A stretch of DNA of 64,000 nucleotides, from positions 62,001 through 126,000 of the forward strand of contig NZ_QJRG01000034.1 in the NCBI RefSeq assembly GCF_004025535.1, in the 5' to 3' direction. Made by a program: the position numbers and the translations under genes. The notes under the pieces were generated by a model that saw nothing but the letters and a program-made list of their open reading frames with translations, did not search any database and was not told the DNA's origin. The stretch comes from Pseudomonas alkylphenolica. GTDB lineage: Bacteria; Pseudomonadota; Gammaproteobacteria; Pseudomonadales; Pseudomonadaceae. Within the stretch, counting starts at the first letter, position 1. Each line of letters starts with the position of its first letter. Positions 1 to 64,000 of this stretch are shown one piece after another.

Positions 1-91
1 ATTGCTCAAAGCGCACCAAAAGAGTTTAGGCTCAGCCTTTACAATCTTACTAACCCAGCAAGTTATGCCCCTACTCACCAAGTAACGAGAG

Positions 92-1033
92 CTAGATATC
101 CAAGACTAAACGAGCACTCTTGGCACGCGAACAGCACGGTGTAAACTGATTATTCGCCTGCTGTTCATCCTCGGTCAAATACATATCCCGATGATCTGGA
201 ATACCCTCCAGAACCCGAGTTACACAAGTTCCACAGATTCCCTGCTCGCAAGACATCTGGATCTCTACACCAGCGGCAATAAGTGCCTCCGCAACTGTAG
301 ATTCTGATGCAACGGTAATCAACTGGCCGGTACTAGCAATCTGTACTTCAAAAGAACCATTTTCAGCATCAGATTTCGGTTCAGCGCTGAAGTATTCACG
401 GTGCAACTGGTCTTTGGCCCAGCCTTGGGCCTCTGCTGTTTTTAGCACAAAGTCCATGAAGCCTGATGGCCCGCAGACATACAGATGATCATCAGCTTGA
501 GGAGAGCTCAGCAACCCGGCAATGTCGGCTGACTTTTGATCATCCCAATGGAAATTGGCATTAGATGCGAACGGGCTGTCTTGGATTCGGCCAACAAACG
601 CCGCTTGCTCTCTCGAGCGTGAGCAATAGTGGAGCTCAAAATTAGCACCAGAGTTTTGCAGGCTTTCCGCCATGCAGAGAATCGGGGTGATCCCAATACC
701 GCCCGCAAAGAGTAACGATTTTCCTTTAGACTCGACCAAGGGGAACAAATTGCGAGGTTCACCGATATTAATTTCGGAACCTTCAAGCAACTCATGTACA
801 GCCTTGGAGCCTCCGCGAGAGTTTGGATCAAGCAAAACACCGACTAGGTAACGATCACGCTCGTGTGGAGCATTACAAAGCGAATACTGCCGAATTAGCC
901 CGTTTGGAAGGTGAACATCGATATGAGATCCAGCTTCGAACTGCGGAAGCTCTGAACCATCTGCCGCAACAAACTCCAGACTTACAACATCGCGGGCTTC
1001 ACGGCTAATCGATTTAATCTGAACGGCAAGCAT
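92..1033 (-). CDS. vanB: Vanillate O-demethylase reductase subunit VanB
   Basis: This 313-aa phthalate-dioxygenase-type reductase passes electrons from NAD(P)H through FMN and a 2Fe-2S centre to the Rieske oxygenase. It has an N-terminal flavin-binding domain (RQYSLCN near residue 50), an NAD-binding domain (LFAGGIGITPIL near 108-119, YVCGPSGFM near 185) and a C-terminal plant-type ferredoxin domain with the CEQGICGTC cluster near 263-271. The length matches VanB. A GGAGGTG ribosome site sits just before the ATG. It is the last gene of a three-gene minus-strand operon behind vanA and a second oxygenase gene, and may serve both. The family assignment is firm; sharing of the reductase is inference. 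Confidence 0.93.
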   Translation of the reverse strand: MLAVQIKSISREARDVVSLEFVAADGSELPQFEAGSHIDVHLPNGLIRQYSLCNAPHERDRYLVGVLLDPNSRGGSKAVHELLEGSEINIGEPRNLFPLVESKGKSLLFAGGIGITPILCMAESLQNSGANFELHYCSRSREQAAFVGRIQDSPFASNANFHWDDQKSADIAGLLSSPQADDHLYVCGPSGFMDFVLKTAEAQGWAKDQLHREYFSAEPKSDAENGSFEVQIASTGQLITVASESTVAEALIAAGVEIQMSCEQGICGTCVTRVLEGIPDHRDMYLTEDEQQANNQFTPCCSRAKSARLVLDI

Positions 1034-1108
1034 AATACACCTCCGACTTCAGGGGTAGTTAATACTCCCCCTGAAGCAATCTCACTTTTATTATTCGGTA
1101 GCTTTTGA

Positions 1109-2164
1109 TTAAGCGACTGAGCTTTCTTTAGCAATCAACTGGTGCTCATCAGCAAGTAGGCGCTCAAGCACACGACGAGACTGCACACCACCGGAGTCGA
1201 TATTCAACTTGAGAAGACCGCGCTCAGGGTAGGTCAACAGGTTGCTCTGTTGTTGTTCGAGCATGTCGAGGTCTTCACCAAAGATTTTCCCTTGCCCTTC
1301 TCGGATTGTATCCGTCAAAGCCAGGTCATTAGGTTTGAATTTCCGCGCCATACCCCAGAAGTACCAATGGGATGTCTCCGTCTCGGGTGTGATGAAGTCG
1401 ACCACAATGCTTGAAGCCTTGAGATGATCTGGAGCGTCGTAGCCGCCATTACCAGCGTGAGCCACACCAACTTCGATCATCACATGACTTGGTGGCGTGA
1501 AGCGGCAGATCTGCCAACGGTCAACAGGTACGTCATCTGCGAGATCGTTACCCCGCAATGCCATTTGCCAGAACGGCGGGGCCATGATGTTTTCCATGTG
1601 CCGGGCGGTGACTACCTCCTCACCATCGACGGTAGTAATTGGCAGCGCCTCATCGATCTCCTTCTGACCGATACTCGATGAGTGAACATACGTTTCATGG
1701 GTCAAGTCCATGAGGTTGTCGATCATCAAGCGGTAGTCGCATTTGATGTGGAACAAGCCACCACCATAAGCCCAATCAGGACTCACGGCCCATTCAAGGT
1801 GGTGGATCAACGCAGGATCGGCAAGAGCTTTGTCGCCAGGCCATACCCAAATGAATCCATACCGTTCAACGACTGCATAGGATTTTATGCATGGGAAGCC
1901 GCGAACTCGCTGCCCTGGCATGGACACGGTTTTACCATCACAACCCATCACGAGGCCGTGATACCCACATACCAAATTACCGTCTTCGACGTAGCCCAAA
2001 GAAAGGGGAGCACCACGGTGAGGGCAGAAGTTTTCCACCGCTGCTACTTCCCCCTCCTTGCCACGATAGAAGGCAATATTTTCACCGCAGATTTTCCTGC
2101 CCAGTGGCTTAGATTCAATTTCATCAGGCGTACAAGCGACATACCACGAGTTTTTAAGAAACAT
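1109..2164 (-). CDS. vanA: Vanillate O-demethylase oxygenase subunit VanA
   Basis: A 351-aa Rieske non-heme iron oxygenase that converts vanillate to protocatechuate and formaldehyde. The Rieske ligands are Cys47, His49, Cys66 and His69. The mononuclear iron motif NLMDLTHETYVH supplies Asp153, His156 and His161. The N-terminus (residues 7-14) and the region LIHHLEWA closely follow Pseudomonas VanA as I remember it, so the substrate call is better supported than for the other two Rieske genes here. TGGAGA lies upstream of the ATG. It sits between a second oxygenase gene and vanB on one minus-strand transcript, probably driven from the promoter near 3503-3530. Confidence 0.93.
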   Translation of the reverse strand: MFLKNSWYVACTPDEIESKPLGRKICGENIAFYRGKEGEVAAVENFCPHRGAPLSLGYVEDGNLVCGYHGLVMGCDGKTVSMPGQRVRGFPCIKSYAVVERYGFIWVWPGDKALADPALIHHLEWAVSPDWAYGGGLFHIKCDYRLMIDNLMDLTHETYVHSSSIGQKEIDEALPITTVDGEEVVTARHMENIMAPPFWQMALRGNDLADDVPVDRWQICRFTPPSHVMIEVGVAHAGNGGYDAPDHLKASSIVVDFITPETETSHWYFWGMARKFKPNDLALTDTIREGQGKIFGEDLDMLEQQQSNLLTYPERGLLKLNIDSGGVQSRRVLERLLADEHQLIAKESSVA

Positions 2165-2211
2165 GACATTCTCCAGCTGATTATACTTATTGCCGGTATC
2201 TAATTAGAGGC

Positions 2212-3279
2212 TCAGCTAATGGATTTGAGCTTTTCAATAATTTTGCGAGCGCGATTTGGGCCGACATCAACATGAATATCGATCATTGGCCTATCTCCGA
2301 ATCGAAGCATGTTTTTGTATTGCGATTCGATGACGACCTTGTCTTCATCAAACGTCATCTTCGACTGCTCGATCACTTTCTGCTTCGTTTCTTCTGGGTC
2401 ACGGACTGGGTTCGTCGCAACTGACCAGAAATAATGGCATGTAGTTTCTGTCTCAGGGGTAACTCCATGGAAACCCTTCATGTGGAAACCGCCTCGATTT
2501 GGGTCATTTAAATCGCAGGTTCCTGCGTCCGCCGCCCCAGACCAGATTCGCAGGTGATTGACGTGAAACTCAATTTCCTGCCAACGGTCGACTTCGCCTT
2601 TAAAGGGGAAGGCGGCAGTGTAGGTTGGCGGAGGGGTTGATCCAGGCATATGGCGAACTACACGCACCCATTCATCACCTGCTTCAACCTTCATTTCGGC
2701 ATTCATGTGAACTTTGGCGTTCCCGCCGATAGTCTTCAGGTGCACGTACCCTAGATGGCTTAAGTCCATCAAATTGTCGTGAACTAACTGCCAAGGCGCG
2801 TCATAGTGATAGACATCACCATCGAACAAGTAGCGACCGCTACTGTGAACATCATATTGTGGAGGCTCGAAACTTGGCTCGCTATCGCTAGTGCTGCCAA
2901 ACCAAATCCACAAAATTTGATCCTGCTCACGAATATGGTAAGCGGGAACTATCGCCTTACCCGGAATTTTTGTTTGCCCTGGGATATCAATACACCGGCC
3001 AGCACCATCAAAAAGAAGACCATGGTAGCCGCAGCGAATCCCGCCCTCCTCCACTGTGCCGTCTGACAAAGGCAAAGCGCGATGGCAGCAACGGTTTTCA
3101 AGTGCACATATCTCACCCTCCGTTGTCCTGAACAGCACGACTGGCTTGTTGAGAAAAGTCCGGCCAATCGGCTTATCTTTCAGTTCCCATGAAAAACCGG
3201 CCACGTACCATTGATCCAGAGGGAACTGCGGTACTGCAGCAGGCAGGGCTACCCCCGGTTCGACGATCTGTACTGACAT
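2212..3279 (-). CDS. Second Rieske aromatic O-demethylase/oxygenase, substrate unknown
   Basis: A 355-aa VanA-family Rieske oxygenase. Rieske ligands are Cys64, His66, Cys83 and His86, and the catalytic iron motif NLMDLSHLGYVH gives Asp172, His175 and His180. It is clearly diverged from the neighbouring vanA, with an extra 15-20 residues at the N-terminus and CCHRA in place of CPHRG. AAGGAG precedes the ATG. It is the first gene of the operon ending in vanA-vanB, so it probably borrows VanB. A methoxylated aromatic other than vanillate (for example isovanillate, veratrate or a methoxybenzoate) is a reasonable guess from context, but nothing in the sequence fixes the substrate. Confidence 0.8.
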   Translation of the reverse strand: MSVQIVEPGVALPAAVPQFPLDQWYVAGFSWELKDKPIGRTFLNKPVVLFRTTEGEICALENRCCHRALPLSDGTVEEGGIRCGYHGLLFDGAGRCIDIPGQTKIPGKAIVPAYHIREQDQILWIWFGSTSDSEPSFEPPQYDVHSSGRYLFDGDVYHYDAPWQLVHDNLMDLSHLGYVHLKTIGGNAKVHMNAEMKVEAGDEWVRVVRHMPGSTPPPTYTAAFPFKGEVDRWQEIEFHVNHLRIWSGAADAGTCDLNDPNRGGFHMKGFHGVTPETETTCHYFWSVATNPVRDPEETKQKVIEQSKMTFDEDKVVIESQYKNMLRFGDRPMIDIHVDVGPNRARKIIEKLKSIS

Positions 3280-3502
3280 TTTATTCTCCTTATGCAGTAG
3301 TCGTAGTTAACGCAAGCAGGGGACGGCTCAGTCGATCCCTACTATGAAAATACCCACGGCTAGAGGGCGATCGAGGATGGCTTAGCCCAGCAGACGACTG
3401 ATGGGTCTACCTGAGAAAGAAAGGGGCTTCGATGTCACGGTCATGTTTTCCACCATTCTTTTTTTATGAGGTGCCGCCCAAGCTCGGTGTGGGCATGAGC
3501 TG

Positions 3503-3532
3503 AGAATAATCAATGTAGTTGAGATGTCAACC
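3503..3532 (-). promoter_or_regulatory. Promoter with MarR-type operator for the Rieske/vanAB operon
   Basis: On the minus strand, TTGACA (3525-3530) and TATTCT (3503-3508) are separated by 16 bp, a good sigma-70 pair. The inverted repeat GTTGA-N4-TCAAC (3518-3531) covers the -35 box. The same palindrome, in the same position relative to -35, recurs at 4275-4290 and 19598-19612. The binding protein is inferred to be the MarR regulator encoded next to it. Confidence 0.6.
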
Positions 3533-3690
3533 AGTTTTCTTTCTCCGTGGATGATCGGTACGCTTTCCTAATGCCAGCTGTTACGTTGGCCACAGCGCAA
3601 GGAACCGAGCAGAAAGGTCAACCAAGCAACCCAGAAAACAATGAGGTATGGTAAAAGCGCCTTCCGTCATTTCTGAGCTATGGCCTTCAT

Positions 3691-4161
3691 ATGCACACCC
3701 CCCGTCTCGATTTGAACCGCTACGTGCCTGGTCTGCTGGGCTTTATCTACAACAAAATGTCCGCTGGAGCGTCTGCCTGCTACCGCAAGGAATTCGGTGT
3801 CGGGATCATCGAATGGCGGATGCTCTCGATGCTCGCAGTTGAGGAGAACATCACAGCAAATCGTATTGCCCAAGTAATTGGGCTGGACAAAGCGGCTGTG
3901 AGCCGAGCAGTGCAACAGCTCATCAAATCCGAGGATATCTCGACCAAGGTCAATCCTAACGACGGTCGAAGCGTCACACTGAGCCTCACACCCAAAGGCT
4001 TTGAGCTACACGACAAAATCATTGCTGTAGCGCTGGAGAGAGAGAAACGGCTCTTGGCAGGTTTGTCAGCAAAAGAGGTTGAGACACTGCTCGACCTGCT
4101 CCGTCGCATGCATGGAAACGTCTCTAGCGCGAATCTTGTCGGTCAGAGCCCCCTGGAGTGA
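3691..4161 (+). CDS. MarR-family transcriptional regulator
   Basis: A 156-aa winged-helix regulator. The DNA-binding core runs from ENITANRIAQVIGLDKAAVSRAVQQLIKSEDI-type helices (about residues 51-83) into the wing with the DGRS motif near residue 91. It lies alone between the divergent Rieske/vanAB operon and the cleavage-dioxygenase operon. Both of those promoters carry the same GTTGA-N4-TCAAC palindrome, so it is the obvious candidate repressor. Most Pseudomonas vanAB clusters use the GntR-type VanR instead, which makes a MarR here notable. The start is uncertain because no convincing ribosome site precedes the ATG. Confidence 0.85.
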   Translation: MHTPRLDLNRYVPGLLGFIYNKMSAGASACYRKEFGVGIIEWRMLSMLAVEENITANRIAQVIGLDKAAVSRAVQQLIKSEDISTKVNPNDGRSVTLSLTPKGFELHDKIIAVALEREKRLLAGLSAKEVETLLDLLRRMHGNVSSANLVGQSPLE

Positions 4162-4274
4162 ACCCGTTGGTTTGCGCCCCCTCTAGCGCCGACTTCCCCG
4201 TCTAACCGGCCAAATACCACTCACCTGATAGCAATGGATTAACAGGGATGAGAGGTGATTTCCCAGCTCAACAT

Positions 4275-4305
4275 GGTTGACACCTCAACCAGATTGGGTA
4301 TATCA
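4275..4305 (+). promoter_or_regulatory. Promoter with MarR-type operator for the cleavage-dioxygenase operon
   Basis: A perfect inverted repeat, GGTTGA-CACC-TCAACC (4275-4290), overlaps a TTGACA -35 box (4277-4282). After 16 bp comes TATATC (4299-4304) as a possible -10. The layout mirrors the vanAB-side promoter at 3503-3532, which suggests coordinate repression of both operons by one MarR protein. Confidence 0.6.
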
Positions 4306-4442
4306 CTATACGCATTGGTGATCGTGATTAGCGGACATCGATGCGGACAGATGCCACCTCCAGAGGTTGCCGACAGCCTCTGTCTCCGCAAGTGACTTGC
4401 TGCAACCTGTGATGCCTACAAAAAACATAAGAGGCCAAAATC

Positions 4443-5870
4443 ATGAACTCTGCATTGCCATACGCCGACCATCCCATGCTCCAAGAAAACTATCGCCCGG
4501 TTGATCAGGAGCTCTACAACCAGGACTTGGAGGTGATCGGCGAGATTCCTGCTGGACTGCAGGGAACCCTCTACCGCAATGGGCCTAATCCCCAGTTCCC
4601 CCCTCTCGGTGCCGAACACCACTGGTTCTTCTCTGAAGGGATGATCCACGCGGTTCAGGTCAAAGATGGCAAGGTCAGCTACAGAAACCGGTGGGTCAGA
4701 ACCGAACAGTTTAATGCTCAGGAGAAGGCTGGTGAGCGACTCATCTCGACCGCGTCTCCTGCCCCCGCTAACGGGCTGAATCCTCACTTCGCCAACACCA
4801 ATGCAATTGTGCTTGGCGGGAAGCTCTTCGCTTTCGAAGAGTTCAATCTACCAATGCTCTTGGATCGAGGCACCCTGCAAACAGAGAAGCTCTGGGATGC
4901 GGATGGTAAATACCAAGGGCCATTTACCGCTCACCCGAAGATCGATCCCCATACAGGGCATTTGCTCGGCTTTGGATACCAGGCTTCCGGATTCGGCACT
5001 CCGACCATCCAGTACAATGAACTCGACACCAACGGTGTTCTGATCCGTAACGAACGCTTCGAGGCCCCCTTCCCTAGCGTTGTTCACGACTTTGCTATCA
5101 CTGCCAAGCACCTCATCTTCCCGATTTACCCTGCCACGATTAGCATCGAGCGCGCCATGGCGGGAGGTTCCGCTCTGGCTTGGGAGCCGGAAAAAGGTAC
5201 TTTCATCGGCATCGTGGAGCGCAATGAGTCGGTAAATAAAATCCGCTGGTTTAAAGGTGATCCCTGCTACTCGTACCACGTCCAGAATGCATTCACTGTC
5301 GAAGAGAATGGCCAAGAAAAAGTCATCCTCGACCTGTTCAAGTTCCATGCGATCCCCCTATTCCCGGACTGGAAAGGCGAAAATTTCGTTCCTTGGCTAA
5401 GCGATGACGTGCGTGGCGGTCAGCTCGTGCGATTCGAATTCGACTTGTCTGAAGGGAACGAATCCTACACCGAGGAAGTGCTCAGCGATTTCTTGGGCGA
5501 GTTCCCTGTGGTTGATGGACGCTACATTGGCGAACACTATCGCCATGGTTACTACGTCTCGCAGCAAGGCGCTTTTTATCCTGGCAGCTTCTTCGACACT
5601 CTGGTTCATATCAATGTCGAAACCGGTGAGAAGAAATTCTTTACGCCGGAGAGTCGCTCCTATTTCCACGAACCACTCTTTGTCCCCCGCTCGCCCGAGT
5701 CTGCTGAAGGCGACGGTTGGCTGGTTACCGTGATGTATGTGAAGTCGGAAGCAGCTAGCTACTTTGCCGTATTCGACGCTGAAGACGTGGCTAAAGGCCC
5801 AATTGCGAAGGTTAAACTTCCGCAACGAGTGCCATACGGGTTTCACGGCAGCTGGCATCCAGAAGTCTAA
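4443..5870 (+). CDS. Carotenoid-cleavage-family dioxygenase (lignostilbene/isoeugenol-cleaving type)
   Basis: A 475-aa RPE65/carotenoid-oxygenase-fold enzyme, which uses Fe(II) held by four histidines to split an alkene into two carbonyls. The four His contexts are visible: AHPKIDPHTG (~160), SVVHDFAIT (~211), YSYHVQNAF (~281) and the C-terminal GFHGSWHPE (~470). FYRNGPNPQF-like text near residue 45 is the family's N-terminal signature. Bacterial members of this length cleave lignostilbenes or isoeugenol to vanillin-type aldehydes, which fits the aldehyde dehydrogenase and FdhA downstream. It resembles the isoeugenol monooxygenase family only moderately, so the actual substrate is open. AAGAGG precedes the ATG. 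Confidence 0.85.
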   Translation: MNSALPYADHPMLQENYRPVDQELYNQDLEVIGEIPAGLQGTLYRNGPNPQFPPLGAEHHWFFSEGMIHAVQVKDGKVSYRNRWVRTEQFNAQEKAGERLISTASPAPANGLNPHFANTNAIVLGGKLFAFEEFNLPMLLDRGTLQTEKLWDADGKYQGPFTAHPKIDPHTGHLLGFGYQASGFGTPTIQYNELDTNGVLIRNERFEAPFPSVVHDFAITAKHLIFPIYPATISIERAMAGGSALAWEPEKGTFIGIVERNESVNKIRWFKGDPCYSYHVQNAFTVEENGQEKVILDLFKFHAIPLFPDWKGENFVPWLSDDVRGGQLVRFEFDLSEGNESYTEEVLSDFLGEFPVVDGRYIGEHYRHGYYVSQQGAFYPGSFFDTLVHINVETGEKKFFTPESRSYFHEPLFVPRSPESAEGDGWLVTVMYVKSEAASYFAVFDAEDVAKGPIAKVKLPQRVPYGFHGSWHPEV

Positions 5871-5891
5871 AACCTGCCCCTAAACTTGTAC

Positions 5892-5925
5892 TGTAGAACG
5901 ACAAATTTGTATTCATTGTTCTGCA
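5892..5925. promoter_or_regulatory. Imperfect inverted repeat between dioxygenase and FadL genes
   Basis: TGTAGAACGA (5892-5901) and TTGTTCTGCA (5916-5925) are inverted with two mismatches. It could be an operator or a weak stem-loop in the 84-bp gap. No T-tract follows. Confidence 0.3.
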
Positions 5926-5954
5926 GAATCGCATCCTGACATCGGTACACTCCA

Positions 5955-7106
5955 ATGAAGAATAAGAAAGTAATCGGCCTTGTCGTTGCAGTAGCTGCCT
6001 GTTCCTCAAATGCTTGGGCTACACAAGGAACACACTTAGCGGGTTACGGAGCTAAGGCCCAATCAATGGGCGGTGCTTCGGTCGCATATCCTCAGGATGC
6101 AATAGCGGCTGCCAACAACCCAGCGGGGATGGCTGAAGTTGGCAACCGCGTCGATGCTGACATACAGATCATTTACGCATCAGCTGATCTTGAACTTGGC
6201 TCTCCGGAAAATAAACACGAAGGGTCAATAGTCGTGCCTATCCCAGAGTTTGGTGTCAACTATCAGCTGACACCACACATAACAATAGGCTTATCCACAT
6301 ATGCCAGCGGTGTCGGATTTAAATACGATGACCCAGTCGCTCCGATTCCTGGTCTACGACGTGCTCGTGGCGCCTTGAGCCAGGTTGATATTCTACCCAC
6401 CATCACCTATAAATTCGATAACGGCTTAGCACTTGGCCTATCGTATGTATATGGCATCCAAAAATTTTATGTGCAAGGTCTGCCTGGGCCATTTCCTGGT
6501 GGTCAAAACGAGGACTTTGGTACCGAGAAAGCATATGGCCACAGCTGGAAGGCGGGCGCCTTGTGGAACTTTGATAATGGATTCGCAATTGGTGCTAGCT
6601 ACAAACCTAAAATGGAGATGAGTAAACTCTCCGGCTATAAAGACGAATTACTAGCTGGCTCCGGTGGTTCCATCGATAGCCCCGAGAGTTATAGCTTGGG
6701 CATCAAGCAAAAATTCAATGACAAGTGGACGGCCGCGCTCGATTATGAACACGTAAGCTGGTCGAATGTTGATGCTTTCTCGGAAAACTTTGGCTGGCGC
6801 GACCAAGATATCGTCAAGCTAGGTGCCGAATACAACTTCAACCGTGACTGGCAGTTCAGGGCTGGCGTAAGCCATGGCCGTCTCCATACAACAGGAAAGT
6901 ATGCTACTCCTAACTTCCTGTTGGTCGGCATTAACAGTACGGCATTTACAGCTGGTGCTACTAGAAAAGTCAGCGAAAACGGTGAGATCAACATTACCGC
7001 AGAGTATGACTACGGAAAGACCCTCGATGGAACTGGGCCTAGCGAAGGCACGAAGCTGGACGTTGACATGTACACGCTCACAGTTGGTTACGGCTGGAAA
7101 TTTTAA
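5955..7106 (+). CDS. FadL/TodX-type outer-membrane channel for hydrophobic substrates
   Basis: A 383-aa outer-membrane protein of the FadL/OmpP1 family, whose members let hydrophobic aromatics and fatty acids enter by lateral diffusion. A signal peptide ends near residue 22 (AWA). The mature N-terminus carries the family hatch sequence ending NNPAGMA (~53-59). The protein ends in alternating beta strands with terminal aromatic KF, as expected for a beta-barrel. It lies between the cleavage dioxygenase and the aldehyde dehydrogenase, so it probably imports the dioxygenase substrate. A close paralogue lies at 58117-59274, beside the second meta-cleavage operon. Confidence 0.88.
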   Translation: MKNKKVIGLVVAVAACSSNAWATQGTHLAGYGAKAQSMGGASVAYPQDAIAAANNPAGMAEVGNRVDADIQIIYASADLELGSPENKHEGSIVVPIPEFGVNYQLTPHITIGLSTYASGVGFKYDDPVAPIPGLRRARGALSQVDILPTITYKFDNGLALGLSYVYGIQKFYVQGLPGPFPGGQNEDFGTEKAYGHSWKAGALWNFDNGFAIGASYKPKMEMSKLSGYKDELLAGSGGSIDSPESYSLGIKQKFNDKWTAALDYEHVSWSNVDAFSENFGWRDQDIVKLGAEYNFNRDWQFRAGVSHGRLHTTGKYATPNFLLVGINSTAFTAGATRKVSENGEINITAEYDYGKTLDGTGPSEGTKLDVDMYTLTVGYGWKF

Positions 7107-7143
7107 CTGACCAATTGTTATTGACTGAGGAGCAGCCATAAAG

Positions 7144-8598
7144 ATGAATATTAGCGAGCATAACGCAGCCACAATCGCCAAGATGACACAGGTTCTAGAG
7201 CGGATGCGGAAGAGCCAAGGGGCTGATGGCTTGCCCTCCGCCCAAGTCCGAATTGAACGACTTGATCGTCTGATAGAAATGGTCGTTAAAAATAGCCACG
7301 CCCTGGCCGAGGTCATTAGTGAGGACTTCGGCCATCGAAGCAAGCACCAAAGCCTGCTCGGGGATATCGGCGTTACCGTCCATGCCATCAAGCATAATCG
7401 GGATAATCTCACGTCCTGGATGCAGCCCGAGCATCTCGCCGATCCCTTCCCAGGTGTAAAAACCACCATCGAGTATCAACCGCTCGGTGTCGTGGGTGTT
7501 ATAAGCCCATGGAACTTCCCGATCATCCTTTCGCTCAGCCCAGTTGCTGCCGCCTTCGCAGCCGGAAACCGGGCAATGCTCAAACCCTCCGAGTTAACGC
7601 CCCGGACATCTGACCTGCTGGCCTCGCTTGTACAAGAGTATTTCGACGAGTCTGAATTCGCCGTTTTTTGCGGTGATTCCAGCGTTGGCGCAGCATTTAG
7701 TGCACTGCCGTTCGACCACCTTATGTTCACGGGCAGTACGGCAGTTGCTAAGCATATTTCGAGGGCAGCGGCGGAGCATCTGGTGCCGGTGACATTGGAG
7801 CTTGGTGGTAAGTCCCCTGTCGTGATATCCAAGACCGCTGACCTCAAGGTAGCCGCCAAACGCATCATGGCTATCAAAGCGTTTAACGCCGGTCAGATCT
7901 GCTTGGCTCCGGATTACATTCTTGTCGAGCAGTCCCAAGTCGATGAACTCCTAACGGAGCTAGTGGCCAGCACGACAGAGATGTACCCAAGCCTCCTTGG
8001 AAATCCAGACTACACGTCCATGATTTCTCATGCAGCTTACGCTCGCCAAGCAAGCCTGGTAGCAGATGCCCTTGCCAAAGGGGCAACTGCTTTCCCGATA
8101 AATCCTGCTCTAGAGATCTTCGACGGAGAACGGAGCAAGAAGTACCCCCCTACATTGATTCTTGATGTCGATGACAGCATGAAAGTAATGCAAGAGGAAA
8201 TTTTCGGCCCACTGCTCCCTATTCATGTCATCGAAAATTTCTCGGCAGCCGTTGAAGTAATCAACAACAAAGAACGACCACTCGCACTTTACTATTTTGG
8301 AAACAATGAACAAGAGGTTGTCGAGCTTACGCAGCGAACTACTTCTGGTGCCATTGTTGTAAATGATGTGATGACCCATGCCTTTTCCGAAGACATACCT
8401 GTTGGCGGAGTAGGCGCGTCCGGAATTGGGCAATACCACGGTATATATGGATTCCGTCGCTTCAGCCACCTCAAGCCTGTCGTCCACCAGAGTGAGGCCG
8501 GAGAGTCGAATATAGCACTTCGAGCCCCATTTGGTGAACTGCAAGATCAAATCATCGACCTGTTGCTTGTCGATGATACCCCTGGGTCAAAAGTTTAA
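7144..8598 (+). CDS. Coniferyl-aldehyde-dehydrogenase-type aldehyde dehydrogenase (copy 1)
   Basis: A 484-aa NAD(P)-dependent aldehyde dehydrogenase of the CalB group. The cofactor loop is GVISPWNFPI (~119-128), the general-base Glu lies in LELGGKSP (~219-226) and the catalytic Cys in FNAGQICLAPDY (~249-260). The C-terminal SHLKPVVHQ-type tail resembles coniferyl aldehyde dehydrogenases. It follows the cleavage dioxygenase and FadL and precedes fdhA, so a role in oxidising vanillin- or coniferaldehyde-like products to acids is likely. A paralogue at 27014-28465 shares the same motifs. Confidence 0.85.
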   Translation: MNISEHNAATIAKMTQVLERMRKSQGADGLPSAQVRIERLDRLIEMVVKNSHALAEVISEDFGHRSKHQSLLGDIGVTVHAIKHNRDNLTSWMQPEHLADPFPGVKTTIEYQPLGVVGVISPWNFPIILSLSPVAAAFAAGNRAMLKPSELTPRTSDLLASLVQEYFDESEFAVFCGDSSVGAAFSALPFDHLMFTGSTAVAKHISRAAAEHLVPVTLELGGKSPVVISKTADLKVAAKRIMAIKAFNAGQICLAPDYILVEQSQVDELLTELVASTTEMYPSLLGNPDYTSMISHAAYARQASLVADALAKGATAFPINPALEIFDGERSKKYPPTLILDVDDSMKVMQEEIFGPLLPIHVIENFSAAVEVINNKERPLALYYFGNNEQEVVELTQRTTSGAIVVNDVMTHAFSEDIPVGGVGASGIGQYHGIYGFRRFSHLKPVVHQSEAGESNIALRAPFGELQDQIIDLLLVDDTPGSKV

Positions 8599-8678
8599 TA
8601 CTTGACCCTCTTGAAGGCATCACCTGTATTAAATGCTGCCTTTACTGTAAATATAGCTTAATCAACCGGAGACTGTTT

Positions 8679-9881
8679 ATGAGCGGTAATCGTGGTGTCG
8701 TTTATCTCGGCGCGGGTCAGGTCGAAGTACAAAAGATTGACTACCCGAAAATGCAAGATCCTCGCGGGAAGAAGATTGAGCACGGTGTCATTCTGAAGGT
8801 AGTGTCTACCAATATCTGCGGCTCGGATCAGCACATGGTGCGCGGGCGCACTACAGCCCAAGTAGGGTTGGTACTGGGTCATGAAATCACCGGCCAGGTT
8901 ATCGAAAAGGGGCAAGGCGTTGAGCACCTCCAGATTGGTGATCTTGTTTCTGTACCTTTTAACGTAGCCTGCGGACGCTGCCGATCCTGCAAGGAACAAC
9001 ATACAGGTGTCTGCCTGACCGTGAACCCAGCCAGGCCCGGTGGTGCATACGGTTATGTGGATATGGGTGATTGGACGGGCGGCCAAGCTGAGTATGTCTT
9101 CGTCCCTTACGCCGACTTCAACCTGCTGAAGCTTCCCGATCGCGATAAAGCAATGGAGAAAATCCGCGACCTGACATGTCTCTCCGACATCCTCCCCACT
9201 GGTTACCATGGTGCAGTGACTGCGGGTGTAGGCCCAGGCAGCACTGTTTACGTCGCAGGGGCTGGGCCAGTTGGCTTGGCTGCTGCTGCATCGGCTAGGC
9301 TGCTCGGCGCTTCCGTAGTCATCGTTGGTGACGTTAACCCTGTCCGCCTTGCGCACGCAAAAGCAGTTGGTTTCGAGGTCGCCGACCTCTCTACCGATAC
9401 CCCGTTGCACGAGCAGATTGCAGCCATACTCGGTGAGCCCGAAGTCGATTGCGCTGTCGATGCGGTTGGATTTGAAGCGCGCGGGCACGGCCATGCAGGG
9501 GTGAAGCAGGAAGCTCCAGCGATTGTCCTCAACTCCTTGATGCAGATCACCCGAGTCGCGGGCAAGATTGGCATCCCAGGGCTGTACGTCACCGAAGATC
9601 CAGGAGCGGTAGATGCCGCCGCTAAGTCAGGTAGCCTGAGCGTGCGCTTTGGTTTGGGCTGGGCGAAGTCCCACAGTTTCCACACCGGCCAGACTCCAGT
9701 GATGAAGTACAACCGCCAATTGATGCAGGCAATCATGTGGGATCGTATCAACATCGCCGAGGTCGTCGGGGTGCAGGTGATCAGCCTGGACGATGCACCT
9801 AAAGGATACGGAGAGTTTGATGCAGGTGTTCCTAAGAAGTTCGTTATTGACCCACACAACACTTTCAGCAAAGCCTCATAA
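8679..9881 (+). CDS. fdhA: Glutathione-independent formaldehyde dehydrogenase
   Basis: A 400-aa zinc-containing NAD-dependent dehydrogenase that oxidises formaldehyde to formate. Catalytic zinc ligands are seen in NICGSDQHM (~45) and GHE (~67-69). The structural zinc loop holds CGRCRSCKEQHTGVC (~97-111). A Rossmann motif VAGAGPVGLAAA lies near 190, and MRSG-type insertions match the P. putida enzyme. CGGAGA precedes the ATG. It ends the operon of the cleavage dioxygenase. Its job is most simply disposal of the formaldehyde released by the Rieske demethylases encoded next door. Confidence 0.93.
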   Translation: MSGNRGVVYLGAGQVEVQKIDYPKMQDPRGKKIEHGVILKVVSTNICGSDQHMVRGRTTAQVGLVLGHEITGQVIEKGQGVEHLQIGDLVSVPFNVACGRCRSCKEQHTGVCLTVNPARPGGAYGYVDMGDWTGGQAEYVFVPYADFNLLKLPDRDKAMEKIRDLTCLSDILPTGYHGAVTAGVGPGSTVYVAGAGPVGLAAAASARLLGASVVIVGDVNPVRLAHAKAVGFEVADLSTDTPLHEQIAAILGEPEVDCAVDAVGFEARGHGHAGVKQEAPAIVLNSLMQITRVAGKIGIPGLYVTEDPGAVDAAAKSGSLSVRFGLGWAKSHSFHTGQTPVMKYNRQLMQAIMWDRINIAEVVGVQVISLDDAPKGYGEFDAGVPKKFVIDPHNTFSKAS

Positions 9882-9905
9882 ATAATCGGCGCCACTAAGA
9901 ACAGC

Positions 9906-9935
9906 ATTATGATCTGGACATCCAGATCATAATGT
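9906..9935. terminator. Perfect 14-bp stem-loop after fdhA
   Basis: CATTATGATCTGGA (9906-9919) and its exact reverse complement (9922-9935) are separated by two bases. It lies 25 bp after the fdhA stop. The T-tract is poor, so it may act as a 3' stabiliser or a bidirectional terminator rather than a classical intrinsic terminator. Confidence 0.5.
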
Positions 9936-10058
9936 TACTGCACGCTACAGACCGCGCTACACTTGAAATAAATCCGTAGCGGCCCTCTAACCTCACGGTA
10001 GACCTTAGCCCTTCGACCAGAAGCAGTAGAGGCAACCAAACTCATAAAAATAAGACAA

Positions 10059-11594
10059 ATGAATAAATTCAACCAACCGCACCAAAGCTTACTTTCAAAC
10101 TTAAAAGTCCAAAAAAAACTAGCATTAACTTTCTCGTGCGTTTTATTCGTAGGCATGGGAGTTACGACCACAGGCTTTATAGGAAATTATCTTCTCAACA
10201 ACATCTACACTCAATCAACCTTAATAAATCAAACTTACAGATCAATACAATTACAACATAGCGACACCCATTTAAGCTCACTAACACACCAGAGCACTTT
10301 CAATACAGATTTCAAAAGTATCACCGAAAAACTTTCAGCTCTAAAAACTGCCGGATTGCCGAGCGAATACGTAAATCAGATTGATATCGAAATCCAGAAT
10401 CTAACAACAACCTCCCCCGACCATTCTGAACAACCCAAAATCACGCATCAAAATTCCAGACCCATCTTAGAGCTTCTTGATACCATATCAAACAAACTTG
10501 AGGCAAAGCACGCCGCCGTAACAAACAACATATATCTGCTCCTAAGTATCGCTACAGCTTTAGCGATGCTTGGCAGCGGAATTTCAGTTTGGATGATTTC
10601 CAAGCTGCTGGTTCCTCCACTTCAGGGTCTGGTCACAATTGCCAGTCAAATTTCCAACGGAAATCTGATTGAAACTCAACCGTCCATAAGACAAGACGAA
10701 ATCGGCGAGTTGCAGCGCGCAACATTCAGTATGTCTAATGGCCTTCGAAGCTTAGTAGGCAACATCCAGGTCTATGCAGCCCAGCTCAGCACAGCTTCAG
10801 AACAACTGCACAGTGAGAGTACCTGCGCTCAGAAAGATACATCCAAGCAAAAAACTGAAGTGGATCACCTGAGCCACTCAATAGACGAACTGGTTTTAAC
10901 CGTCCAAGATATTGCGAAGAACACTAGCCAAGCTGCCCTGGCTGCTGGTATAGCAGACACCAAGGCCGGCGATGGTGAGAAAACAGTAGTGAATACAGTT
11001 ACTCAGATAGAGAGCCTCGCTGTCGAAATACAACAACTGGGCTCCACAATGGATCTTTTACAAAAAGATGGTGATCGCATTGGCCAGATAGTCGATGTCA
11101 TCAATTCAGTTGCACAACAAACCAACTTACTGGCTTTGAATGCTGCGATTGAGGCGGCCAGGGCTGGTGAACAAGGCCGTGGATTCGCAGTTGTAGCTGA
11201 TGAGGTAAGGGCTCTTGCAATGCGAACACAGCAGTCGACTACCGAAATCGAGCACTTGGTGACTACACTGCAAAAAAGAAGTGAATATGCGACAGCCTTG
11301 GTTAATCAGGGCAACAATCGATCCATGGAAGTTGTCAGCAATGCTCGGGCAGTACGAGAGTTTCTGATTGAAATTAGGACTTCTGTAGCTAACATTCAGT
11401 CTATGAACCAACAGATCGCAGCCGCAGCTGAGGAGCAAGGTGCAGCGGTGGGGGAAATTCATCAGAATATCCTCAATGTGCGGCAATTGGCTGACACTTC
11501 GGCAAGTGCATCCTCCAAAGCGCTTCACGCAATCGAAGACCTTTCCCGGCTAGGTACTGACTTGCGGGCATCCGTCGAAAGATTTTCTCTTTAA
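10059..11594 (+). CDS. Methyl-accepting chemotaxis protein (copy 1)
   Basis: A 511-aa chemoreceptor. It has an N-terminal membrane segment (~20-45), a periplasmic helical-bundle ligand domain (~45-155), a second membrane segment (~158-182), a HAMP region (~185-235) and a cytoplasmic signalling domain. The hairpin tip around [20 protein letters not shown] is intact. The first 500 bases are clearly more AT-rich than the surroundings while the signalling half is not, so the sensor domain may have a separate origin. Its place between two aromatic operons suggests taxis toward an aromatic substrate; the ligand cannot be read from the sequence. Confidence 0.9.
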
Positions 11595-11603
11595 GGCGCT
11601 CTA

Positions 11604-11631
11604 TAGACTGGACTGTATTAGCGCCAGTCTA
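11604..11631 (+). terminator. Stem-loop after chemoreceptor gene
   Basis: TAGACTGG (11604-11611) pairs with CCAGTCTA (11624-11631) across a 12-base loop, 10 bp after the stop codon. A short T-containing stretch follows. Confidence 0.45.
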
Positions 11632-11690
11632 CTTCATAAAGCCCTTTCAGAATTGCCAACAAAAGCGCCCCACTGTAGGCCCCGTATTTA

Positions 11691-12233
11691 TCAATCCATC
11701 CCCACCTTCTCAAGCAGCTGAATCAATTGAGCTCGCTCGGCTCCAGTGAGATTAGCTGCAAGCCGATCTTCGTACGTCTGGATCTGCTGGGCAAGCAGGT
11801 TCAATTCCTGACGGCCTTGAGCCGTGAGATTCAGTGAGTAGCTTCGGCGATTACCTTCTACCGCTCGCCTCTCGATCAAGCCACGAGTCTCGAGGGCGTC
11901 GATTACCTTGCCCATCGCAGGCCGACTTATTGCCAGCTTCTCAGCCACTGCCGATTGAGTCACGCCTGGCTCCATTCCGATTAAAGAAAGTGCTGCCATA
12001 CGGCCTGGCGATATCGCGTTTTCTCCTATCACTGCAAAGAACATTTCATAGGAGCGCACCTGGGCGCGCTTTAGCGAATACCCCAGCGTACCAGTGAACA
12101 CATCCAGCTCATGCCCTCCCGATTTTTCAACGGAAAAACTTCCTTTAGCACTACGCGCAGGCTTTCCGCCTCGTCCTCGCGCCGTTACCTCAGAGGCTGG
12201 TTCAGCCTCACCAGCAGTCACAGTTGTCTGCAA
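11691..12233 (-). CDS. MarR-family regulator of the CoA-dependent operon (FerR-like)
   Basis: A winged-helix MarR protein of about 180 aa. The recognition helix lies in QSAVAEKLAISRPAMGKVIDALE and the wing in EGNRRSYSLNLT. I place the start at a TTG (12233) because GGAG stands 7 bases upstream; an ATG at 12272 has no ribosome site and would run into the operators. It is divergent from a crotonase-acyl-CoA synthetase operon. In Sphingobium SYK-6 the MarR protein FerR represses the ferBA genes (feruloyl-CoA hydratase/lyase and an ADP-forming synthetase), and the arrangement here is parallel. The inducer is therefore likely a hydroxycinnamoyl-CoA, which is inference. Confidence 0.85.
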   Translation of the reverse strand: MQTTVTAGEAEPASEVTARGRGGKPARSAKGSFSVEKSGGHELDVFTGTLGYSLKRAQVRSYEMFFAVIGENAISPGRMAALSLIGMEPGVTQSAVAEKLAISRPAMGKVIDALETRGLIERRAVEGNRRSYSLNLTAQGRQELNLLAQQIQTYEDRLAANLTGAERAQLIQLLEKVGMD

Positions 12234-12272
12234 TTTTTTTCTCCAGCCCAGTTGAAAGGTCAATACTAGCAT

Positions 12273-12303
12273 GGTTAACTGTTAACCGGGTTTACAGTTA
12301 ACC
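12273..12303. promoter_or_regulatory. Tandem MarR operators
   Basis: GGTTAACTGTTAACC (12273-12287) is a perfect palindrome around a central T. GGTTTACAGTTAACC (12289-12303) repeats it with one mismatch, centre to centre 16 bp. They lie in the gap between the MarR gene and the crotonase gene, as expected for a divergent autoregulated repressor site. Confidence 0.7.
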
Positions 12304-12382
12304 ACGATTACAGTAAGCCTAGCTTAGAATTTTCATTGGCAGCCCTCTCCCAGGGTGAACACATGTCAGCACGGAGATCGCC

Positions 12383-13171
12383 ATGAGTCAGAAGGTCAGC
12401 GATGATCAGCTCGTAACGCTTGAGATCGATGAAGCAGTAGCCACCATCACTCTCAATCGTCCCCAAAAACGTAATGCTCTCAGCTTGGGCCTGATCGACC
12501 AATTGCAGTCGATCTTCGCTTCCCTCCCTGCTTCCGTGAAGGTAGCGATCTTGACTGGAGCGGGTGATCACTTTTGTGCAGGACTTGATCTGTCCGAGCT
12601 CACTGAATCGACATCTGCAGAAGGTATTCAAGCGTCAATGGTTTGGTACGAGGCCTTCCGCAGGATCCAGTTCGGACGTGTCCCTGTAATCGCGGTGATG
12701 CATGGCGCAGTTGTCGGTGGAGGCCTTGAGCTGGCCTCTACCCTTCACATCCGCATTGCCGAGGACGACGCGTATTTCGCGCTACCAGAAGGTCAGCGTG
12801 GAATTTTCCTAGGTGGAAGTGGCTCCGTCCGGATTACGAAGCTGATCGGTTTCTCTCGAGTGACTGACATGATGCTTACTGGGCGAGTCGTCTCTGCCGA
12901 AGAAGGGGAACGGATAGGTTTGGCTCATTACGTCACGCCTAAAGGTCAAGGTATGGCCCTCGCCCGAGAGCTCGCCGAACGCGTAGCCAGCAATGCCCCC
13001 CTCTCCAACTTCGCAATCCTCAACGCCCTGCCCTTGATCGCAGAGCAGCCTATGTCACACGGGCTGTTCACCGAATCATTGATGGCCGCAGTGACCCAGG
13101 GAGATCCCGAAGCCAAAGAGCGAGTCAACGCCTTTCTTCAAAAGCGGGCCAGCAAGGTTGCACCGGTATAG
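12383..13171 (+). CDS. Crotonase-family enoyl-CoA hydratase
   Basis: A 262-aa crotonase. The first oxyanion strand HFCAGLDL (~68-75) and the second segment GAVVGGGLELA (~108-118) are present. Both acidic positions of classical enoyl-CoA hydratases can be seen: Glu in GGLELA and Glu in LPEGQRGIF (~137). That favours plain hydration of an enoyl-CoA, although hydroxycinnamoyl-CoA hydratase-lyases share the fold. The C-terminal sequence does not look like Pseudomonas Ech. CGGAGA precedes the ATG. It opens a six-gene operon with synthetase, dehydrogenases and a thiolase-like protein, so it probably hydrates an aryl-propenoyl-CoA. Confidence 0.85.
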   Translation: MSQKVSDDQLVTLEIDEAVATITLNRPQKRNALSLGLIDQLQSIFASLPASVKVAILTGAGDHFCAGLDLSELTESTSAEGIQASMVWYEAFRRIQFGRVPVIAVMHGAVVGGGLELASTLHIRIAEDDAYFALPEGQRGIFLGGSGSVRITKLIGFSRVTDMMLTGRVVSAEEGERIGLAHYVTPKGQGMALARELAERVASNAPLSNFAILNALPLIAEQPMSHGLFTESLMAAVTQGDPEAKERVNAFLQKRASKVAPV

Positions 13172-13230
13172 CCCCTAGCGAACAAACGCTACCCTCATGC
13201 AGAGCAGAAGATAAAAACAAGAGGTTTGCC

Positions 13231-15378
13231 ATGGAAAATAATTCAGTCAGCAACGCAAATAACCAGCTCGATATCAACCCGATACTGCGACCCAACTCTG
13301 TCGCGATTATCGGGATGTCGACCAAGCCAGGTTCAGCCAGCCAAGTAGTTTTGAACAACCTGTTGGCTGGTGGTTACACCGGCACAGTGCATCTTGTTGG
13401 GAGAAGTGGTGGAAGCTTCGAAGGCCGCACGATCCTGAGTTCGGTGTCGGAGCTCCCAGAAGACGTAGGTCTGGCAATTTTGATGGTGCCGTCATCCGCA
13501 GTCCTGGAAACCGTCACTGATTGCGTATCACGCAAAGTTCGAGGAGCGGTTTGCTTTGCTTCGGGCTTCGCGGAGATGGGTGAAGAAGGTCGAAATCAGC
13601 AACAGGAAATCGCAAGCATCGCTCGCGCCGGAAACCTGACCTTGCTCGGGCCTAACACCGTCGGCTACTTCAACTATGTTGACGCGTTTTACGTGATGAT
13701 GGTGCAACTGGTACTCCCTCCGAAGCTTGATCCAAGCCAAGGGCCTGCCATTGCCGTAGTCGCCCAAAGTGGGGGTGTGGGAGCCCACATCGCGGCGTCC
13801 CTTTTGGCTCGTGGCGTCCCCCTGTCCTACATGATGACGACAGGCAATGAGGCCCAGACTGGCCTGGCTGACTTGATTCGTTTCTTCGCGACCGATGAGC
13901 ACACCGGGGCCGTCGTTGTTTACGCAGAGCAGATCAAGTCCGCTCCTGAATTTGTCGCTGCCGTACGCGTTGCCCGCGAGCATGGAAAAGCCGTAGTTCT
14001 ACTTCACCCAGGCCGAAGTGAACTCTCGCAGGAAGCAGCCAAATCGCACACGGGTGCACTGGCAGGCAATCATGCCGCAATGCAACTCATGGCCGAGTAT
14101 GCCGGCGCTACGGTAGTCGACAGCTTGGAGGAAGCGATTGACGTGGGCCAACTGCTGTTGCGCTACCCATCATCGCCAGTAGGTGGCCTTGGTCTAGTAA
14201 CGGCCTCGGGTGCCATTTGCGGTCTAGTCCAGGACTATGTGGAGCCGCTAGGCCTGGAGTTACCAGATCTGGCACCAGCTCAAGCCGATGCACTGCGCGT
14301 GCACCTTCCAGAGTTCCTTCCCCCACGCAACCCGCTCGACCTCGGGACACTGTTCACCTACAAGCCCGAGCTGATTGAAATCGGCGTCTCCAATGTCCTT
14401 GCTGATCCCTCCGTTGGCAGCCTGCTGGTATCGATGGCCATGCCAGGCCCAGAAGCTTCGTTGATCTGGTTAGGCCACTACCTTAACGGCACAGCCTCCC
14501 AAAGCCAGAAACCAGCCATTTTCGTAATGCAGAACGAAGATGTGCCCTTGGCACCAGAATTTGTCGATGAAGCTCGACGAAAACGAGCCATCATCATGCG
14601 CTCACCTGAGCGAGCCATTCGGGCACTTGCACGGATAACGAAGTTTGGTCGGCGGCAAGCCGAACTGAAAAACCATTCCACGACCACACCGGTTTCTACT
14701 AGCCAGGATTTGGAACTGGGCAGTGGCACGCAAACCGAATGGATTGGAAAGCGCGCCCTCAAAAAGCTTGGGATCAACGTCCCTAAAGGCGGGCTGGCGA
14801 CAACCACTGACGAAGCAGTCCGCATCGCGAACGCGATTGGCTATCCGGTGGTGATCAAGGCCCAGGCGTCAACGCTGGCTCACAAAAGTGAGGTAGGCGG
14901 AGTGCTGTTGAACATTTCGGACGACTCCGCGCTCAGGGACTCTTGGACTCAGCTTCATGAAAACGTTCGCCGTGCGGCGCCGGAACTTGAGCTTGAAGGC
15001 GTTCTCGTCGAAGCCATGGGAGAACGAGGCCTCGAACTCGTAGTCGGAGCCACCCGAGACCCTCAGTGGGGGCCCGTCTTGATGGTCGGTCTGGGGGGCG
15101 TCTGGGTAGAGGCGCTCGGCGATATTCAGCTACTACCTCCTCAGCTTCCGCAGCCTGCGATCATTGATCGGCTGCTTAGCCTCAAGGCTCGCAAGCTACT
15201 AACAGGCTTCCGAGGCACTCATGCCGTAGATCTGAAAGCCGTGGCAGAAGCGGTAGCGACTGTCGGCCAACTAATGCTCGACCACCCGGAGATCTCAGAG
15301 ATCGATATCAACCCACTTGTCGCGTACCCCGAAGGACGCGGCGTAGTGGCCTTGGATGCGCTGATCGTTTGCGATTGA
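13231..15378 (+). CDS. ADP-forming acyl-CoA synthetase (FerA-like)
   Basis: A 715-aa single-chain NDP-forming acyl-CoA synthetase. It combines a CoA-binding Rossmann domain (~10-135), a succinyl-CoA-synthetase-like ligase domain (~150-470, with the KSHTGALAGNHA histidine loop near 272) and an ATP-grasp domain (~500-715, VVIKAQAS and HKSEVGGV). It activates an organic acid to its CoA thioester with release of ADP or GDP. FerA of SYK-6, the feruloyl-CoA synthetase, belongs to this family, whereas Pseudomonas Fcs is AMP-forming. With the crotonase upstream and the MarR neighbour, a hydroxycinnamate or phenylpropanoate substrate is likely. AAGAGG precedes the ATG. Confidence 0.88.
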   Translation: MENNSVSNANNQLDINPILRPNSVAIIGMSTKPGSASQVVLNNLLAGGYTGTVHLVGRSGGSFEGRTILSSVSELPEDVGLAILMVPSSAVLETVTDCVSRKVRGAVCFASGFAEMGEEGRNQQQEIASIARAGNLTLLGPNTVGYFNYVDAFYVMMVQLVLPPKLDPSQGPAIAVVAQSGGVGAHIAASLLARGVPLSYMMTTGNEAQTGLADLIRFFATDEHTGAVVVYAEQIKSAPEFVAAVRVAREHGKAVVLLHPGRSELSQEAAKSHTGALAGNHAAMQLMAEYAGATVVDSLEEAIDVGQLLLRYPSSPVGGLGLVTASGAICGLVQDYVEPLGLELPDLAPAQADALRVHLPEFLPPRNPLDLGTLFTYKPELIEIGVSNVLADPSVGSLLVSMAMPGPEASLIWLGHYLNGTASQSQKPAIFVMQNEDVPLAPEFVDEARRKRAIIMRSPERAIRALARITKFGRRQAELKNHSTTTPVSTSQDLELGSGTQTEWIGKRALKKLGINVPKGGLATTTDEAVRIANAIGYPVVIKAQASTLAHKSEVGGVLLNISDDSALRDSWTQLHENVRRAAPELELEGVLVEAMGERGLELVVGATRDPQWGPVLMVGLGGVWVEALGDIQLLPPQLPQPAIIDRLLSLKARKLLTGFRGTHAVDLKAVAEAVATVGQLMLDHPEISEIDINPLVAYPEGRGVVALDALIVCD

Positions 15379-15415
15379 GCTCGATGAAATCTGAAATCTG
15401 ATCATAGAGGTAATT

Positions 15416-16177
15416 ATGGATCTCAAAAACACAGCAGTTTTGGTTACGGGTGGTGCTTCAGGTCTGGGCGAAGCATCGGCAAGGTTTCTGGCTTCGCGAG
15501 GCGCTCGCGTTGCGATCTTGGATATCCAGCGTGAACGCGCAGAAATCCTCGCGTCCGAACTTGGCGGCATAGCAGTTCACTGTGATGTTACCGACTCTGC
15601 TAGCGCGACTGCGGCGATAGCCCAAGCTCGTGCGGCACACGGAGTTGCGCGCTTGCTCGTGAATTGTGCTGGGGGTGGTGCCGCACGCCGCGTGGTAGGT
15701 AAAGAAGGCCCGATGGCTTTGGAGGAGTTCACCAAGGTTATCAACCTGAACCTGATAGGCACCTTCAACATGATCCGGCTTGCAGCTGCGGACATGATTG
15801 CATCAGAACCTGATGCCCAAGGCGAGCGTGGGGTCATCCTCATCACTACATCTGTCGCAGCATTCGAAGGACAGATAGGTCAGGCAGCTTATACCGCAGC
15901 GAAAGGTGGACTTGCCTCTCTCACCATTCAACTGGCGCGTGAGTTTGCTCAATTCGGTGTCCGTGCGATGGCCATCGCGCCGGGAATCTTTGAAACCCCA
16001 TTGATGGACAACGCATCGCCCGAGCTTCGTAAAGCCCTGAACGATGCCATTCCGTTCCCAAGCCGGCTGGGTGATCCAAAGGAGTTCGCAGAGCTGATTG
16101 GCCACATCGCCGAAAACCGATACCTGAATGGAGATGTAATACGCCTGGACGGTGCTGTTCGGTTGGCACCTCGGTAA
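15416..16177 (+). CDS. SDR-family 3-hydroxyacyl-CoA dehydrogenase-like protein
   Basis: A 253-aa short-chain dehydrogenase. The cofactor motif is TGGASGLGEA (~11-20), with Asp in ILDIQ (~38) indicating NAD preference. The catalytic set has Ser in TTSVAAFEG (~142) and Tyr-x3-Lys in YTAAKGG (~158-164). The sequence follows the HSD17B10 type (FETPLMDNASPELRKAL near the C-terminus), which oxidises 3-hydroxyacyl-CoA. In this operon it could make the 3-ketoacyl-CoA after hydration. AGAGG precedes the ATG. It overlaps nothing and ends 13 bp before the acyl-CoA dehydrogenase start. Confidence 0.85.
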   Translation: MDLKNTAVLVTGGASGLGEASARFLASRGARVAILDIQRERAEILASELGGIAVHCDVTDSASATAAIAQARAAHGVARLLVNCAGGGAARRVVGKEGPMALEEFTKVINLNLIGTFNMIRLAAADMIASEPDAQGERGVILITTSVAAFEGQIGQAAYTAAKGGLASLTIQLAREFAQFGVRAMAIAPGIFETPLMDNASPELRKALNDAIPFPSRLGDPKEFAELIGHIAENRYLNGDVIRLDGAVRLAPR

Positions 16178-16190
16178 CAAGGGGATTGAC

Positions 16191-17954
16191 ATGCTGAGTT
16201 ATAACCCCCCCCACCGAGATCTCGAGTTTCTCCTTTGTGACGTTCTCAACGTCGAAGAGGAACTACGGGGAATCCCACGTTATGCCCCCTTCGACAGCAT
16301 GACATTGAAAACGGTCATCAGAGAGTCAGGTCGATTTGCTGCTGATCAACTGATAGCCGTCAATTGCGCGGCTGATCATGAGGGATGCAAATGGTCGGCT
16401 GGCAACGTAGCCACTAGCCCAGGCTTTTCGGATGCGTGGGGCGCGTTTCGTGAGCTTGGTTGGCCAACGATTTGCGCTGATCAAGAAATGGGGGGGTTAG
16501 AACTTCCGCGTCTGGCCTGGAGCATGGTTCATGAACAAATTGCTTCTGGCAGCCACGCGTTCGTGATGACCGCAACAATTAATCACTGCGTTTCAAGCTG
16601 CCTCAGAAAGCATGGCTGCGAAGAGCTTCAGGCCTTTTGGTTGCCCCGCTTAACCAGTGGAGAGGTGCTGTCATCAATGTGTATGACTGAGCCGCAAGCT
16701 GGTTCAGATGTAGGCCTTGTAAAAACGAAGGCGGTACCAGATGACTCCGATGGTACCTACCTGGTTTCGGGCACCAAGATTTTTGTCAGCGGAGCCGAAC
16801 ACGACTTGACAGCAAACATCTTGCATCTTGTGCTCGCAAGGCTTCCAGGGTCACCTGCTGGGGTGCGCGGCTTGACCCTTTTCTTGATTCCCAAGCTCTT
16901 GGAAAGTGGAATACAGAACGGTGTGTACTGCGACGGCATCGAGAAAAAAATGGGGTTACATGGGAGCCCCACCTGCACCATGCGATTTGATCAAGCTCGA
17001 GGTTGGTTGGTTGGTGAAATCGGAGGAGGGCTGGAAGCGATATTTCCAGTCATGAAGGAGGCGAGGCTCTTGTCGGGACTGCAAGCTGTCGGCATTAGTG
17101 AGATCGCAATGCAGCAGGCGTTCTCGTACGCCCAGACCCGTCGGCAAGGTAAATCAGGATACGGCCCCTCCCCTAGCCTGCTAATCGAACATGATGACGT
17201 CCAGCGAATGTTGCTTACCCAGAAGGCTTGGACTGAGGGTGGCCGTGCATTGGCGCATTGGATTGCCATAATGTTCGACCTCTCGGAATACCACCCAGAT
17301 GCGTACCGCAACAAACACGCATTAGACACACTTGATTTAGTTACACCGATAGTTAAGGGTTTTCTGACTGAGAACGCGCAGCAGTCAATCTATCTTGCCA
17401 TTCAAGTCTTGGGCGGCCACGGCTATATACGCGAATCCGGCCTCGAACAGTTAGCAAGAGATGTTAGGGTCACCACCCTATATGAAGGAACTTCGGGAAT
17501 CCAGGCCAAAGACCTTTTGATGCGTAATGTGATAGCAGATAACGGCCGCAGGTTGGGGCAACTCTTGATGGCTATCCGCGAATGGACAGAGGGCGTCGGG
17601 CTAGATCAGAAATTTGATGAGTTTCGTACTACATTAATTCGCCTGCTTACCTCCGTCAGTAATATCTCGAGATTTTTGATCGATCTCGAGCTGACTAAGC
17701 TAGGGCGCGCAGTCAGCAAATGTTCTGCATACCTGAGGCTACTTGGCCACTTGCTGTTCGCATGGTTCTGGGCACGAATGGCAGGAGCTGCAAAGTCAGC
17801 TTTGGAAGAGATGCCCGACCCATGGTACGAACTCAAAATCTCAACGGCGAAGTTTTATTACACCCAACTGTTGCCTGAGTCCTTCTCTCTGGAGGCCGTA
17901 CTGATTTCTGAAATGGAAAATGTTTCCTCCCTACTAGCGCAACAAGAACAATGA
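16191..17954 (+). CDS. Large acyl-CoA dehydrogenase (DmdC/FadE5-like, ~590 aa)
   Basis: A 587-aa FAD acyl-CoA dehydrogenase with the extended C-terminal domain of the DmdC type. Substrate/FAD motifs are MCMTEPQAGSDVG (~164-176) and KIFVSGAEHD (~198-207); the catalytic Glu is in LYEGTSGIQAKDLL (~437). The C-terminal extension is helical. AAGGGG precedes the chosen ATG; an upstream in-frame ATG at 16152 lies inside the SDR gene. In the operon it would desaturate an arylpropanoyl-CoA (such as dihydroferuloyl-CoA) to the enoyl-CoA used by the crotonase. That order of reactions is inference. Confidence 0.86.
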   Translation: MLSYNPPHRDLEFLLCDVLNVEEELRGIPRYAPFDSMTLKTVIRESGRFAADQLIAVNCAADHEGCKWSAGNVATSPGFSDAWGAFRELGWPTICADQEMGGLELPRLAWSMVHEQIASGSHAFVMTATINHCVSSCLRKHGCEELQAFWLPRLTSGEVLSSMCMTEPQAGSDVGLVKTKAVPDDSDGTYLVSGTKIFVSGAEHDLTANILHLVLARLPGSPAGVRGLTLFLIPKLLESGIQNGVYCDGIEKKMGLHGSPTCTMRFDQARGWLVGEIGGGLEAIFPVMKEARLLSGLQAVGISEIAMQQAFSYAQTRRQGKSGYGPSPSLLIEHDDVQRMLLTQKAWTEGGRALAHWIAIMFDLSEYHPDAYRNKHALDTLDLVTPIVKGFLTENAQQSIYLAIQVLGGHGYIRESGLEQLARDVRVTTLYEGTSGIQAKDLLMRNVIADNGRRLGQLLMAIREWTEGVGLDQKFDEFRTTLIRLLTSVSNISRFLIDLELTKLGRAVSKCSAYLRLLGHLLFAWFWARMAGAAKSALEEMPDPWYELKISTAKFYYTQLLPESFSLEAVLISEMENVSSLLAQQEQ

Positions 17955-17965
17955 GGACAGTCGCC

Positions 17966-19153
17966 ATGAGCCTTAAAGGGCAGGCTTACATTGTAGGCGC
18001 CTACGAACACCCGACGCGCCATGCTATAGATAAATCACTTAGTCAACTGCATGCTGAGGTCGCACTTGGTGCCTTAGCTGACGCTGGCTTAAGTATTGCA
18101 GACGTGGACGGCTACTTCTGTGCAGGTGACGTCGCGGGTTGGGATGCGCCTGGCGTGGGCCCTACATCGGTCGTGGAATACCTTGGTCTGAAGCTTCGGC
18201 ACTTGGACACCACGGAGTCATGGGGATCGGCTTATATCAACCATATCGAGCATGCCGCCCGTGCAATTGCTGCCGGGAAATGCCGTGTTGCCTTGATTAC
18301 GCAAGCTGGTCGGCCCCGAGCGGAGAAAATGTCTCCTGAGCTGGAACATCGACTCCAGGCCCAGTCTGCCCCGGAGTCGCAATTCGAGCTTCCATACGGC
18401 CCTATCGTAACCAACATGTATGGCATGTGCGCGATGAGGCATATGTATGAGCATGGCACGACCTCGGAACAGCTGGCATGGATCAAAGTGGCTGCCTCCC
18501 ATCATGCTCAACACAATCCGAATGCTGTGCTCCAAAAAGTAGTCACGGTGGAGGACGTGTTGAGCTCCCCTATTGTGGCCACCCCCCTTCACAGGCTGGA
18601 CTGCTGCGTGATCAGTGATGGCGGAGGAGCAGTCGTTCTCGCTCACCCTGATGTGGCAAGGAGCCTCAAGCGCCCCCTGGTTACTCCTATTGGTGCCGGC
18701 TTCTCGGTAAAACACCTAAACGGCGGCTACTTCGACATTCTGGCGTCGGGCGGTGTGCAAACAGGTGCCGAAGCCTTTGCACAAGCAGAGGTACAGCCTG
18801 CTGACATCCAATATGCCTCGCTTTACGACAGCTTCACCATCACGGTTCTCATCCAACTTGAAAACCTTGGCTTCTGTCCACCCGGCCAAGGTGGGCGCTT
18901 CGTCGCAGATGGAGGTCTCATTTCAGGTGTAGGGAAGCTCCCCTTCAACACTGATGGAGGAGGACTGTGTAATAGCCATCCAGGCAACCGGGGAGGTATG
19001 ACAAAAATTATCGAAGCCGTCCGGCAGCTCCGAAATGAGGCTCATCCTGCTGTGCAAGTGCCTTCTTGCGGACTCGCTTTGGTGCACGGCACAGGTGGCC
19101 AGCTTGGAGCTCGTCACGGAAGCGCGACATTGATTCTTGAGCGGGAGGAGTAA
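17966..19153 (+). CDS. Thiolase-fold protein lacking the nucleophilic Cys (Ltp2-like retro-aldolase candidate)
   Basis: A 395-aa protein of the SCP-x/lipid-transfer thiolase group. The usual CASG nucleophile loop is replaced by ESWGSAYINH near residue 86, so no cysteine stands at the thiolase position. The later motifs persist in altered form: ASLYDSFTITV (~285), GGGLCNSHPGN (~336) and VHGTGGQLG near the end. Ltp2-type aldolases of steroid side-chain breakdown share this fold, lack thiolase chemistry and need a DUF35 partner, which is exactly the next gene (2-bp gap). It may therefore cleave a 3-hydroxyacyl-CoA to an aryl aldehyde and acetyl-CoA. GAGGA precedes ATG 17966. Confidence 0.8.
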   Translation: MSLKGQAYIVGAYEHPTRHAIDKSLSQLHAEVALGALADAGLSIADVDGYFCAGDVAGWDAPGVGPTSVVEYLGLKLRHLDTTESWGSAYINHIEHAARAIAAGKCRVALITQAGRPRAEKMSPELEHRLQAQSAPESQFELPYGPIVTNMYGMCAMRHMYEHGTTSEQLAWIKVAASHHAQHNPNAVLQKVVTVEDVLSSPIVATPLHRLDCCVISDGGGAVVLAHPDVARSLKRPLVTPIGAGFSVKHLNGGYFDILASGGVQTGAEAFAQAEVQPADIQYASLYDSFTITVLIQLENLGFCPPGQGGRFVADGGLISGVGKLPFNTDGGGLCNSHPGNRGGMTKIIEAVRQLRNEAHPAVQVPSCGLALVHGTGGQLGARHGSATLILEREE

Positions 19154-19155
19154 GC

Positions 19156-19542
19156 ATGACGAACAGAATCCCAACGGCCCCACAGCCATGGCCGGAGACA
19201 GAGGCCTTCTGGAATGCAGCAAACGAGCACAAGCTCCTGCTGCAGCGCTGCCCTGATACTGGAAAAGCATTCTTCTATCCTCGCACCTACAGCCCGTTCA
19301 CCGGAGCCAGCCCTTGCGAGTGGTTCCAGGCAACAGGCCGTGGAGAGATCTACTCCTTCAGCATTTTGCCCCGCGCTCAGCCTCCGTATTGCATTGCCTA
19401 TGTGACCCTCGAGGAAGGCCCGAGAATCCTCACGAACATAGTGACGCCTGACTATGAGTCCCTAAAGATCGGCCAGCCTGTGCAGGTCATTTTTGTGGAG
19501 AGCACAGACGGGCAAAATGTACCCATGTTTGAGCCTTGTTGA
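19156..19542 (+). CDS. DUF35 OB-fold partner protein with degenerate zinc ribbon
   Basis: A 128-aa protein made of a short N-terminal helix (PWPETEAFWNAA), a rubredoxin-like ribbon and an OB fold (EWFQATGRGEIYSFS onward). In typical members the ribbon carries two CxxC pairs. Here Cys32 remains, but the other positions read T, S and T (CPDT and SPFT), so zinc binding is doubtful. DUF35 proteins form complexes with thiolase-fold aldolases such as Ltp2, and the gene follows such a protein 2 bp downstream. A strong GGAGGAG precedes the ATG. It probably supplies the acyl-CoA binding half of the active site. Confidence 0.85.
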   Translation: MTNRIPTAPQPWPETEAFWNAANEHKLLLQRCPDTGKAFFYPRTYSPFTGASPCEWFQATGRGEIYSFSILPRAQPPYCIAYVTLEEGPRILTNIVTPDYESLKIGQPVQVIFVESTDGQNVPMFEPC

Positions 19543-19597
19543 GCGACCGATAATCGAACAAATTCAGGCTGGCAGGGGTGACGAAGCTTAAAATCTA

Positions 19598-19630
19598 GTT
19601 GACCTGTCAACCTGTTTCATGAACTATAGG
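19598..19630 (+). promoter_or_regulatory. Promoter with third GTTGA-N4-TCAAC operator
   Basis: GTTGA-CCTG-TCAAC (19598-19611) overlaps a TTGACC -35 candidate (19599-19604). ACTATA or TATAGG (19623-19630) could be the -10. It stands 340 bp before the OprD gene, so a long leader would be expected. The operator matches those at 3518 and 4275. Confidence 0.5.
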
Positions 19631-19953
19631 TACTCATAACTACAAAACTCTACATCCGCTTTAAGCTGGAGCCTGATGGAGGTAATGCACAATGCAACAT
19701 TCATTCATCACCAATGACACTGCCCGCTCCTCTTCTAAATACCACCTCCCCGGTAGCTGACCACTTAGCTCTAGCATTCAACAAGATAACCTTCCTTCCA
19801 AGAAAACCTTGAAAGGTGAGGCCTTGCGCGAAAAATAAATAGGCACAGCACACCATCAAGTTTTACTTGCATCGTACTCGCTCGCCTTGAAAAAAATAAT
19901 GCTGCATCTGCAACATCTATTTCTAATACGAAAAATAATAAGAAAGGCAATCT

Positions 19954-21231
19954 ATGAAGAACAACAACCATAATAGCTATTGCGTTTTGTTGGTGGGCAT
20001 GGCGACCAGCGTTTCCGCCAGCGCGTCAGGTTTTATTAGTGATAGCGAGGCAACCCTTACCGCACGAAACTACTATTTCGAACGCGAATACAAGGGAACA
20101 TCTCCACAGAATCACGCTAGAGAATGGGCGCAGGGGTTCATCCTCAAGATGAACTCAGGATATACCGACGGCCCAATAGGATTTGGACTAAATACTATTG
20201 GGCTTTTGGGAATAAAGCTGGATTCGTCTCCTGACCGCAGGGGCACAGACTTACTCCCATACAACTCCCAAGGCGAAGCGGCTGACGAATACTCAGAGTT
20301 AGGGTTAACTGCGAAAATGCGATTGGCTAAAACTGTCGTGCAAGCAGGAACACTAACGAACACTACCTTCCCTATGGCCTACCCGAGTGTTTCACGCCTT
20401 CTCCCTCAAACTTTTCGCGGCGTACACGTATCCTCTACAGACCTGGATAATTTCACGCTAATTGGTAGCTCCATCGACCGAATCAACAAACGCAACTCTA
20501 CGGACTATGAAAAGTTCACAATGGGGTCGCCTAATCGCCGGTTCAACCCAACTGCCGAGTCAGATAGGGCTAATTTCCTTGGCATCGAGTACCGACCTGA
20601 TAAAGCATGGACTCTTCGATATTACAACGGCACCGTAGAAAATCTGTACAGCACAAATTACTTTAACTTTGAGAATCTTCACAACTTTGAAAATTCAAAA
20701 CTAAAGTCAGAGTTCAGCTGGTACTCATCCAGAGACGAGGGGAGCGCACGCGCAGGAAAGGTTGATAATGACACCTACCTAGCGGAATTCACTTACTCGA
20801 TTGGAGGGCACAGCTTTATCGGTGGCTACCAGATACTAAGCGGCGATACTGCCACTCCCTATATCTCCGGCACCGAAATGTTAACTCTCGGCAAGTACAT
20901 GCTCGCATCGGACTTTCTTAACCCCAAAGAGCGTACTTGGGAGGCCATGTATATCTACGACTTCGCTGCTTCCGGCATTCCTGGTTTAAAAGCCACGCTT
21001 CGCTACTTGAAAGGAGATGAAATCGAACTACCTACAGCACTTGGAGGCAAAGGCCTTACAGAAAGTGAGCGGTACGCTGAGCTGTCTTATGTCATTCAAA
21101 GCGGGCCATTCCGAGATGTCGCGCTCAGAGTGAGAAATTCAAAATACAGAAACGACTTCGCTAGCACCGCAAGTTTCCGTGACGAAGACCAAACCCGGAT
21201 CAACATTGACTACACAGTGAAGCTCTGGTGA
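19954..21231 (+). CDS. OprD-family outer-membrane porin (copy 1)
   Basis: A 425-aa OprD-type substrate-specific porin for aromatic acids or similar small anions. It has a signal peptide ending near SASA (~residue 24), the mature OprD start GFISDSEATLTARNYYFERE, the WAQGFILKMNSGYTDG segment and a C-terminal strand ending in KLW. Typical OprD motifs LPQTFRG and NKRNSTDYE are present. It is followed 53 bp later by an AAHS-type transporter, giving an outer plus inner membrane uptake pair. The leader AAAAATAATAAGAAAGG just before the ATG is A-rich in the AANAANAA pattern recognised by Hfq/Crc. A paralogue pair lies at 45420-48068. Confidence 0.9.
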   Translation: MKNNNHNSYCVLLVGMATSVSASASGFISDSEATLTARNYYFEREYKGTSPQNHAREWAQGFILKMNSGYTDGPIGFGLNTIGLLGIKLDSSPDRRGTDLLPYNSQGEAADEYSELGLTAKMRLAKTVVQAGTLTNTTFPMAYPSVSRLLPQTFRGVHVSSTDLDNFTLIGSSIDRINKRNSTDYEKFTMGSPNRRFNPTAESDRANFLGIEYRPDKAWTLRYYNGTVENLYSTNYFNFENLHNFENSKLKSEFSWYSSRDEGSARAGKVDNDTYLAEFTYSIGGHSFIGGYQILSGDTATPYISGTEMLTLGKYMLASDFLNPKERTWEAMYIYDFAASGIPGLKATLRYLKGDEIELPTALGGKGLTESERYAELSYVIQSGPFRDVALRVRNSKYRNDFASTASFRDEDQTRINIDYTVKLW

Positions 21232-21284
21232 CGACACGGCCAGTGCAAACCAACATAAATAATAATACTTAAAGTGAGGCAACC

Positions 21285-22625
21285 ATGAGTATCGACTTAC
21301 GTGCATCAATCGATCTACGCCCTATGAGTGGATTTCAGTGGATCGCTGTCTCCATTTGTGCGTTCCTGAATCTTATCGATGGGTTCGATGTCCTGGTTAT
21401 GGCCTTTACTGCACCTGCCGTTTCTAATTTCTGGCAGCTGTCCGGGGCTCAATTAGGTTATCTGCTTGGAGCGGGACTTTTGGGTATGTCGGTAGGTTCC
21501 CTGTTTATAGCCCCTTGGGCCGACAAACTCGGACGACGTCCGTTGATTCTTTTATGCCTGACCATAAGCGGCGTAGGCATGGTGCTTTCGGCAATGAGTG
21601 CCACACCAATACAACTCGGTATCACTCGAGTCATCACTGGTATCGGCATCGGCGGAATTCTAGCCTGCAGCAACGTGATAGCCAGCGAATACGCCTCTTC
21701 TCGCTGGAGAAGCTTGGCTTTGAGCCTGCAATCGACTGGGTACGCAATTGGTGCTTTGTTTGGCGGTTTGTTCGCCATATTTTTGATTGAGCATTACGGC
21801 TGGAGGTCAGTATTTTTGGTAGGCGGCACCGCTACTCTGACCATGATTCCTGTAGTTTACTTCCTCCTGCCTGAGTCCATGGACTTCTTGATCGCAAAAC
21901 AACCAACCAACGCACTGATTAAAATTAACAAGCTAGCAGCAAAACTTAACCTTCCAGTGCTCAAACAATTGCCTGAGAAATCTGATGCTCTCCAAAAAAA
22001 CAGGAGCAGCATTGCTAGGTTGGTCAGCGGCGAGTATCTATTAAAAACAGTTTGGTTATGGCTTGCGTTCTTCCTTGTTCTTTTCGGATTTTATTTCGTG
22101 ATGAGCTGGACGCCTAAGCTGCTGGCGAGCGCGGGACAGACAGCTCAACAAGGCATAACAGGGGGAATGCTGCTCAGCGCAGGCGGTATCGTTGGGAGTG
22201 CACTGCTTGGGTTGCTGAGTTCAAAATTCAAAACAACTCACGTCCAAGCAGCATTTTTGATCATCACGGCTATCACTATGGTCTTCTTCGTCAAGACTTC
22301 GGGTCTACCTGGATATGGGATAGCTGTAGGCCTTCTCCTAGGAGTTACCGTCAACGGGTGCGTTGCAGGCCTGTACGCGATTGCTCCTACCGTCTACGAT
22401 CCAAGCGTAAGGACAACCGGGGTAGGTTTCGCCATCGGTGTTGGCCGCGCTGGCGGCATACTCTCTCCAGTGGTAGCTGGGTTCATGATTGACGAAGGCT
22501 GGCAGCCAGCATCGCTGTTCACTGCATATGCTATAGCCTTTACCTTAGCAGCGCTGGTGATGCTAAAAATGTCTTATGCCAAACGCTCCGCTCCTGACAC
22601 GATGGAGGCTACCGCTGATCACTGA
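21285..22625 (+). CDS. AAHS-type MFS aromatic acid/H+ symporter (copy 1)
   Basis: A 446-aa, 12-segment major facilitator. The signature DGFDVLVMAF in the first membrane segment (~27-36) is characteristic of the aromatic acid:H+ symporter group, as in PcaK. The loop 2-3 motif is ADKLGRRPLIL (~82-92). Related segments include PESMDFLI between halves. GTGAGG precedes the ATG. It is paired with the OprD porin upstream and followed by a strong terminator, then the AraC gene. Substrate is inferred to be a benzoate- or cinnamate-type acid used by the neighbouring enzymes. Confidence 0.9.
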   Translation: MSIDLRASIDLRPMSGFQWIAVSICAFLNLIDGFDVLVMAFTAPAVSNFWQLSGAQLGYLLGAGLLGMSVGSLFIAPWADKLGRRPLILLCLTISGVGMVLSAMSATPIQLGITRVITGIGIGGILACSNVIASEYASSRWRSLALSLQSTGYAIGALFGGLFAIFLIEHYGWRSVFLVGGTATLTMIPVVYFLLPESMDFLIAKQPTNALIKINKLAAKLNLPVLKQLPEKSDALQKNRSSIARLVSGEYLLKTVWLWLAFFLVLFGFYFVMSWTPKLLASAGQTAQQGITGGMLLSAGGIVGSALLGLLSSKFKTTHVQAAFLIITAITMVFFVKTSGLPGYGIAVGLLLGVTVNGCVAGLYAIAPTVYDPSVRTTGVGFAIGVGRAGGILSPVVAGFMIDEGWQPASLFTAYAIAFTLAALVMLKMSYAKRSAPDTMEATADH

Positions 22626-22652
22626 AACGGTGGTCATTTTCTAGGTTTTGGC

Positions 22653-22684
22653 CTGTTGCTCCGGTTGATGGAGCAACAGCTTTT
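22653..22684 (+). terminator. Rho-independent terminator after MFS gene
   Basis: CTGTTGCTCC (22653-22662) pairs perfectly with GGAGCAACAG (22670-22679) across a 7-base loop. CTTTT follows. It separates the porin/transporter operon from the AraC gene. Confidence 0.8.
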
Positions 22685-22703
22685 GATTCCGACGAGCTGA
22701 GCT

Positions 22704-23693
22704 GTGCGTATGCCCGAATCCATATCATCGCTTTCCAGGGATACAGACTGGCATTGGACATCCCAGGGGATTCCCACCAGTCAAGCCATTGAGGAAACCG
22801 AAGAATTGTGCGCGCGTATGATTGCGCATAGTCAAGTTAGTAACGAGTCCTGCCGGTACGAATTGACTTGGCAACATTATGGGATGGGGCCTCTCGATTT
22901 AAATATATTCCAAGGAACTCCACATCGAGTTACCTGTTCGCCGCACGCTATCTTAAATGAGCGAAACGCTGGTTTCGATATCGTGCTGATGCAAAGCGGA
23001 AGTGCCCGGGCAATTCATGGCGCCAAGAGCTGTGATCTATCACCAGGATCAATAATACTGCTAGATTCGTCAGCCAAATGGGATTTAATGTTCCCATCGG
23101 ATCAATTCTGTATTTCCGCCCATATGGAATTGAGTTGGTTGCGAAAATGGCTCCCTGATCCGTCCATGCTTGCCGGACACGTGGTGGATAGTAACTCTCA
23201 GTGGGCAGCACCATTGATTAGCCTGATGAACACCATAGCTACGATTGGACTCGATAACGCACCGATGCCTCGCTCACTACTGGCTGAGCAAATGGCAAGT
23301 CTTCTCGCCATCGCGCTGGCTCGACCGGCTGAGGATAGCGTTATCCATGGTAGTGAATTGCTTAAGCGCATCCGAGCAACTGTCTATAAGAGTTTCGACA
23401 AAGCTGATCTTTCCGCTCAACACGTCGCCGACAACCTAGGTATATCTCGCCGCCACCTGGATAAAGTTTTGGCCTCAGCCAATACTACGTTTTTGACATT
23501 GCTTGAAAATCAGCGGTTCGAAGCAGCTCGTAGGCGACTCGCTGACCAGCACAATTCGCTCCAGATTGCGGAGATTGCGTGGTCGTGCGGCTTTAGTGAT
23601 CCTGGGTATTTCGCTCGGCGCTTCAAACGGGTCTTTGGCACGAGCCCCACATACTTCCGCGACCAGGGGAAGGAAAGACCCGCAACGCACTGA
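22704..23693 (+). CDS. AraC-family transcriptional activator (FeaR-like)
   Basis: A 329-aa regulator with an N-terminal cupin-type sensing domain of the AraC-binding-2/FeaR kind (QHYGMGPLDLNIFQG, SCDLSPGSIILLDSS) and a C-terminal double helix-turn-helix (LSAQHVADNLGISRRHLDKVL, then IAWSCGFSDPGYFARRFKRVFGTSP). The start is GTG 22704 or ATG 22710, without a clear ribosome site. It stands directly upstream of the FAD oxidoreductase/dehydrogenase operon. The gap after it holds two 14-bp direct repeats 22 bp apart, an arrangement usual for AraC/XylS activator sites, so it probably activates that operon. Confidence 0.88.
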   Translation: MRMPESISSLSRDTDWHWTSQGIPTSQAIEETEELCARMIAHSQVSNESCRYELTWQHYGMGPLDLNIFQGTPHRVTCSPHAILNERNAGFDIVLMQSGSARAIHGAKSCDLSPGSIILLDSSAKWDLMFPSDQFCISAHMELSWLRKWLPDPSMLAGHVVDSNSQWAAPLISLMNTIATIGLDNAPMPRSLLAEQMASLLAIALARPAEDSVIHGSELLKRIRATVYKSFDKADLSAQHVADNLGISRRHLDKVLASANTTFLTLLENQRFEAARRRLADQHNSLQIAEIAWSCGFSDPGYFARRFKRVFGTSPTYFRDQGKERPATH

Positions 23694-23830
23694 AATCTAG
23701 GCTACTGATCCGTCAGTACGCTGATAGTAAATCCCTTCTCCCGCCTCCCGTTATGTCACGTAATTGGGCACTCCTCTGAGTGAGGAGTGGCCTTGCCTGC
23801 TCGAAATTATTCCGTCCATCCGATCTTGAA

Positions 23831-23871
23831 CGATTGTGCTCAATCGTCCCATTCGAAGTGCTCAATCGTCC
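23831..23871 (+). promoter_or_regulatory. Direct repeats, candidate AraC activator site
   Basis: GTGCTCAATCGTCC occurs at 23836-23849 and again at 23858-23871, a 22-bp period (two helical turns). The first copy also forms the inverted repeat CGATTG-TGCT-CAATCG (23831-23846). The site lies 119 bp upstream of the FAD oxidoreductase ATG and follows the AraC gene. Confidence 0.55.
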
Positions 23872-23989
23872 TCACCAAGTGACGAGCTCTTGGCTCAACA
23901 TCGAGACGCATATCCAAGCAAGCGTGTCAAACACACAATCACAACATCCGCAGGTTGAAGGCATCTTCACCTCAAAGGAGTTAAGCACC

Positions 23990-25564
23990 ATGTCCGAAGT
24001 CTTTGATGTAATTGTTGTCGGTGGCGGTCACAACGGGCTCACCACAGCCGGATATATCGCCAAAGCCGGAAAATCTGTCTTGGTACTGGAAAGCAAAGCC
24101 TACCTTGGGGGCGGCGTAGCCACTAAAGAGATCACCCTGCCTGGCTTCAAGCATGATCTTCATTCGTCCGCTCATCTTGGCATCCTCCTCAATCCATTGA
24201 TCGCTAATGACGAGCTGCAGCTGAAGAGCAAGTACGGTTTGGAATACATCCGACCTAATGCTGCCTACTCCACAACGTTTACCGATGGTAGTTGCCTGAT
24301 TGGCTATAACGACCTCGAACGCACCATCGACAATATTGCTGAAGTCGCTTCTAAAAAAGACGCGGACGCGTACTACCAGCTGTACAAAGAGAGCATGGAA
24401 TTCGTTCCAATGGCGATGCACGGATTGTTCTCGCCACCGCCGCCCTATGGCGCGTTCATCGCGATGCTCGATCAAAGCCCTATGGGCCGAAATGCGCTGC
24501 ATGAAATTCAGAATAGCCCGCTGGGCATTCTCACCGAGCGTTTCGAAAGCGACAAACTGAAGATCCACATGCTGCGTCTGCTGACCGAACACTTCGTTGA
24601 CCCTGAGGCCAGGGGAGAAGGCGGGGCGTTGTTCATGTATCCGGCTTTCTTCGAAAAATACGGTTTCCAAACTCCTCGAGGCGGCAGTGGCGGCTTGGTT
24701 GACGCCATGGTACGACAGCTTGAAGACCATGGTGCAGAACTGCGTTGTAATTCGACCGTGACGAAGATCTTGACCTCTGGAGGCAAGGCTGTAGGCGTAC
24801 GACTTGCAGACGGCACCGAGATTCGTGCCAAAGAAGCGGTAGTTGGGCAAATTCACCCCTTCAACCTTCCGAAAATGGTCGATGATGTCTTGGATGAGCA
24901 GGTGGTGCGCGAAATCAAGCGCGCCGAAACGTCCTCCTTCTCATGCGTTACAGCCCATTACGCCCTGGACACTCCACCGAGTTATGTTCACCCAGACATC
25001 AACGATTCTTGGCTGAATGGACTGTGCCCAACATCGCTTGATGACTTCAAAAATGTTGTCTATGACGTGCGCAATGGCCGTATCCCCAAGACACCGTCGA
25101 TGGGCACTATCGCAACTCACCACGTTGACCCTTCTCGTGCGCCTGAAGGCAAGTCGACCTTCCTGGTATGGCGAATCATGCCTTACAAACTGGCCGACGG
25201 CTCAACCTGGGCCGACCGCAAGGCTGAGGTAGAAGAAGAAACCTTGAACATGGTCGACTCTTTCCTGCCCGGTTTGAAGTCCAGCGTTCTCGCTAAAGCC
25301 TTCGACACCCCAGAAGACATCGCCGCGTACTCCCCTACGTTCCAGCGTGGAGACGTGTCGGGTCTTGCCGCTCCATTGTTCCAGAGCCAAGGCCACCGTC
25401 CGACTCCATCGTTGTCCCAGTACACGGTTCCTGGGGTACAGGGTCTCTATCTGTCAGGCGTATTCATGCACCCAACCGCAGGTGGCGTCTGCGGCGGCGG
25501 CAGGGTAACAGCGCTCAAACTGTTTGAAGACAAAGGCTGGGACTTTGACAAAGTTATTTCCTGA
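23990..25564 (+). CDS. Phytoene-desaturase-like FAD oxidoreductase
   Basis: A 524-aa flavoprotein. The dinucleotide fold is VIVVGGGHNGLTTAGYIAKAG (shown in part: GGGHNG near residue 9-14), and the C-terminal FAD segment is HPTAGGVCGGGRV (~497-509). The layout is that of the carotenoid/phytoene desaturase and retinol saturase superfamily, with a large substrate domain between the halves. AAAGGAG precedes ATG 23990; an upstream in-frame ATG at 23780 has no support. It heads an operon with a 73-aa protein, an alcohol dehydrogenase and an aryl aldehyde dehydrogenase. Oxidation or isomerisation of a side-chain alkene/alcohol is possible; I cannot assign the reaction. Confidence 0.82.
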   Translation: MSEVFDVIVVGGGHNGLTTAGYIAKAGKSVLVLESKAYLGGGVATKEITLPGFKHDLHSSAHLGILLNPLIANDELQLKSKYGLEYIRPNAAYSTTFTDGSCLIGYNDLERTIDNIAEVASKKDADAYYQLYKESMEFVPMAMHGLFSPPPPYGAFIAMLDQSPMGRNALHEIQNSPLGILTERFESDKLKIHMLRLLTEHFVDPEARGEGGALFMYPAFFEKYGFQTPRGGSGGLVDAMVRQLEDHGAELRCNSTVTKILTSGGKAVGVRLADGTEIRAKEAVVGQIHPFNLPKMVDDVLDEQVVREIKRAETSSFSCVTAHYALDTPPSYVHPDINDSWLNGLCPTSLDDFKNVVYDVRNGRIPKTPSMGTIATHHVDPSRAPEGKSTFLVWRIMPYKLADGSTWADRKAEVEEETLNMVDSFLPGLKSSVLAKAFDTPEDIAAYSPTFQRGDVSGLAAPLFQSQGHRPTPSLSQYTVPGVQGLYLSGVFMHPTAGGVCGGGRVTALKLFEDKGWDFDKVIS

Positions 25565-25590
25565 CTTGAATTATAAAAACAAGGTGTACT

Positions 25591-25812
25591 ATGAAACTCT
25601 TTACCCTTGATAAGACCATTCTCATGGACTTGTCGACTGTCACTCCACATGATCAAGGTATCTTGATAGAAGGCAAGATCATGGGGACAATGCCAATGAA
25701 AGTTGTCCTTCGTCCCGAAGAACTTCGCACCGGATTAAAGCTAATTTCACCCCGCTTGATCTTTGCGCTGTTGGCCATGCTTTTTCGCAAGTCTTCTCAG
25801 CAAAAAAAATAA
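25591..25812 (+). CDS. Small 73-aa protein of unknown function
   Basis: I do not recognise this family. The protein has a soluble, beta-rich first part (KTILMDLSTVTPHDQGILIEGKI, read here as roughly residues 8-30), a Met-rich stretch (MGTMPMKVV) and one short hydrophobic segment near the C-terminus (LIFALLAMLF, ~56-65) followed by a basic tail. AAGGTG lies 6 bases before the ATG, and the gene is 26 bp after the FAD oxidoreductase and 18 bp before the alcohol dehydrogenase, so it looks like a real member of the operon. A membrane anchor or small accessory protein of the oxidoreductase is one possibility. Confidence 0.65.
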   Translation: MKLFTLDKTILMDLSTVTPHDQGILIEGKIMGTMPMKVVLRPEELRTGLKLISPRLIFALLAMLFRKSSQQKK

Positions 25813-25830
25813 TTAAGCGGGAGATCGATC

Positions 25831-26922
25831 ATGAAAGCTGCTGTAATTAATGCGACCGGTGACAAGTTCGAGATCGAAGAAGTTCATATAGCCGCCCCGG
25901 TGGGACGCGAAGTTTTGGTACAGGTGAAAGCATCGGGCTTGTGCCATAGCGACTTGCACCTCGCGCAGAATGACTTCGGCATTCCCCTGCCTGCTGTTTT
26001 TGGCCACGAGTTGGCTGGCGTGGTGATGGAGATCGGGCCAGACGTGCGCGAGTTCACCGTAGGTGATCACGTAGTAGCCTGTCTCATCCAATACTGCGGT
26101 CATTGCAAGCCTTGCCTCGCTGGCCGGACTTATCAGTGCAAGCATCCTCATGAAACCTTGCGCGACCCAGCTCTGGGCCAGCGGCTGAGCCGCGATGGGA
26201 AGCCGTTGACGCCTGCATTTGGCACAGCGGCCTTTGCCGAGCGCGCTTTGGTTCATGAGAATCAACTCGTCAAGGTACCTGACGCTTTACCTTTCCCTCA
26301 AGCTTGCTTGCTTGGCTGCGGCACTGTTACCGGGGCCGGGGCTGTGATCAACACTGCCGAGGTTCGTCCAGGCGACACTGTGGCAGTCGTTGGCGTTGGT
26401 GGAGTCGGCCTGAACGTTATCTCAGGCGCTAAGCTGGCTGGAGCAATCCGGATCATCGCCATTGACCTCCAGCCTAGCAAGTTGGAACTGGCGAAGACTT
26501 TCGGCGCAACCGATGTCATCGACGCGTCAAAGGTCGATCCAGTTGCGACGGTGGTGGAACTCACTGACGGCGGCGTCGATCACGCTTTTGAGGTTGTGGG
26601 CTTGAAGCAAACAACCGAGCAAGCGGTTCGCATGACACGCGTCGGCGGAGGGACTTACGTCATTGGAGTGCATAAGCCTGGTTCGACCATTGAGCTGAAG
26701 GTGAGCGAAGAAATCCTGGCAACCCAGCGTAAGTTGCAAGGTGTGAACATGGGATCAAGCAACATTAAGCATGACATTCCTATGTACGCAGAGCTTTACC
26801 TGCAGGGCAAGCTGAACCTGGACGATCTGGTTTCTAAGGAAATAAACCTATCGGAAATCAACGAGGCTTACGCCGAATTGCAGGACGGAAAAATAGCGCG
26901 GAGCGTGATCACCTCTTTCTAG
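25831..26922 (+). CDS. Zinc-dependent alcohol dehydrogenase (aryl/allyl alcohol type)
   Basis: A 363-aa medium-chain dehydrogenase. Catalytic zinc residues are in GLCHSDLHLA (~36-45) and FGHELAG (~59-65); the structural zinc loop is CGHCKPCLAGRTYQC (~89-103). The NAD fold is VGVGGVGLNVISGAK (~190-204), followed by IAIDL. CGGGAG precedes the ATG. Placed just before a coniferyl-aldehyde-dehydrogenase-like gene, it probably oxidises a coniferyl- or vanillyl-type alcohol to its aldehyde. The classical Pseudomonas CalA is an SDR, so this would be a different solution; the substrate is inferred only from context. Confidence 0.86.
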   Translation: MKAAVINATGDKFEIEEVHIAAPVGREVLVQVKASGLCHSDLHLAQNDFGIPLPAVFGHELAGVVMEIGPDVREFTVGDHVVACLIQYCGHCKPCLAGRTYQCKHPHETLRDPALGQRLSRDGKPLTPAFGTAAFAERALVHENQLVKVPDALPFPQACLLGCGTVTGAGAVINTAEVRPGDTVAVVGVGGVGLNVISGAKLAGAIRIIAIDLQPSKLELAKTFGATDVIDASKVDPVATVVELTDGGVDHAFEVVGLKQTTEQAVRMTRVGGGTYVIGVHKPGSTIELKVSEEILATQRKLQGVNMGSSNIKHDIPMYAELYLQGKLNLDDLVSKEINLSEINEAYAELQDGKIARSVITSF

Positions 26923-27013
26923 GGTGATTTTCTGAAATCGCTTAAACCGAGTCAGGATGTTTACTTCGTCCTGGCTCGGCCTTGCGTTTAATTTGACTCT
27001 ACAGGCCTCGACT

Positions 27014-28465
27014 ATGAACAATAATGAATCTAGAGCGGATTTAGATACGATTGCCGATTTACCCCGCTTACTCCGTTTACAGAAGGGTGCGGTCATCCGC
27101 GAAGGAACGCCGAACCTTTCTCTACGCCATGACCGGCTGGCTCGACTCTCTTCAATGTTGCACACCAATCGTCAAGAGCTTGCCGATGCCATCAGCCAAG
27201 ACTTTGGTAACCGAGCTCAGGCGACCAGTTTGCTCTATGACGTACTTGCTCTGATCGCTTCCATTGCTCAAACGCGAGAGCACTTTCCCAACTGGAGTCA
27301 GCCTGAGATCAACCCTTCTCCAGCGCCTGGGGTCATTTCACGCGTCGAATACCAGCCTAAAGGCGTAATCGGTGTTATCAGCCCGTGGAACTTCCCGGTT
27401 CAGCTGGCCCTGGGGCCGATCATTGGTATCCTCGCAGCTGGTAATCGAGCAATACTCAAGCCGTCCGAATTAACCCCCTTCACTTCCGAGCTACTGAAGA
27501 GCTTGGTTGGCTCTGCCTTCGATGAGGCGGAAATAGCGGTTGTAACAGGAGGCCAGGCGGTAGGTGCAGCATTCACAGAGCTAGCCTTTGATCACTTAGT
27601 GTTCACTGGAGGCACGGCTGTCGGAAAGCATGTAGCTCGAGCCGCCGCGAACAACCTAGTGCCACTGACCCTAGAGCTAGGCGGTAAGTCACCGGCTATC
27701 GTGAGTAACACCGTCGATCTGGAACAAGCGGTAAGCCGGATTATAAGCGCAAAGGTTCTTAACTCCGGCCAACTGTGTGTCTCCCCAGACTATGTTCTGG
27801 TGCCTTACGACAAACAGGATGCCTTCGTTCAGATTGCTAAGACTGTTACTTCTCAACTGTTCCCGTCTCTGATCGGCAACCCCGACTACACCTCGATAGT
27901 GAATAACCACCACTTCAATCGCATCAACGATCTCATTGAAGACGCCCGGGACAAGGACGCCAATATCGTACCTTTATCGCCAGTGGGTGAGCCCTCAGTC
28001 AACCCTGAAACCCGCCAGATTGCGCCAACACTGGTGCTCAACGTCCAGGAAGGTCAGAAAATTCTTGAAGAAGAAATATTCGGCCCCCTCCTTCCGGTGG
28101 TTACGTACTCAAACATTGACGAAGCTATCAACTACGTCAACAGCCGTCCGCGCCCACTTGCGTTGTATTACTTCGGAACGGATGCTGATGAAGAACGCCT
28201 GGTTTTGGACAAGACTGTCTCGGGCGGTGTGACCATCAATGACTGCGTTAGTCATCTTTCTGATGAGAATTTGCCGTTCGGTGGTGTAGGCCCCTCTGGC
28301 TACGGGCACTACCATGGAATTTACGGATTCCGTACCTTTAGCCATGCGAAGGCCGTGTATCGACAAGCTGACGTAACACCGGTTGCAGCACTGTTGAACC
28401 CACCTTTCGGCGTGCAAAATCAAAGCTTTCTTGAACAGGCTTTTGCGGCCTTCCAAGCGAAGTGA
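27014..28465 (+). CDS. Coniferyl-aldehyde-dehydrogenase-type aldehyde dehydrogenase (copy 2)
   Basis: A 483-aa aldehyde dehydrogenase with GVISPWNFPV (cofactor loop), LELGGKSPA (general-base Glu) and LNSGQLCVSPDY (catalytic Cys). It is a clear paralogue of the gene at 7144-8598, sharing the CalB-like motifs and the C-terminal YGFRTFSHAKAVY. The start at 27014 is preferred over 26957 because family members begin near MNNNES, though the ribosome site is weak. It closes the FAD oxidoreductase/alcohol dehydrogenase operon and would convert the resulting aldehyde to the acid. Confidence 0.85.
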   Translation: MNNNESRADLDTIADLPRLLRLQKGAVIREGTPNLSLRHDRLARLSSMLHTNRQELADAISQDFGNRAQATSLLYDVLALIASIAQTREHFPNWSQPEINPSPAPGVISRVEYQPKGVIGVISPWNFPVQLALGPIIGILAAGNRAILKPSELTPFTSELLKSLVGSAFDEAEIAVVTGGQAVGAAFTELAFDHLVFTGGTAVGKHVARAAANNLVPLTLELGGKSPAIVSNTVDLEQAVSRIISAKVLNSGQLCVSPDYVLVPYDKQDAFVQIAKTVTSQLFPSLIGNPDYTSIVNNHHFNRINDLIEDARDKDANIVPLSPVGEPSVNPETRQIAPTLVLNVQEGQKILEEEIFGPLLPVVTYSNIDEAINYVNSRPRPLALYYFGTDADEERLVLDKTVSGGVTINDCVSHLSDENLPFGGVGPSGYGHYHGIYGFRTFSHAKAVYRQADVTPVAALLNPPFGVQNQSFLEQAFAAFQAK

Positions 28466-28750
28466 GTCAGGCAGGTTGAGTCCTATTGGCTGTCGGATTT
28501 TGTGAAGCTTGCGAAGCCTGCTAAGTGGATCCTCTGAAGGTCGCGAATGGGAACGTGACACCGATGTTGGTCACACCATCCAGAGCAAGCCGTTGAAAAA
28601 CGCCGCCGTACTCTGGCGCAACGCCACGCTGTGCTCGAACTACCTGCGCGACATCGACGAAAACAGGATGATCGTAAGCTACACCTTGCCACTCTTTTGA
28701 TTGGCGAACTTATGGAGGCATAGCAACGATCAAGCAAGATGACTTTCACT
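28466..28750. other. Gap with short unassigned coding-like remnant
   Basis: On the plus strand an open stretch ending at 28700 (KNAAVLWRNATLCSNYLRDI) reads like the C-terminal scrap of a larger protein; a Tn3-type transposase end is one possibility but the match is too weak to call. No promoter or ribosome site is evident. The gap joins the end of the dehydrogenase operon to an mvaT-tail remnant. Confidence 0.25.
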
Positions 28751-28753
28751 AAA

Positions 28754-28774
28754 AAGGGCCCAAATAGGGCCCTT
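28754..28774 (-). terminator. Terminator attached to mvaT remnant
   Basis: AAGGGCCC and GGGCCCTT pair across AAATA. The same A-tract/GGGCCC/T-tract design follows the mvaT copies at 60554-60578 and 62076-62099, so it is probably the original mvaT terminator carried with the fragment. Confidence 0.65.
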
Positions 28775-28795
28775 CTCTTAGTACTCCATCCAAAA

Positions 28796-28850
28796 TCACT
28801 TGGCTAACCATGACTCAACGGTCGCAGGGCCATACCAAGCCTTCCAGGAC
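28796..28850 (-). pseudogene. 3' remnant of an mvaT-family gene
   Basis: Read on the minus strand it gives WKAWYGPATVESWLAK and a stop, matching the last residues of the MvaT-like protein at 62116-62481 (WKGEYGSDTVESWLAK). Only about 17 codons remain, together with the terminator. It marks an old recombination scar inside the island. Confidence 0.7.
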
Positions 28851-28877
28851 TGTTCCTACGCTGACACCTTTGATGTC

Positions 28878-29732
28878 TTAACCCTTCAATGCGATCCTCA
28901 CTGACTCTGCGATAGATGTTGTAGGACGGCCAATCAGTTGGCTAAGTTGATGCCTGTCGTCAAACAGGGCCCCTTGAGCCGCTGCGGCATCAGAGTCCGC
29001 AAGTAGAGAAGCGAACCCCTCTGGCAGTCCCACACTCAATAATGCAGCCTTAAATTCATGCTGAGGCAGATCGCTGTAGACGATTGGCTTACCTGATTGA
29101 ATGGCCACCTCCTGTGCTAACTCTGTCAGAGAATAGGATTCATCACCCGCAAGCTCATATGTTTGACCCGCATGTCCCTCAGTCGTCAGCACCACTGCAG
29201 CAGCCAGTGCATAGTCACCTCGAGCAGCGGAAGAAATGCGGCCATTGGAAGCACAACCCAGTATCGACCCATGCTCCAATGCGGACGGTAAGCTGGCGGT
29301 ATAGTTTTCGTTATACCAACCGTTGCGAAGCAAAACGTATTTCAGTTTCGACGCACTCAATGCTTGCTCAGTATCCCGATGCTCGACAGCTAACTCCAAA
29401 GATGACTTTCCAGCATTCAGCACGCTTGTATAGGCGATGAGTTTGACCCCTGAGGTTTGAGCAGCATCAATGATCGCCCGATGCTGAGAAGCACGTTGAC
29501 CGATTTCGCTGGATGAGATCAGCAACAAACGGTCGACCCCTTCGAGTGCCACCGCCAACGTTTTAGGCTTGCTGTAATCCGCCAAGCGAACGTTAACGCC
29601 TTTATCAGCCAAGTCCCGCGCTTTAATCGGATCACGAACCAGGGCGATCAAAGACTCCGGTCTGACTCGCGTCAATAGCTCAGCAATGACCAAGCGACCC
29701 AACTGCCCCGTTGCACCAGTGATAGCGATCAT
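28878..29732 (-). CDS. qorB: NAD(P)H:quinone oxidoreductase-type NmrA-family protein QorB
   Basis: A 284-aa atypical SDR of the NmrA family. The cofactor motif MIAITGATGQLGRLV (GATGQLG, ~5-11) and RNGWYNENYTA near 140 match QorB/YtfG, which reduces quinones. Like those proteins it lacks the usual SDR YxxxK. The gene is divergent from an HxlR regulator, which is the standard qorB-qorR arrangement. In an island that generates catechols it may protect against quinones formed by autoxidation; that role is inference. Confidence 0.85.
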   Translation of the reverse strand: MIAITGATGQLGRLVIAELLTRVRPESLIALVRDPIKARDLADKGVNVRLADYSKPKTLAVALEGVDRLLLISSSEIGQRASQHRAIIDAAQTSGVKLIAYTSVLNAGKSSLELAVEHRDTEQALSASKLKYVLLRNGWYNENYTASLPSALEHGSILGCASNGRISSAARGDYALAAAVVLTTEGHAGQTYELAGDESYSLTELAQEVAIQSGKPIVYSDLPQHEFKAALLSVGLPEGFASLLADSDAAAAQGALFDDRHQLSQLIGRPTTSIAESVRIALKG

Positions 29733-29814
29733 GAAAGCCCCTTGAGTATTGAATAAACAGAGTCCATCCTAGACCCCATACATACTTTTAGTAAGTACGC
29801 ACAAAAAGGTAAGT

Positions 29815-30222
29815 GTGATGAGCAACGCTGAGCAATCTCCCACTCCTCTGTCAGTGAAAGCCCGCCGTGGCGATCTCCTTGACTCGGACTGCCCCTCCAG
29901 AGAAGTGCTGAAGCACATGACCAGTCGGTGGGGGGTTTTAGTATTGGTGATACTTCTAGGTGGAACACATCGCTTCAGCGAGCTGCGCCGTAAGATAGGG
30001 GGAGTCAGCGAGAAAATGCTTGCACAGACTCTTCAAGGGCTTGATGGGGATGGGCTCGTTAGTCGCGTTTCGCTGCCGGTGGTACCGCCACATGTGGAGT
30101 ACAGCCTCACACCATTAGGGCAACAGGCAGCGCAACGAATGGAATCATTGGTGGACTGGATTGAAGAAACGCTGCCAGTGATCATGCAGCATAGACGCAC
30201 TCATGCGGAGCCCTACTCATAA
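29815..30222 (+). CDS. HxlR-family redox-type regulator (QorR-like)
   Basis: A 135-aa winged-helix regulator of the HxlR/DUF24 family. The conserved cysteine is in SDCPSREVLKHMTSRWGVLVL (shown in two parts: SDCPSREVL, then SRWGVLV), and the wing/recognition area is FSELRRKIGGVSEKMLAQTL. Family members such as QorR, YodB and HypR sense electrophiles or quinones through that Cys. It is divergent from the qorB-like gene with an 82-bp gap between starts, so it is the likely repressor of that gene. The ATG could be either of two consecutive Met codons. Confidence 0.87.
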   Translation: MMSNAEQSPTPLSVKARRGDLLDSDCPSREVLKHMTSRWGVLVLVILLGGTHRFSELRRKIGGVSEKMLAQTLQGLDGDGLVSRVSLPVVPPHVEYSLTPLGQQAAQRMESLVDWIEETLPVIMQHRRTHAEPYS

Positions 30223-30307
30223 CACCGGAATGATGTTCATCTCTTTACCGCTATTCAGTCCTTTTAGTCCCGCGCTGCACCTATTGCCCCCATAAGAATC
30301 ACGATCT

Positions 30308-31906
30308 CTAAAGATGAAAGCGTTGAACAGAATCCTTCAACCCGGCGCCAAGACGCGCAAGATCGCGAATGGCGACTAAAGCACGAGATGCTTTGATACT
30401 GGATCGATCAGCCATCCCCCGAACTCTGGCAATATTGTCGTGAACAACATTAACTGCAGCACCTTGCTCCTCGGCTGCTGAAGCAATCTGCTGATTCATC
30501 GCCTGGATATCTGCCACGGAGGTATTTATTCCATCAAGTGCCTGACGGGCACTTTCTGCTTGTACAACGGCATCTGAGGTACGTTGATAACTTCTACTCA
30601 TCAGACGTGCAGCACTTTCACTACCATCCTGAATAGCCACTACCAGCTCTGCGATTTCACTTGTGGATTGCTGTGTGCGTCTCGCTAAGGCGCGGACTTC
30701 ATCCGCCACCACTGCAAACCCTCGTCCTTGCTCTCCTGCCCGTGCGGCCTCTATGGCTGCGTTCAATGCTAAAAGGTTCGTCTGATCAGCAACTGCTTTG
30801 ATAACGTCGACCACTTGCCCGATACGCCCACTGCCCTGCTGTAGATATTTCATCGCCTGCCCCAATTCGCCCATATCCTGTGAGATGAGCTCAATTTGGC
30901 TTAAGACAATGCTGACCACTTGATTACCGTCACGGGCTTTGGTATCTGCGAGGGACGCTGTCACAGCAGCTAGCTCCGTACTTCGTGCGATTTCTTGAAT
31001 CGTGACCACCATTTGGTTGATAGCCGTTGAAACTTGCTCCACCTCTGCCGTTTGAAGTTCAAGCTCGGACTGACCTTCAGCACTGTCTTGGGCTAACTGC
31101 AAAGACGCCTGAGCCAATTCCGCAGCGCCTTGGTTAATCTGACTTACCAGAGCCCGTAGCCCTCCCGACATCGCCTGTGTTGCACGCTGAAGCTGGCCAA
31201 TTTCATCCCCTCGGGATGAATGAGAGATTTCGCAAAGATTACCTGCCTCGATTTGTTGGGCTTGATTGACCACTTCCTTGAGCCCGGATACAAGCTGACG
31301 AGAGATCAACCAGACAGCAATAACACTGACCAACATGGCTAATGATGACGTCACAGTTAGTAGAATATAAATTAGAGAAACGCTCGATACGCCAGCGTTC
31401 CTCAAACGTTCTTTAACTTCAATAATAGCTGTAGCTAACGCCTTGCTTCGCTCTGTAATGACTTGCTCCGCCTCAACCCATTTTTTTGCGCTTAATGCAC
31501 TTTCGGGTAAAGCTGGCGGGACAACAGTCCGATCTAACTCTTTCAAAACAGATTTGTGCGCCTGCCATGCCTCGTTTATCTCGTTGAATTCACCACTATA
31601 GCCTTGACTGAGTTTATTTTTAACCACCCCTATTTCTTCATTCATTTCTTTGACTTGAGCATGCAAAAGATCCCGAGATTCTTTATCGCCGAACATAAAA
31701 AATCTGATCTCAGCACTACGAAGGTCAAGAGTTAGCTTTTCGATGCTCGTAGCGGCAAAATTCCCTTCAATCAAGCGTGAAAGCAAATAAGTCCCAAAGT
31801 AACCAGATGCAGTGCAGGTGAGACCTGTCAAAATCACCATCGAAAAACCAATAGCCAACTTCGACTGAACATTCAAGCCAGATAAAAAACTGCCGTGCTT
31901 ACTCAT
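30308..31906 (-). CDS. Methyl-accepting chemotaxis protein (copy 2)
   Basis: A 532-aa chemoreceptor with an N-terminal membrane helix ([23 protein letters not shown] begins near 16; hydrophobic span ~17-40), a four-helix-type periplasmic domain (~50-180), a second membrane span ([25 protein letters not shown] region, ~185-205), HAMP and the signalling tip [20 protein letters not shown]. Its signalling half is closely similar to copy 1 at 10059-11594, but the sensor part differs. It is monocistronic and lies among redox genes. Ligand unknown. Confidence 0.9.
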
Positions 31907-31970
31907 CGGATACTCTTCTAATTATTTTATTATCGAGGCGCTTAGACAACTGACCCAATAGAAGTCTTAG

Positions 31971-32675
31971 CTATAGGAGCTGCAGTTGATCGTTGTAATT
32001 ATTGAGGTTGGGCATAGGTAATATTTCGCGTTCTGCGATCAACTCCAAATTTTGTTTCCACTTCTCCATCACTCCTGCCCGCGCATCAGCATCGAGGTAA
32101 GGGATGTGAAACCCCAAGTATGGTTTCAAAACGTCAAAACCCACATAACCAAGCGACCCTTTCAGCAATGGCATGAGTAGCGTTTCGATATCATCGTGTA
32201 CGCCTCGATTTCCAAACATAGCCTCTCGCCCACCTAAGGTTGCACAAACCAGCGCGCGTTTGCCGGACATCCCGCCTTGATTGAAAATTCTGCGACCGCC
32301 GTAAAAATGTCCCGATACGAAAACTCTATCCACCCACCCTTTTAAAATCGCGGGCATGGAAAACCAGTAGACGGGAAATGTCAGGATGAGCAGATCGCAA
32401 CGGGTGACTTTATCCACCTCCGCCGCGATGTCTGCAGTGAGCTTTTCATTTTTGAACGCGCTGCGCTGCTCGAGTGCGTAAACCAGGTAGTCCGAATTAG
32501 CGCGTTCCTCGAAGTCCCTGCTACTGGCTACAGGGTTGAAGCTCATGGCGTAAAGGTCGGATGTCTCAACCTGATGCCCTGCTTGCTTGAAATGCTCTAC
32601 CGCCGTGGCGTAAAGAGCCGAGGTGAAGGATTTTTGCTCGGGGTGAGCATGCACAATCAGCACATTCATGGTCAT
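31971..32675 (-). CDS. NAD(P)H-dependent flavin quinone reductase-like protein
   Basis: A flavodoxin-fold reductase of about 234 aa in the NQO1/MdaB/KefF group. The start MTMNVLIVHAHPEQKSF includes the FMN phosphate loop, and the middle segment FPVYWFSMPAILKGWVDRVF is the family signature (residues roughly 80-100). An upstream ATG at 32717 is less likely because family members begin close to the first beta strand. Such enzymes reduce quinones by two electrons. Next to a GlxA-type regulator and near qorB it may handle quinones from catechol chemistry. Confidence 0.82.
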   Translation of the reverse strand: MTMNVLIVHAHPEQKSFTSALYATAVEHFKQAGHQVETSDLYAMSFNPVASSRDFEERANSDYLVYALEQRSAFKNEKLTADIAAEVDKVTRCDLLILTFPVYWFSMPAILKGWVDRVFVSGHFYGGRRIFNQGGMSGKRALVCATLGGREAMFGNRGVHDDIETLLMPLLKGSLGYVGFDVLKPYLGFHIPYLDADARAGVMEKWKQNLELIAEREILPMPNLNNYNDQLQLL

Positions 32676-32766
32676 TTGCTCGACAGGAAAATCAGAGCAT
32701 ACGGCGACCGACGCCATCTCACCCAGTGGCGAAAATGACGCTGAATATGCAGAAACCGACAGTAGA

Positions 32767-33756
32767 TTAAGGCGGTGTGGTGAGACGGAATTTTTTTCGA
32801 TACGCGCCAGGAGTGAGCCCTAAACGCTCCCTGAACAGTCGGACGAATGAACTGTTGTCCAAGTACCCAACTGCCTCTGCAATGCTTTCGACCTGCAGCT
32901 CACTCGACTCCAGTAGTGACCTGGCAGCCTCTATCCTAAGGTTCTGAAGGTAATACAGAGGAGACTGACCCAGCACATTGTTGAATCGACGAATCAATGT
33001 GCGCTCACTCACCGCTAGCCTATCTGCCAGATCGGTAAGACGTACTCGGCCAGCGAAGTTTTCTTGCATGTATGTTTGGGCGCGCAGGACTAAGGCGTCT
33101 GAGTGTGTTTTGTGCGCTAGCAGCGGCACGTATGGAGTCTGTAACGTTTGGCTAACATCGATCAGCATGCTTTTCGCGCATAGCGCGGCGAGCGATGCAC
33201 CAGAAAATTTCTCTATGAGCTTTATGGATTGCAGGTGATACGAAGAAAGTGCGCCTGCGCAAAGCAAACCGTCCACCTCTGTAAGAATGGTTTTCATTTG
33301 CAAATTAACACCTGGAAACCATGACCGAAATTGCTCCTCCAGCCACCAGGTCGTTGTGGCGACCCTACCTTCAAGAAGGCCGGTTTTGGCGAGGATAAAG
33401 GTACCAGTACATGTAGCAACCAGTAATGCACCGCTTTCCCACTGCGCTATCAACCAATCGTAGGTCTCCCCAAGAGTCTCCAACATTTCCATAAAAACTT
33501 TGTACCCTCGATAGTGATTGGCGGGGATGTATACAAAGTCAAAATGTTCATTGGCGTAAGGCTTGCGGGTACTCAAGGCAAGCCCGTTGCTGGCCATCAC
33601 ATCTCCGCCTTGGAGTGAAATAAAATCCCAGCTGTATCGAAAGCTGGCAGCTGCCGTGTGGGGTAAATGTGCGTTGGCTACCTGCAGAATGTCCACGACC
33701 CCGCCGAGGCTGGACATATAGCAGCCGTCGTAAAGCAAAATGGCAGCATGAGGCAT
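32767..33756 (-). CDS. GlxA-type AraC-family regulator with DJ-1/PfpI domain
   Basis: A 329-aa regulator. Residues 1-190 form a class I glutamine amidotransferase-like/DJ-1 domain, with the nucleophile-elbow region VATCTGTFILAKTG (~113-126). A C-terminal AraC double HTH follows (RLTDLADRLAVSERTLIRRF and IAEAVGYLDNSSFVRLFRERLGLTPGAYR in part). The gene is upstream of, and co-oriented with, the quinone-reductase-like gene, 91 bp apart, so it is the likely activator of it. The inducing ligand cannot be inferred. Confidence 0.88.
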   Translation of the reverse strand: MPHAAILLYDGCYMSSLGGVVDILQVANAHLPHTAAASFRYSWDFISLQGGDVMASNGLALSTRKPYANEHFDFVYIPANHYRGYKVFMEMLETLGETYDWLIAQWESGALLVATCTGTFILAKTGLLEGRVATTTWWLEEQFRSWFPGVNLQMKTILTEVDGLLCAGALSSYHLQSIKLIEKFSGASLAALCAKSMLIDVSQTLQTPYVPLLAHKTHSDALVLRAQTYMQENFAGRVRLTDLADRLAVSERTLIRRFNNVLGQSPLYYLQNLRIEAARSLLESSELQVESIAEAVGYLDNSSFVRLFRERLGLTPGAYRKKFRLTTPP

Positions 33757-33866
33757 ATTGTCGTAATTCGCATAGAGAGTGGCTTTTTTTACACTACAGC
33801 GCTCTAGATCCGATTCATAGACTCATTGGGCGATCTTGCACCTTCACACTACCAGTGAGTCCCTCA

Positions 33867-34925
33867 ATGCAAACTATCCCCTTGTCGTCTTTGCCTGCCC
33901 TCCTCCATGGCCACATCGGTCTGATTGATCACCAAGACGGTGTCCAGCCTGTAAGGTTTCCCCCTGCAATAGGCTTCATGCTAGATCCCCTAAACGCGCT
34001 TACTGCGACCATGACCTCTGGTATCCGATTACGATTGGTCACTAACAGCTCAAGCCTTGAACTGGTCACTCAGCAGACGCAGCTTTTCCTCACCGAGCCC
34101 GAGCAGTGGGCGAGAAATTTCGAGATCTACGTAGACGGAAATCTTTACCAGCAGACACCTGCGATCGGAGGTTCTTTTCTGACGCCAGGAGCCGCGCCCG
34201 AGGGAGAGTCACGAGCAGTGCTGGCATTCACAGGGCTAGGGAACCATCTCAAGCAAATAGAGATATGGTTTCCGCAATCGTCACTGCAAGTCATCGAACG
34301 CGTCCAAATTGACTCACATGCCACCTGGGAAACCTGGAAGGACGACAGACGTCACATACTGTTCCACGGCAGTTCGATTACGCATGGGATGGAAGCGCTT
34401 GGCGGTTCCGGCACATGGCCTGCGGTGGCCGGAAAACTCGCGGGGGTCAACGTTACAAACATGGGGTGGGCAGGTTCCTGCTTGCTTAGTGCGCTTGCGT
34501 CGAAAGTCATCGCACAGCAAACGATCGATGCTGCGGTGCTCGAGCTGGGCATCAACATCTGGGACGGAGGGGCACTCAATCAGAGAACTCTTAACGATTC
34601 TGTCCATGGAATGATCTCTATCATTCGAGACCGCTATCCGACCCTACCTATCGTCATCGTGTCTCCAATCTGCTCTCCTACACGAGAGACTGTAGGTGAA
34701 AATGGCGGGCTTTCCCTAGAGCAAATCCGGGCAGGATTGAAGAGCGCAGTCGATGCTCACGTCCTGCAAGGCGATCACCAAATCCAATACCAAGACGGCC
34801 TAGCCCTATTCGGGCTCGAAGATGCCAATTTACTCGTCGATGGTCTGCATCCAAACGCAGACGGCTATTGCTTGATTGGAGAGCGCTTTGCCGAGCTGCA
34901 TCGAAATTTTCTGACCGTTGACTAA
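33867..34925 (+). CDS. SGNH/GDSL-family hydrolase (two-domain carbohydrate-esterase type)
   Basis: A 352-aa protein with an N-terminal beta-sandwich (~1-165; FEIYVDGNLYQQ) and a C-terminal SGNH hydrolase domain. Block I is ILFHGSSITHG (~174-184, nucleophile Ser), block II contains NMGWAGS, block III reads LGINIWDGG and block V DGLHPNADGY (~326, Asp and His of the triad). No signal peptide is seen, so it appears cytoplasmic. The ATG at 33867 avoids overlap with the divergent regulator gene. It could remove acyl groups from a glycosylated or esterified aromatic; context is too loose for a firm call. Confidence 0.75.
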   Translation: MQTIPLSSLPALLHGHIGLIDHQDGVQPVRFPPAIGFMLDPLNALTATMTSGIRLRLVTNSSSLELVTQQTQLFLTEPEQWARNFEIYVDGNLYQQTPAIGGSFLTPGAAPEGESRAVLAFTGLGNHLKQIEIWFPQSSLQVIERVQIDSHATWETWKDDRRHILFHGSSITHGMEALGGSGTWPAVAGKLAGVNVTNMGWAGSCLLSALASKVIAQQTIDAAVLELGINIWDGGALNQRTLNDSVHGMISIIRDRYPTLPIVIVSPICSPTRETVGENGGLSLEQIRAGLKSAVDAHVLQGDHQIQYQDGLALFGLEDANLLVDGLHPNADGYCLIGERFAELHRNFLTVD

Positions 34926-35100
34926 TCGCCCGCCCTTGATCCGTTTGATAAAAATATTTACGCCTCGCCCTCCCAAAAGGTTGGTGCGTCACCGCCAACC
35001 TGATCGGTATCGTTATTTCCAGATGCCCTAAACGGCATAGCTCCAAAAGTTCGACCAACAACAATAAAGCTGGAAGACAGCACACCTGATTGGAGGAAGC

Positions 35101-36162
35101 ATGTTTATCAAGAATGCTTGGTATTGCGCTGGTTGGGACTATCAAGTCTCACAAGGCAAGACTGCCCTTATTGCACGTAAAATCGCTGGCGAACGCGTGG
35201 TGCTTTATCGCAAGCTCAATGGTGATGTCGTGGCAATGGAAGACCGCTGCCCTCACCGACAAGCCGCTCTATCCATGGGATCGAAGGAAGGAGATGAACT
35301 TCGTTGCATGTATCACGGCCTGAAATTCGGAAGTGATGGCAAATGCACTGAAATCCCTGGTCAATCCAACATTCCAGAACGCGCCTGTGTGCGGGTATTT
35401 CCGGTAGTCGAAAAGGACAACTGGATCTGGGTATGGATGGGGGATCCCCTCAAAGCTGATCCAAGTCTGATCACGGATGCGGTCGGGCCAAGCCATCCGG
35501 ATTACAACACTCGCCCTTGCTACATCCAAATTGACGCTGACTATCGCCTCGAGAATGCCAACCTGGCAGACCTTTCGCATAGCTCCTTCACTCACGACGC
35601 CACCATCGCAATGGGTTGGGCGCAGGCATTGGCCAAACCTCAGCACAAAGTCCTGCCTCGTGGCGTCAAGACTGATTACTGGGTACGGAATGTCCCTGTT
35701 CCAAAATTCGTCGAGCATATGTTCCCACCGGGATTCATGTGTGATGCGCATTTCGACATCACACAAACTGTGCCATGCAACTGGATTCTGCATTTCCGCG
35801 TATTCATGGCAGGCACAGCTACTGAAGGCGAGTCGGATGGCATGCTTGTTCTCGATTCTTGGAGCTGCCAAGCCATTACTCCGCGGGATGAGAGGTCTGT
35901 GGATTACTACTACTCCTGGGGTGTGAGCAAAGCCACTGACCGTCCTGGCTTGAGTGATCTCTTAAAAGAAGGACTGGATGAAGCCTTCCGAGAAGACAAA
36001 GCCATGCTTGAGGGACAGCAGAAGCGCATGGAAGAAAAGCCCAACTTCAAAACATTTGATATCGCAGCAGATGCTGGGCCAGGAAAAATGCTTTGGGTGT
36101 TGGACAAATTGATTAAAGAAGAAGCCTCTCAATCGGAGTCACTGATAGCGTCAATGGCTTGA
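35101..36162 (+). CDS. Third Rieske aromatic oxygenase/O-demethylase
   Basis: A 353-aa VanA-like Rieske oxygenase. Rieske ligands are Cys50, His52, Cys69 and His72; the mononuclear iron motif NLADLSHSSFTH gives Asp157, His160 and His165. It is diverged from both oxygenases at the left end of the window. GGAGG precedes the ATG. A dedicated reductase follows 61 bp downstream, so this is a self-contained two-component system. Its neighbours are a MalT-like regulator and the catechol meta-cleavage operon, which makes a guaiacol-like or other methoxyphenol/methoxybenzoate substrate attractive, but this is inference. Confidence 0.85.
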   Translation: MFIKNAWYCAGWDYQVSQGKTALIARKIAGERVVLYRKLNGDVVAMEDRCPHRQAALSMGSKEGDELRCMYHGLKFGSDGKCTEIPGQSNIPERACVRVFPVVEKDNWIWVWMGDPLKADPSLITDAVGPSHPDYNTRPCYIQIDADYRLENANLADLSHSSFTHDATIAMGWAQALAKPQHKVLPRGVKTDYWVRNVPVPKFVEHMFPPGFMCDAHFDITQTVPCNWILHFRVFMAGTATEGESDGMLVLDSWSCQAITPRDERSVDYYYSWGVSKATDRPGLSDLLKEGLDEAFREDKAMLEGQQKRMEEKPNFKTFDIAADAGPGKMLWVLDKLIKEEASQSESLIASMA

Positions 36163-36171
36163 GGTAACAAC

Positions 36172-36200
36172 GTCACGAACCCGATTCAAGGGTTCGTGAC
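36172..36200 (+). promoter_or_regulatory. Perfect 11-bp stem-loop between oxygenase and reductase genes
   Basis: GTCACGAACCC (36172-36182) and GGGTTCGTGAC (36190-36200) pair perfectly across 7 bases. No T-tract follows. It lies 9 bp after the oxygenase stop and may stabilise the upstream mRNA or attenuate reductase expression. Confidence 0.5.
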
Positions 36201-36223
36201 CATTTACGATTTGAGAGATCGCC

Positions 36224-37174
36224 GTGATGACAGACAAACTCACTTTAAAGGTCACTGACATCCGCTGTGAAGCTAAAGATGTCATGGTTTTGGAACTCAA
36301 ACACCCCGATGGTAAGGATCTGCCGCCCTTCACTGCCGGCGCGCATCTCGAGATCTACCTCCAGGGAAATCTGATCCGTCACTACTCGCTATGCAACGAC
36401 CCGGCCGAGAGGGGCCGCTACTGCATTGGTGTGGGCTTGGCAAAGGAAAGTCGAGGTGGATCCGAGTACATCCACCGCTCAGTGCGTGTTGGAATGTCAA
36501 TCCAATGCAGTGCCCCACGCAACAACTTCCCAATGGACTCATCAGCTATCGAGCATGTATTCATTGCCGGCGGAATAGGTGTAACGCCAATTATGGCGAT
36601 GATCAAAACCTGTATCCGCGAGGGGAAGAAATGGCGTCTGTTGTACTGTACTCGCAATCGTCAGCGAACCGCGTTTTACGAAGAGCTCAAAGCTCTGGCC
36701 CCTGACAGTTGTCACTTTCATTTTGACGACGAACAGACCGACTTCTTTCAACCAACTGAAGCTTTGATTGATATCGACCCTCAAGCTCATATCTATTGCT
36801 GCGGCCCAATGCCGTTGATGAAAGCGGTTGAGGCTGCCGAATCGAAAAGAGATCCTTCTCACGTACATTTCGAGTGGTTCACAGCCGCTGCGGTAGACAC
36901 AGCTCAAGACAAACCCTTCAAAGTCATCCTGCGCTCAGGTGCGGAGTTCGAAGTGCCTACAGGCAAAAGCATCCTGGATGTCCTTGAGGAGCGCGATGAA
37001 GGCGTGCCTTATTCCTGCCGGGAAGGGCTTTGCGCGACCTGTAGGACAGGAGTGATCTCAGGTGTGCCTGATCATCGAGACAGCGTGCTGTCCAAAGCCG
37101 AGCGCGACTCCAACTCATGCATGATGATCTGCGTATCCCGAGCTTTAACCGAAACGCTACAACTGGATTTGTGA
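36224..37174 (+). CDS. VanB-type ferredoxin reductase for the third Rieske oxygenase
   Basis: A 316-aa phthalate-dioxygenase-family reductase: flavin domain (RHYSLCNDP ~52), NAD domain (FIAGGIGVTPIMAM ~110, YCCGPMPLM ~190) and C-terminal 2Fe-2S domain with CREGLCATC (~266-274). It is distinct from the VanB at 92-1033. It is paired with the Rieske oxygenase upstream. Its stop codon directly abuts the stop codon of the convergent MalT-like regulator gene with no spacer, so read-through or antisense interference between the two is possible. Confidence 0.9.
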   Translation: MMTDKLTLKVTDIRCEAKDVMVLELKHPDGKDLPPFTAGAHLEIYLQGNLIRHYSLCNDPAERGRYCIGVGLAKESRGGSEYIHRSVRVGMSIQCSAPRNNFPMDSSAIEHVFIAGGIGVTPIMAMIKTCIREGKKWRLLYCTRNRQRTAFYEELKALAPDSCHFHFDDEQTDFFQPTEALIDIDPQAHIYCCGPMPLMKAVEAAESKRDPSHVHFEWFTAAAVDTAQDKPFKVILRSGAEFEVPTGKSILDVLEERDEGVPYSCREGLCATCRTGVISGVPDHRDSVLSKAERDSNSCMMICVSRALTETLQLDL

Positions 37175-39937
37175 CTAAACGAGCAGGCCGCGCTCTTTCG
37201 CGGCCCTCACTGCGAGCTTGCGTCGCCTGACACCCAATTTTTCGAAGATTCTCTGCCAATACCACTTCACTGTACTTTCTGTCAGCCCAAGTGCTTGAGC
37301 CACCTCTTGGGCTGCGAGGCTATGAGCGGTGAGCCTGATAATTTCCAGCTCGCGTTCTGATAGGCTTTCCAAACGAATGCTCGGCACGGCAGCAGGTACT
37401 ACCCGAGGGATTTCCATGCCTGAACCGAAGGCTTTAAGTACAGCTTTCAAACGGGACAACCAAGGGACATCAATAGCTGGATTAGATTGAAGGAGGTCTT
37501 GCAGCACGGCGCAGATCTCCTCTCCTTCATCGAGAAAAATTCGATCGAAGCTCCCATCAGCGTGAACCAACGCTTCAATAAGAACCCTTCTCGCCGCAGG
37601 CACATCACCTGATCGCCAAAACAACCTGGTCAGAAGCACGGAAACTCGTAAAAAAGATAGAACGCAGTGCCGCTCCAAAGTCCAGGCAGCCCATCGACGG
37701 AGCAATTTTATGGCTTCCGTACCCCTCCCCGTTTCCAACGCGACCCTTGAGAAGGCAATTGCAATCAACTCCCGACGACTGTCCACACACCCCTCGGGGT
37801 TCAGAGAGCGTAAGGTTCGATACTCTGGATGGCTTTCAAGCAGATGTTGCGCCTGATGGATGTGACCTTGCTCGATGTACAAATGGGTGCGCAAGGCCAA
37901 CACATTAACTTGTAATCTGGGCAGCTCAAAACGCTCCGCCAAATCATCAGCAGCGTCTAATGCTTCGTGGGCATCCGTGAAGTTTTGGTTCGTTCTGGCA
38001 AGCCTTGCGACCGTGAGCTGACGGGCGATGATGGAGTCTAATAGACCGAACTCTAATGGCTGTGCAATCACGCCACGAAGCAAAATAGCAGCCTCGTCCA
38101 ACCGATTCTCGCAATAGAGAAGCATGGCCAGCTGAGCGCAAGCCATGGCGGCAAGCGCAGAAGTCTCACCCTGAATTCGTATAGCCGTATCGAGTGCACC
38201 TCGGAAAAAACGCTCAGCCGCTGTAACGTCCCCCCTCTCCAAGAAAATACTGCCAGCTACAGCGTCCAGAAACACGATGCCAAATTTCGCACCTGCGTCA
38301 TTGAAAAGCTTGCGAAGTACCTCGGTCTCAGCGGGAGAAGCATCACAAATAAATCGATCCCTGCGACACATCCACAACGCCACTCTGCATGATGCCTCCA
38401 TATAGGGGTCTTGATGAGAGTAGGAATCGAGCCACTCAAGCGAAGTACGCTCCGCATCCTTAAGCTTATCCGTGAACGCTTGAAGCATGCCTTGGCGGTG
38501 CAATGACTTCATTTGCAACTGGTGTGTCTCAAGATCCTTAGGGCTTTCAGTGGAGAGTTCCGATGCTGACAACGACAGGCGTCGCTGCGCCTCATGCAAT
38601 AGTTCACGTGCTTCGTGGAACCGCCATCGGATGACACTATCCCATACCAATTCCAGCTGAAGCCGGGGCAGTTTTTGTAGTTCAGCTTCGTCCAGCTGGT
38701 CTGCCAGAGATTGCAGCATTGCCGTTTGCCCACTGGCAAACAACTCTGAGCATGCCGACTCGAGCAAGGAACCTGCCCAAGACTGATCATTGATAGCAAA
38801 GGCCTGCTCAATCGCCTCGACAATACGGCCATGAGCCGCTAGCCAAGTACCAGCCCTTCTGCGGTATCCCTCAACGGACTCAGGTGAACGCTCCACCAAA
38901 ACGCGGCGAAGCAAGTCGCCAAATAGATGATGATATCGATACCAGGTGCGCTCCCTATCCAGTCTCAGCAGAAACAGATTTTTTGCCTCGGCTTGCTCTA
39001 TTAAATGCACAGCGTCAGTGGAAGGAAGCACCGCATTGACCAACTCAGCACTCATTGATTTCAGCACAGAAGTGCCCAGCAAAAAGCGCTGCATTTGCGT
39101 AGATTGTTTTGCCAAAACCTCCTCAACCAGGAAATCGGCAATGTCTTTATCCGCACCGGAAAACCGAGAAATAAAGACATCGGGGTCACGCGCGGACTCC
39201 ATAGCGATCGAGACCATCTGCAAGCTGGCTGGCCACCCTTCTGTCTTTTTATAGAGCAAAGTAATCTGCTCGTCGGAAAGCCCCAACGATGCGGATTGCC
39301 TCATGAAGTCCCTGACTTCGTCGGCTGAAAATGCCACCGCATCAGCCTCCAATTCGCAGAGTCGACCGCGCGCGCGCAAACGGGCCAATGGCAGTTGCGG
39401 CACCTCACGTGAGGCAATTACAAACTTAAGATTTGGATGTTCGCAGATAATTACCGCACTGAGGAATTCTAGGGCCGGGCCTTCGGAAAGCAGATGAAGG
39501 TCATCAAGAAATACATGGACGACACTCTGCTGAGATGACAACCACTCAAGCAACTCCTCTGCCAGGAATTGAACATCGACACCTACCCCCATTCCCTGAT
39601 GACTACCTGGTGAGGTAGCCGGTTCACCGCCCTCAACGCGAAAGCCGGATTGACCGATAGCGGCAGTCAAATGAGTGGCAAATCTGACAATGTCGTTATC
39701 GTAGGTGTCCAGGCTAAGCCAGCAAGCGCTTTTCCCAGCGCCGATCAGCCGATGATATACGGATGTCATCAGACTACTTTTTCCGTAACCTGCCGGCGCG
39801 GAGATTAGGGTCACCTGCTTGTCGATTTGCTCAAGCAGTCTACGTTGCAAGCTATCGCGCCCGATAAGGCCAGCTCGCTGAGAGGGAGGATCAATCTTGT
39901 TTCGTATCACACGCCCGATAGCGAGAGATTTGCTCAT
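37175..39937 (-). CDS. MalT/AlkS-like large ATP-dependent LuxR-family regulator
   Basis: A 920-aa STAND-type activator. Walker A is APAGYGKSS (~46-54) and Walker B is VHVFLDDLHLL (~136-146). A long TPR-like helical region fills the middle (~400-840), and a LuxR HTH closes the protein (LSERELEIIRLTAHSLAAQEV, then LTESTVKWYWQRIFEKLGV in part). MalT and AlkS are family models: inducer and ATP drive oligomerisation on repeated DNA boxes. It is convergent with the third Rieske system and upstream of the meta-cleavage operon. Candidate targets are the repeated GGTAT elements at 43638-43674 and 57587-57673. Confidence 0.88.
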   Translation of the reverse strand: MSKSLAIGRVIRNKIDPPSQRAGLIGRDSLQRRLLEQIDKQVTLISAPAGYGKSSLMTSVYHRLIGAGKSACWLSLDTYDNDIVRFATHLTAAIGQSGFRVEGGEPATSPGSHQGMGVGVDVQFLAEELLEWLSSQQSVVHVFLDDLHLLSEGPALEFLSAVIICEHPNLKFVIASREVPQLPLARLRARGRLCELEADAVAFSADEVRDFMRQSASLGLSDEQITLLYKKTEGWPASLQMVSIAMESARDPDVFISRFSGADKDIADFLVEEVLAKQSTQMQRFLLGTSVLKSMSAELVNAVLPSTDAVHLIEQAEAKNLFLLRLDRERTWYRYHHLFGDLLRRVLVERSPESVEGYRRRAGTWLAAHGRIVEAIEQAFAINDQSWAGSLLESACSELFASGQTAMLQSLADQLDEAELQKLPRLQLELVWDSVIRWRFHEARELLHEAQRRLSLSASELSTESPKDLETHQLQMKSLHRQGMLQAFTDKLKDAERTSLEWLDSYSHQDPYMEASCRVALWMCRRDRFICDASPAETEVLRKLFNDAGAKFGIVFLDAVAGSIFLERGDVTAAERFFRGALDTAIRIQGETSALAAMACAQLAMLLYCENRLDEAAILLRGVIAQPLEFGLLDSIIARQLTVARLARTNQNFTDAHEALDAADDLAERFELPRLQVNVLALRTHLYIEQGHIHQAQHLLESHPEYRTLRSLNPEGCVDSRRELIAIAFSRVALETGRGTEAIKLLRRWAAWTLERHCVLSFLRVSVLLTRLFWRSGDVPAARRVLIEALVHADGSFDRIFLDEGEEICAVLQDLLQSNPAIDVPWLSRLKAVLKAFGSGMEIPRVVPAAVPSIRLESLSERELEIIRLTAHSLAAQEVAQALGLTESTVKWYWQRIFEKLGVRRRKLAVRAAKERGLLV

Positions 39938-40174
39938 GGCAGACTGCCCAAAACCTGATGTGCTCTCTCAGATTGGTCAATCCGCGCGCTTAGCTTGCGG
40001 CTGCAAGCACGATGAGAGCCATCCATGTATGCGCCCTTTTCTTTTTTGTAGTTTGTTGGCAATGGGATGTAACCAGTCTACACAGGGTGCCCACTGCTAA
40101 CCACCTGCTGCGTGAGCTTGTGAGCACCACCGCCAATGCTCTAAAGGACGCAGCAGCACATATACGTTCGAATA

Positions 40175-41107
40175 TCAGGTCAGCACGGTCAGGAAGCTCT
40201 CGCGTGGGGTATTGTCGTGAGCGAACGTTGCCTGGCCCAGCTCGGACGTGTCCCAAACAAGCGTAGGAACATCGGGATAGTAGACATAACCGCCCGTGAA
40301 AACCTCGTTCCGATTACCGGACGGATCAAAAAAGTACACCGTGGCACCGCGAGTCACTCCATGACGTGTTGGGCCTACGTCGATAGGAATACGATTGCGC
40401 CCCATCCAGTCTGCTGCGTGATATACGTCGCTGACTGACTCCAATAAAAAGGACACATGGTGGAGCATGTTTGGCTCGGGCTGCAGAACGAAAGCAACGT
40501 CGTGCGGTTTTGTGGAGCAAGAGAAGAAAACCGCCATCACCGCGTTGGTTTCGTGATGGATCAGTTTTTCGCTGATCCCCATTTCGAAAACCTTGTGGAA
40601 CAGCTCAATGTTTTTATCGAGATCAGTACCACCTAACAGACAATGGTCTAGTCGAACTGGGCGCATGCCCCGAATGACGCCTTCCTCAGGTATAACGCCT
40701 GGGTTCCTATAACCCAGTGTGTTACCCAACTGTTCTTTTTCGGCGTACAACTGCATCGTATGCCCACTTGGCAAAACGAACTGAATACGTCGGCCGCTTT
40801 TCGGATATACACCGGCCTCGATACGCTCAATCGACAGGCCGAAATTACGCACCTTGTCTTCAAGATCTACTAGCGCAGCCTCATCCGAAACCTTGAATGC
40901 AAAATAATCAATGCCTGGAGAGTCAGCCTGCCGCAGAATCAGGCTGTGATGATCGTGTTCATCCCAAGCCTTGTAATAAACCTGCCCCAGGTCATCCTCC
41001 ATGACCTCAATCAGACCAATGCAGCGCCCATAGTGATCACGTGCAGCGTCCATATCCATGACACGCAGCGCGACCTCTCCTACTCTAAGCAAACCCTTCA
41101 TGGCCAT
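40175..41107 (-). CDS. xylE: Catechol 2,3-dioxygenase
   Basis: A 310-aa extradiol dioxygenase (XylE/DmpB/NahH type) that opens catechol to 2-hydroxymuconic semialdehyde. Two VOC domains are present. Metal ligands lie in VRLDHCLLGG (first His), LHHVSFLLE (second His) and GNRNEVFTGG (Glu). The C-terminal PRESFLTVLT matches XylE endings. The start at 41107 follows AGAGGAAGG and gives the normal family length; the ATG at 41215 would add 36 residues. It is the last gene of an operon with a ferredoxin, a NahX-like protein and the semialdehyde dehydrogenase. The sequence is diverged enough from XylE that substituted catechols cannot be excluded. Confidence 0.92.
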   Translation of the reverse strand: MAMKGLLRVGEVALRVMDMDAARDHYGRCIGLIEVMEDDLGQVYYKAWDEHDHHSLILRQADSPGIDYFAFKVSDEAALVDLEDKVRNFGLSIERIEAGVYPKSGRRIQFVLPSGHTMQLYAEKEQLGNTLGYRNPGVIPEEGVIRGMRPVRLDHCLLGGTDLDKNIELFHKVFEMGISEKLIHHETNAVMAVFFSCSTKPHDVAFVLQPEPNMLHHVSFLLESVSDVYHAADWMGRNRIPIDVGPTRHGVTRGATVYFFDPSGNRNEVFTGGYVYYPDVPTLVWDTSELGQATFAHDNTPRESFLTVLT

Positions 41108-41222
41108 TGCAACCTTCCTCTTTTTATATTTGGATTCGTCGGTAACAAGCTTTGGAAAGCCTCTGGTATGAATGCCGTTCCCGAAAGCGCGCAATGCGGC
41201 TTTCGGAGATGGCAAAAGATGC

Positions 41223-42737
41223 TCAGAGCTTCACGCAGATGTTCCTTAACTCAGTGTAAAACTCGAGCGAGTGCACACCACCTTCGCGACCAATCCCTGA
41301 CTGCTTGGAGCCACCGAATGGCGTTCTCAGATCGCGCAAGAACCAGGAATTGACCCAGGTGATGCCAACATCGACTTTCGAAGCAACACGATGAGCCCGT
41401 GATAGGTCTTTAGTCCAAATAGTGGTGGAAAGCCCGTAGTCGGTAGCGTTCGCGAGTCGGATAACTTCATCCTCCGAATCGAACGGAGCGATGTGACAGC
41501 AAGGGCCAAAGATCTCCTCGGTGACCACCGAAGCAGTTTCTGGAAGGCCAGTCCAAATGGTGGGCTGCACCCAGGAACCCTCGGCCAACTCGCCTTCCAG
41601 ATTTGGCACGCCTCCGCCAGTCACTACTGTGGCACCTTCATTGCGTGCCTTCTCGTAGTAGGAAAGCACTTTATTGCGATGCTCCTGGCTAATGAGCGGC
41701 CCCAGGGTAGTGGTCTTCTCCTGTGGATGTCCCGGTCGTAGCGCTTCAGCGCGAATTTTCAAAGCAGCCACGAATCGATCAAAGATTGGACGCTCCACAT
41801 AAAGACGCTCAGTCCCCAGACAGACTTGACCGCAGTTGAGGAAGACCGATCGAACGGCGCTGTCGACCGCTGCGTCGAAGTCACAATCTGCGAAAATCAG
41901 GCCCGCATTCTTACCGCCCAGTTCGAAGGAAACATCACGAATCAGGTCGGCGCCAGCTCGCATGATCGCAGCACCTGTACGCGTTTCCCCTGTGAAAGTA
42001 ATTGCATCGACACCTGGGTGCTGGGTCAGTAACTCTCCAGCTGAATCTTTCCCGAAACCATGCACGACGTTGTACACACCTTTGGGTATGCCGACAGCGT
42101 TCATGACTTCACCTAGCAGTGTCGCAGTGCCTGGGGTTTCCTCTGACGGTTTTACAATTACCGTGTTGCCACACGCCAGTGCTGGGGCCACCTTCCAAGT
42201 CATCAAAAGCAGCGGAGCGTTCCAAGGGCAGATTACACCTACCACCCCTTTAGGAACGCGAATCGCATAGTTGAGTGCGCCCGCACCGTCGGGTGTAGGT
42301 GTCTGGAAGCTCTCATTGGGTACGTTTTTCACCACATCCGCAAAAATCTTGAAATTCGCAGCACCTCGGGGGATGAAGGCGTGTTCCATCATCGATTTCG
42401 GTTGGCCCGTATCAGCCATCTCGGCTGCAACAAAATCGTCGAAACGCCGAGTAATTTCATCAGCCACTTTATAGAGCAGCGCCGATCGCTCCTCTACGGA
42501 CATTTTACCCCATGGGCCTTCCAGTGCCGCGCGTGAAGCTTCCACAGCACGGTCTATTTCACTAAGACCACCTTCGGATACAGAACCCACAACGGAGTTG
42601 TCTGTAGGGTTGCGTTTTTCAAAGGTGCGCTGGTCTGTGGACTCAACAAAGCTACCGTCGATGAAATGTCGGAATTTCACTGAAGATTCGAGATTAGAAG
42701 ACTGGAGGTTGGTTGCAGTGTTATTACTCATTTTCAT
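41223..42737 (-). CDS. xylG: 2-Hydroxymuconic semialdehyde dehydrogenase
   Basis: A 504-aa aldehyde dehydrogenase of the XylG/DmpC group, converting the ring-cleavage semialdehyde to 2-hydroxymuconate (4-oxalocrotonate enol). It has GVICPWNAPLLLMTWKVAPA (in part; cofactor loop), FELGGKNAGLIF (general-base Glu), NCGQVCLGTERLYVE (catalytic Cys) and the very XylG-like C-terminus GGVHSLEFYTELRNICVKL. About 18 extra residues precede the family start; an internal ATG at residue 3 lies in the overlap. It overlaps the NahX-like gene by 14 bp, implying translational coupling. With no XylF hydrolase in the window, this is the only visible branch after ring cleavage. Confidence 0.94.
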   Translation of the reverse strand: MKMSNNTATNLQSSNLESSVKFRHFIDGSFVESTDQRTFEKRNPTDNSVVGSVSEGGLSEIDRAVEASRAALEGPWGKMSVEERSALLYKVADEITRRFDDFVAAEMADTGQPKSMMEHAFIPRGAANFKIFADVVKNVPNESFQTPTPDGAGALNYAIRVPKGVVGVICPWNAPLLLMTWKVAPALACGNTVIVKPSEETPGTATLLGEVMNAVGIPKGVYNVVHGFGKDSAGELLTQHPGVDAITFTGETRTGAAIMRAGADLIRDVSFELGGKNAGLIFADCDFDAAVDSAVRSVFLNCGQVCLGTERLYVERPIFDRFVAALKIRAEALRPGHPQEKTTTLGPLISQEHRNKVLSYYEKARNEGATVVTGGGVPNLEGELAEGSWVQPTIWTGLPETASVVTEEIFGPCCHIAPFDSEDEVIRLANATDYGLSTTIWTKDLSRAHRVASKVDVGITWVNSWFLRDLRTPFGGSKQSGIGREGGVHSLEFYTELRNICVKL

Positions 42738-43200
42738 TGGTTCCTTGTAGATTCAGAACAGCGGCGAGTGCCGCCTTAACGCAGGCATCGTCTTGTGCTT
42801 CGGTGCCACCAGAAACTCCCACAGCGCCAATCAACTCACCTTGGACATAGACAGGTAGACCGCCTCTGACAAGCGTAAAATCAGGATGAAGGAGCATTGC
42901 CTCACGAACCCTCGCATTCTCCAATTCCAGTATGCTTTCGGCAGTCTCAGCATCGAATCCTAAGCCTGCTGCGCTGCGAGCTTTACGGCAGGCCATTTCA
43001 CTGGAAACGGAAAATGAGCCGGGCACACGAAGGAAGCCAACTAATGTGCCTGTACTATCAACCACTGCGACGTTGATTTTGATACCCAGTTGCTCAGCAT
43101 GGCGTATGGCTGCTTGCATCAAACACATGCTTGCGCTGTGAGTAATGATGGCCTGGGAAACAAACAACTTTTGCGGGGCTATTGCTCGTAAATTATTCAT
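42724..43200 (-). CDS. GlcG/HbpS-family protein (NahX-like)
   Basis: A 158-aa DUF336 (GlcG/HbpS) protein. It shows the typical ALMQAAIRHAEQLGIKINVAVVD-type N-terminal helix and strand (about residues 27-48) and the VYVQGELIGAVGVSGGTEAQDD tail region (~115-137, given in part). A relative, NahX, is encoded in naphthalene/salicylate meta-cleavage operons with no firm function; HbpS homologues bind haem. It overlaps the ferredoxin gene by 4 bp and the dehydrogenase gene by 14 bp, so it is made with them. Protection of the iron enzyme is one possible role. Confidence 0.8.
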   Translation of the reverse strand: MNNLRAIAPQKLFVSQAIITHSASMCLMQAAIRHAEQLGIKINVAVVDSTGTLVGFLRVPGSFSVSSEMACRKARSAAGLGFDAETAESILELENARVREAMLLHPDFTLVRGGLPVYVQGELIGAVGVSGGTEAQDDACVKAALAAVLNLQGTNENE

Positions 43201-43553
43201 GCGCGACGCCTCAAAGGCGGGCTAAGCGCCATAGGTTTCTGAGCGCTGGAGGGCTTAGGAAGGACAGCGACGAGTCGACCAATGGTTCGAATTTTCAGGT
43301 CAGATTCAGGGTACAGCTGGCACGCTAATGCGATTCCTTGACTTCGCTCATCAAGATCAACTTGCGACAAGCTCATCGTGCCAGTCCTATAGCTCCCAGC
43401 AAGCACCTGTACCCGACAAACACCGCAGCCTCCGCTACGGCATCCAACCTGGATGCAGCGTCCACTTCGCCCAGTCATGGCAAGCAGCACGCTTTGTCCT
43501 TCCCGACAGATGATCGAATCATCTGCGTTATCGACTTCGACTTTGAAAGCCAT
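43197..43553 (-). CDS. xylT: 2Fe-2S ferredoxin for catechol dioxygenase reactivation (XylT-like)
   Basis: A 118-aa plant-type ferredoxin. The cluster motif is GCRSGGCGVC (~37-46), with the fourth Cys in ALACQLYPE (~78). The segments CREGQSVLLAM and SGRCIQVGCR follow XylT/NahT closely. XylT reduces the inactive Fe(III) form of catechol 2,3-dioxygenase back to Fe(II), which suits the operon. The C-terminal tail (KPMALSPPLRRRA) is longer and more basic than in XylT. It is the promoter-proximal gene; the shared element at 43638-43674 lies 85-121 bp upstream of its start. Confidence 0.88.
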   Translation of the reverse strand: MAFKVEVDNADDSIICREGQSVLLAMTGRSGRCIQVGCRSGGCGVCRVQVLAGSYRTGTMSLSQVDLDERSQGIALACQLYPESDLKIRTIGRLVAVLPKPSSAQKPMALSPPLRRRA

Positions 43554-43637
43554 TCTATGCCCTCTCTCTCAGCTAAAATGACCGCTGAGACCAAGCGTTA
43601 TTGTTGTGATTGGCTTAACCGTAACCCAGCTCCTCTG

Positions 43638-43674
43638 ATACCGTCTAATACCTTTAATCTAGTCAACCCATACC
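43638..43674 (-). promoter_or_regulatory. Shared meta-operon control element, copy 1
   Basis: On the minus strand: GGTATGGG, 11 bases, then AAAGGTATTAGACGGTAT. The GGTAT units start 10 and 32 bp apart. The identical 18-mer and identical spacing occur upstream of the xylJ operon (57590-57626). TTGACT within the 11-base gap may be a -35. Copies this alike upstream of two operons of one pathway indicate a common activator site. Confidence 0.65.
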
Positions 43675-43734
43675 CGATCAGCATGCGTCTGGGGAATTGC
43701 ATTGCAGCTAACCACCCATTTGCATCATCACTGA

Positions 43735-43960
43735 CCAGTCATTTGTTTTCGACCTCGCCAGCATCGTTTCCAGTCCGTCCAACGACTTGATGGCCAACAC
43801 CAGGGAAATGATGCCTCCTTGCGGCGTTCCGGCGTGGCTGGGAAACGGTTGGAATTGGTAGAAATAACCAGCCTTGAGCCATTTCAATAAATCGCCTTGT
43901 CCATAGAGATGTTGGCGGTCAACCAGTCGTGGCTGATATTGTCGAAACAGCCTTCAATAC
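43735..43960 (-). pseudogene. Group II intron reverse transcriptase fragment
   Basis: The minus strand reads GIEGCFDNISHDWLTANISM, then after a one-base shift LLKWLKAGYFYQFQPFPSHA and GTPQGGIISLVLAIKSLDGLE. This is the finger/palm region of an LtrA-type group II intron RT (FDNI and GTPQGGIISP motifs). It is frameshifted, and no start, maturase or HNH portion is present. Confidence 0.75.
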
Positions 43961-44372
43961 CAGGCGGTTACGTTCCTGTTAAGGGAAACGAACACCACTC
44001 AAGGGCCTAGTGGAGAAAGTTATAATTACCCTGCAAAGCATAAGCCCGAACAATTTCACAGTTTGGCTGATCGGCTTGGTTGACTTCTGGCCGAGCCACC
44101 AATATAAGATAAAGTTATGAGAGGTTCCGTTTGGCGGCATTGAGGATAATGATATGAATAAAAAACTTCAGATATTGCAAAGCATCCTCAGTCTAGTTCG
44201 ACCTATGAAAGTTATGTAAATCCCCCAGTTGACTGGTCGCGCCTCGCTGTGTAAAGGTAATTCCGCTTTTCACAACGAACATTGAGCAAAGTACAGTTTC
44301 CGCCCTCTACTTTCGGCTTGTGAGAGCTGGCGAATCTGAGTAATAATTTAACTTGGTTAGTCAACTGACCCT
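43961..44372. other. Non-coding gap after RT fragment
   Basis: I see no gene here. The sequence is probably further decayed intron or element DNA. Near its right end GGTTAGTCAACTGACC (about 44355-44370) is a partial palindrome just beyond the LysR stop, of unknown meaning. Confidence 0.3.
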
Positions 44373-45308
44373 TTATGGCAAAAACTTATCGTAAGTTTCC
44401 TTCATCAGTTGCCTGAGCCAACGGTTAGCTTCGTCATGGTGAAAGCGTGGATGCCAATACTGGCAGATGGGGAATGGAGCGAGGTCAACAGGGGGCTTAA
44501 GCTGCCTAATCCAACCATAGCCCTCGAACACCCGACCGAGCTCCCCCGGCACAGTAGCAATCAGCTCAGGATCACTTTGGATCAGCGTCGGAATGACCAA
44601 GTAATGGGGAGTCAGGAGAAAAACATCGCGTTTGATTCCGTGATCGTCCAAAGCTTGATCATAGTGCGTGGTCTTACCGCCTAGATTGATCACGATATGT
44701 TTCATGCTGGTGAACTGCTCGAGCGTTATCGAGCTTTTTACTCGTTTGTTTTCGCGGCTGACGATGGTTACGAATTTATGGACAAACAGATTTTGCTGGT
44801 AGAGTTCATCATTCATAGCAAGTTGCGAGCCTAGAGCCAAGTCCGCTTCACCTGATTCCAGCGTTGCAGCGATGTCCTCAGGACGTACTTGCAGGGTTTG
44901 AATCCTGCAGCCGGGAGCCCTGCGCTTGAACTCCTGGATCATTCTGGGGAGGAAAACAAGCTCGCCCATGTCAGTCATACAAAACTTGAACGTTCTGATA
45001 GCTGTACCCGGATCGAATCGGGTTTGCGTCATCAACGAGTTTTGTATCGTACCCATAACCGACAGAATCGAAACTGCCAATTGTTCTGCCTTCGGGGTAG
45101 GCCTCATGCCATCCCCAACTTTTACAAACAGTGGGTCATTGAAAAAGTCCCGCAGCCGCTTTAGCGAATGACTCACGGCGCTCTGTGACACGTCAAGGCT
45201 TTCCGCTGCTCGTGTGACGCTGAGCTCACGTATCAAGGCATCGAAAACAGTCAACAAATTTAGATCGAGCTTTTTATCGTTATGAATGCTGCTCATGACC
45301 TCGATCAT
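44373..45308 (-). CDS. LysR-family regulator (NahR/NodD-type)
   Basis: A 311-aa LysR regulator. The HTH is LSVTRAAESLDVSQSAVSHSLKRL (in part; ~30-52), followed by NDPLFVKVGDGMRPTP, the form found in the NahR/LinR subgroup. The effector domain ends RQLMKETYDKFLP. The start could be 45308 or ATG 45296; neither has a well-spaced ribosome site. It is divergent from the OprD2-MFS2 operon and downstream of the meta-cleavage operon. It may control the transporter/folate genes or the meta operons; NahR-type proteins respond to aromatic acids such as salicylate. Confidence 0.87.
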   Translation of the reverse strand: MIEVMSSIHNDKKLDLNLLTVFDALIRELSVTRAAESLDVSQSAVSHSLKRLRDFFNDPLFVKVGDGMRPTPKAEQLAVSILSVMGTIQNSLMTQTRFDPGTAIRTFKFCMTDMGELVFLPRMIQEFKRRAPGCRIQTLQVRPEDIAATLESGEADLALGSQLAMNDELYQQNLFVHKFVTIVSRENKRVKSSITLEQFTSMKHIVINLGGKTTHYDQALDDHGIKRDVFLLTPHYLVIPTLIQSDPELIATVPGELGRVFEGYGWIRQLKPPVDLAPFPICQYWHPRFHHDEANRWLRQLMKETYDKFLP

Positions 45309-45419
45309 CCTCGTGATTATGGTTCAACAGGATACTCCAATAGGATCCGGACTTGAACACCGAACCGGGCGCATGGATTACCCAGTGCTCGCTCAATAAA
45401 ATAAAAATAAGAGCCCGCA

Positions 45420-46694
45420 ATGACCAATAGAACCTATGGCGCGCTCGCGCTAACGGCCCTTTTTGCTCCTAAAGTTTTTGCACTTGGTCTGATCGATGAG
45501 AGCCAGGCCACGCTGACGACGCGCAACTTTTATCTGGAGCGCGATTACCGTAGCGACGTTGGGCAAGATAAAGCTCAAGAATGGGCGCAAGGATTCATCT
45601 TCCGATTCAAATCTGGATATTCCCAAGGCAACCAGGGCTATGGGCTGGATGTCCTTGGTCTATCTGGTTTCAAGCTCGACTCCTCTCCCTCCCGAACCGG
45701 TACCGATTTGTTGCCGGTATCGAGGACGGATGGTCGGGCTGCCGATGAATACTCAGAACTCGGGCTGACAGGAAAACTGAGGTATTCAAAAACAGATCTG
45801 AAAGCAGGAACGCTTGATGACGTGTTCATCCCATTTGTGTTCGCCAGCCAATCCCGTCTGTTGCCGCAGACCTTTAGAGGGGCTGCGCTCGTGTCTAACG
45901 AGTGGGAAAACCTGACGCTACGGGGAACCTGGTTCGATCGGACTAACAAGCGAAACTCTACAGATTACGAGCCCTTGAGTCTCGCAGCGCCTAACCAGCG
46001 CTTCAATGCAAAGGCCCAATCGGATCAAGCTACGTTTCTAGCCGTCGAATACCACCCGAAAAATCTTTATCAGGCTCGCTTTTATCATGGCGACATCCAA
46101 GACCTTTATCGGATGGAGTACGCGGATTTCAAGCGCTCCTGGCCCATTGGCTCTGACGTTTTCACAACGGATTTTCGCGGCTTTTACGCCTACGAGGACG
46201 GCAGCGCCAAAGCGGGTGACGTCGACTATCAGAACCTCACATCAACCTTCACTTACCAGACGGGCGCTCATCTATTCAATCTGGGGTACCAACATGCTGG
46301 CGGAGACACGGCAATGCCTTACCTCGCCGGCACCGAAATTCTCGTCTTAAGCGAATATCTAATGAGTTCCGACTTCGTTAGCGCCAACGAAAAAGCGTGG
46401 CAGGCAAAGTACGTCTATGACTTCGCCGGGCTCGGGACACCTGGCCTGAAGACGACCCTCAGATACATGAAAGGCTACGACATCAAACTGCCTGAGCGAC
46501 TAGGTGGCAGCGGGCTAAGCGAAAGCGAGAAGCACATTGAAGTTTCCTACGTCATTCAGTCGGGTAGCCCGCTTGCCGGGCTTAATTTCAGGGCCCGCTA
46601 TTCAATCTACCGAAATGACTTTGCCTCGACGGCATCGATGCGTGATGAGAACCAACTTCGCTTGAACGTCGACTACAGCTGGAAGCTGTGGTGA
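45420..46694 (+). CDS. OprD-family outer-membrane porin (copy 2)
   Basis: A 424-aa porin with a signal peptide ending near residue 22 (VFA), mature start LGLIDESQATLTTRNFYLERD (in part), WAQGFIFRFKSGYSQG, LPQTFRGA, NKRNSTDYE and terminal SWKLW. It is strongly similar to copy 1 at 19954-21231 along its length. The leader AATAAAATAAAAATAAGAG directly before the ATG follows the AANAANAA pattern. It is paired with MFS copy 2 and leads into the purU-LigM-folD-folK genes, so it probably serves import of the substrate of the folate-dependent demethylase. Confidence 0.9.
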   Translation: MTNRTYGALALTALFAPKVFALGLIDESQATLTTRNFYLERDYRSDVGQDKAQEWAQGFIFRFKSGYSQGNQGYGLDVLGLSGFKLDSSPSRTGTDLLPVSRTDGRAADEYSELGLTGKLRYSKTDLKAGTLDDVFIPFVFASQSRLLPQTFRGAALVSNEWENLTLRGTWFDRTNKRNSTDYEPLSLAAPNQRFNAKAQSDQATFLAVEYHPKNLYQARFYHGDIQDLYRMEYADFKRSWPIGSDVFTTDFRGFYAYEDGSAKAGDVDYQNLTSTFTYQTGAHLFNLGYQHAGGDTAMPYLAGTEILVLSEYLMSSDFVSANEKAWQAKYVYDFAGLGTPGLKTTLRYMKGYDIKLPERLGGSGLSESEKHIEVSYVIQSGSPLAGLNFRARYSIYRNDFASTASMRDENQLRLNVDYSWKLW

Positions 46695-46730
46695 TCCCTC
46701 CTAACAATAATTCGCAAGAGGTAATGACCC

Positions 46731-48068
46731 ATGTCGAGAAATGATCCGCGTGACCACATCAAGCACGCCGCCATGAACAGGTTTCGCATCAGCTTGGTGA
46801 TGTTCTGCGTCATCCTTGCTGCCCTTGATGGATTTGATGTCCTGGTAATGGCATTTGTCGCGCCATCGCTCGCAGCAAGTTGGCAATTGAGTAGCTCGGC
46901 ACTCGGAGCGCTCTTCAGTGCCGGCATGATCGGAACGGCAATCGGCGCTTTCATTCTCGCGCCTCAGGGGGATCGCTTTGGGCGAAGACCGCTGACTCTT
47001 TTCTGCTTGATGCTGCTCGCGCTCTCGATGCTCGTATCCGTGTTTACACGGGATTTTCTTGAAATGTTTATTGCGCGCTTGTTTACAGGCGTTGGTGTGG
47101 GCGCAATGTTGGCGACCATCAACATCATGATTACCGAGTACGCCAACGACCGACGCCGCAGTCTGTGCAACGCCGGCATGTCAGTAGGTGTACCCCTTGG
47201 CGCAACGCTTGGCGGGTTAATGTCAGTGCTGCTCATACATCAATACGGTTGGCAGGCTCCCTTTGTTTTTGGTGCAGTGGCGGCAATCGTACTCATTCCA
47301 GTTGCTTGGTGGTTGTTCCCGGAATCGCTGGAATACCTGATAGAGAAGCGGCCCTCACGGGCACTTGAGCGCGTCAATGCCATTTTACCGCGCCTCGGGC
47401 TCTCGACACTTTCAGAACTCCCAGAGCCTCGTGCTGCGCACGTTACCGCCGATCGTTTGAGCGACCTTCTCCGGCCAGCATTGCGGAGCCGATTCATAGC
47501 CAGTTGCATCATGTACTTCTGCATCATGATGACGTTTTATTTTGTCTCCAGCTGGACGCCAAAGATATTGACCGATGCAGGCCTGAGCATCACGGGCGGA
47601 ATTTCAGGCGCAATGCTATTGAGCCTTGGTGGGATGATCGGCTGTCTGAGCTATGGCCTGCTGGCCTCCAAGATCGGCGCACATCGCCTGGCAGGCATCA
47701 CCATGATCTGTTTGTTCTCGATGATGTTGGTGTTCAGCAATATGGGTTACCAACCTAACCTGCTGGTTGGCGTCGCATTGACGCTCGGATTTTTTCTCTA
47801 CTCGGCAGTTACAACTCTATATGTCGTAGTGCCTATTGTGTTTCCCGCCACATTGAGAGGGACAGGAACCGGCATCGCAATGGGTGTGGGTCGCATTGGC
47901 GCAGTCTTTGGGCCTTACCTGGCTGGCGTTTTGATCGATCTGGGGTGGTCTCGCGAGCAGTATTTCCTGATCTTGGCGACTCCTACGCTATTGGCCGCAA
48001 TGCTGCTGTTAGTACTTCGCCCTTCGAAGGTTGAGCTTGCCAGTCGCCAAGTGTCTTCTGCGTTATGA
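46731..48068 (+). CDS. AAHS-type MFS aromatic acid/H+ symporter (copy 2)
   Basis: A 445-aa major facilitator. It has DGFDVLVMAF (~35-44), the AAHS signature, then GDRFGRRPLTLF in loop 2-3 and the PESLEYLIEKRPSRAL connector. It is paralogous to copy 1 and likewise 36 bp behind an OprD gene. After its stop there is a 126-bp gap before purU, so the folate genes may have their own promoter or be read through. The substrate is inferred to be the methoxylated aromatic handled by the LigM-like protein. Confidence 0.9.
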   Translation: MSRNDPRDHIKHAAMNRFRISLVMFCVILAALDGFDVLVMAFVAPSLAASWQLSSSALGALFSAGMIGTAIGAFILAPQGDRFGRRPLTLFCLMLLALSMLVSVFTRDFLEMFIARLFTGVGVGAMLATINIMITEYANDRRRSLCNAGMSVGVPLGATLGGLMSVLLIHQYGWQAPFVFGAVAAIVLIPVAWWLFPESLEYLIEKRPSRALERVNAILPRLGLSTLSELPEPRAAHVTADRLSDLLRPALRSRFIASCIMYFCIMMTFYFVSSWTPKILTDAGLSITGGISGAMLLSLGGMIGCLSYGLLASKIGAHRLAGITMICLFSMMLVFSNMGYQPNLLVGVALTLGFFLYSAVTTLYVVVPIVFPATLRGTGTGIAMGVGRIGAVFGPYLAGVLIDLGWSREQYFLILATPTLLAAMLLLVLRPSKVELASRQVSSAL

Positions 48069-48194
48069 ATATCACTCATTACTTTCATAAATGTGATTCG
48101 TGGCGCTCATCGACATGTGTTCGTATAGTCGTATCCAGTCTTTTGCGTCACACGCAGAAGATCTCGAACAAGAACGACAATTGGAGACCCCACA

Positions 48195-49064
48195 GTGTCT
48201 AGCGCTAACCATATTCTTCTGTTGTCCTGTGCCAATACGGCCGGGATCGTTAAGGCCGTTTCCAGCTTCCTGTATGACCAGGGATGCAACATCCTAGATG
48301 CCCAGCAATTCGACGATCTCGATACCCAACGTTTCTTCATGCGCGTGGTGTTCGATGCGATCGACACCACTCGCGCCTTGGCAATTGAGGACATCAAGGC
48401 AGGCTTCGCCGACATCGCTAAAAAATACGCCATGGAGTGGTCACTGCGTGCCAAGCACGAGCGCAAACGAGTGATGCTCTTGGTGTCTGGGTATGATCAC
48501 TGCTTACGCGACCTTCTGTACCGCAGCCGTATTGGCGAACTTCCGATGGAAGTCTCGGCGATTGTTGCCAATCACCCCCAAGAGCGATATGCAACCGTCG
48601 ACCTGCAGGGTATTCCGTTTCATTACCTGCCAGTCACCCCTGAAACCAAAAGCCGACAAGAGCAGCATTTACTTGATCTGGTCGAGTCTACTCAAACCGA
48701 TTTGGTAGTACTGGCGCGATACATGCAGATCCTTTCCGACGAGCTTTCGCGAAAGCTTGAAGGCCGCTGCATCAACATCCATCACAGCTTCCTGCCAGGT
48801 TTCAAAGGTGCGCGTCCTTATCACCAAGCGCATGAGCGTGGAGTGAAGCTCATCGGTGCGACATCGCACTTTGTGACTTCTGATCTGGACGAAGGCCCAA
48901 TTATCGAACAGGACGTCGAACGCATTTCCCACCGCGATAGTGCCGAAGATCTGGTACGCAAGGGTCGCGACATTGAACGCCGGGTATTGGCCAGGGCGGT
49001 GCTCGCGTTTCTGGATGACCGCGTCCTGCCCAATGGGCGCAAGGCCGTCGTATTCGAAGGCTGA
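48195..49064 (+). CDS. purU: Formyltetrahydrofolate deformylase
   Basis: A 289-aa PurU. Residues 1-85 form an ACT domain ([22 protein letters not shown] in part). The C-terminal formyltransferase-fold domain holds the catalytic set in [20 protein letters not shown] and [13 protein letters not shown]. It hydrolyses 10-formyl-THF to THF and formate. The start is GTG with TTGGAGA upstream. Its placement directly before a folate-dependent demethylase and folD suggests that it regenerates free THF during methyl removal, in place of a formyl-THF synthetase run backwards as proposed for LigH in SYK-6. Confidence 0.93.
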
Positions 49065-49109
49065 TACACCGTTCAACAAAACCTAACAATGAGACGTGAG
49101 GGATAGACC

Positions 49110-50369
49110 GTGCTGCCCAACAATTTCCGTAAAACTCCAGAAGGCTATTTTACTTCGCGCTGGGGTATGCCCGAATACACGGACTGGCTTGACGAGAGCA
49201 TGTCCTGGAAAAACAATTGCTATATCGGAGACTGGTCGTTTCTCTGGCAACGCCGCTATCGCGGGCCTGATGTTCTGAAGTTGTTCTCGGACACTTCAAT
49301 CAACAGCTTCGCCAAATTCGACATCATGCAGTCCAAACACGTCACCCACTGCAATCGGGATGGCAAGGTCATCCACGAGGGCATCCTCAGCCGCTGGGGC
49401 GAAGATGACTACATGCTGTTTGGGCGAGGTGGATTCCTTGTAGATTTTTATCTGCGCAAGGGTGGCTACGACGTCACTTCTGAAACGGTGGAGGGTTTCA
49501 ACTTCCAAGTGGCGGGGCCTCACGCTGCCGCAGTGCTAGAAAAACTCACGGGTGCCAATCTCCACAACATCAAGTTCATGCATTCCCAGATCGTGCAAAT
49601 CGCAGGGCATGATGTCTACGCTCTGCGCCAGGGGATGTCCGGTGAACCGGGAGTGGAATTGCAAGGCCCAGCGGAACATGCTGCCGAGGTTTACGACGCC
49701 GTGCTCCAAGCAGGCCAGGAGTTCGGAATTCGCAAGCTGGGCGGGCGGGCAGCCTTCATTAACCATCTTGAAGCCTGTTTTCCGACCATTGTGACCGACT
49801 ATCTGCCGGCTATCTTCAGTGAAGATATGAAGGAGTACCGAGCGGAATTCGAAGCAGCGCTGCCTGCATTCGCATCTACCTTCAATGTCGCTGGCAGCTT
49901 TGAGGCCGACGACATCAGTGCTTGGTATAGAAGCCCCGTGGAGCTCGGTTGGGGTCGTAACATCAAATTCGACCATGACTTCATTGGCCGTGAGGCTTTG
50001 GAAGAAGAGGTCTCCAATCCACGTCGAGTTATTCGCACGCTGGTGTGGAATCCGGATGATGTGATGAAAGTTTTCGCTTCACTGTTCCAGAAGGGCGAAC
50101 ACTATGCATTCATGGAAATGCCTCGTGACCAACGCGGCTTCATGTATGCCGACAAGGTCATCGTGGACGGTCGCGAGGTAGGTGTTTCAACCTCAAGAGG
50201 TTATAGCTACTTCTTCCGCGAGATGCTGTCCCTTTGCACATTGGACATCAGTGAAGCTGAAATTGGCTCGCAGGTAACAGTTGTTTGGGGTAACCCAGGC
50301 GAGCCGCAACTTCCGATCCGTGCCACCGTGCAAGCGGCACCCTACAAGAACGATAACCGTCGCACTTGA
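49110..50369 (+). CDS. LigM/DesA-like tetrahydrofolate-dependent aromatic O-demethylase
   Basis: A 419-aa GcvT-fold methyltransferase. The order WKNNCYIGDWSFLWQRRYRGPDVLKLFSD (in part, ~35-62), SKHVTHCNRDGKVIHEGIL, FQVAGPHAAAVLEKL and ALRQGMSGEPGVELQGP (~205-221) follows LigM and DmdA-like proteins rather than glycine cleavage T-protein. LigM moves the O-methyl of vanillate or 3-O-methylgallate to THF, giving 5-methyl-THF. It is about 50 residues shorter than LigM. GTGAGGG precedes the GTG start. Flanking purU, folD and folK form a C1-folate cycle around it. Substrate (vanillate, syringate, guaiacol or other) cannot be decided here; a role in demethylating an N- or S-methyl compound is the alternative. 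Confidence 0.82.
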   Translation: MLPNNFRKTPEGYFTSRWGMPEYTDWLDESMSWKNNCYIGDWSFLWQRRYRGPDVLKLFSDTSINSFAKFDIMQSKHVTHCNRDGKVIHEGILSRWGEDDYMLFGRGGFLVDFYLRKGGYDVTSETVEGFNFQVAGPHAAAVLEKLTGANLHNIKFMHSQIVQIAGHDVYALRQGMSGEPGVELQGPAEHAAEVYDAVLQAGQEFGIRKLGGRAAFINHLEACFPTIVTDYLPAIFSEDMKEYRAEFEAALPAFASTFNVAGSFEADDISAWYRSPVELGWGRNIKFDHDFIGREALEEEVSNPRRVIRTLVWNPDDVMKVFASLFQKGEHYAFMEMPRDQRGFMYADKVIVDGREVGVSTSRGYSYFFREMLSLCTLDISEAEIGSQVTVVWGNPGEPQLPIRATVQAAPYKNDNRRT

Positions 50370-50377
50370 ATTTGTGT

Positions 50378-50398
50378 GGGCCCGAACAGCTCGGGCCC
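50378..50398 (+). terminator. GC-rich stem-loop between LigM-like gene and folD
   Basis: GGGCCCGA (50378-50385) pairs with TCGGGCCC (50391-50398) around ACAGC. It starts 9 bp after the stop. There is no T-tract, and folD begins 26 bp later, so partial termination or mRNA stabilisation is more likely than full termination. Confidence 0.45.
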
Positions 50399-50423
50399 TA
50401 TGCAATTGATATCTGGAGATAAG

Positions 50424-51305
50424 ATGCCAGCACTATTGATCGACGGAAAAGCCGAGGCCAAACGCGTGTGCGAGCAAGTCGCGCAAGGTGTCAAGGCTTT
50501 CGCCGAACAACATGGCAACGCACCCGGTCTTGGTGTGATCCTCGTAGGTAGCGATGCTGCCAGCGATGTTTACGTACGCAACAAGGTTCGTGAAACGCAA
50601 TCCGTCGGTATGCACTCATTTGAATACCGTTTGCCAACCCAGACCAGCGAAAGCGAACTGCTGACGCTCATCGAGTCGTTAAATGCTGATAATAAAATTC
50701 ATGGAATTTTGGTACAGCTACCGCTGCCACCCGGGATTGATGTCAATCGAGTGATCGAAAGCATCAAACCGGAAAAGGATGTTGACGGTTTCACCATTAC
50801 CAATACGGGTCGCCTTGCCGCTGGGCTGAACGGGCTAGTGCCTTGTACTCCTGCGGGAGTAATGATTCTTCTCAAGCAGGTACACTCTGAGCTGGCAGGT
50901 CTCAATGCCGTAGTGGTTGGTGCCTCCAACATTGTGGGTAAACCGATGGCCCGCTTATTGCTCAGTGAGGGATGCACGGTAACGATTGCGCACAAAAAAA
51001 CGGTCGACCTGAAATCACTTTGCAAGCAGGCAGATATTCTTGTTGTCGCGACTGGGGTAGCGCAGCTGATCAAAGGCGACTGGATTAAACCAGGGGCGAC
51101 CATTATTGATGTCGGGATTAGTCGTGTTGACCAGGATGATGGATCTACCCGATTAGTCGGCGACGTCCACTTCGAAAGTGCTTGGGAATATGCCGGGGCG
51201 ATAACGCCCGTTCCTGGCGGAGTAGGCCCCATGACCATTGCGTGCTTACTAGCCAATACATTGATTGCTGCTGAGCGCCTAGCGAGTTCGTCAGTACAAG
51301 TCTGA
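50424..51305 (+). CDS. folD: Bifunctional methylene-THF dehydrogenase/cyclohydrolase
   Basis: A 293-aa FolD interconverting 5,10-methylene-, methenyl- and 10-formyl-THF. Lys in YVRNKVRE (~53), [13 protein letters not shown] (~94-106), the NADP motif [13 protein letters not shown] (~163-175) and [10 protein letters not shown] (~258-267) are all present. TGGAGA precedes ATG 50424; the in-frame ATG at 50376 lies inside the stem-loop and is unlikely. Pseudomonas usually has folD elsewhere, so this is probably an extra copy dedicated to C1 flow between the demethylase and PurU. Confidence 0.93.
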
Positions 51306-51335
51306 AACAACCTATCCACATGTGGGCAGCCGGCC

Positions 51336-51902
51336 ATGCGCAGGCTGCTTGTTGTGATGGTTACTGATTTCAAGAGTCAGATGACAATGCATGGCACCTG
51401 CATTTTCCTTGGTTTGGGTACTAATTTCGACCGCGAGGCCAACTTGGTAGCCGCCCTCCAGATCCTAGACTCCAACCTACAGGATCTGCATTGTTCGAAC
51501 GTATACGAAAGCTTAGCCATAGGTGACGGTGGGGAGCCATTCTTAAATCTCGTGGTGTACGCCCGTACCTCTATGGAGCTTCAGGAGCTAAATGCGTGGT
51601 TGAAACTCGTAGAGACCGCATGTGGACGCCAGATTAAAGACCCACGTAATCAGATAAGCATCGACATCGACCTGCTTCTTTATGGTGATCTGAACGGCAA
51701 TTTCGATGGTATTGAGCTTCCCCGAGCTGACGTCGTAAATTATGCGTTCGTACTCAGGCCGCTTTCGGAAATCGCTCCTGACCATGTCCATCCGCAGTCA
51801 GGTTTCAGTTACGCTGAACTATGGTGCGCGATGCAAAGGGACACTGCAATAGGGAAAACCTCAGGTGCTTGCGCATTGTTTACGTCATCTGAACGAGCAT
51901 AA
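51336..51902 (+). CDS. folK: 6-Hydroxymethyl-7,8-dihydropterin pyrophosphokinase
   Basis: A folate-biosynthesis kinase of about 170-188 aa. CIFLGLGTNFDREANL marks the N-terminal strand, and DPRNQISIDIDLLLYGD (~107-123) is the FolK signature with its paired Asp residues; LPRADVVNYAFVLRPLSEIAP corresponds to the usual LPHPR..ERAFVL..L.E segment. The start is unclear: ATG codons at 51336, 51357, 51381 and 51387 all lack a good ribosome site. As an extra copy at the end of a folate-dependent operon it would enlarge the folate pool, much like folate genes seen beside other THF-dependent demethylases. Confidence 0.85.
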   Translation: MRRLLVVMVTDFKSQMTMHGTCIFLGLGTNFDREANLVAALQILDSNLQDLHCSNVYESLAIGDGGEPFLNLVVYARTSMELQELNAWLKLVETACGRQIKDPRNQISIDIDLLLYGDLNGNFDGIELPRADVVNYAFVLRPLSEIAPDHVHPQSGFSYAELWCAMQRDTAIGKTSGACALFTSSERA

Positions 51903-52324
51903 GTCCGACTTAGAATATGTGTCTGTGCAGATTGGATGAGCAATCTCGGCGATCATTGGTAAGCGTCCAACACAGCCCCCCTTTACTCCCGCCCTACTCT
52001 CCACGCCGTGCTCTCCAACATAGGAGCACACCTGAATAGCCGTCTACCTTTACGACGACCCGACTCATACAGGTAAACACAGCAACAAACTCAGGGAGTA
52101 CCTGCTTGCCCCGTCAGGCTTCAGTTGCCTATAGCAACGTGGATTTTGACGAGTCCGGAGATTATTTCCCCTGCGGACTTCTAGCTCAAAATGACAAGTC
52201 GAGAGAGCCCTTTCAGATATAAAAAAGCCGCCCCTTCCTTGATGGCAAGAGGCAGCTAAAGGAGTAGAACGTGCCGATGCGAGCTATCGTTCTGGAGTGA
52301 GAGCGTTGGGTGAATCGAGGTCAA
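51903..52324. other. Convergent gap, possible 38-codon small ORF
   Basis: Most of this gap looks non-coding. On the plus strand a TTG at 52106 with GGAG 8 bases upstream opens 38 codons to 52222 (PRQASVAYSNVDFDESG is the first part), and a hairpin-like GCCGCC...GGCAAGAGGC stretch follows. I cannot tell whether it is expressed. Confidence 0.25.
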
Positions 52325-53398
52325 TTAACCTGGCAAAATTAAGGCGCCTTGGCTATCAAAATGCCCTTGGGTTTTCGCCATGGTCATGGCCGTGTCATCG
52401 ATCATGTCCTCTTGGCCTCCAATCATTTTTTGACGTCCCAGTTCGACAAGGATGTCTCGAGCAGAAAGGCCCAGTCGCGCAGCCGCTCGTTTGGCTGGAA
52501 GAAGGAATGTCGAGTACACCCCTGCGTAACCTAATGTCAGTGACTCACGATCTACACGAACCAAGTGATCCATCATTGGCACAATAATGTCTTCCGCAAC
52601 ATCCATGAGTTTGAATAGGTCGACACCTGTTTCAATACCCATGCGATCACAGACTGCCGTGAACACCTCTAGCGGAGTGTTCCCTGCCCCAGCGCCAAGG
52701 CCTGCTACCGATCCGTCAATGCGTGAAGCGCCTGCTTCAATAGCCGCGATTGAGTTGGCGATTCCCATCCCTAAATTGTGATGGCCATGAAAGCCGATCT
52801 CAGTTTCAGGATTCAGCACATCGCGCAATGCAGATATCCGGGCGCGCACATCCTCCGGAAGCATGTAGCCCGCAGAGTCGGTGATATAAACGGTCTGCGC
52901 TCCGTAGGACTCCATTAGCTTGCCTTGTTTGGCGAGCCCTTCGGGATCATTGAGGTGCGCCATCATCAGGAAGCCGGATGTATCCATACCCAGGTTGCGA
53001 GCGAAGGCAATGTGCTGCGGCGAGGTATCTGCCTCGGTGCAGTGTGTTGCGACGTGAACGCTGCGTGCACCGCAATCAAACGCAGACTGCAGTTCCTTCA
53101 TCGTGCCCAGACCAGGAATCAGCAAGACAGACACTTTCGCTTGAGTCATCTTCGGGACTACTGCACGGATGTATTCCTCGTTGCTTGCCAAAGCAAATCC
53201 ATGCTGAAGGGAATTCCCTCCTAATCCACCGCCATGCGTAACCTGAATGTACGGAACACCGGCGGCATCCAAGGCTGTCGCTACACGAACCATCTGCTCA
53301 ACTGAAATTTGTTCACGCTTCGCATGCATCCCGTCACGCAAACACATGTCGTGAAGAATGACTTTGCGGCCTTTCAAGTTCTGTTCAATAGTCATCAC
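52325..53398 (-). CDS. xylK: 4-Hydroxy-2-oxovalerate aldolase
   Basis: A 357-aa HMGL-like aldolase (XylK/DmpG/MhpE) splitting 4-hydroxy-2-oxovalerate to pyruvate and acetaldehyde. Metal and active-site residues are seen in [14 protein letters not shown] (~17-30) and [12 protein letters not shown] (~198-209); [16 protein letters not shown] is also conserved. It overlaps the acetaldehyde dehydrogenase gene by 4 bp. The two proteins normally form a channelling complex, which suits the coupled translation. It ends the xylJ-initiated operon. Confidence 0.95.
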
Positions 53399-54312
53399 GC
53401 CACCTCTTCAGCATTTAGCTTGATTTGCCCGGACAGGATCTGCTCTGCAAACATTTCAGCGGTGCGCGCTGCTGCTGCAGTCATGATGTCGAGATTGCCT
53501 GCATACTTGGGCAGATAATCTCCCAACCCAGCTACTTCCATGAAAACCGTAACCCGATTTCCATCAAATACAGGCCCATTCACGAGTCGATAACCAGGCA
53601 CATACTTCTGCACTTGCTCGATCATCTGGTGCACCGATTCGATGATCGCTGGCATGTCCGGCTTGGCTTCTGTCAGGCAGCTGATGGTGTTGCGCATGAT
53701 CACAGGCGGGTCTGCCGGGTTAATCACCGCTAACGCTTTTCCGCGTTTGGCCCCACCTACTCGAACCAATGCATCGGAGGTAGTGAAGGTGAACTCATCC
53801 AGGTTAGCTCGGGTACCCGCACCCACCGAACGAGATGAAAGGCTGGCAACGATTTCCGCGTAATCGACTGGTTGCACTCGAGACACGGATTGAATGATCG
53901 GGATTGTGGCTTGGCCCGCGCAGGAAATCATATTGACGTTCATGACGCCTTTACTAGCCAACGATTCCAGGTTCACAGGTGGCACGCACAGGGGGCCGAT
54001 GGCTGCAGGCGTGAGGTCAATCATAAGTACACCCAAAGCATTCAGCTTTCGCGAATTCTCCGCATGCACGTACGCTGAGGTTGCATCGAAAGCAATTTGA
54101 ATCTCATCAGCCAAGACATGGGGAAGTAATCCATCGATACCTTCATGAGTAACTTTGAGACCGAGGTTGTATGCCCGCTCCAATCCCTCAGAGGCCGGAT
54201 CAATACCAACCATCCAAACCGGATCGAGCAATTCGCTACGCTTCAGTTTGTAGATGAGGTCGGTACCGATATTGCCGGAACCGATGATTGCGCATTTTAT
54301 TTTTTTACTCAT
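53395..54312 (-). CDS. xylQ: Acylating acetaldehyde dehydrogenase
   Basis: A 305-aa enzyme (XylQ/DmpF/MhpF) turning acetaldehyde into acetyl-CoA with NAD and CoA. The NAD fold is [17 protein letters not shown] (~7-23), and the catalytic Cys lies in [14 protein letters not shown] (~127-140). [16 protein letters not shown] follows. The gene overlaps its neighbours by 4 bp on both sides, so tautomerase, dehydrogenase and aldolase are translationally coupled. Product acetaldehyde from the aldolase would be channelled here. Confidence 0.95.
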
Positions 54313-54566
54313 TGCGGATCACCTTTCTCTGCGGCTTTCAGACTTGCAGGGCCAGATAGGCCTGAACTTGGAGTGCTGGCCATTCTTTCTGCTGCGGTTA
54401 TGCCGGCCATCGAAAAATGTTCCGGCGTGACGTTGTGAATCAAGATACGTACCTGCTCCGGACGGACGCCTAGAACATCAACGACCGTGTCCGTAACTGC
54501 GCTTAGCAACAGGCGCTTCTGTTCGGCGGTACGCCCTTCCATCAAGTGAAATTCGATAATCGGCAT
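54309..54566 (-). CDS. xylH: 4-Oxalocrotonate tautomerase with C-terminal tail
   Basis: An 85-aa 4-oxalocrotonate tautomerase. After Met removal the catalytic Pro1 is followed by [10 protein letters not shown]; Arg11, Arg39 (EQVRILIH) and Phe50 (EHFSMAG) all sit at their canonical positions. Classical XylH/DmpI is about 62 residues; here some 22 residues rich in Ser, Pro and Gly follow (from [10 protein letters not shown]). It sits between the acyl-CoA dehydrogenase and acetaldehyde dehydrogenase genes in the meta-cleavage operon and should isomerise 2-hydroxymuconate to 2-oxo-3-hexenedioate. Confidence 0.9.
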
Positions 54567-54569
54567 GGC

Positions 54570-55823
54570 TTAACCTGTGATCTCTTTTCCGAAGATATTG
54601 CGGGCAACAACCCACATCTGAACCTCATTGGCACCTTCATAGATCTCGGCGATCTTGCAGTCGCGATAGACCTCTTCGACGTGATAATGAGAACCGTCGT
54701 AAGCCAGCTCTTTGGTAAAGCCATAGCCGCCGAAAATTTGAATACCTTCGCGTGCGAATTCACTGGCGAGGTTCGTCGCATACCACTTGGCCATTGCGGC
54801 TTCCGGCTCAGGAAACATCACACCGTCGTCCATCCGCAACGCCGCCTTGAGGTACAGATTGCGTGCGTTTTCGATACCCATCGCACGCTCAGCCAGCCGA
54901 AATTGCCAATGCTGCTGAGTGGCCAGGGGCTTACCAAACACACGGCGGGTTTTAAGACGTTCGACGGAATGATCGAAAACGCTTTGGGCCATACCGACCC
55001 CGCTTGCAGCGATCCCAATCCGACCGTAAGTGAGAACTTGCAATGCGATCTTCAGTCCCTCACCACGTTGCCCAACGACATTTCCTAGTGGCACTCGCAC
55101 TCGGTCAAAAAGGATATCTGCGGTCAATTGCCCGTGATTACCCAGTTTTTTGTCAGGTGGGCCGACGGTGACACCAGGCGCATCGAGATCGACAACAACC
55201 TCTGTCATCCGCTCACCGTCGCGGCATAGAAGGACTACAAACGATGCAACCGGAGAGTTGGTAATCCACCTTTTATGACCGTTAATCTCGATGTAGTTGT
55301 CGTAAAAGGTCGCATCGGTAACCAACGATTCCACAGAAAGATCTGTACTCGCCAGGGGTTCGCTGGTCGCAAAACTACCGATTTTCTCGCCGGCCAAAAG
55401 CGGTGCAAGGTACTGTTTTTGGAGTTCCGGACTGGCCCATTCCAACGCGTGCCCCGCTAATATGCAGTGCACATCGTAAATGGCTGCAACGCTGTTGCTG
55501 AAGTAGCTCAACTCTTCAATAACGATCGCGGTGGCTGTGGCCCTATGCTTTAGCCCGCGACCACCCACTTCTGCAGCAAATGGGATTCTAAATAAGCCAG
55601 CATCAGCCATCTGCTTCAATAGCTGAAATGGAAACGCTTCAACTGACTCTTCGCGATGACCAATATCCCAAGCAACTGGTGCGAGATACTCTTCGCAAAA
55701 ATTCCTCACCTCTTCGCGGATCCCGATAACCTCTTCGGGAGTCATCAGGTCGTGGTACAACCGGGGCTGCTGTCGTGGCGGCTGGTTCGCATTTTTATTG
55801 GATTTGTTTTCGTTGGTGGCCAT
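54570..55823 (-). CDS. Acyl-CoA dehydrogenase embedded in the meta-cleavage operon
   Basis: A 417-aa FAD acyl-CoA dehydrogenase. Motifs: FATSEPLASTDLSVESLV (~130-147), KRWITNSPVASF, GRIGIAASGVGMAQ, QIFGGYGFTKELA and EIYEGANEVQMWVVAR (~393-408; catalytic Glu region). I prefer ATG 55823, which has GGAGGAG 8 bases upstream, over the GTG at 55853 that overlaps the xylI stop. No step of the standard meta pathway needs this enzyme. It may act on a side-chain or alicyclic CoA ester co-metabolised with the catechol, or feed the other CoA operon. Confidence 0.88.
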   Translation of the reverse strand: MATNENKSNKNANQPPRQQPRLYHDLMTPEEVIGIREEVRNFCEEYLAPVAWDIGHREESVEAFPFQLLKQMADAGLFRIPFAAEVGGRGLKHRATATAIVIEELSYFSNSVAAIYDVHCILAGHALEWASPELQKQYLAPLLAGEKIGSFATSEPLASTDLSVESLVTDATFYDNYIEINGHKRWITNSPVASFVVLLCRDGERMTEVVVDLDAPGVTVGPPDKKLGNHGQLTADILFDRVRVPLGNVVGQRGEGLKIALQVLTYGRIGIAASGVGMAQSVFDHSVERLKTRRVFGKPLATQQHWQFRLAERAMGIENARNLYLKAALRMDDGVMFPEPEAAMAKWYATNLASEFAREGIQIFGGYGFTKELAYDGSHYHVEEVYRDCKIAEIYEGANEVQMWVVARNIFGKEITG

Positions 55824-55849
55824 GATTGGCTCCTCCACTGACACGGTGT

Positions 55850-56638
55850 TCACACAAAGCGAAAAGAGACACTGCCCATTTCTTGGAATCGCGCTAACAC
55901 GTTGTCGCCTTTTTCAACAGGAATGGCTTCAGTGATGCCGCCTGTCATGACGAAGCTTCCCGCAGGCAAAACCTGGTCACGCGAAGCTAAGTGCTGCACC
56001 AACATCACGATGGCGTTGGCGGGATGATCTAGAACTGCTGCGCTCGCTCCTACAGCCTGTATCTCACCGTTCTTTTCGATCACTACACCGATTGTTCTGA
56101 GGTCGAGATCGTTCACATCACGTGGACGGCCACCGACAACGAAACGCGAAGAGGAGCCGTTGTCTGCGATTACGCTGGTGAGGTCGAATTTGAATTTCTC
56201 GTATCTAGAGTCAATAACTTCGACTGCCGGAATAATGAAATCCGTAGCCTCGATCACTTGCTCAATGGTGCAGTCAGGCCCGCGTAATTCGCTGCGTAAA
56301 ACAAACGCTATCTCAGCCTCGACACGTGGATGCACCAGTTCTCCGATGTTGATGACCCCATTCTCCGGCCGCGACATCGCATTGGTCAGAATTCCAAAAC
56401 TCGGAACATGGACACCCATCTGTTGCATTTTTGCCTTGGAAGTAAGCCCGGCCTTGTAGCCCATGACGCGATCGCCACGTTCAACCCAGCGCCGTTGCAA
56501 TTCGTCTTGAACGGCATAGGCGTCGGCAATGGACATCTGCGGGTACTGATCGGTTAGTTTGGGAATCGTGTGCGCGCGATCCTGTGCATGAATGACTATG
56601 TCAGCGAGCGCAGAGATGACTTGGGATGTCATTTTCAT
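55850..56638 (-). CDS. xylI: 4-Oxalocrotonate decarboxylase
   Basis: A 262-aa member of the hydratase/decarboxylase family. It is assigned to XylI/DmpH rather than XylJ because of GYKAGLTSKAKMQQMGV, FIIPAVEVIDSRYEKFKFDL, ADNGSSSRFVVGGR and FVMTGGITEAIPVEKGDN. It decarboxylates 2-oxo-3-hexenedioate to 2-hydroxypenta-2,4-dienoate using Mg2+. The gene overlaps xylJ by 4 bp; XylI and XylJ form a complex in the TOL pathway, so coupling is sensible. Confidence 0.92.
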   Translation of the reverse strand: MKMTSQVISALADIVIHAQDRAHTIPKLTDQYPQMSIADAYAVQDELQRRWVERGDRVMGYKAGLTSKAKMQQMGVHVPSFGILTNAMSRPENGVINIGELVHPRVEAEIAFVLRSELRGPDCTIEQVIEATDFIIPAVEVIDSRYEKFKFDLTSVIADNGSSSRFVVGGRPRDVNDLDLRTIGVVIEKNGEIQAVGASAAVLDHPANAIVMLVQHLASRDQVLPAGSFVMTGGITEAIPVEKGDNVLARFQEMGSVSFRFV

Positions 56639-57435
56639 GCTTCACCTCCAGAAAAGCGGACAGAACACGATCCCAGTCCCGCAACTTCGCATGTCAGTGT
56701 CTGCCCCGCGACGCAAGGTACCAATGACGACTGGGAACCAGACAAGATGACCTCACCTGCTCGAAACGGGATACCTAAGGCGCCTAAGGTATTGGCAAGC
56801 CAAACGACCGCATTCACCGGGCCGCCTTGAACGGCTGCTCCCGCAGCGGTGCTGAACAACTCACCGTCTCTTCTGAGCACCATTCCTGCCAAATTCAAGT
56901 CAATCTTTTTTGGGGAAATACGGTTCTGGCCAAGGAGAAAGACTCCGCATGAGGCGTTGTCCGCAACAGTATCGAGAATTTTGATGTTCCAATCTGATAT
57001 GCGGGAATCCACGATTTCAAAGCACGGCACTACGTAATCCGTTGCCCGCAAGACGTCGATTGCAGTGATACCTGGGCCGTTTAGATCATGTTTGAGCACA
57101 AACGCAATTTCAGCTTCAGCCCGAGGCTGAATCAGTCCACCTAAAGGAATGTCCTGGCCTTCTAGAAACTCCATACCTGAAGTCAACTGACCAAAATCAG
57201 GCTGGTAAACGCCCAGCAAATCCTGGATAGGTTTACTGGTCACACCTATTTTTTTTCCAACGATCCTTTCGCCTGCCTCGAGACGACGACCTACCATTTG
57301 ACATTGGATTAGGTACGCATCCTCCAAGGTCATATGGGGCTCTCGATCACGGAGCGGTGCCACTGTGACCCGGTTAATAAGTGCCGAATACAGCTCTTCA
57401 CCGTAGGTTTTTATGCTGTGGGTATTCATAGCCAT
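56635..57435 (-). CDS. xylJ: 2-Hydroxypenta-2,4-dienoate (2-oxopent-4-enoate) hydratase
   Basis: A 266-aa XylJ/DmpE. GKKIGVTSKPIQDLLGVYQPDFG (in part), RATDYVVPCFEIVDSRISDW, DTVADNASCGVFLLG and AGEVILSGSQSSLVP follow XylJ. It adds water to make 4-hydroxy-2-oxovalerate. The start is ATG 57435 (or 57429) behind AAGAGGGG; the upstream extension to 57657 crosses the promoter element and is not coding. First gene of the six-gene minus-strand operon, it lies 151-238 bp downstream of the control element at 57587-57673. Confidence 0.93.
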   Translation of the reverse strand: MAMNTHSIKTYGEELYSALINRVTVAPLRDREPHMTLEDAYLIQCQMVGRRLEAGERIVGKKIGVTSKPIQDLLGVYQPDFGQLTSGMEFLEGQDIPLGGLIQPRAEAEIAFVLKHDLNGPGITAIDVLRATDYVVPCFEIVDSRISDWNIKILDTVADNASCGVFLLGQNRISPKKIDLNLAGMVLRRDGELFSTAAGAAVQGGPVNAVVWLANTLGALGIPFRAGEVILSGSQSSLVPCVAGQTLTCEVAGLGSCSVRFSGGEA

Positions 57436-57586
57436 TTTAAATGACGCCCCTCTTGTTATTGAGTTCACGCATCCCAAAGTCGGGGCGCTTAAGCCTCTAG
57501 GCGGTCGAAGACGACCTGAATCGTTGAATTGAGCCCAACCACTGGTCTTATCAATTCGTCGTTCAATTCGAGAGTAAATACTCAAT

Positions 57587-57673
57587 CCCATACCGTCTAA
57601 TACCTTTGAAGCCGCAACCCCATACCTATACGGAATGCATACGCCACTGCAATGCATACTGAATCGGTATGGG
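57587..57673. promoter_or_regulatory. Shared meta-operon control element, copy 2 (divergent)
   Basis: CCCATACC occurs at 57587-57594 and 57619-57626, and inverted (GGTATGGG) at 57666-57673. ATACC also starts at 57600. The ATACC positions (0, +10, +32) are identical to those at 43638-43674, with the same 18-mer ATACCGTCTAATACCTTT. A second repeat, AATGCATAC, occurs twice (57634 and 57651 region). The site lies between xylJ and the divergent tautomerase/FadL genes and may control both. Confidence 0.65.
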
Positions 57674-57811
57674 AATTGACCCGTAAAGGCATTGGACGCT
57701 ATAGATCGGGGTGACTAGGATTTCCCGTGAAGCAGATCGCTGCGGGACAGCCACTCAATTCTGGACAGCAACGACCTGGTGTATGTGAGTCCTCTAAGCC
57801 GAGAACCGAAG

Positions 57812-58000
57812 ATGCCAATTATCACAATCAATATTGTCGAAGGAGAAACTAGCATCGAGGAGAAAAGGCTAATGATGCTAGCTGTAACCGAAGCAATATC
57901 TGCCACAACTTCGTATAGACCACAGGACGTTCGAATAATTATTCATGAGCTCGAGGCATCCAATTACTCAGTGGCAGGCAAAGCAACCGGAGCTCATTAA
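57812..58000 (+). CDS. 4-Oxalocrotonate tautomerase paralogue lacking Arg11
   Basis: A 62-aa tautomerase-family protein with catalytic Pro1 after Met removal (PIITINIVEGE). Relative to XylH, the residue after EG is Glu instead of Arg11, and one residue is inserted. The Arg39 equivalent (QDVRIIIHE) and an aromatic at the Phe50 position (Tyr, NYSVAG) remain. Arg11 binds the distal carboxylate of 2-hydroxymuconate in 4-OT, so a different substrate lacking that carboxylate is plausible. The start at 57812 places Pro at position 2; the upstream ATG at 57779 would bury it. It precedes fadL copy 2 on the plus strand. Confidence 0.8.
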   Translation: MPIITINIVEGETSIEEKRLMMLAVTEAISATTSYRPQDVRIIIHELEASNYSVAGKATGAH

Positions 58001-58116
58001 AATTGTGACTTCAATCCACTATAACTAGCCGAAATGAAGCACTGACTGTGAGCAATTAAGCGGCTACCATAATCAAATGAGCCGTGAGTCCAATAAAAAT
58101 AAAAATAGGTATCGCA

Positions 58117-59274
58117 ATGAATACGAAATTGATCCGCGCACTCTCTATCGCTCCAGTAATTTTGCTTTCCAGCCAGCTCTCACAAGCCAACGTTGGTACA
58201 CACCTAGTCGGCTATGGTGCTAAAGCTCAGTCAATGGGTGGCGCATCCGTTGCTTTTCCACAAGACGCTATCGCCGCCGCAAACAATCCAGCCGGCATGG
58301 CTCTAGTTGGCAACCGTTTCGATGCTGACGTCCAGATGCTATACGCCACATCAGAAACTGAATTTGGCTCAAGCGCCAATAAGCATAACAGCTCAATATT
58401 TATGGCGATCCCTGAGTTTGGTGTAAACTTTCAAATCACCCCCAAAGTAACCCTTGGTGTATCCACCTATGCCAGCGGTGTTGGATTCAAGTATGACGAC
58501 CCTCTCGTTCCAGTCCCCGGCTTTCGCCGGGCTAGAGGAACACTAAAACAGTTTGAAGTGCTGCCTACAGCGACCTACACCTTCGACAATGGATTATCAC
58601 TGGGGCTCTCTTTTGTTTACGCGATTCAGCAATTCGAAGCTCAAGGCTTACCAGGGCCTTTCCCTGGCGGTCAGAACCCCTACCATGGAAAAGAGAATTC
58701 CTACGGAACGAGCTGGAGAATTGGAGGGCTTTGGAAGATCAATGATCAATGGGCTGTAGGTGCCAGCTACAACCCAAAAATCAAAATGAGCAAACTGTCA
58801 GGCTACAAAGACGATTTACTATCTCAATCGGGGGGATCAGCTGACAGTCCAGAGCAATATTCAATTGGAGCATCTTATAAACCAACCGATCGCTGGACGA
58901 TGGCACTCGACCTTCAATACATTGGTTGGGATAAAACGGATGCTTTCAGCGAAGGATTCGGATGGCGTTCCCAGACTGTAGTAAAGGCGGGGGCGGCCTA
59001 TGAGCTTAATAAGGACTGGACTGTCAGGGGCGGTGTAAGCCATGCACGGCTTCATACGACCGAAGATTATACCGCACAGAACTCAATTCTAGGTGGATTG
59101 AATACCACCGCGTTGACAACTGGCGTGACCCGAAAACTCACAGAAGACTCGGAGTTGAATCTCACCTTTGAGTATGATTTCGGCCCAACTCTAAATGGCA
59201 CAGGCCCAAGCGAAGGCTTTAAAACCGAGTCTGACTTCTACACCGTTACGGTGGGATACGGCTGGAAATTCTAG
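58117..59274 (+). CDS. FadL/TodX-type outer-membrane channel (copy 2)
   Basis: A 385-aa FadL-family barrel, strongly similar to copy 1 at 5955-7106 (GYGAKAQSMGGASVAFPQDA, NNPAGMA, YASGVGFKYDDP, LPGPFPGGQN, C-terminal YGWKF). The signal peptide ends near residue 24 (SQA). ATG 58117 is preferred over 58084 because it places a normal signal peptide at the N-terminus. The A-rich leader AATAAAAATAAAAATAGG lies just upstream. It follows the Arg11-less tautomerase and shares the divergent region of the meta-cleavage operon, suggesting uptake of the hydrophobic parent substrate. Confidence 0.88.
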   Translation: MNTKLIRALSIAPVILLSSQLSQANVGTHLVGYGAKAQSMGGASVAFPQDAIAAANNPAGMALVGNRFDADVQMLYATSETEFGSSANKHNSSIFMAIPEFGVNFQITPKVTLGVSTYASGVGFKYDDPLVPVPGFRRARGTLKQFEVLPTATYTFDNGLSLGLSFVYAIQQFEAQGLPGPFPGGQNPYHGKENSYGTSWRIGGLWKINDQWAVGASYNPKIKMSKLSGYKDDLLSQSGGSADSPEQYSIGASYKPTDRWTMALDLQYIGWDKTDAFSEGFGWRSQTVVKAGAAYELNKDWTVRGGVSHARLHTTEDYTAQNSILGGLNTTALTTGVTRKLTEDSELNLTFEYDFGPTLNGTGPSEGFKTESDFYTVTVGYGWKF

Positions 59275-59286
59275 CTCTCGTCTAAA

Positions 59287-59339
59287 TTCTGGTCAGTCAC
59301 TAACCGCCTGCGTCTGCTGAGCGTGATGTCTGACCAGAA
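59287..59339 (+). terminator. Long-loop inverted repeat after FadL copy 2
   Basis: TTCTGGTCAG (59287-59296) and CTGACCAGAA (59330-59339) are exact inverse complements with a 33-base loop. It is a possible terminator; the loop is long and no T-tract is obvious. Confidence 0.35.
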
Positions 59340-59413
59340 GCAGGAACCCCTGTTTTCCTAGCCTCTACGCCAAATTGTGACCTCGTTCGACTTGGCGTAT
59401 AACGTCTCCACGG

Positions 59414-60349
59414 ATGAGCGAGGTGAACATGAATGTAAACGCGATAGAGCTACGTCATTTACGCTATTTTGTGGCGGTTGCACAGAATGGTGGTCTGACT
59501 TCAGCCGCAGAAAGCCTAAATATTACGCAGCCTCCGCTAACGCGACAGATCCGCCAGCTTGAAGACCTACTTGAAACTCAACTATTCGTTCGTCAATCCC
59601 GTGGCATGGAGCTCACCGATGCCGGGAAGTCTCTCCTAGAGGACGCTCGGAACATCCTGATGCTGACTGAGCAAGCGCTGGTGCGAAGCCGACTAGCCGG
59701 CCTAGGCAAGCTAGGACAACTCGATGTCGGTGTATTTGGCTCCGTAATGCTCGACATCGTGCCCAGGATTATCCAACAGTTCAGAAAACTACATCCAGAG
59801 GTTGAGGTAGTTCTGCACAACTTAGATCGCGCAGGCCAGATCAAGGCATTGAACGAACGACGCCTCACTGTTGGCTTCAATCGATTCTTCAAAGAAGAAC
59901 CCGGTCTTTCCTGGGAAGTACTTTTGACAGAAAACCTCCACCTTGCAGTACATGAGTCTCACCCGTTTGCTAGTCGAGAATCCGTCAATTTCTCAGAAGT
60001 GGATGGCCAACAACTAATAATGTACCCTCGAAAGCCTCGCCCTGGGTTTATCGATCATTTACTTAGCATGTTCCACGAGCAAAGCGTTCATCCCAATATA
60101 TTGCAAGAAGTTGATGACGTCGTCACTGCCGTGGCTCTCGTATCCGCAGGGGTGGGCCTGAGTTTCGTTGTAGACTCCTCCTGCAACCTTCACTTGCCCG
60201 GCGTTGTGTACGTCCCCATCAAAGATCAAGATCGTGCAACTTTCGATTTATGCATGATTAGACGTACCTTCGATGATTCGAGATTACTGGAAGGTTTCTT
60301 GACTGTTGCGCGCGAGTACGCCGCTATCTCACGAAAAAAAGTCAGATAG
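59414..60349 (+). CDS. LysR-family regulator (CatR/BenM-like)
   Basis: A 311-aa LysR regulator. It begins ELRHLRYFVAVAQNGGLTSAAESLNITQPPLTRQIRQLE (in part, residues ~12-50), the typical HTH of the CatM/BenM/CbnR group with TQPPLTRQI, then LFVRQSRGMELTDAG. The C-terminal effector domain is complete. ATG 59429 with GAGGTG close upstream is an alternative start. It is last on the plus strand after the tautomerase and FadL genes. A muconate- or aromatic acid-responsive control of the right-hand operons is possible; its target sites are not certain. Confidence 0.88.
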   Translation: MSEVNMNVNAIELRHLRYFVAVAQNGGLTSAAESLNITQPPLTRQIRQLEDLLETQLFVRQSRGMELTDAGKSLLEDARNILMLTEQALVRSRLAGLGKLGQLDVGVFGSVMLDIVPRIIQQFRKLHPEVEVVLHNLDRAGQIKALNERRLTVGFNRFFKEEPGLSWEVLLTENLHLAVHESHPFASRESVNFSEVDGQQLIMYPRKPRPGFIDHLLSMFHEQSVHPNILQEVDDVVTAVALVSAGVGLSFVVDSSCNLHLPGVVYVPIKDQDRATFDLCMIRRTFDDSRLLEGFLTVAREYAAISRKKVR

Positions 60350-60553
60350 TACAAACACTTCATACTGCAGTTGAAAATCCCAGCGCCCGCACCTGAGGGT
60401 ACTGGGATAATCTTAAGTAGTCATATTTGCATCAGAAACCATAAGCCATTTCTATAAAAACTTTAGTTTGGCACTCGCTTGCCTGTATCAATGCGTTACT
60501 CGTTTAACTTATTGGCACCCTGATAGAAATCCTTCGGTGAATAAAACCACAGC

Positions 60554-60578
60554 AAAAAGGCCCTCGAAGGGCCCTTTT
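60554..60578 (-). terminator. Terminator of degenerate mvaT copy
   Basis: AAAAAGGCCC and GGGCCCTTTT surround TCGAA, imperfectly paired because one G is missing on one arm. It matches the terminator design at 62076-62099. Confidence 0.65.
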
Positions 60579-60593
60579 GTACTCAAACCAAGA

Positions 60594-60840
60594 TCACTTG
60601 GTCAGCCAGGACTCGACGGTGTCAGAGCCGTATTCGCCCATCCACTCTTTCAGAGTTCGGTGATTGCCACCTTTGGTTTCTACGACTTCGCCAGTGTGAG
60701 GATTTTTGTAGGCCGCCACCTGGCGTGGCTTACGGGTAGCTGTTTTGGACTCAACAGCCGAAGCAAGACGGCGGCCAACTTCTGGATCAGTAGATTGATC
60801 ACGTACTTGATATGGCGACCACAACACTACCACTCTGCAA
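60594..60840 (-). pseudogene. Degenerate mvaT/mvaU copy with intact DNA-binding domain
   Basis: The frame from 60833 gives 79 aa; from DPEVGRRLASAVESKTATRK onward it parallels the full MvaT-like protein at 62116-62481, including KNPHTGEVVETKGGNHRTLK (the DNA-contact region), and ends VESWLTK. Just upstream, the DNA still resembles the mvaT coding region (KYVINLL versus PKVIALLD), but a one-base deletion breaks the frame, and the N-terminal oligomerisation helices are gone. If the fragment is translated it would be a DNA-binding domain without oligomerisation, possibly interfering with MvaT; decay of a duplicate is the simpler view. Confidence 0.75.
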
Positions 60841-60848
60841 CCATAGGT

Positions 60849-61139
60849 CTACGCAACATGCTTTTCAGCAGGCTTGAGTCCAATCGCAAGTCGCCTTGCA
60901 CACCCAACGCCCCATGCTAGAGCACGAGTCATTGATTCACCTGGCCTGGAATCAAGCGCCTGTTCATGCAAAGCCACGCCGCTTTCTGAATACACTCCAA
61001 TGAACATCTGCGTGTTTCCCGAGGGCGACAGCCTCACTTGGACATCAATGAAGGTTCCGTCGTCTAACGTTTCATCGTGTGTTCGATGGTGAAGCGCCGG
61101 ATCAGCCCACTGCCAGAACACGTCCCCACGAATTCGCAT
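60849..61139 (-). CDS. Hypothetical 96-aa protein
   Basis: I do not assign a family. The protein begins MRIRGDVFWQWADPALHHRT, continues with an acidic DETLDDGTFIDVQVRLSPSG segment and has a C-terminal SMTRALAWGVGCARRLA helix. GGAGGGCGGGGC stands before ATG 61139, which is why I prefer it to the upstream ATG at 61211. No signal peptide or membrane segment is seen. It lies between the broken mvaT copy and other small genes, in a stretch that looks like host-type accessory DNA rather than the catabolic island. Confidence 0.6.
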   Translation of the reverse strand: MRIRGDVFWQWADPALHHRTHDETLDDGTFIDVQVRLSPSGNTQMFIGVYSESGVALHEQALDSRPGESMTRALAWGVGCARRLAIGLKPAEKHVA

Positions 61140-61211
61140 GCCCCGCCCTCCTACGACTTTAGTCTTATACGTCGGAAAACTTACCATAGCGCAGAGATGC
61201 ACGGAGGCCAC

Positions 61212-61588
61212 GGTTTGCTTCTCGATTGACTGCTAAATCGGATAACTGGCCACGATTCCTATACACAGCTAGAAATCCTGCATAGGTTTGTGGGTGCACA
61301 TTTCTTCTTAGTTGGGACATGAGTGTTTTATGACGGTTTGCTTCGAGACACGGGTTCAGCAGTGCACTCGTAAACTTACAAATATCCGTCTTTTTTCTGG
61401 GCCAACGTAACCGACGAAAACGCCTGTGAAGCATTGCGCGCGACGTGCTCGCAGCGTTAGACGCCTGGATGGAACTGCCGGTGGCAATCGATTTCCCCCG
61501 AGCGGAAGTAAGATTCCAGCTGAACGGAAGCCTTATCGCGGCGGGCCATGTCTACAATGAGTAACCTCCATCAAGGAGCATTACCATC
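61212..61588. other. Gap with small coding-like fragments
   Basis: A minus-strand open frame (61165-61434) and a plus-strand stretch ending at 61563 (MELPVAIDFPRAEVRFQLNG as its last part) look protein-like but lack convincing starts. They may be remnants of small Pseudomonas genes. I see no RNA gene or promoter I can defend. Confidence 0.25.
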
Positions 61589-61822
61589 ATGAACGCAACG
61601 AGGAACTCGAATGCGGATTGGCCACTGCGCCACGTAATGTTCGTGGCTTTGCGCGACGGCGGGGGCAGTCCAGCGAATCTTGCCGCGAGCCTCGCCGCAA
61701 TGCAGGGTATCAGCGTCGAGGAGTTGAAAGTGCAGTGCCGCCGTACTGGTGAGGTATGGATCGCCCGTGACGGTGGCCTGAGTGAAATTAATCAGCACGT
61801 GTACAATTGGGCTAAGGGCTAA
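61589..61822 (+). CDS. Hypothetical 77-aa protein
   Basis: Unknown small protein. CAAGGAG lies 9-10 bases before the ATG, and composition looks coding. The middle GGGSPANLAASLAAMQGISV suggests a short helix, followed by ELKVQCRRTGEVWIARDGG and a C-terminal YNWAKG. No membrane segment is seen. It is isolated between two mvaT-family copies, with no partner gene; function cannot be inferred. Confidence 0.5.
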   Translation: MNATRNSNADWPLRHVMFVALRDGGGSPANLAASLAAMQGISVEELKVQCRRTGEVWIARDGGLSEINQHVYNWAKG

Positions 61823-62075
61823 GTCGAGCGCACCCACGACGCCATTTGTATCATATGTCCCCAAACTTGCGATGAGTGCGGGGGGCCATTTGACCGGACA
61901 AAGACGCCGGAGGCGCTTATCATGACCCACACGTTACTCGATGAACTACGCCGATCGCGTCGGTACTGGCTCTAGCACCTCCCGATCATCGCAGTCGATT
62001 TCTGAGCATGGCTTAGCCATGGGATGGCCTTACAGACTTCGATACGGATAACGAGACTGACCGGTCTCTCTAACA

Positions 62076-62099
62076 AAAAGGGCCCTCGAAGGCCCTTTT
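62076..62099 (-). terminator. Rho-independent terminator of mvaT
   Basis: AAAAGGGCC and GGCCCTTTT pair across CTCGAA. On the minus strand it follows the mvaT stop by 17 bp and ends in a T-run. Confidence 0.8.
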
Positions 62100-62115
62100 C
62101 GTACTCAAACCAAGA

Positions 62116-62481
62116 TCACTTGGCCAGCCAGGACTCAACCGTGTCTGAGCCGTATTCGCCCTTCCACTCTTTCAGAGTCCGGTGATTGCCACCTTTGGTT
62201 TCTACGACTTCGCCAGTGTGAGGATTTTTGTAGACCTTCACTTGACGAGGTTTGCGGGTGCCTGCTTTGGATTCGACAACTGGAGCACGACGGCCAGCTT
62301 GAGGATCAAGCAGAGCGATCACTTTCGGCAGGCTGTAACTGTATTCGGCAAGCAAGGCGCGCAGTTTGGTCTCAAATTCAATTTCTTGCTTCAAGCCAGC
62401 ATCACCCTTCAGGGCTTCCAAGGCCTGGATTTGCTCGGCAAGGTGTTTTTCGAGTTGGCGAAATTCGGCGAGCTTAGACAT
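62116..62481 (-). CDS. mvaT: H-NS-like nucleoid protein, MvaT/MvaU family
   Basis: A 121-aa xenogeneic silencer. The N-terminal coiled-coil (MSKLAEFRQLEKHLAEQIQA, ~1-60) mediates oligomerisation. The linker GRRAPVVESKAGTRKPRQVK leads to the C-terminal DNA-binding domain with KNPHTGEVVETKGGNHRTLK and WKGEYGSDTVESWLAK. Members silence AT-rich acquired DNA in Pseudomonas. It may be an island-linked extra copy or the chromosomal MvaU; two decayed relatives lie at 28796 and 60594. Its upstream region carries three AAAATTATGG units, an AT-rich target the protein could bind itself. Confidence 0.92.
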   Translation of the reverse strand: MSKLAEFRQLEKHLAEQIQALEALKGDAGLKQEIEFETKLRALLAEYSYSLPKVIALLDPQAGRRAPVVESKAGTRKPRQVKVYKNPHTGEVVETKGGNHRTLKEWKGEYGSDTVESWLAK

Positions 62482-62574
62482 GACGGATCTCTTTTAGGTA
62501 GTTGCCTAACAGTATATTGCAAATCGATCATCGCTACAGGCGCTGCTTGCGATAACTGAACTGGCACGGAGAAG

Positions 62575-62620
62575 GCAAAAATTATGGCTCAGCAAAAATT
62601 ATGGCTGATCCATAATTTTG
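62575..62620. repeat. AT-rich repeats upstream of mvaT
   Basis: GCAAAAATTATGGCT occurs at 62575-62589 and 62592-62606 (17-bp period), with the inverted CCATAATTTTG at 62610-62620. The array lies 94-139 bp upstream of the mvaT start. It could be an autoregulatory MvaT site or part of the promoter. Confidence 0.55.
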
Positions 62621-62794
62621 GATAATTCGGTTACGCCGGTTACCCAAGCCGTGCGCGCCCCAATATTTACAGTACACAGTCCATAGCTGATCAATTCGTG
62701 TCGTGAAGCTCTGGCTCATCACCTCCCGGTGCATCCCCTAATCTGGATTGGATGGCACACTCGCCAAGCAAAGTGTTCTCCTGCCCCCCCCCGG
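62621..62794. other. Non-coding gap before IS3 element
   Basis: No gene, RNA or promoter is recognised. A run of nine C residues lies just before the presumed IS end. Confidence 0.3.
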
Positions 62795-62862
62795 TGTCAG
62801 GATAGTTGTCGCCTCTCCGGTTTTTCCTAAAAAAGTATATCGGGGGCGGAAAGAGACTGGTC

Positions 62863-63363
62863 GTGCCGTACTATTCACCTGAACGCAGAGCCGCATTACT
62901 TAAGATGCTGCTTCCCCCGCTGAACCTGTCGATGGCCGAGGTTTCCCGGCGCGAAGGGGTCAGCGAAATGTCTTTGTCCAACTGGCGCAAGCAGCTCAGT
63001 TCTGAAGGAAATGCAGTGTCCGAAAACAAGCCGTTGACCGAGAACTGGTCAGCCGAAACCAAGTTTGCTGTTGTCCTTGAAGCGGCCGGCTTGTCCGAGA
63101 TCGACTTCGGCGAGTATTGCCGCCGCAAAGGCCTTTACCCCGAGCAGATCACGGCGTGGCGACAAGCGTTTATCGCTGGCCAGAAGTCGGAAAAAGCCCA
63201 GCAAAAAGAAGACCGAGAGCAGTCTCGCAAAGATAAGAAACGCATTCAGGAACTTGAGCGCGAACTGCGCCGCAAAGACAAGGCGCTGGCTGAAACCGCC
63301 GCGTTGCTGGTGCTGCGAAAAAAGCTCAACGATTACTGGGGGATCGACAACGAGGACAACTGA
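62863..63363 (+). CDS. IS3-family transposase OrfA
   Basis: About 166 aa from the GTG at 62863 (GGAAAGAG upstream); the frame is open back to a TTG at 62806. It contains two HTH-like segments, MAEVSRREGVSEMSLSNWRK and SEIDFGEYCRRKGLYPEQIT, followed by a long charged coiled-coil/leucine-zipper region (KDKKRIQELERELRRKDKAL, ~125-155). This is the DNA-binding subunit of an IS3 transposase. It ends 5 bp before the orfB start candidate in another frame, so a frameshift fusion OrfAB or independent initiation is possible. Confidence 0.85.
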   Translation: MPYYSPERRAALLKMLLPPLNLSMAEVSRREGVSEMSLSNWRKQLSSEGNAVSENKPLTENWSAETKFAVVLEAAGLSEIDFGEYCRRKGLYPEQITAWRQAFIAGQKSEKAQQKEDREQSRKDKKRIQELERELRRKDKALAETAALLVLRKKLNDYWGIDNEDN

Positions 63364-63368
63364 CCGCG

Positions 63369-64000
63369 TTGCCGGAACGGCAGTTACTCGTGACCTGGTT
63401 GAGTGAGGCCCGGGTGGCAGGAGCCCGAAAGATCAGGGCCTGCCAGGAAGTCGGTCTCTCGCTCAGAACCTTGCAGCGCTGGAGCGAAACCGAGGCTGTT
63501 CAGGCCGATGCCCGAACGACCACGGTACGGCCCACGCCACGCAATGCGTTGAGCGAGGTCGAACGACAAGCGATCATGAGCCTGTGCAACAGCCCGGCGT
63601 ACGCCCATTTGCCGCCCAGCCAGATCGTGCCGAGGTTGGCCGACCAACAGCGCTATCTGGCGTCGGAAGCGACGTTTTATCGAGTGCTGCGTGCAGCGGG
63701 TCAACAACAGCATCGTGGTCGTAGCCAGCACCCCAGGCGCCACGCCGCACCGACGACTCACGCGGCCAAAGGCCCTAACCAGGTGTGGTCATGGGACATT
63801 ACGTACCTTCCCTCGCCAGTGCGTGGCAAGTATTACTACCTGTACTTGATCGAGGATATTTACAGCCGCAAGGCCGTGGGCTGGGAGGTTTACGAAGAAG
63901 AAAGCGGCGAGAAGGCGGCTGCGCTACTGCAACGTAGCGTGATCGGCGAGCAGTGTTTGCACGAGTCACTGGTGTTGCACTCGGACAATGGTGCACCGAT
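63369..64000 (+). CDS. IS3-family transposase OrfB, truncated by window edge
   Basis: An open frame from the TTG at 63369 to the end of the window (211 codons). The rve integrase core is evident: first catalytic Asp in VWSWDITYLPSP, second Asp in LVLHSDNGAP; the Glu lies outside. The N-terminal HTH_21-like region includes YAHLPPSQIVPRLADQ. The TTG start is uncertain, as IS3 OrfB is often made by -1 frameshifting from OrfA. No internal stop is seen, so the element could be active. Confidence 0.85.
   Translation, partial: MPERQLLVTWLSEARVAGARKIRACQEVGLSLRTLQRWSETEAVQADARTTTVRPTPRNALSEVERQAIMSLCNSPAYAHLPPSQIVPRLADQQRYLASEATFYRVLRAAGQQQHRGRSQHPRRHAAPTTHAAKGPNQVWSWDITYLPSPVRGKYYYLYLIEDIYSRKAVGWEVYEEESGEKAAALLQRSVIGEQCLHESLVLHSDNGAP

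Follow-up and report, generated by a model that had tools for sequence, protein, structure and literature searches.

A likely operon in Pseudomonas alkylphenolica, outwardly similar to a vanillate-demethylase module, probably imports an aromatic compound bearing a methylenedioxy ring, transfers the ring CH2 to tetrahydrofolate (THF), and releases that carbon as formate. The operon lies in a 64,000-nucleotide stretch of DNA, here called the window. We infer that the imported compound, probably an acid, is attacked by a 419-aa GcvT-fold enzyme (the query), which would move the bridging CH2 to THF to give a catechol and 5,10-methylene-THF directly. FolD would then convert methylene-THF to 10-formyl-THF, PurU would release formate and regenerate THF, and FolK would keep the folate pool up. 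MetF would be dispensable, since the carbon would enter the folate pool at the methylene rather than the methyl level. The likeliest substrate would be piperonylate or a close relative, yielding protocatechuate for protocatechuate 3,4-dioxygenase, the beta gene of which is on the same contig as the operon; alternatively, the product may be another catechol, destined for the meta-cleavage genes that neighbor the operon.

The genes of the module follow one another on the forward strand: purU (48195-49064; 289 aa; formyl-THF deformylase), the gene for the putative THF-dependent methylenedioxy demethylenase (49110-50369; 419 aa), folD (50376-51305; 309 aa; methylene-THF dehydrogenase/methenyl-THF cyclohydrolase), and folK (51336-51902; 188 aa; an extra HPPK). 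All are open frames, separated by gaps of 45, 6, and 30 bases. Profile searches assigned PurU (TIGR00655; 340.8 bits versus a cut-off of 285.95), FolD (NF010785; 444.7 versus 396), and FolK (TIGR01498; 77.3 versus 54.1) to their families and found a GCV_T domain in the query (PF01571; 122.9 versus 25.6). Upstream, also on the forward strand, are genes for an OprD-family porin (45420-46694; PF03573, 395.1 bits), which is probably the entry of an aromatic acid through the outer membrane, and an MFS transporter (46731-48068), for which the best model was that of aromatic acid/H+ symport (TIGR00895; 321.4 bits, under the 418.55 cut-off). The row of purU, a GcvT-fold gene, folD, and folK behind OprD/AAHS-like importers, as described in an earlier note on this DNA, thus agrees with the frames and families. 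The analysis also bears out that note in seeing here, within an island for aromatic catabolism, a LigM-fold, THF-dependent C1 transferase that has FolD and PurU partners of its own.

A LysR-type regulator gene (44373-45308, reverse strand; Pfam HTH_1 and LysR_substrate) is divergent from the operon, and LysR genes 85 to 86% identical to it accompany this module in both Pseudomonas taiwanensis xwS3 and Pseudomonas sp. BN411. In a by-eye comparison, which carries no statistic, a stretch like GTGATTATGGT.CA from the 111-base region between regulator and porin (45309-45419) recurred upstream of LysR in P. taiwanensis (locus L005); it is a possible LysR box.

The structural model of the query (pLDDT, 86.3; Foldseek E value, 1.3e-41) matched the LigM structure 5x1i with a Z score of 41.4 and 35% identity across 408 residues, and LigM was also the best solved match by sequence (E value, 1.1e-64). 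Structures of the GcvT, sarcosine, dimethylglycine, and DMSP types reached Z scores of 31 to 36 versus 41 for LigM, and GcvT, SoxA, and DMSP-demethylase models scored at most 66.8 bits versus 281 to 290 for the LigM and DesA models. On these values we rejected a demethylase of the sarcosine, dimethylglycine, or DMSP type; the earlier note had named a closest alignment with sarcosine/dimethylglycine or sulfur-compound demethylases as grounds against its own proposal, and the best match is LigM instead. The query scored 281.1 and 290.3 bits with the LigM and DesA models, for which the equivalog cut-offs are 580 and 800 (NCBIfam). The best-named family in the profile search was a syringate demethylase.

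LigM positions for comparison were read from aligned positions in the PDB chain. Query R106 aligns with an arginine that we take, in number and in role, to be residue 122 of LigM (at a three-residue offset to the PDB chain), and A215 stands at the position of a tyrosine that we presume to be residue 247 and catalytic. By its title, a cited paper deals with a “catalytic tyrosine-dependent mechanism.” R106 is shared by 16 of the 24 query-type homologues (defined below), which make up the entire 16-row subclade of the query. Because this arginine is kept and the operon encodes an OprD porin and an aromatic-acid-type importer, the sequence suggests that the substrate carries a carboxylate.

The other signature residues match those reported for demethylenases. 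The proton donors reported for SesA are H82, R100, R179, and H225; every BrdA is said to retain them, and only the two BrdAs of BD3100 are said to have the Y221 of SesA (accessions for the SesA/BrdA enzymes, LC101493 and LC214741 onward; PMC5547118). Query H77, R95, R173, E183, and H219 correspond to SesA H82, R100, R179, E189, and H225 in a mapping made by spacing rather than by alignment with SesA, and six of seven spacings between signature sites equal those of SesA. The non-tyrosine residue A215 falls at the Y221 site. The H82 and R100 sites were rejected as discriminating, given that His occupies the former in 17/77 and Arg the latter in 20/77 LigM-like rows.

Phylogenetic analysis separated the query from the LigM-like rows. 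Homologous frames (n = 125; blastp, >150 bits, >330 aligned positions) came from sampled regions (41 for 59 matches, 34 for 41 matches, and 5 others) that were mainly best-scoring rather than random, so most LigM-like rows derive from two families. With the query and LigM, these made 127 rows, reduced to 107 by removal of 20 near-copies (≥95% identity). The tree, of the “quick” type with SH-aLRT support only, was built with eight signature columns excluded, making it independent of the two residues that set our group labels (His at the H225 site and Tyr); it flags long branches (L036 twice, L028, L105, L034, and others). A branch with SH-aLRT support of 100 splits 29 rows on the query side from 78 on the LigM/DesA side. 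Every one of the 29 query-side rows carries the H225-site His; 24 of them lack Tyr (query-type) and 5 have it (SesA-like). This His is in none of the 78 rows on the LigM/DesA side, where 77 have Tyr. The five SesA-like rows nest among query-type rows, so the query-type label needs two changes on the tree. The LigM and/or DesA cut-off was passed by all six scanned LigM-side rows (L043, L054, L114, L059, L029, and L081), and by none of the four scanned on the query side; the query passed neither.

The neighborhoods of these genes divide in a corresponding way. PurU, FolD, and MetF were called by blastp at >60 bits with one reference each, and formate-THF ligase by a sequence motif; the neighbors of the query were entered by hand in the 3-kb count. 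Flanks of 3 kb were complete for 21/24 query-type, 70/76 LigM-like, and 1/5 SesA-like rows. MetF was present in every LigM-like row that had a folate-C1 gene of any kind inside the 3-kb limit (34/34), that is, in 34 of the 76 LigM-like rows overall, the other 42 having no C1 gene nearby. Among the 18 query-type rows with any such gene, 16 had PurU and/or FolD without MetF, and the 2 with MetF (L027 and L036) each had a LigM-like paralogue within 2.5 kb; 6/24 query-type and 4/5 SesA-like rows had no C1 gene within 3 kb. When the count was confined to same-strand adjacency, with the query excluded, PurU or FolD plus PurU adjoined 13/23 query-type rows and MetF 0/23, and C1 genes adjoined 18/76 LigM-like rows, each including MetF. 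Fisher's test gave a P value of about 1e-11 for the association of residues and context, although such values overstate independence, because a single deep branch accounts for the division in both.

These data bear on the earlier proposal that the query is an O-demethylase of the LigM/DesA type, moving a methoxy CH3 to THF, with a genomic MetF oxidizing 5-methyl-THF before FolD and PurU act. Consistent with it, LigM is the best solved match, the arginine presumed to be LigM 122 is retained, and three VanA-type oxygenases in the island make methoxyarenes likely food. MetF itself was absent from the window when searched by tblastn with one Rhizobium MetF (E value cut-off, 1e-3), as the earlier note had claimed, and one match was found in the genome, on another contig. 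Gene order falls short of proving the oxidation level of the carbon, and this single MetF could serve. However, the query has lost the tyrosine, gained H219, lies on the opposite side of the tree, scores far under both cut-offs, and has no dedicated MetF, in contrast to the 34/34 LigM-like rows with C1 genes. We consider O-demethylation unlikely, and the assignment to the LigM/DesA type is not supported. The fallback offered with it, delivery of a more oxidized C1 unit, is favored by residues and gene context, with the substrate then a methylenedioxy ring instead of a methoxy group.

Methylene-THF from any source would be accepted by FolD and PurU, and the module could accordingly be a folate sink for formaldehyde from the Rieske O-demethylases of the island or for another methylene donor, with no ring opening. 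In Novosphingobium rosa, the module adjoins a VanA-like gene 71% identical and an FdhA gene 72% identical to their counterparts in the window, and the P. alkylphenolica genome has a 1041-aa GcvT-domain frame with a purU gene after it, both in one contig and one orientation. We give this reading little credence: a porin and an importer belong to the same likely operon, the island already has an FdhA to handle formaldehyde, the LigM-type fold and R106 are retained, and VanA-like genes lie near only 2/23 other query-type rows. Three PurU and three FolK copies scored above the cut-off in the genome, so the purU and folK of the island are extra copies, and folK is probably a booster of folate supply.

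Product fate was approached through neighboring dioxygenases, in a survey of dioxygenase and VanA neighbors that excluded the query. Hydroxyquinol 1,2-dioxygenase-like genes, their identity checked by matches to solved structures, lie within 8 kb of 5/23 query-type rows from about four lineages, compared with two LigM-like loci (among 76 rows), one of which also contains a query-type row. In a genome of the same genus (G424), the dioxygenase gene, an A/B-barrel gene, purU, the enzyme gene, and folD are on a single strand. A demethylenase yielding hydroxyquinol, as from sesamol, would need a hydroxyquinol dioxygenase; the linked rows include both R106 and non-R106 types, and the link would fit methoxyhydroquinone as a substrate too. 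We considered hydroxyquinol as the product in P. alkylphenolica; a search of its genome found no close hydroxyquinol dioxygenase, the best match being 34% identical. Catechol 2,3-dioxygenase-like genes occurred at seven LigM-like loci and near none of the 23 other query-type rows, and the one beside the query is therefore not a usual companion of the group.

For the group as a whole, the balance tips slightly toward a broader interpretation, in which the 29-row side is a branch of methylenedioxy openers with neighbors that read the oxidation state of the carbon (FolD/PurU for CH2, MetF for CH3), the operon is a complete module for import, ring opening, and formate release from piperonylate or a related aromatic acid, and the Tyr-out/His-in switch marks the passage from methyl to methylene transfer. 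The query side is diverse (35 to 89% identity to the query) and was placed without characterized enzymes in the tree, and it might instead represent a third LigM-fold activity, for example on another activated CH3 or CH2 of an aromatic acid, with H219 coincidental. This seems very improbable to us, as the signature agrees with the reported SesA/BrdA residues (PMC5547118) and the gene context suits methylene-level carbon.

The proposed enzyme type is known elsewhere, and piperonylate is a candidate for the exact substrate here; among the matches listed from the open-licence literature, none was a THF demethylenase of Pseudomonas. Methylenedioxy rings shield plant compounds such as piperine, sesamin, berberine, and safrole-type oils from breakdown. 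Two active-site positions plus a folate neighbor could provide a rule for telling demethylenases from demethylases and so improve genome annotation, and the system offers a direct test of a GcvT-fold switch between CH3 and CH2 transfer.

The GcvT domains of sarcosine and dimethylglycine oxidases yield methylene-THF, the product that we infer for the query, and one such domain in this genome has PurU nearby; they differ in being fused domains that act on amine substrates, with 20 to 25% identity over the aligned part. The THF-dependent aryl O-demethylases LigM, DesA, and Atu1420 share with the query the fold and the arginine at LigM 122. Unlike them, the query lacks Tyr at LigM 247, has His in place of Thr four residues on, has no adjacent MetF, and falls under the LigM and DesA cut-offs. 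The demethylenases SesA (sesamin) and BrdA (berberine) are THF-dependent GcvT-like proteins, as the query appears to be from sequence, and have the same residues at H82, R100, R179, E189, and H225; SesA differs in its Tyr221, also reported as missing from most BrdAs, and the two are reported to act on a lignan and an alkaloid. Going by its description, the methylenetransferase PipA of Rhodococcus ruber No. 14 resembles the query in the reaction predicted for the latter (methylenedioxyaryl to catechol, with loss of the CH2) and in the probable acid substrate, being described as more specific for piperonylic acid in the pathway that converts piperine to protocatechuate (PMC12753220), but it is described from an actinomycete cluster with a piperine hydrolase.

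The four genes purU, the 419-aa GcvT-fold enzyme gene (49110-50369, plus strand), folD, and folK lie where the earlier note placed them, and their open frames and family profiles bear out its product assignments. Genes for an OprD porin and an AAHS-like MFS transporter precede them on the same strand, with a LysR gene divergent, so the likely operon order is oprD-MFS-purU-enzyme-folD-folK. The closest solved relative of the enzyme is LigM (E 1.1e-64), also the top structural match of its predicted model (pLDDT 86.3; Foldseek E 1.3e-41; Z 41.4, rmsd 2.5 over 408 residues). However, the enzyme scored only 281 bits against the LigM model (cutoff, 580) and 290 bits against the DesA model (cutoff, 800). 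Of ten relatives scanned with these models, all six from the LigM side passed at least one cutoff and all four from the enzyme's side passed neither.

According to a 2017 berberine-breakdown paper (PMC5547118), the sesamin demethylenase SesA has R81, H82, R100, R179, and H225 as proton donors and D95, E189, and Y221 as THF contacts; the donors except R81, plus E189, are common to all BrdA demethylenases, and Y221 is kept only in two BD3100 BrdA enzymes. Mapped by spacing, which equals that of SesA in six of seven successive intervals, these eight sites are K76, H77, E90, R95, R173, E183, A215, and H219 in the enzyme. The corresponding LigM residues are K, Q, D, Y, R, E, Y, and T. Based on the last two sites (SesA Y221 and H225), we labeled 107 nonredundant homologs as query type (His without Tyr; 24, including the query), SesA-like (both; 5), LigM-like (Tyr without His; 77), or other (1). 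The H82 and R100 sites were rejected as markers because they did not separate the groups among the 107. In a tree built with the eight signature columns omitted and without use of the labels, a branch with SH-aLRT support of 100 separated the 29 His-bearing sequences from the 77 LigM-like sequences and the one other, indicating that the labels follow descent. All 16 members of the query's subclade (support, 99) have arginine at the LigM 122 position, which we take to bind the substrate carboxylate.

Folate C1 genes were found within 3 kb of 34 of the 76 LigM-like genes, with MetF in every case, FolD in 13, and PurU in 17. Such genes neighbored 18 of the 24 query-type genes. In 16 of these 18, PurU and/or FolD occurred but MetF did not; the remaining two, L027 and L036, have MetF, and each also has a LigM-like paralog within 2.5 kb. 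One of the five SesA-like genes had C1 neighbors (FolD and PurU). Under strict same-strand adjacency, MetF was present in 18/18 LigM-like cases with C1 genes (76 rows) but in none of the 23 query-type rows other than the query, 13 of which had PurU or FolD plus PurU. The association of MetF with LigM-like genes fits the chemistry, since oxidation of a methyl group on THF requires an enzyme of the MetF type. Such a step has been described in SYK-6 (PMC12585457) and proposed in A. fabrum (PMC7797058). A methylenedioxy CH2 would instead enter the folate pool at the methylene-THF level, where FolD and PurU would suffice, consistent with the query-type context. Because residues and context split at one deep branch, this contrast is nearly a single evolutionary event, even if many genera show it.

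The earlier note had proposed a LigM/DesA-like O-demethylation module. Half of that chemistry is supported, namely folate-linked removal of a C1 unit from an aromatic with disposal via FolD and PurU, but the enzyme is better read as a predicted methylenedioxy demethylenase yielding methylene-THF, and the puzzle of the missing MetF then disappears. The whole genome (6.17 Mb in 50 contigs; the window is C15:62001-126000) contains one MetF match, three PurU genes over the cutoff, and three FolK genes. On another contig (C21:177574-180154; L002 and L117), a 1,041-aa GcvT-domain frame is followed on the same strand by a PurU gene, again pairing PurU with what is probably a source of methylene-THF. 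On a Rhodococcus opacus plasmid (L112), a dihydropteroate-synthase-type (Pterin_bind) gene at 8852-9775 is 1.3 kb away from a further member of the clade; the window's folK is therefore not the sole case of a folate-synthesis gene close to an enzyme of this kind.

A carboxylate-bearing substrate is suggested by the porin, the importer of aromatic-acid type, and the conserved arginine, and our guess is an aromatic methylenedioxy acid, e.g., piperonylate. The operon's own contig encodes a protocatechuate 3,4-dioxygenase beta subunit. Two parts of a pathway for catechol meta-cleavage flank the operon. One has catechol 2,3-dioxygenase and 2-hydroxymuconic semialdehyde dehydrogenase; the other has tautomerase, decarboxylase, hydratase, aldolase, and acetaldehyde dehydrogenase. 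This lower pathway, at 40175-57657, is split by the folate operon, and its second part includes an acyl-CoA dehydrogenase gene (54570-55853). Catechol 2,3-dioxygenase-like genes were seen in seven LigM-like loci but near no other query-type gene, making this neighbor atypical. Elsewhere in the window, a row of genes at 4443-9881 (RPE65/lignostilbene-dioxygenase family, a FadL-like transporter called from N-terminal sequence only, benzaldehyde-type dehydrogenase, and glutathione-independent formaldehyde dehydrogenase) resembles a side-chain module of the isoeugenol type. One reductase gene (92-1033) is accompanied by two different VanA-type oxygenase genes (1109-2164 and 2212-3279), and a third VanA gene lies together with its own reductase gene at 35101-37174.

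Hydroxyquinol is the expected product of sesamol demethylenation and also of methoxyhydroquinone demethylation. Hydroxyquinol 1,2-dioxygenase-like genes occur near query-type genes in Phyllobacterium (L012) and a Rhizobiaceae MAG (L075/L023), both with maleylacetate-reductase-like genes (L012 and L023), as well as at the paralog locus of P. taiwanensis/BN411 (L010 and L009) and in a same-genus genome, G424 (L109). The top solved match was 6-chlorohydroxyquinol dioxygenase for two of them (E 2.7e-133 and 2.7e-131) and PnpC for a third (E 2.9e-66), with hydroxyquinol dioxygenases ranked next. Of the 23 query-type rows, 5 have such neighbors; among the 76 LigM-like rows examined, two loci do, and one of those two is shared with a query-type row. 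In G424, a one-strand, operon-like run (L109, 5081-9400) comprises the hydroxyquinol-dioxygenase-like gene, an A/B-barrel gene, purU, the demethylenase-like gene, and folD, and is a good test case for sesamol. In Novosphingobium rosa (L011, 2413-10177), homologs of the window's VanA-like (71% and 48%) and FdhA (72%) proteins adjoin purU-enzyme-folD, a hint that the substrate carries methoxy as well as methylenedioxy groups.

The enzyme is rare, with matches at E 1e-30 or better in 3 of 298 genus genomes and 7 of 398 phylum genomes, the present genome counted in both. Relatives at 63 to 89% identity occur in Pseudomonas taiwanensis xwS3, Pseudomonas sp. BN411, Novosphingobium, Phyllobacterium, Bradyrhizobium, Maritimibacter, Seohaeicola, and a Rhizobiaceae MAG within the named genome collection, and others are on a Rhizobium plasmid (69%) and a Streptomyces plasmid (61%). 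A SesA-like GcvT-fold gene (His and Tyr) lies on a small carrier, a 7.5-kb mobilisable Psychrobacter plasmid (L028, 1-7492), with an SMR efflux gene and a toxin-antitoxin pair close by.

THF demethylenases are already known as a type (SesA, BrdA, and PipA); among the matches listed from the open-licence literature, we found none from Pseudomonas. The enzyme shares with SesA and BrdA the residues at the spacing-mapped SesA sites H82, R100, R179, E189, and H225 and differs from SesA in having A215 in place of Tyr221. The nearest functional parallel to the role we infer is PipA of Rhodococcus ruber, which is reported to have greater specificity for piperonylic acid and to act on a route leading to protocatechuate (PMC12753220).
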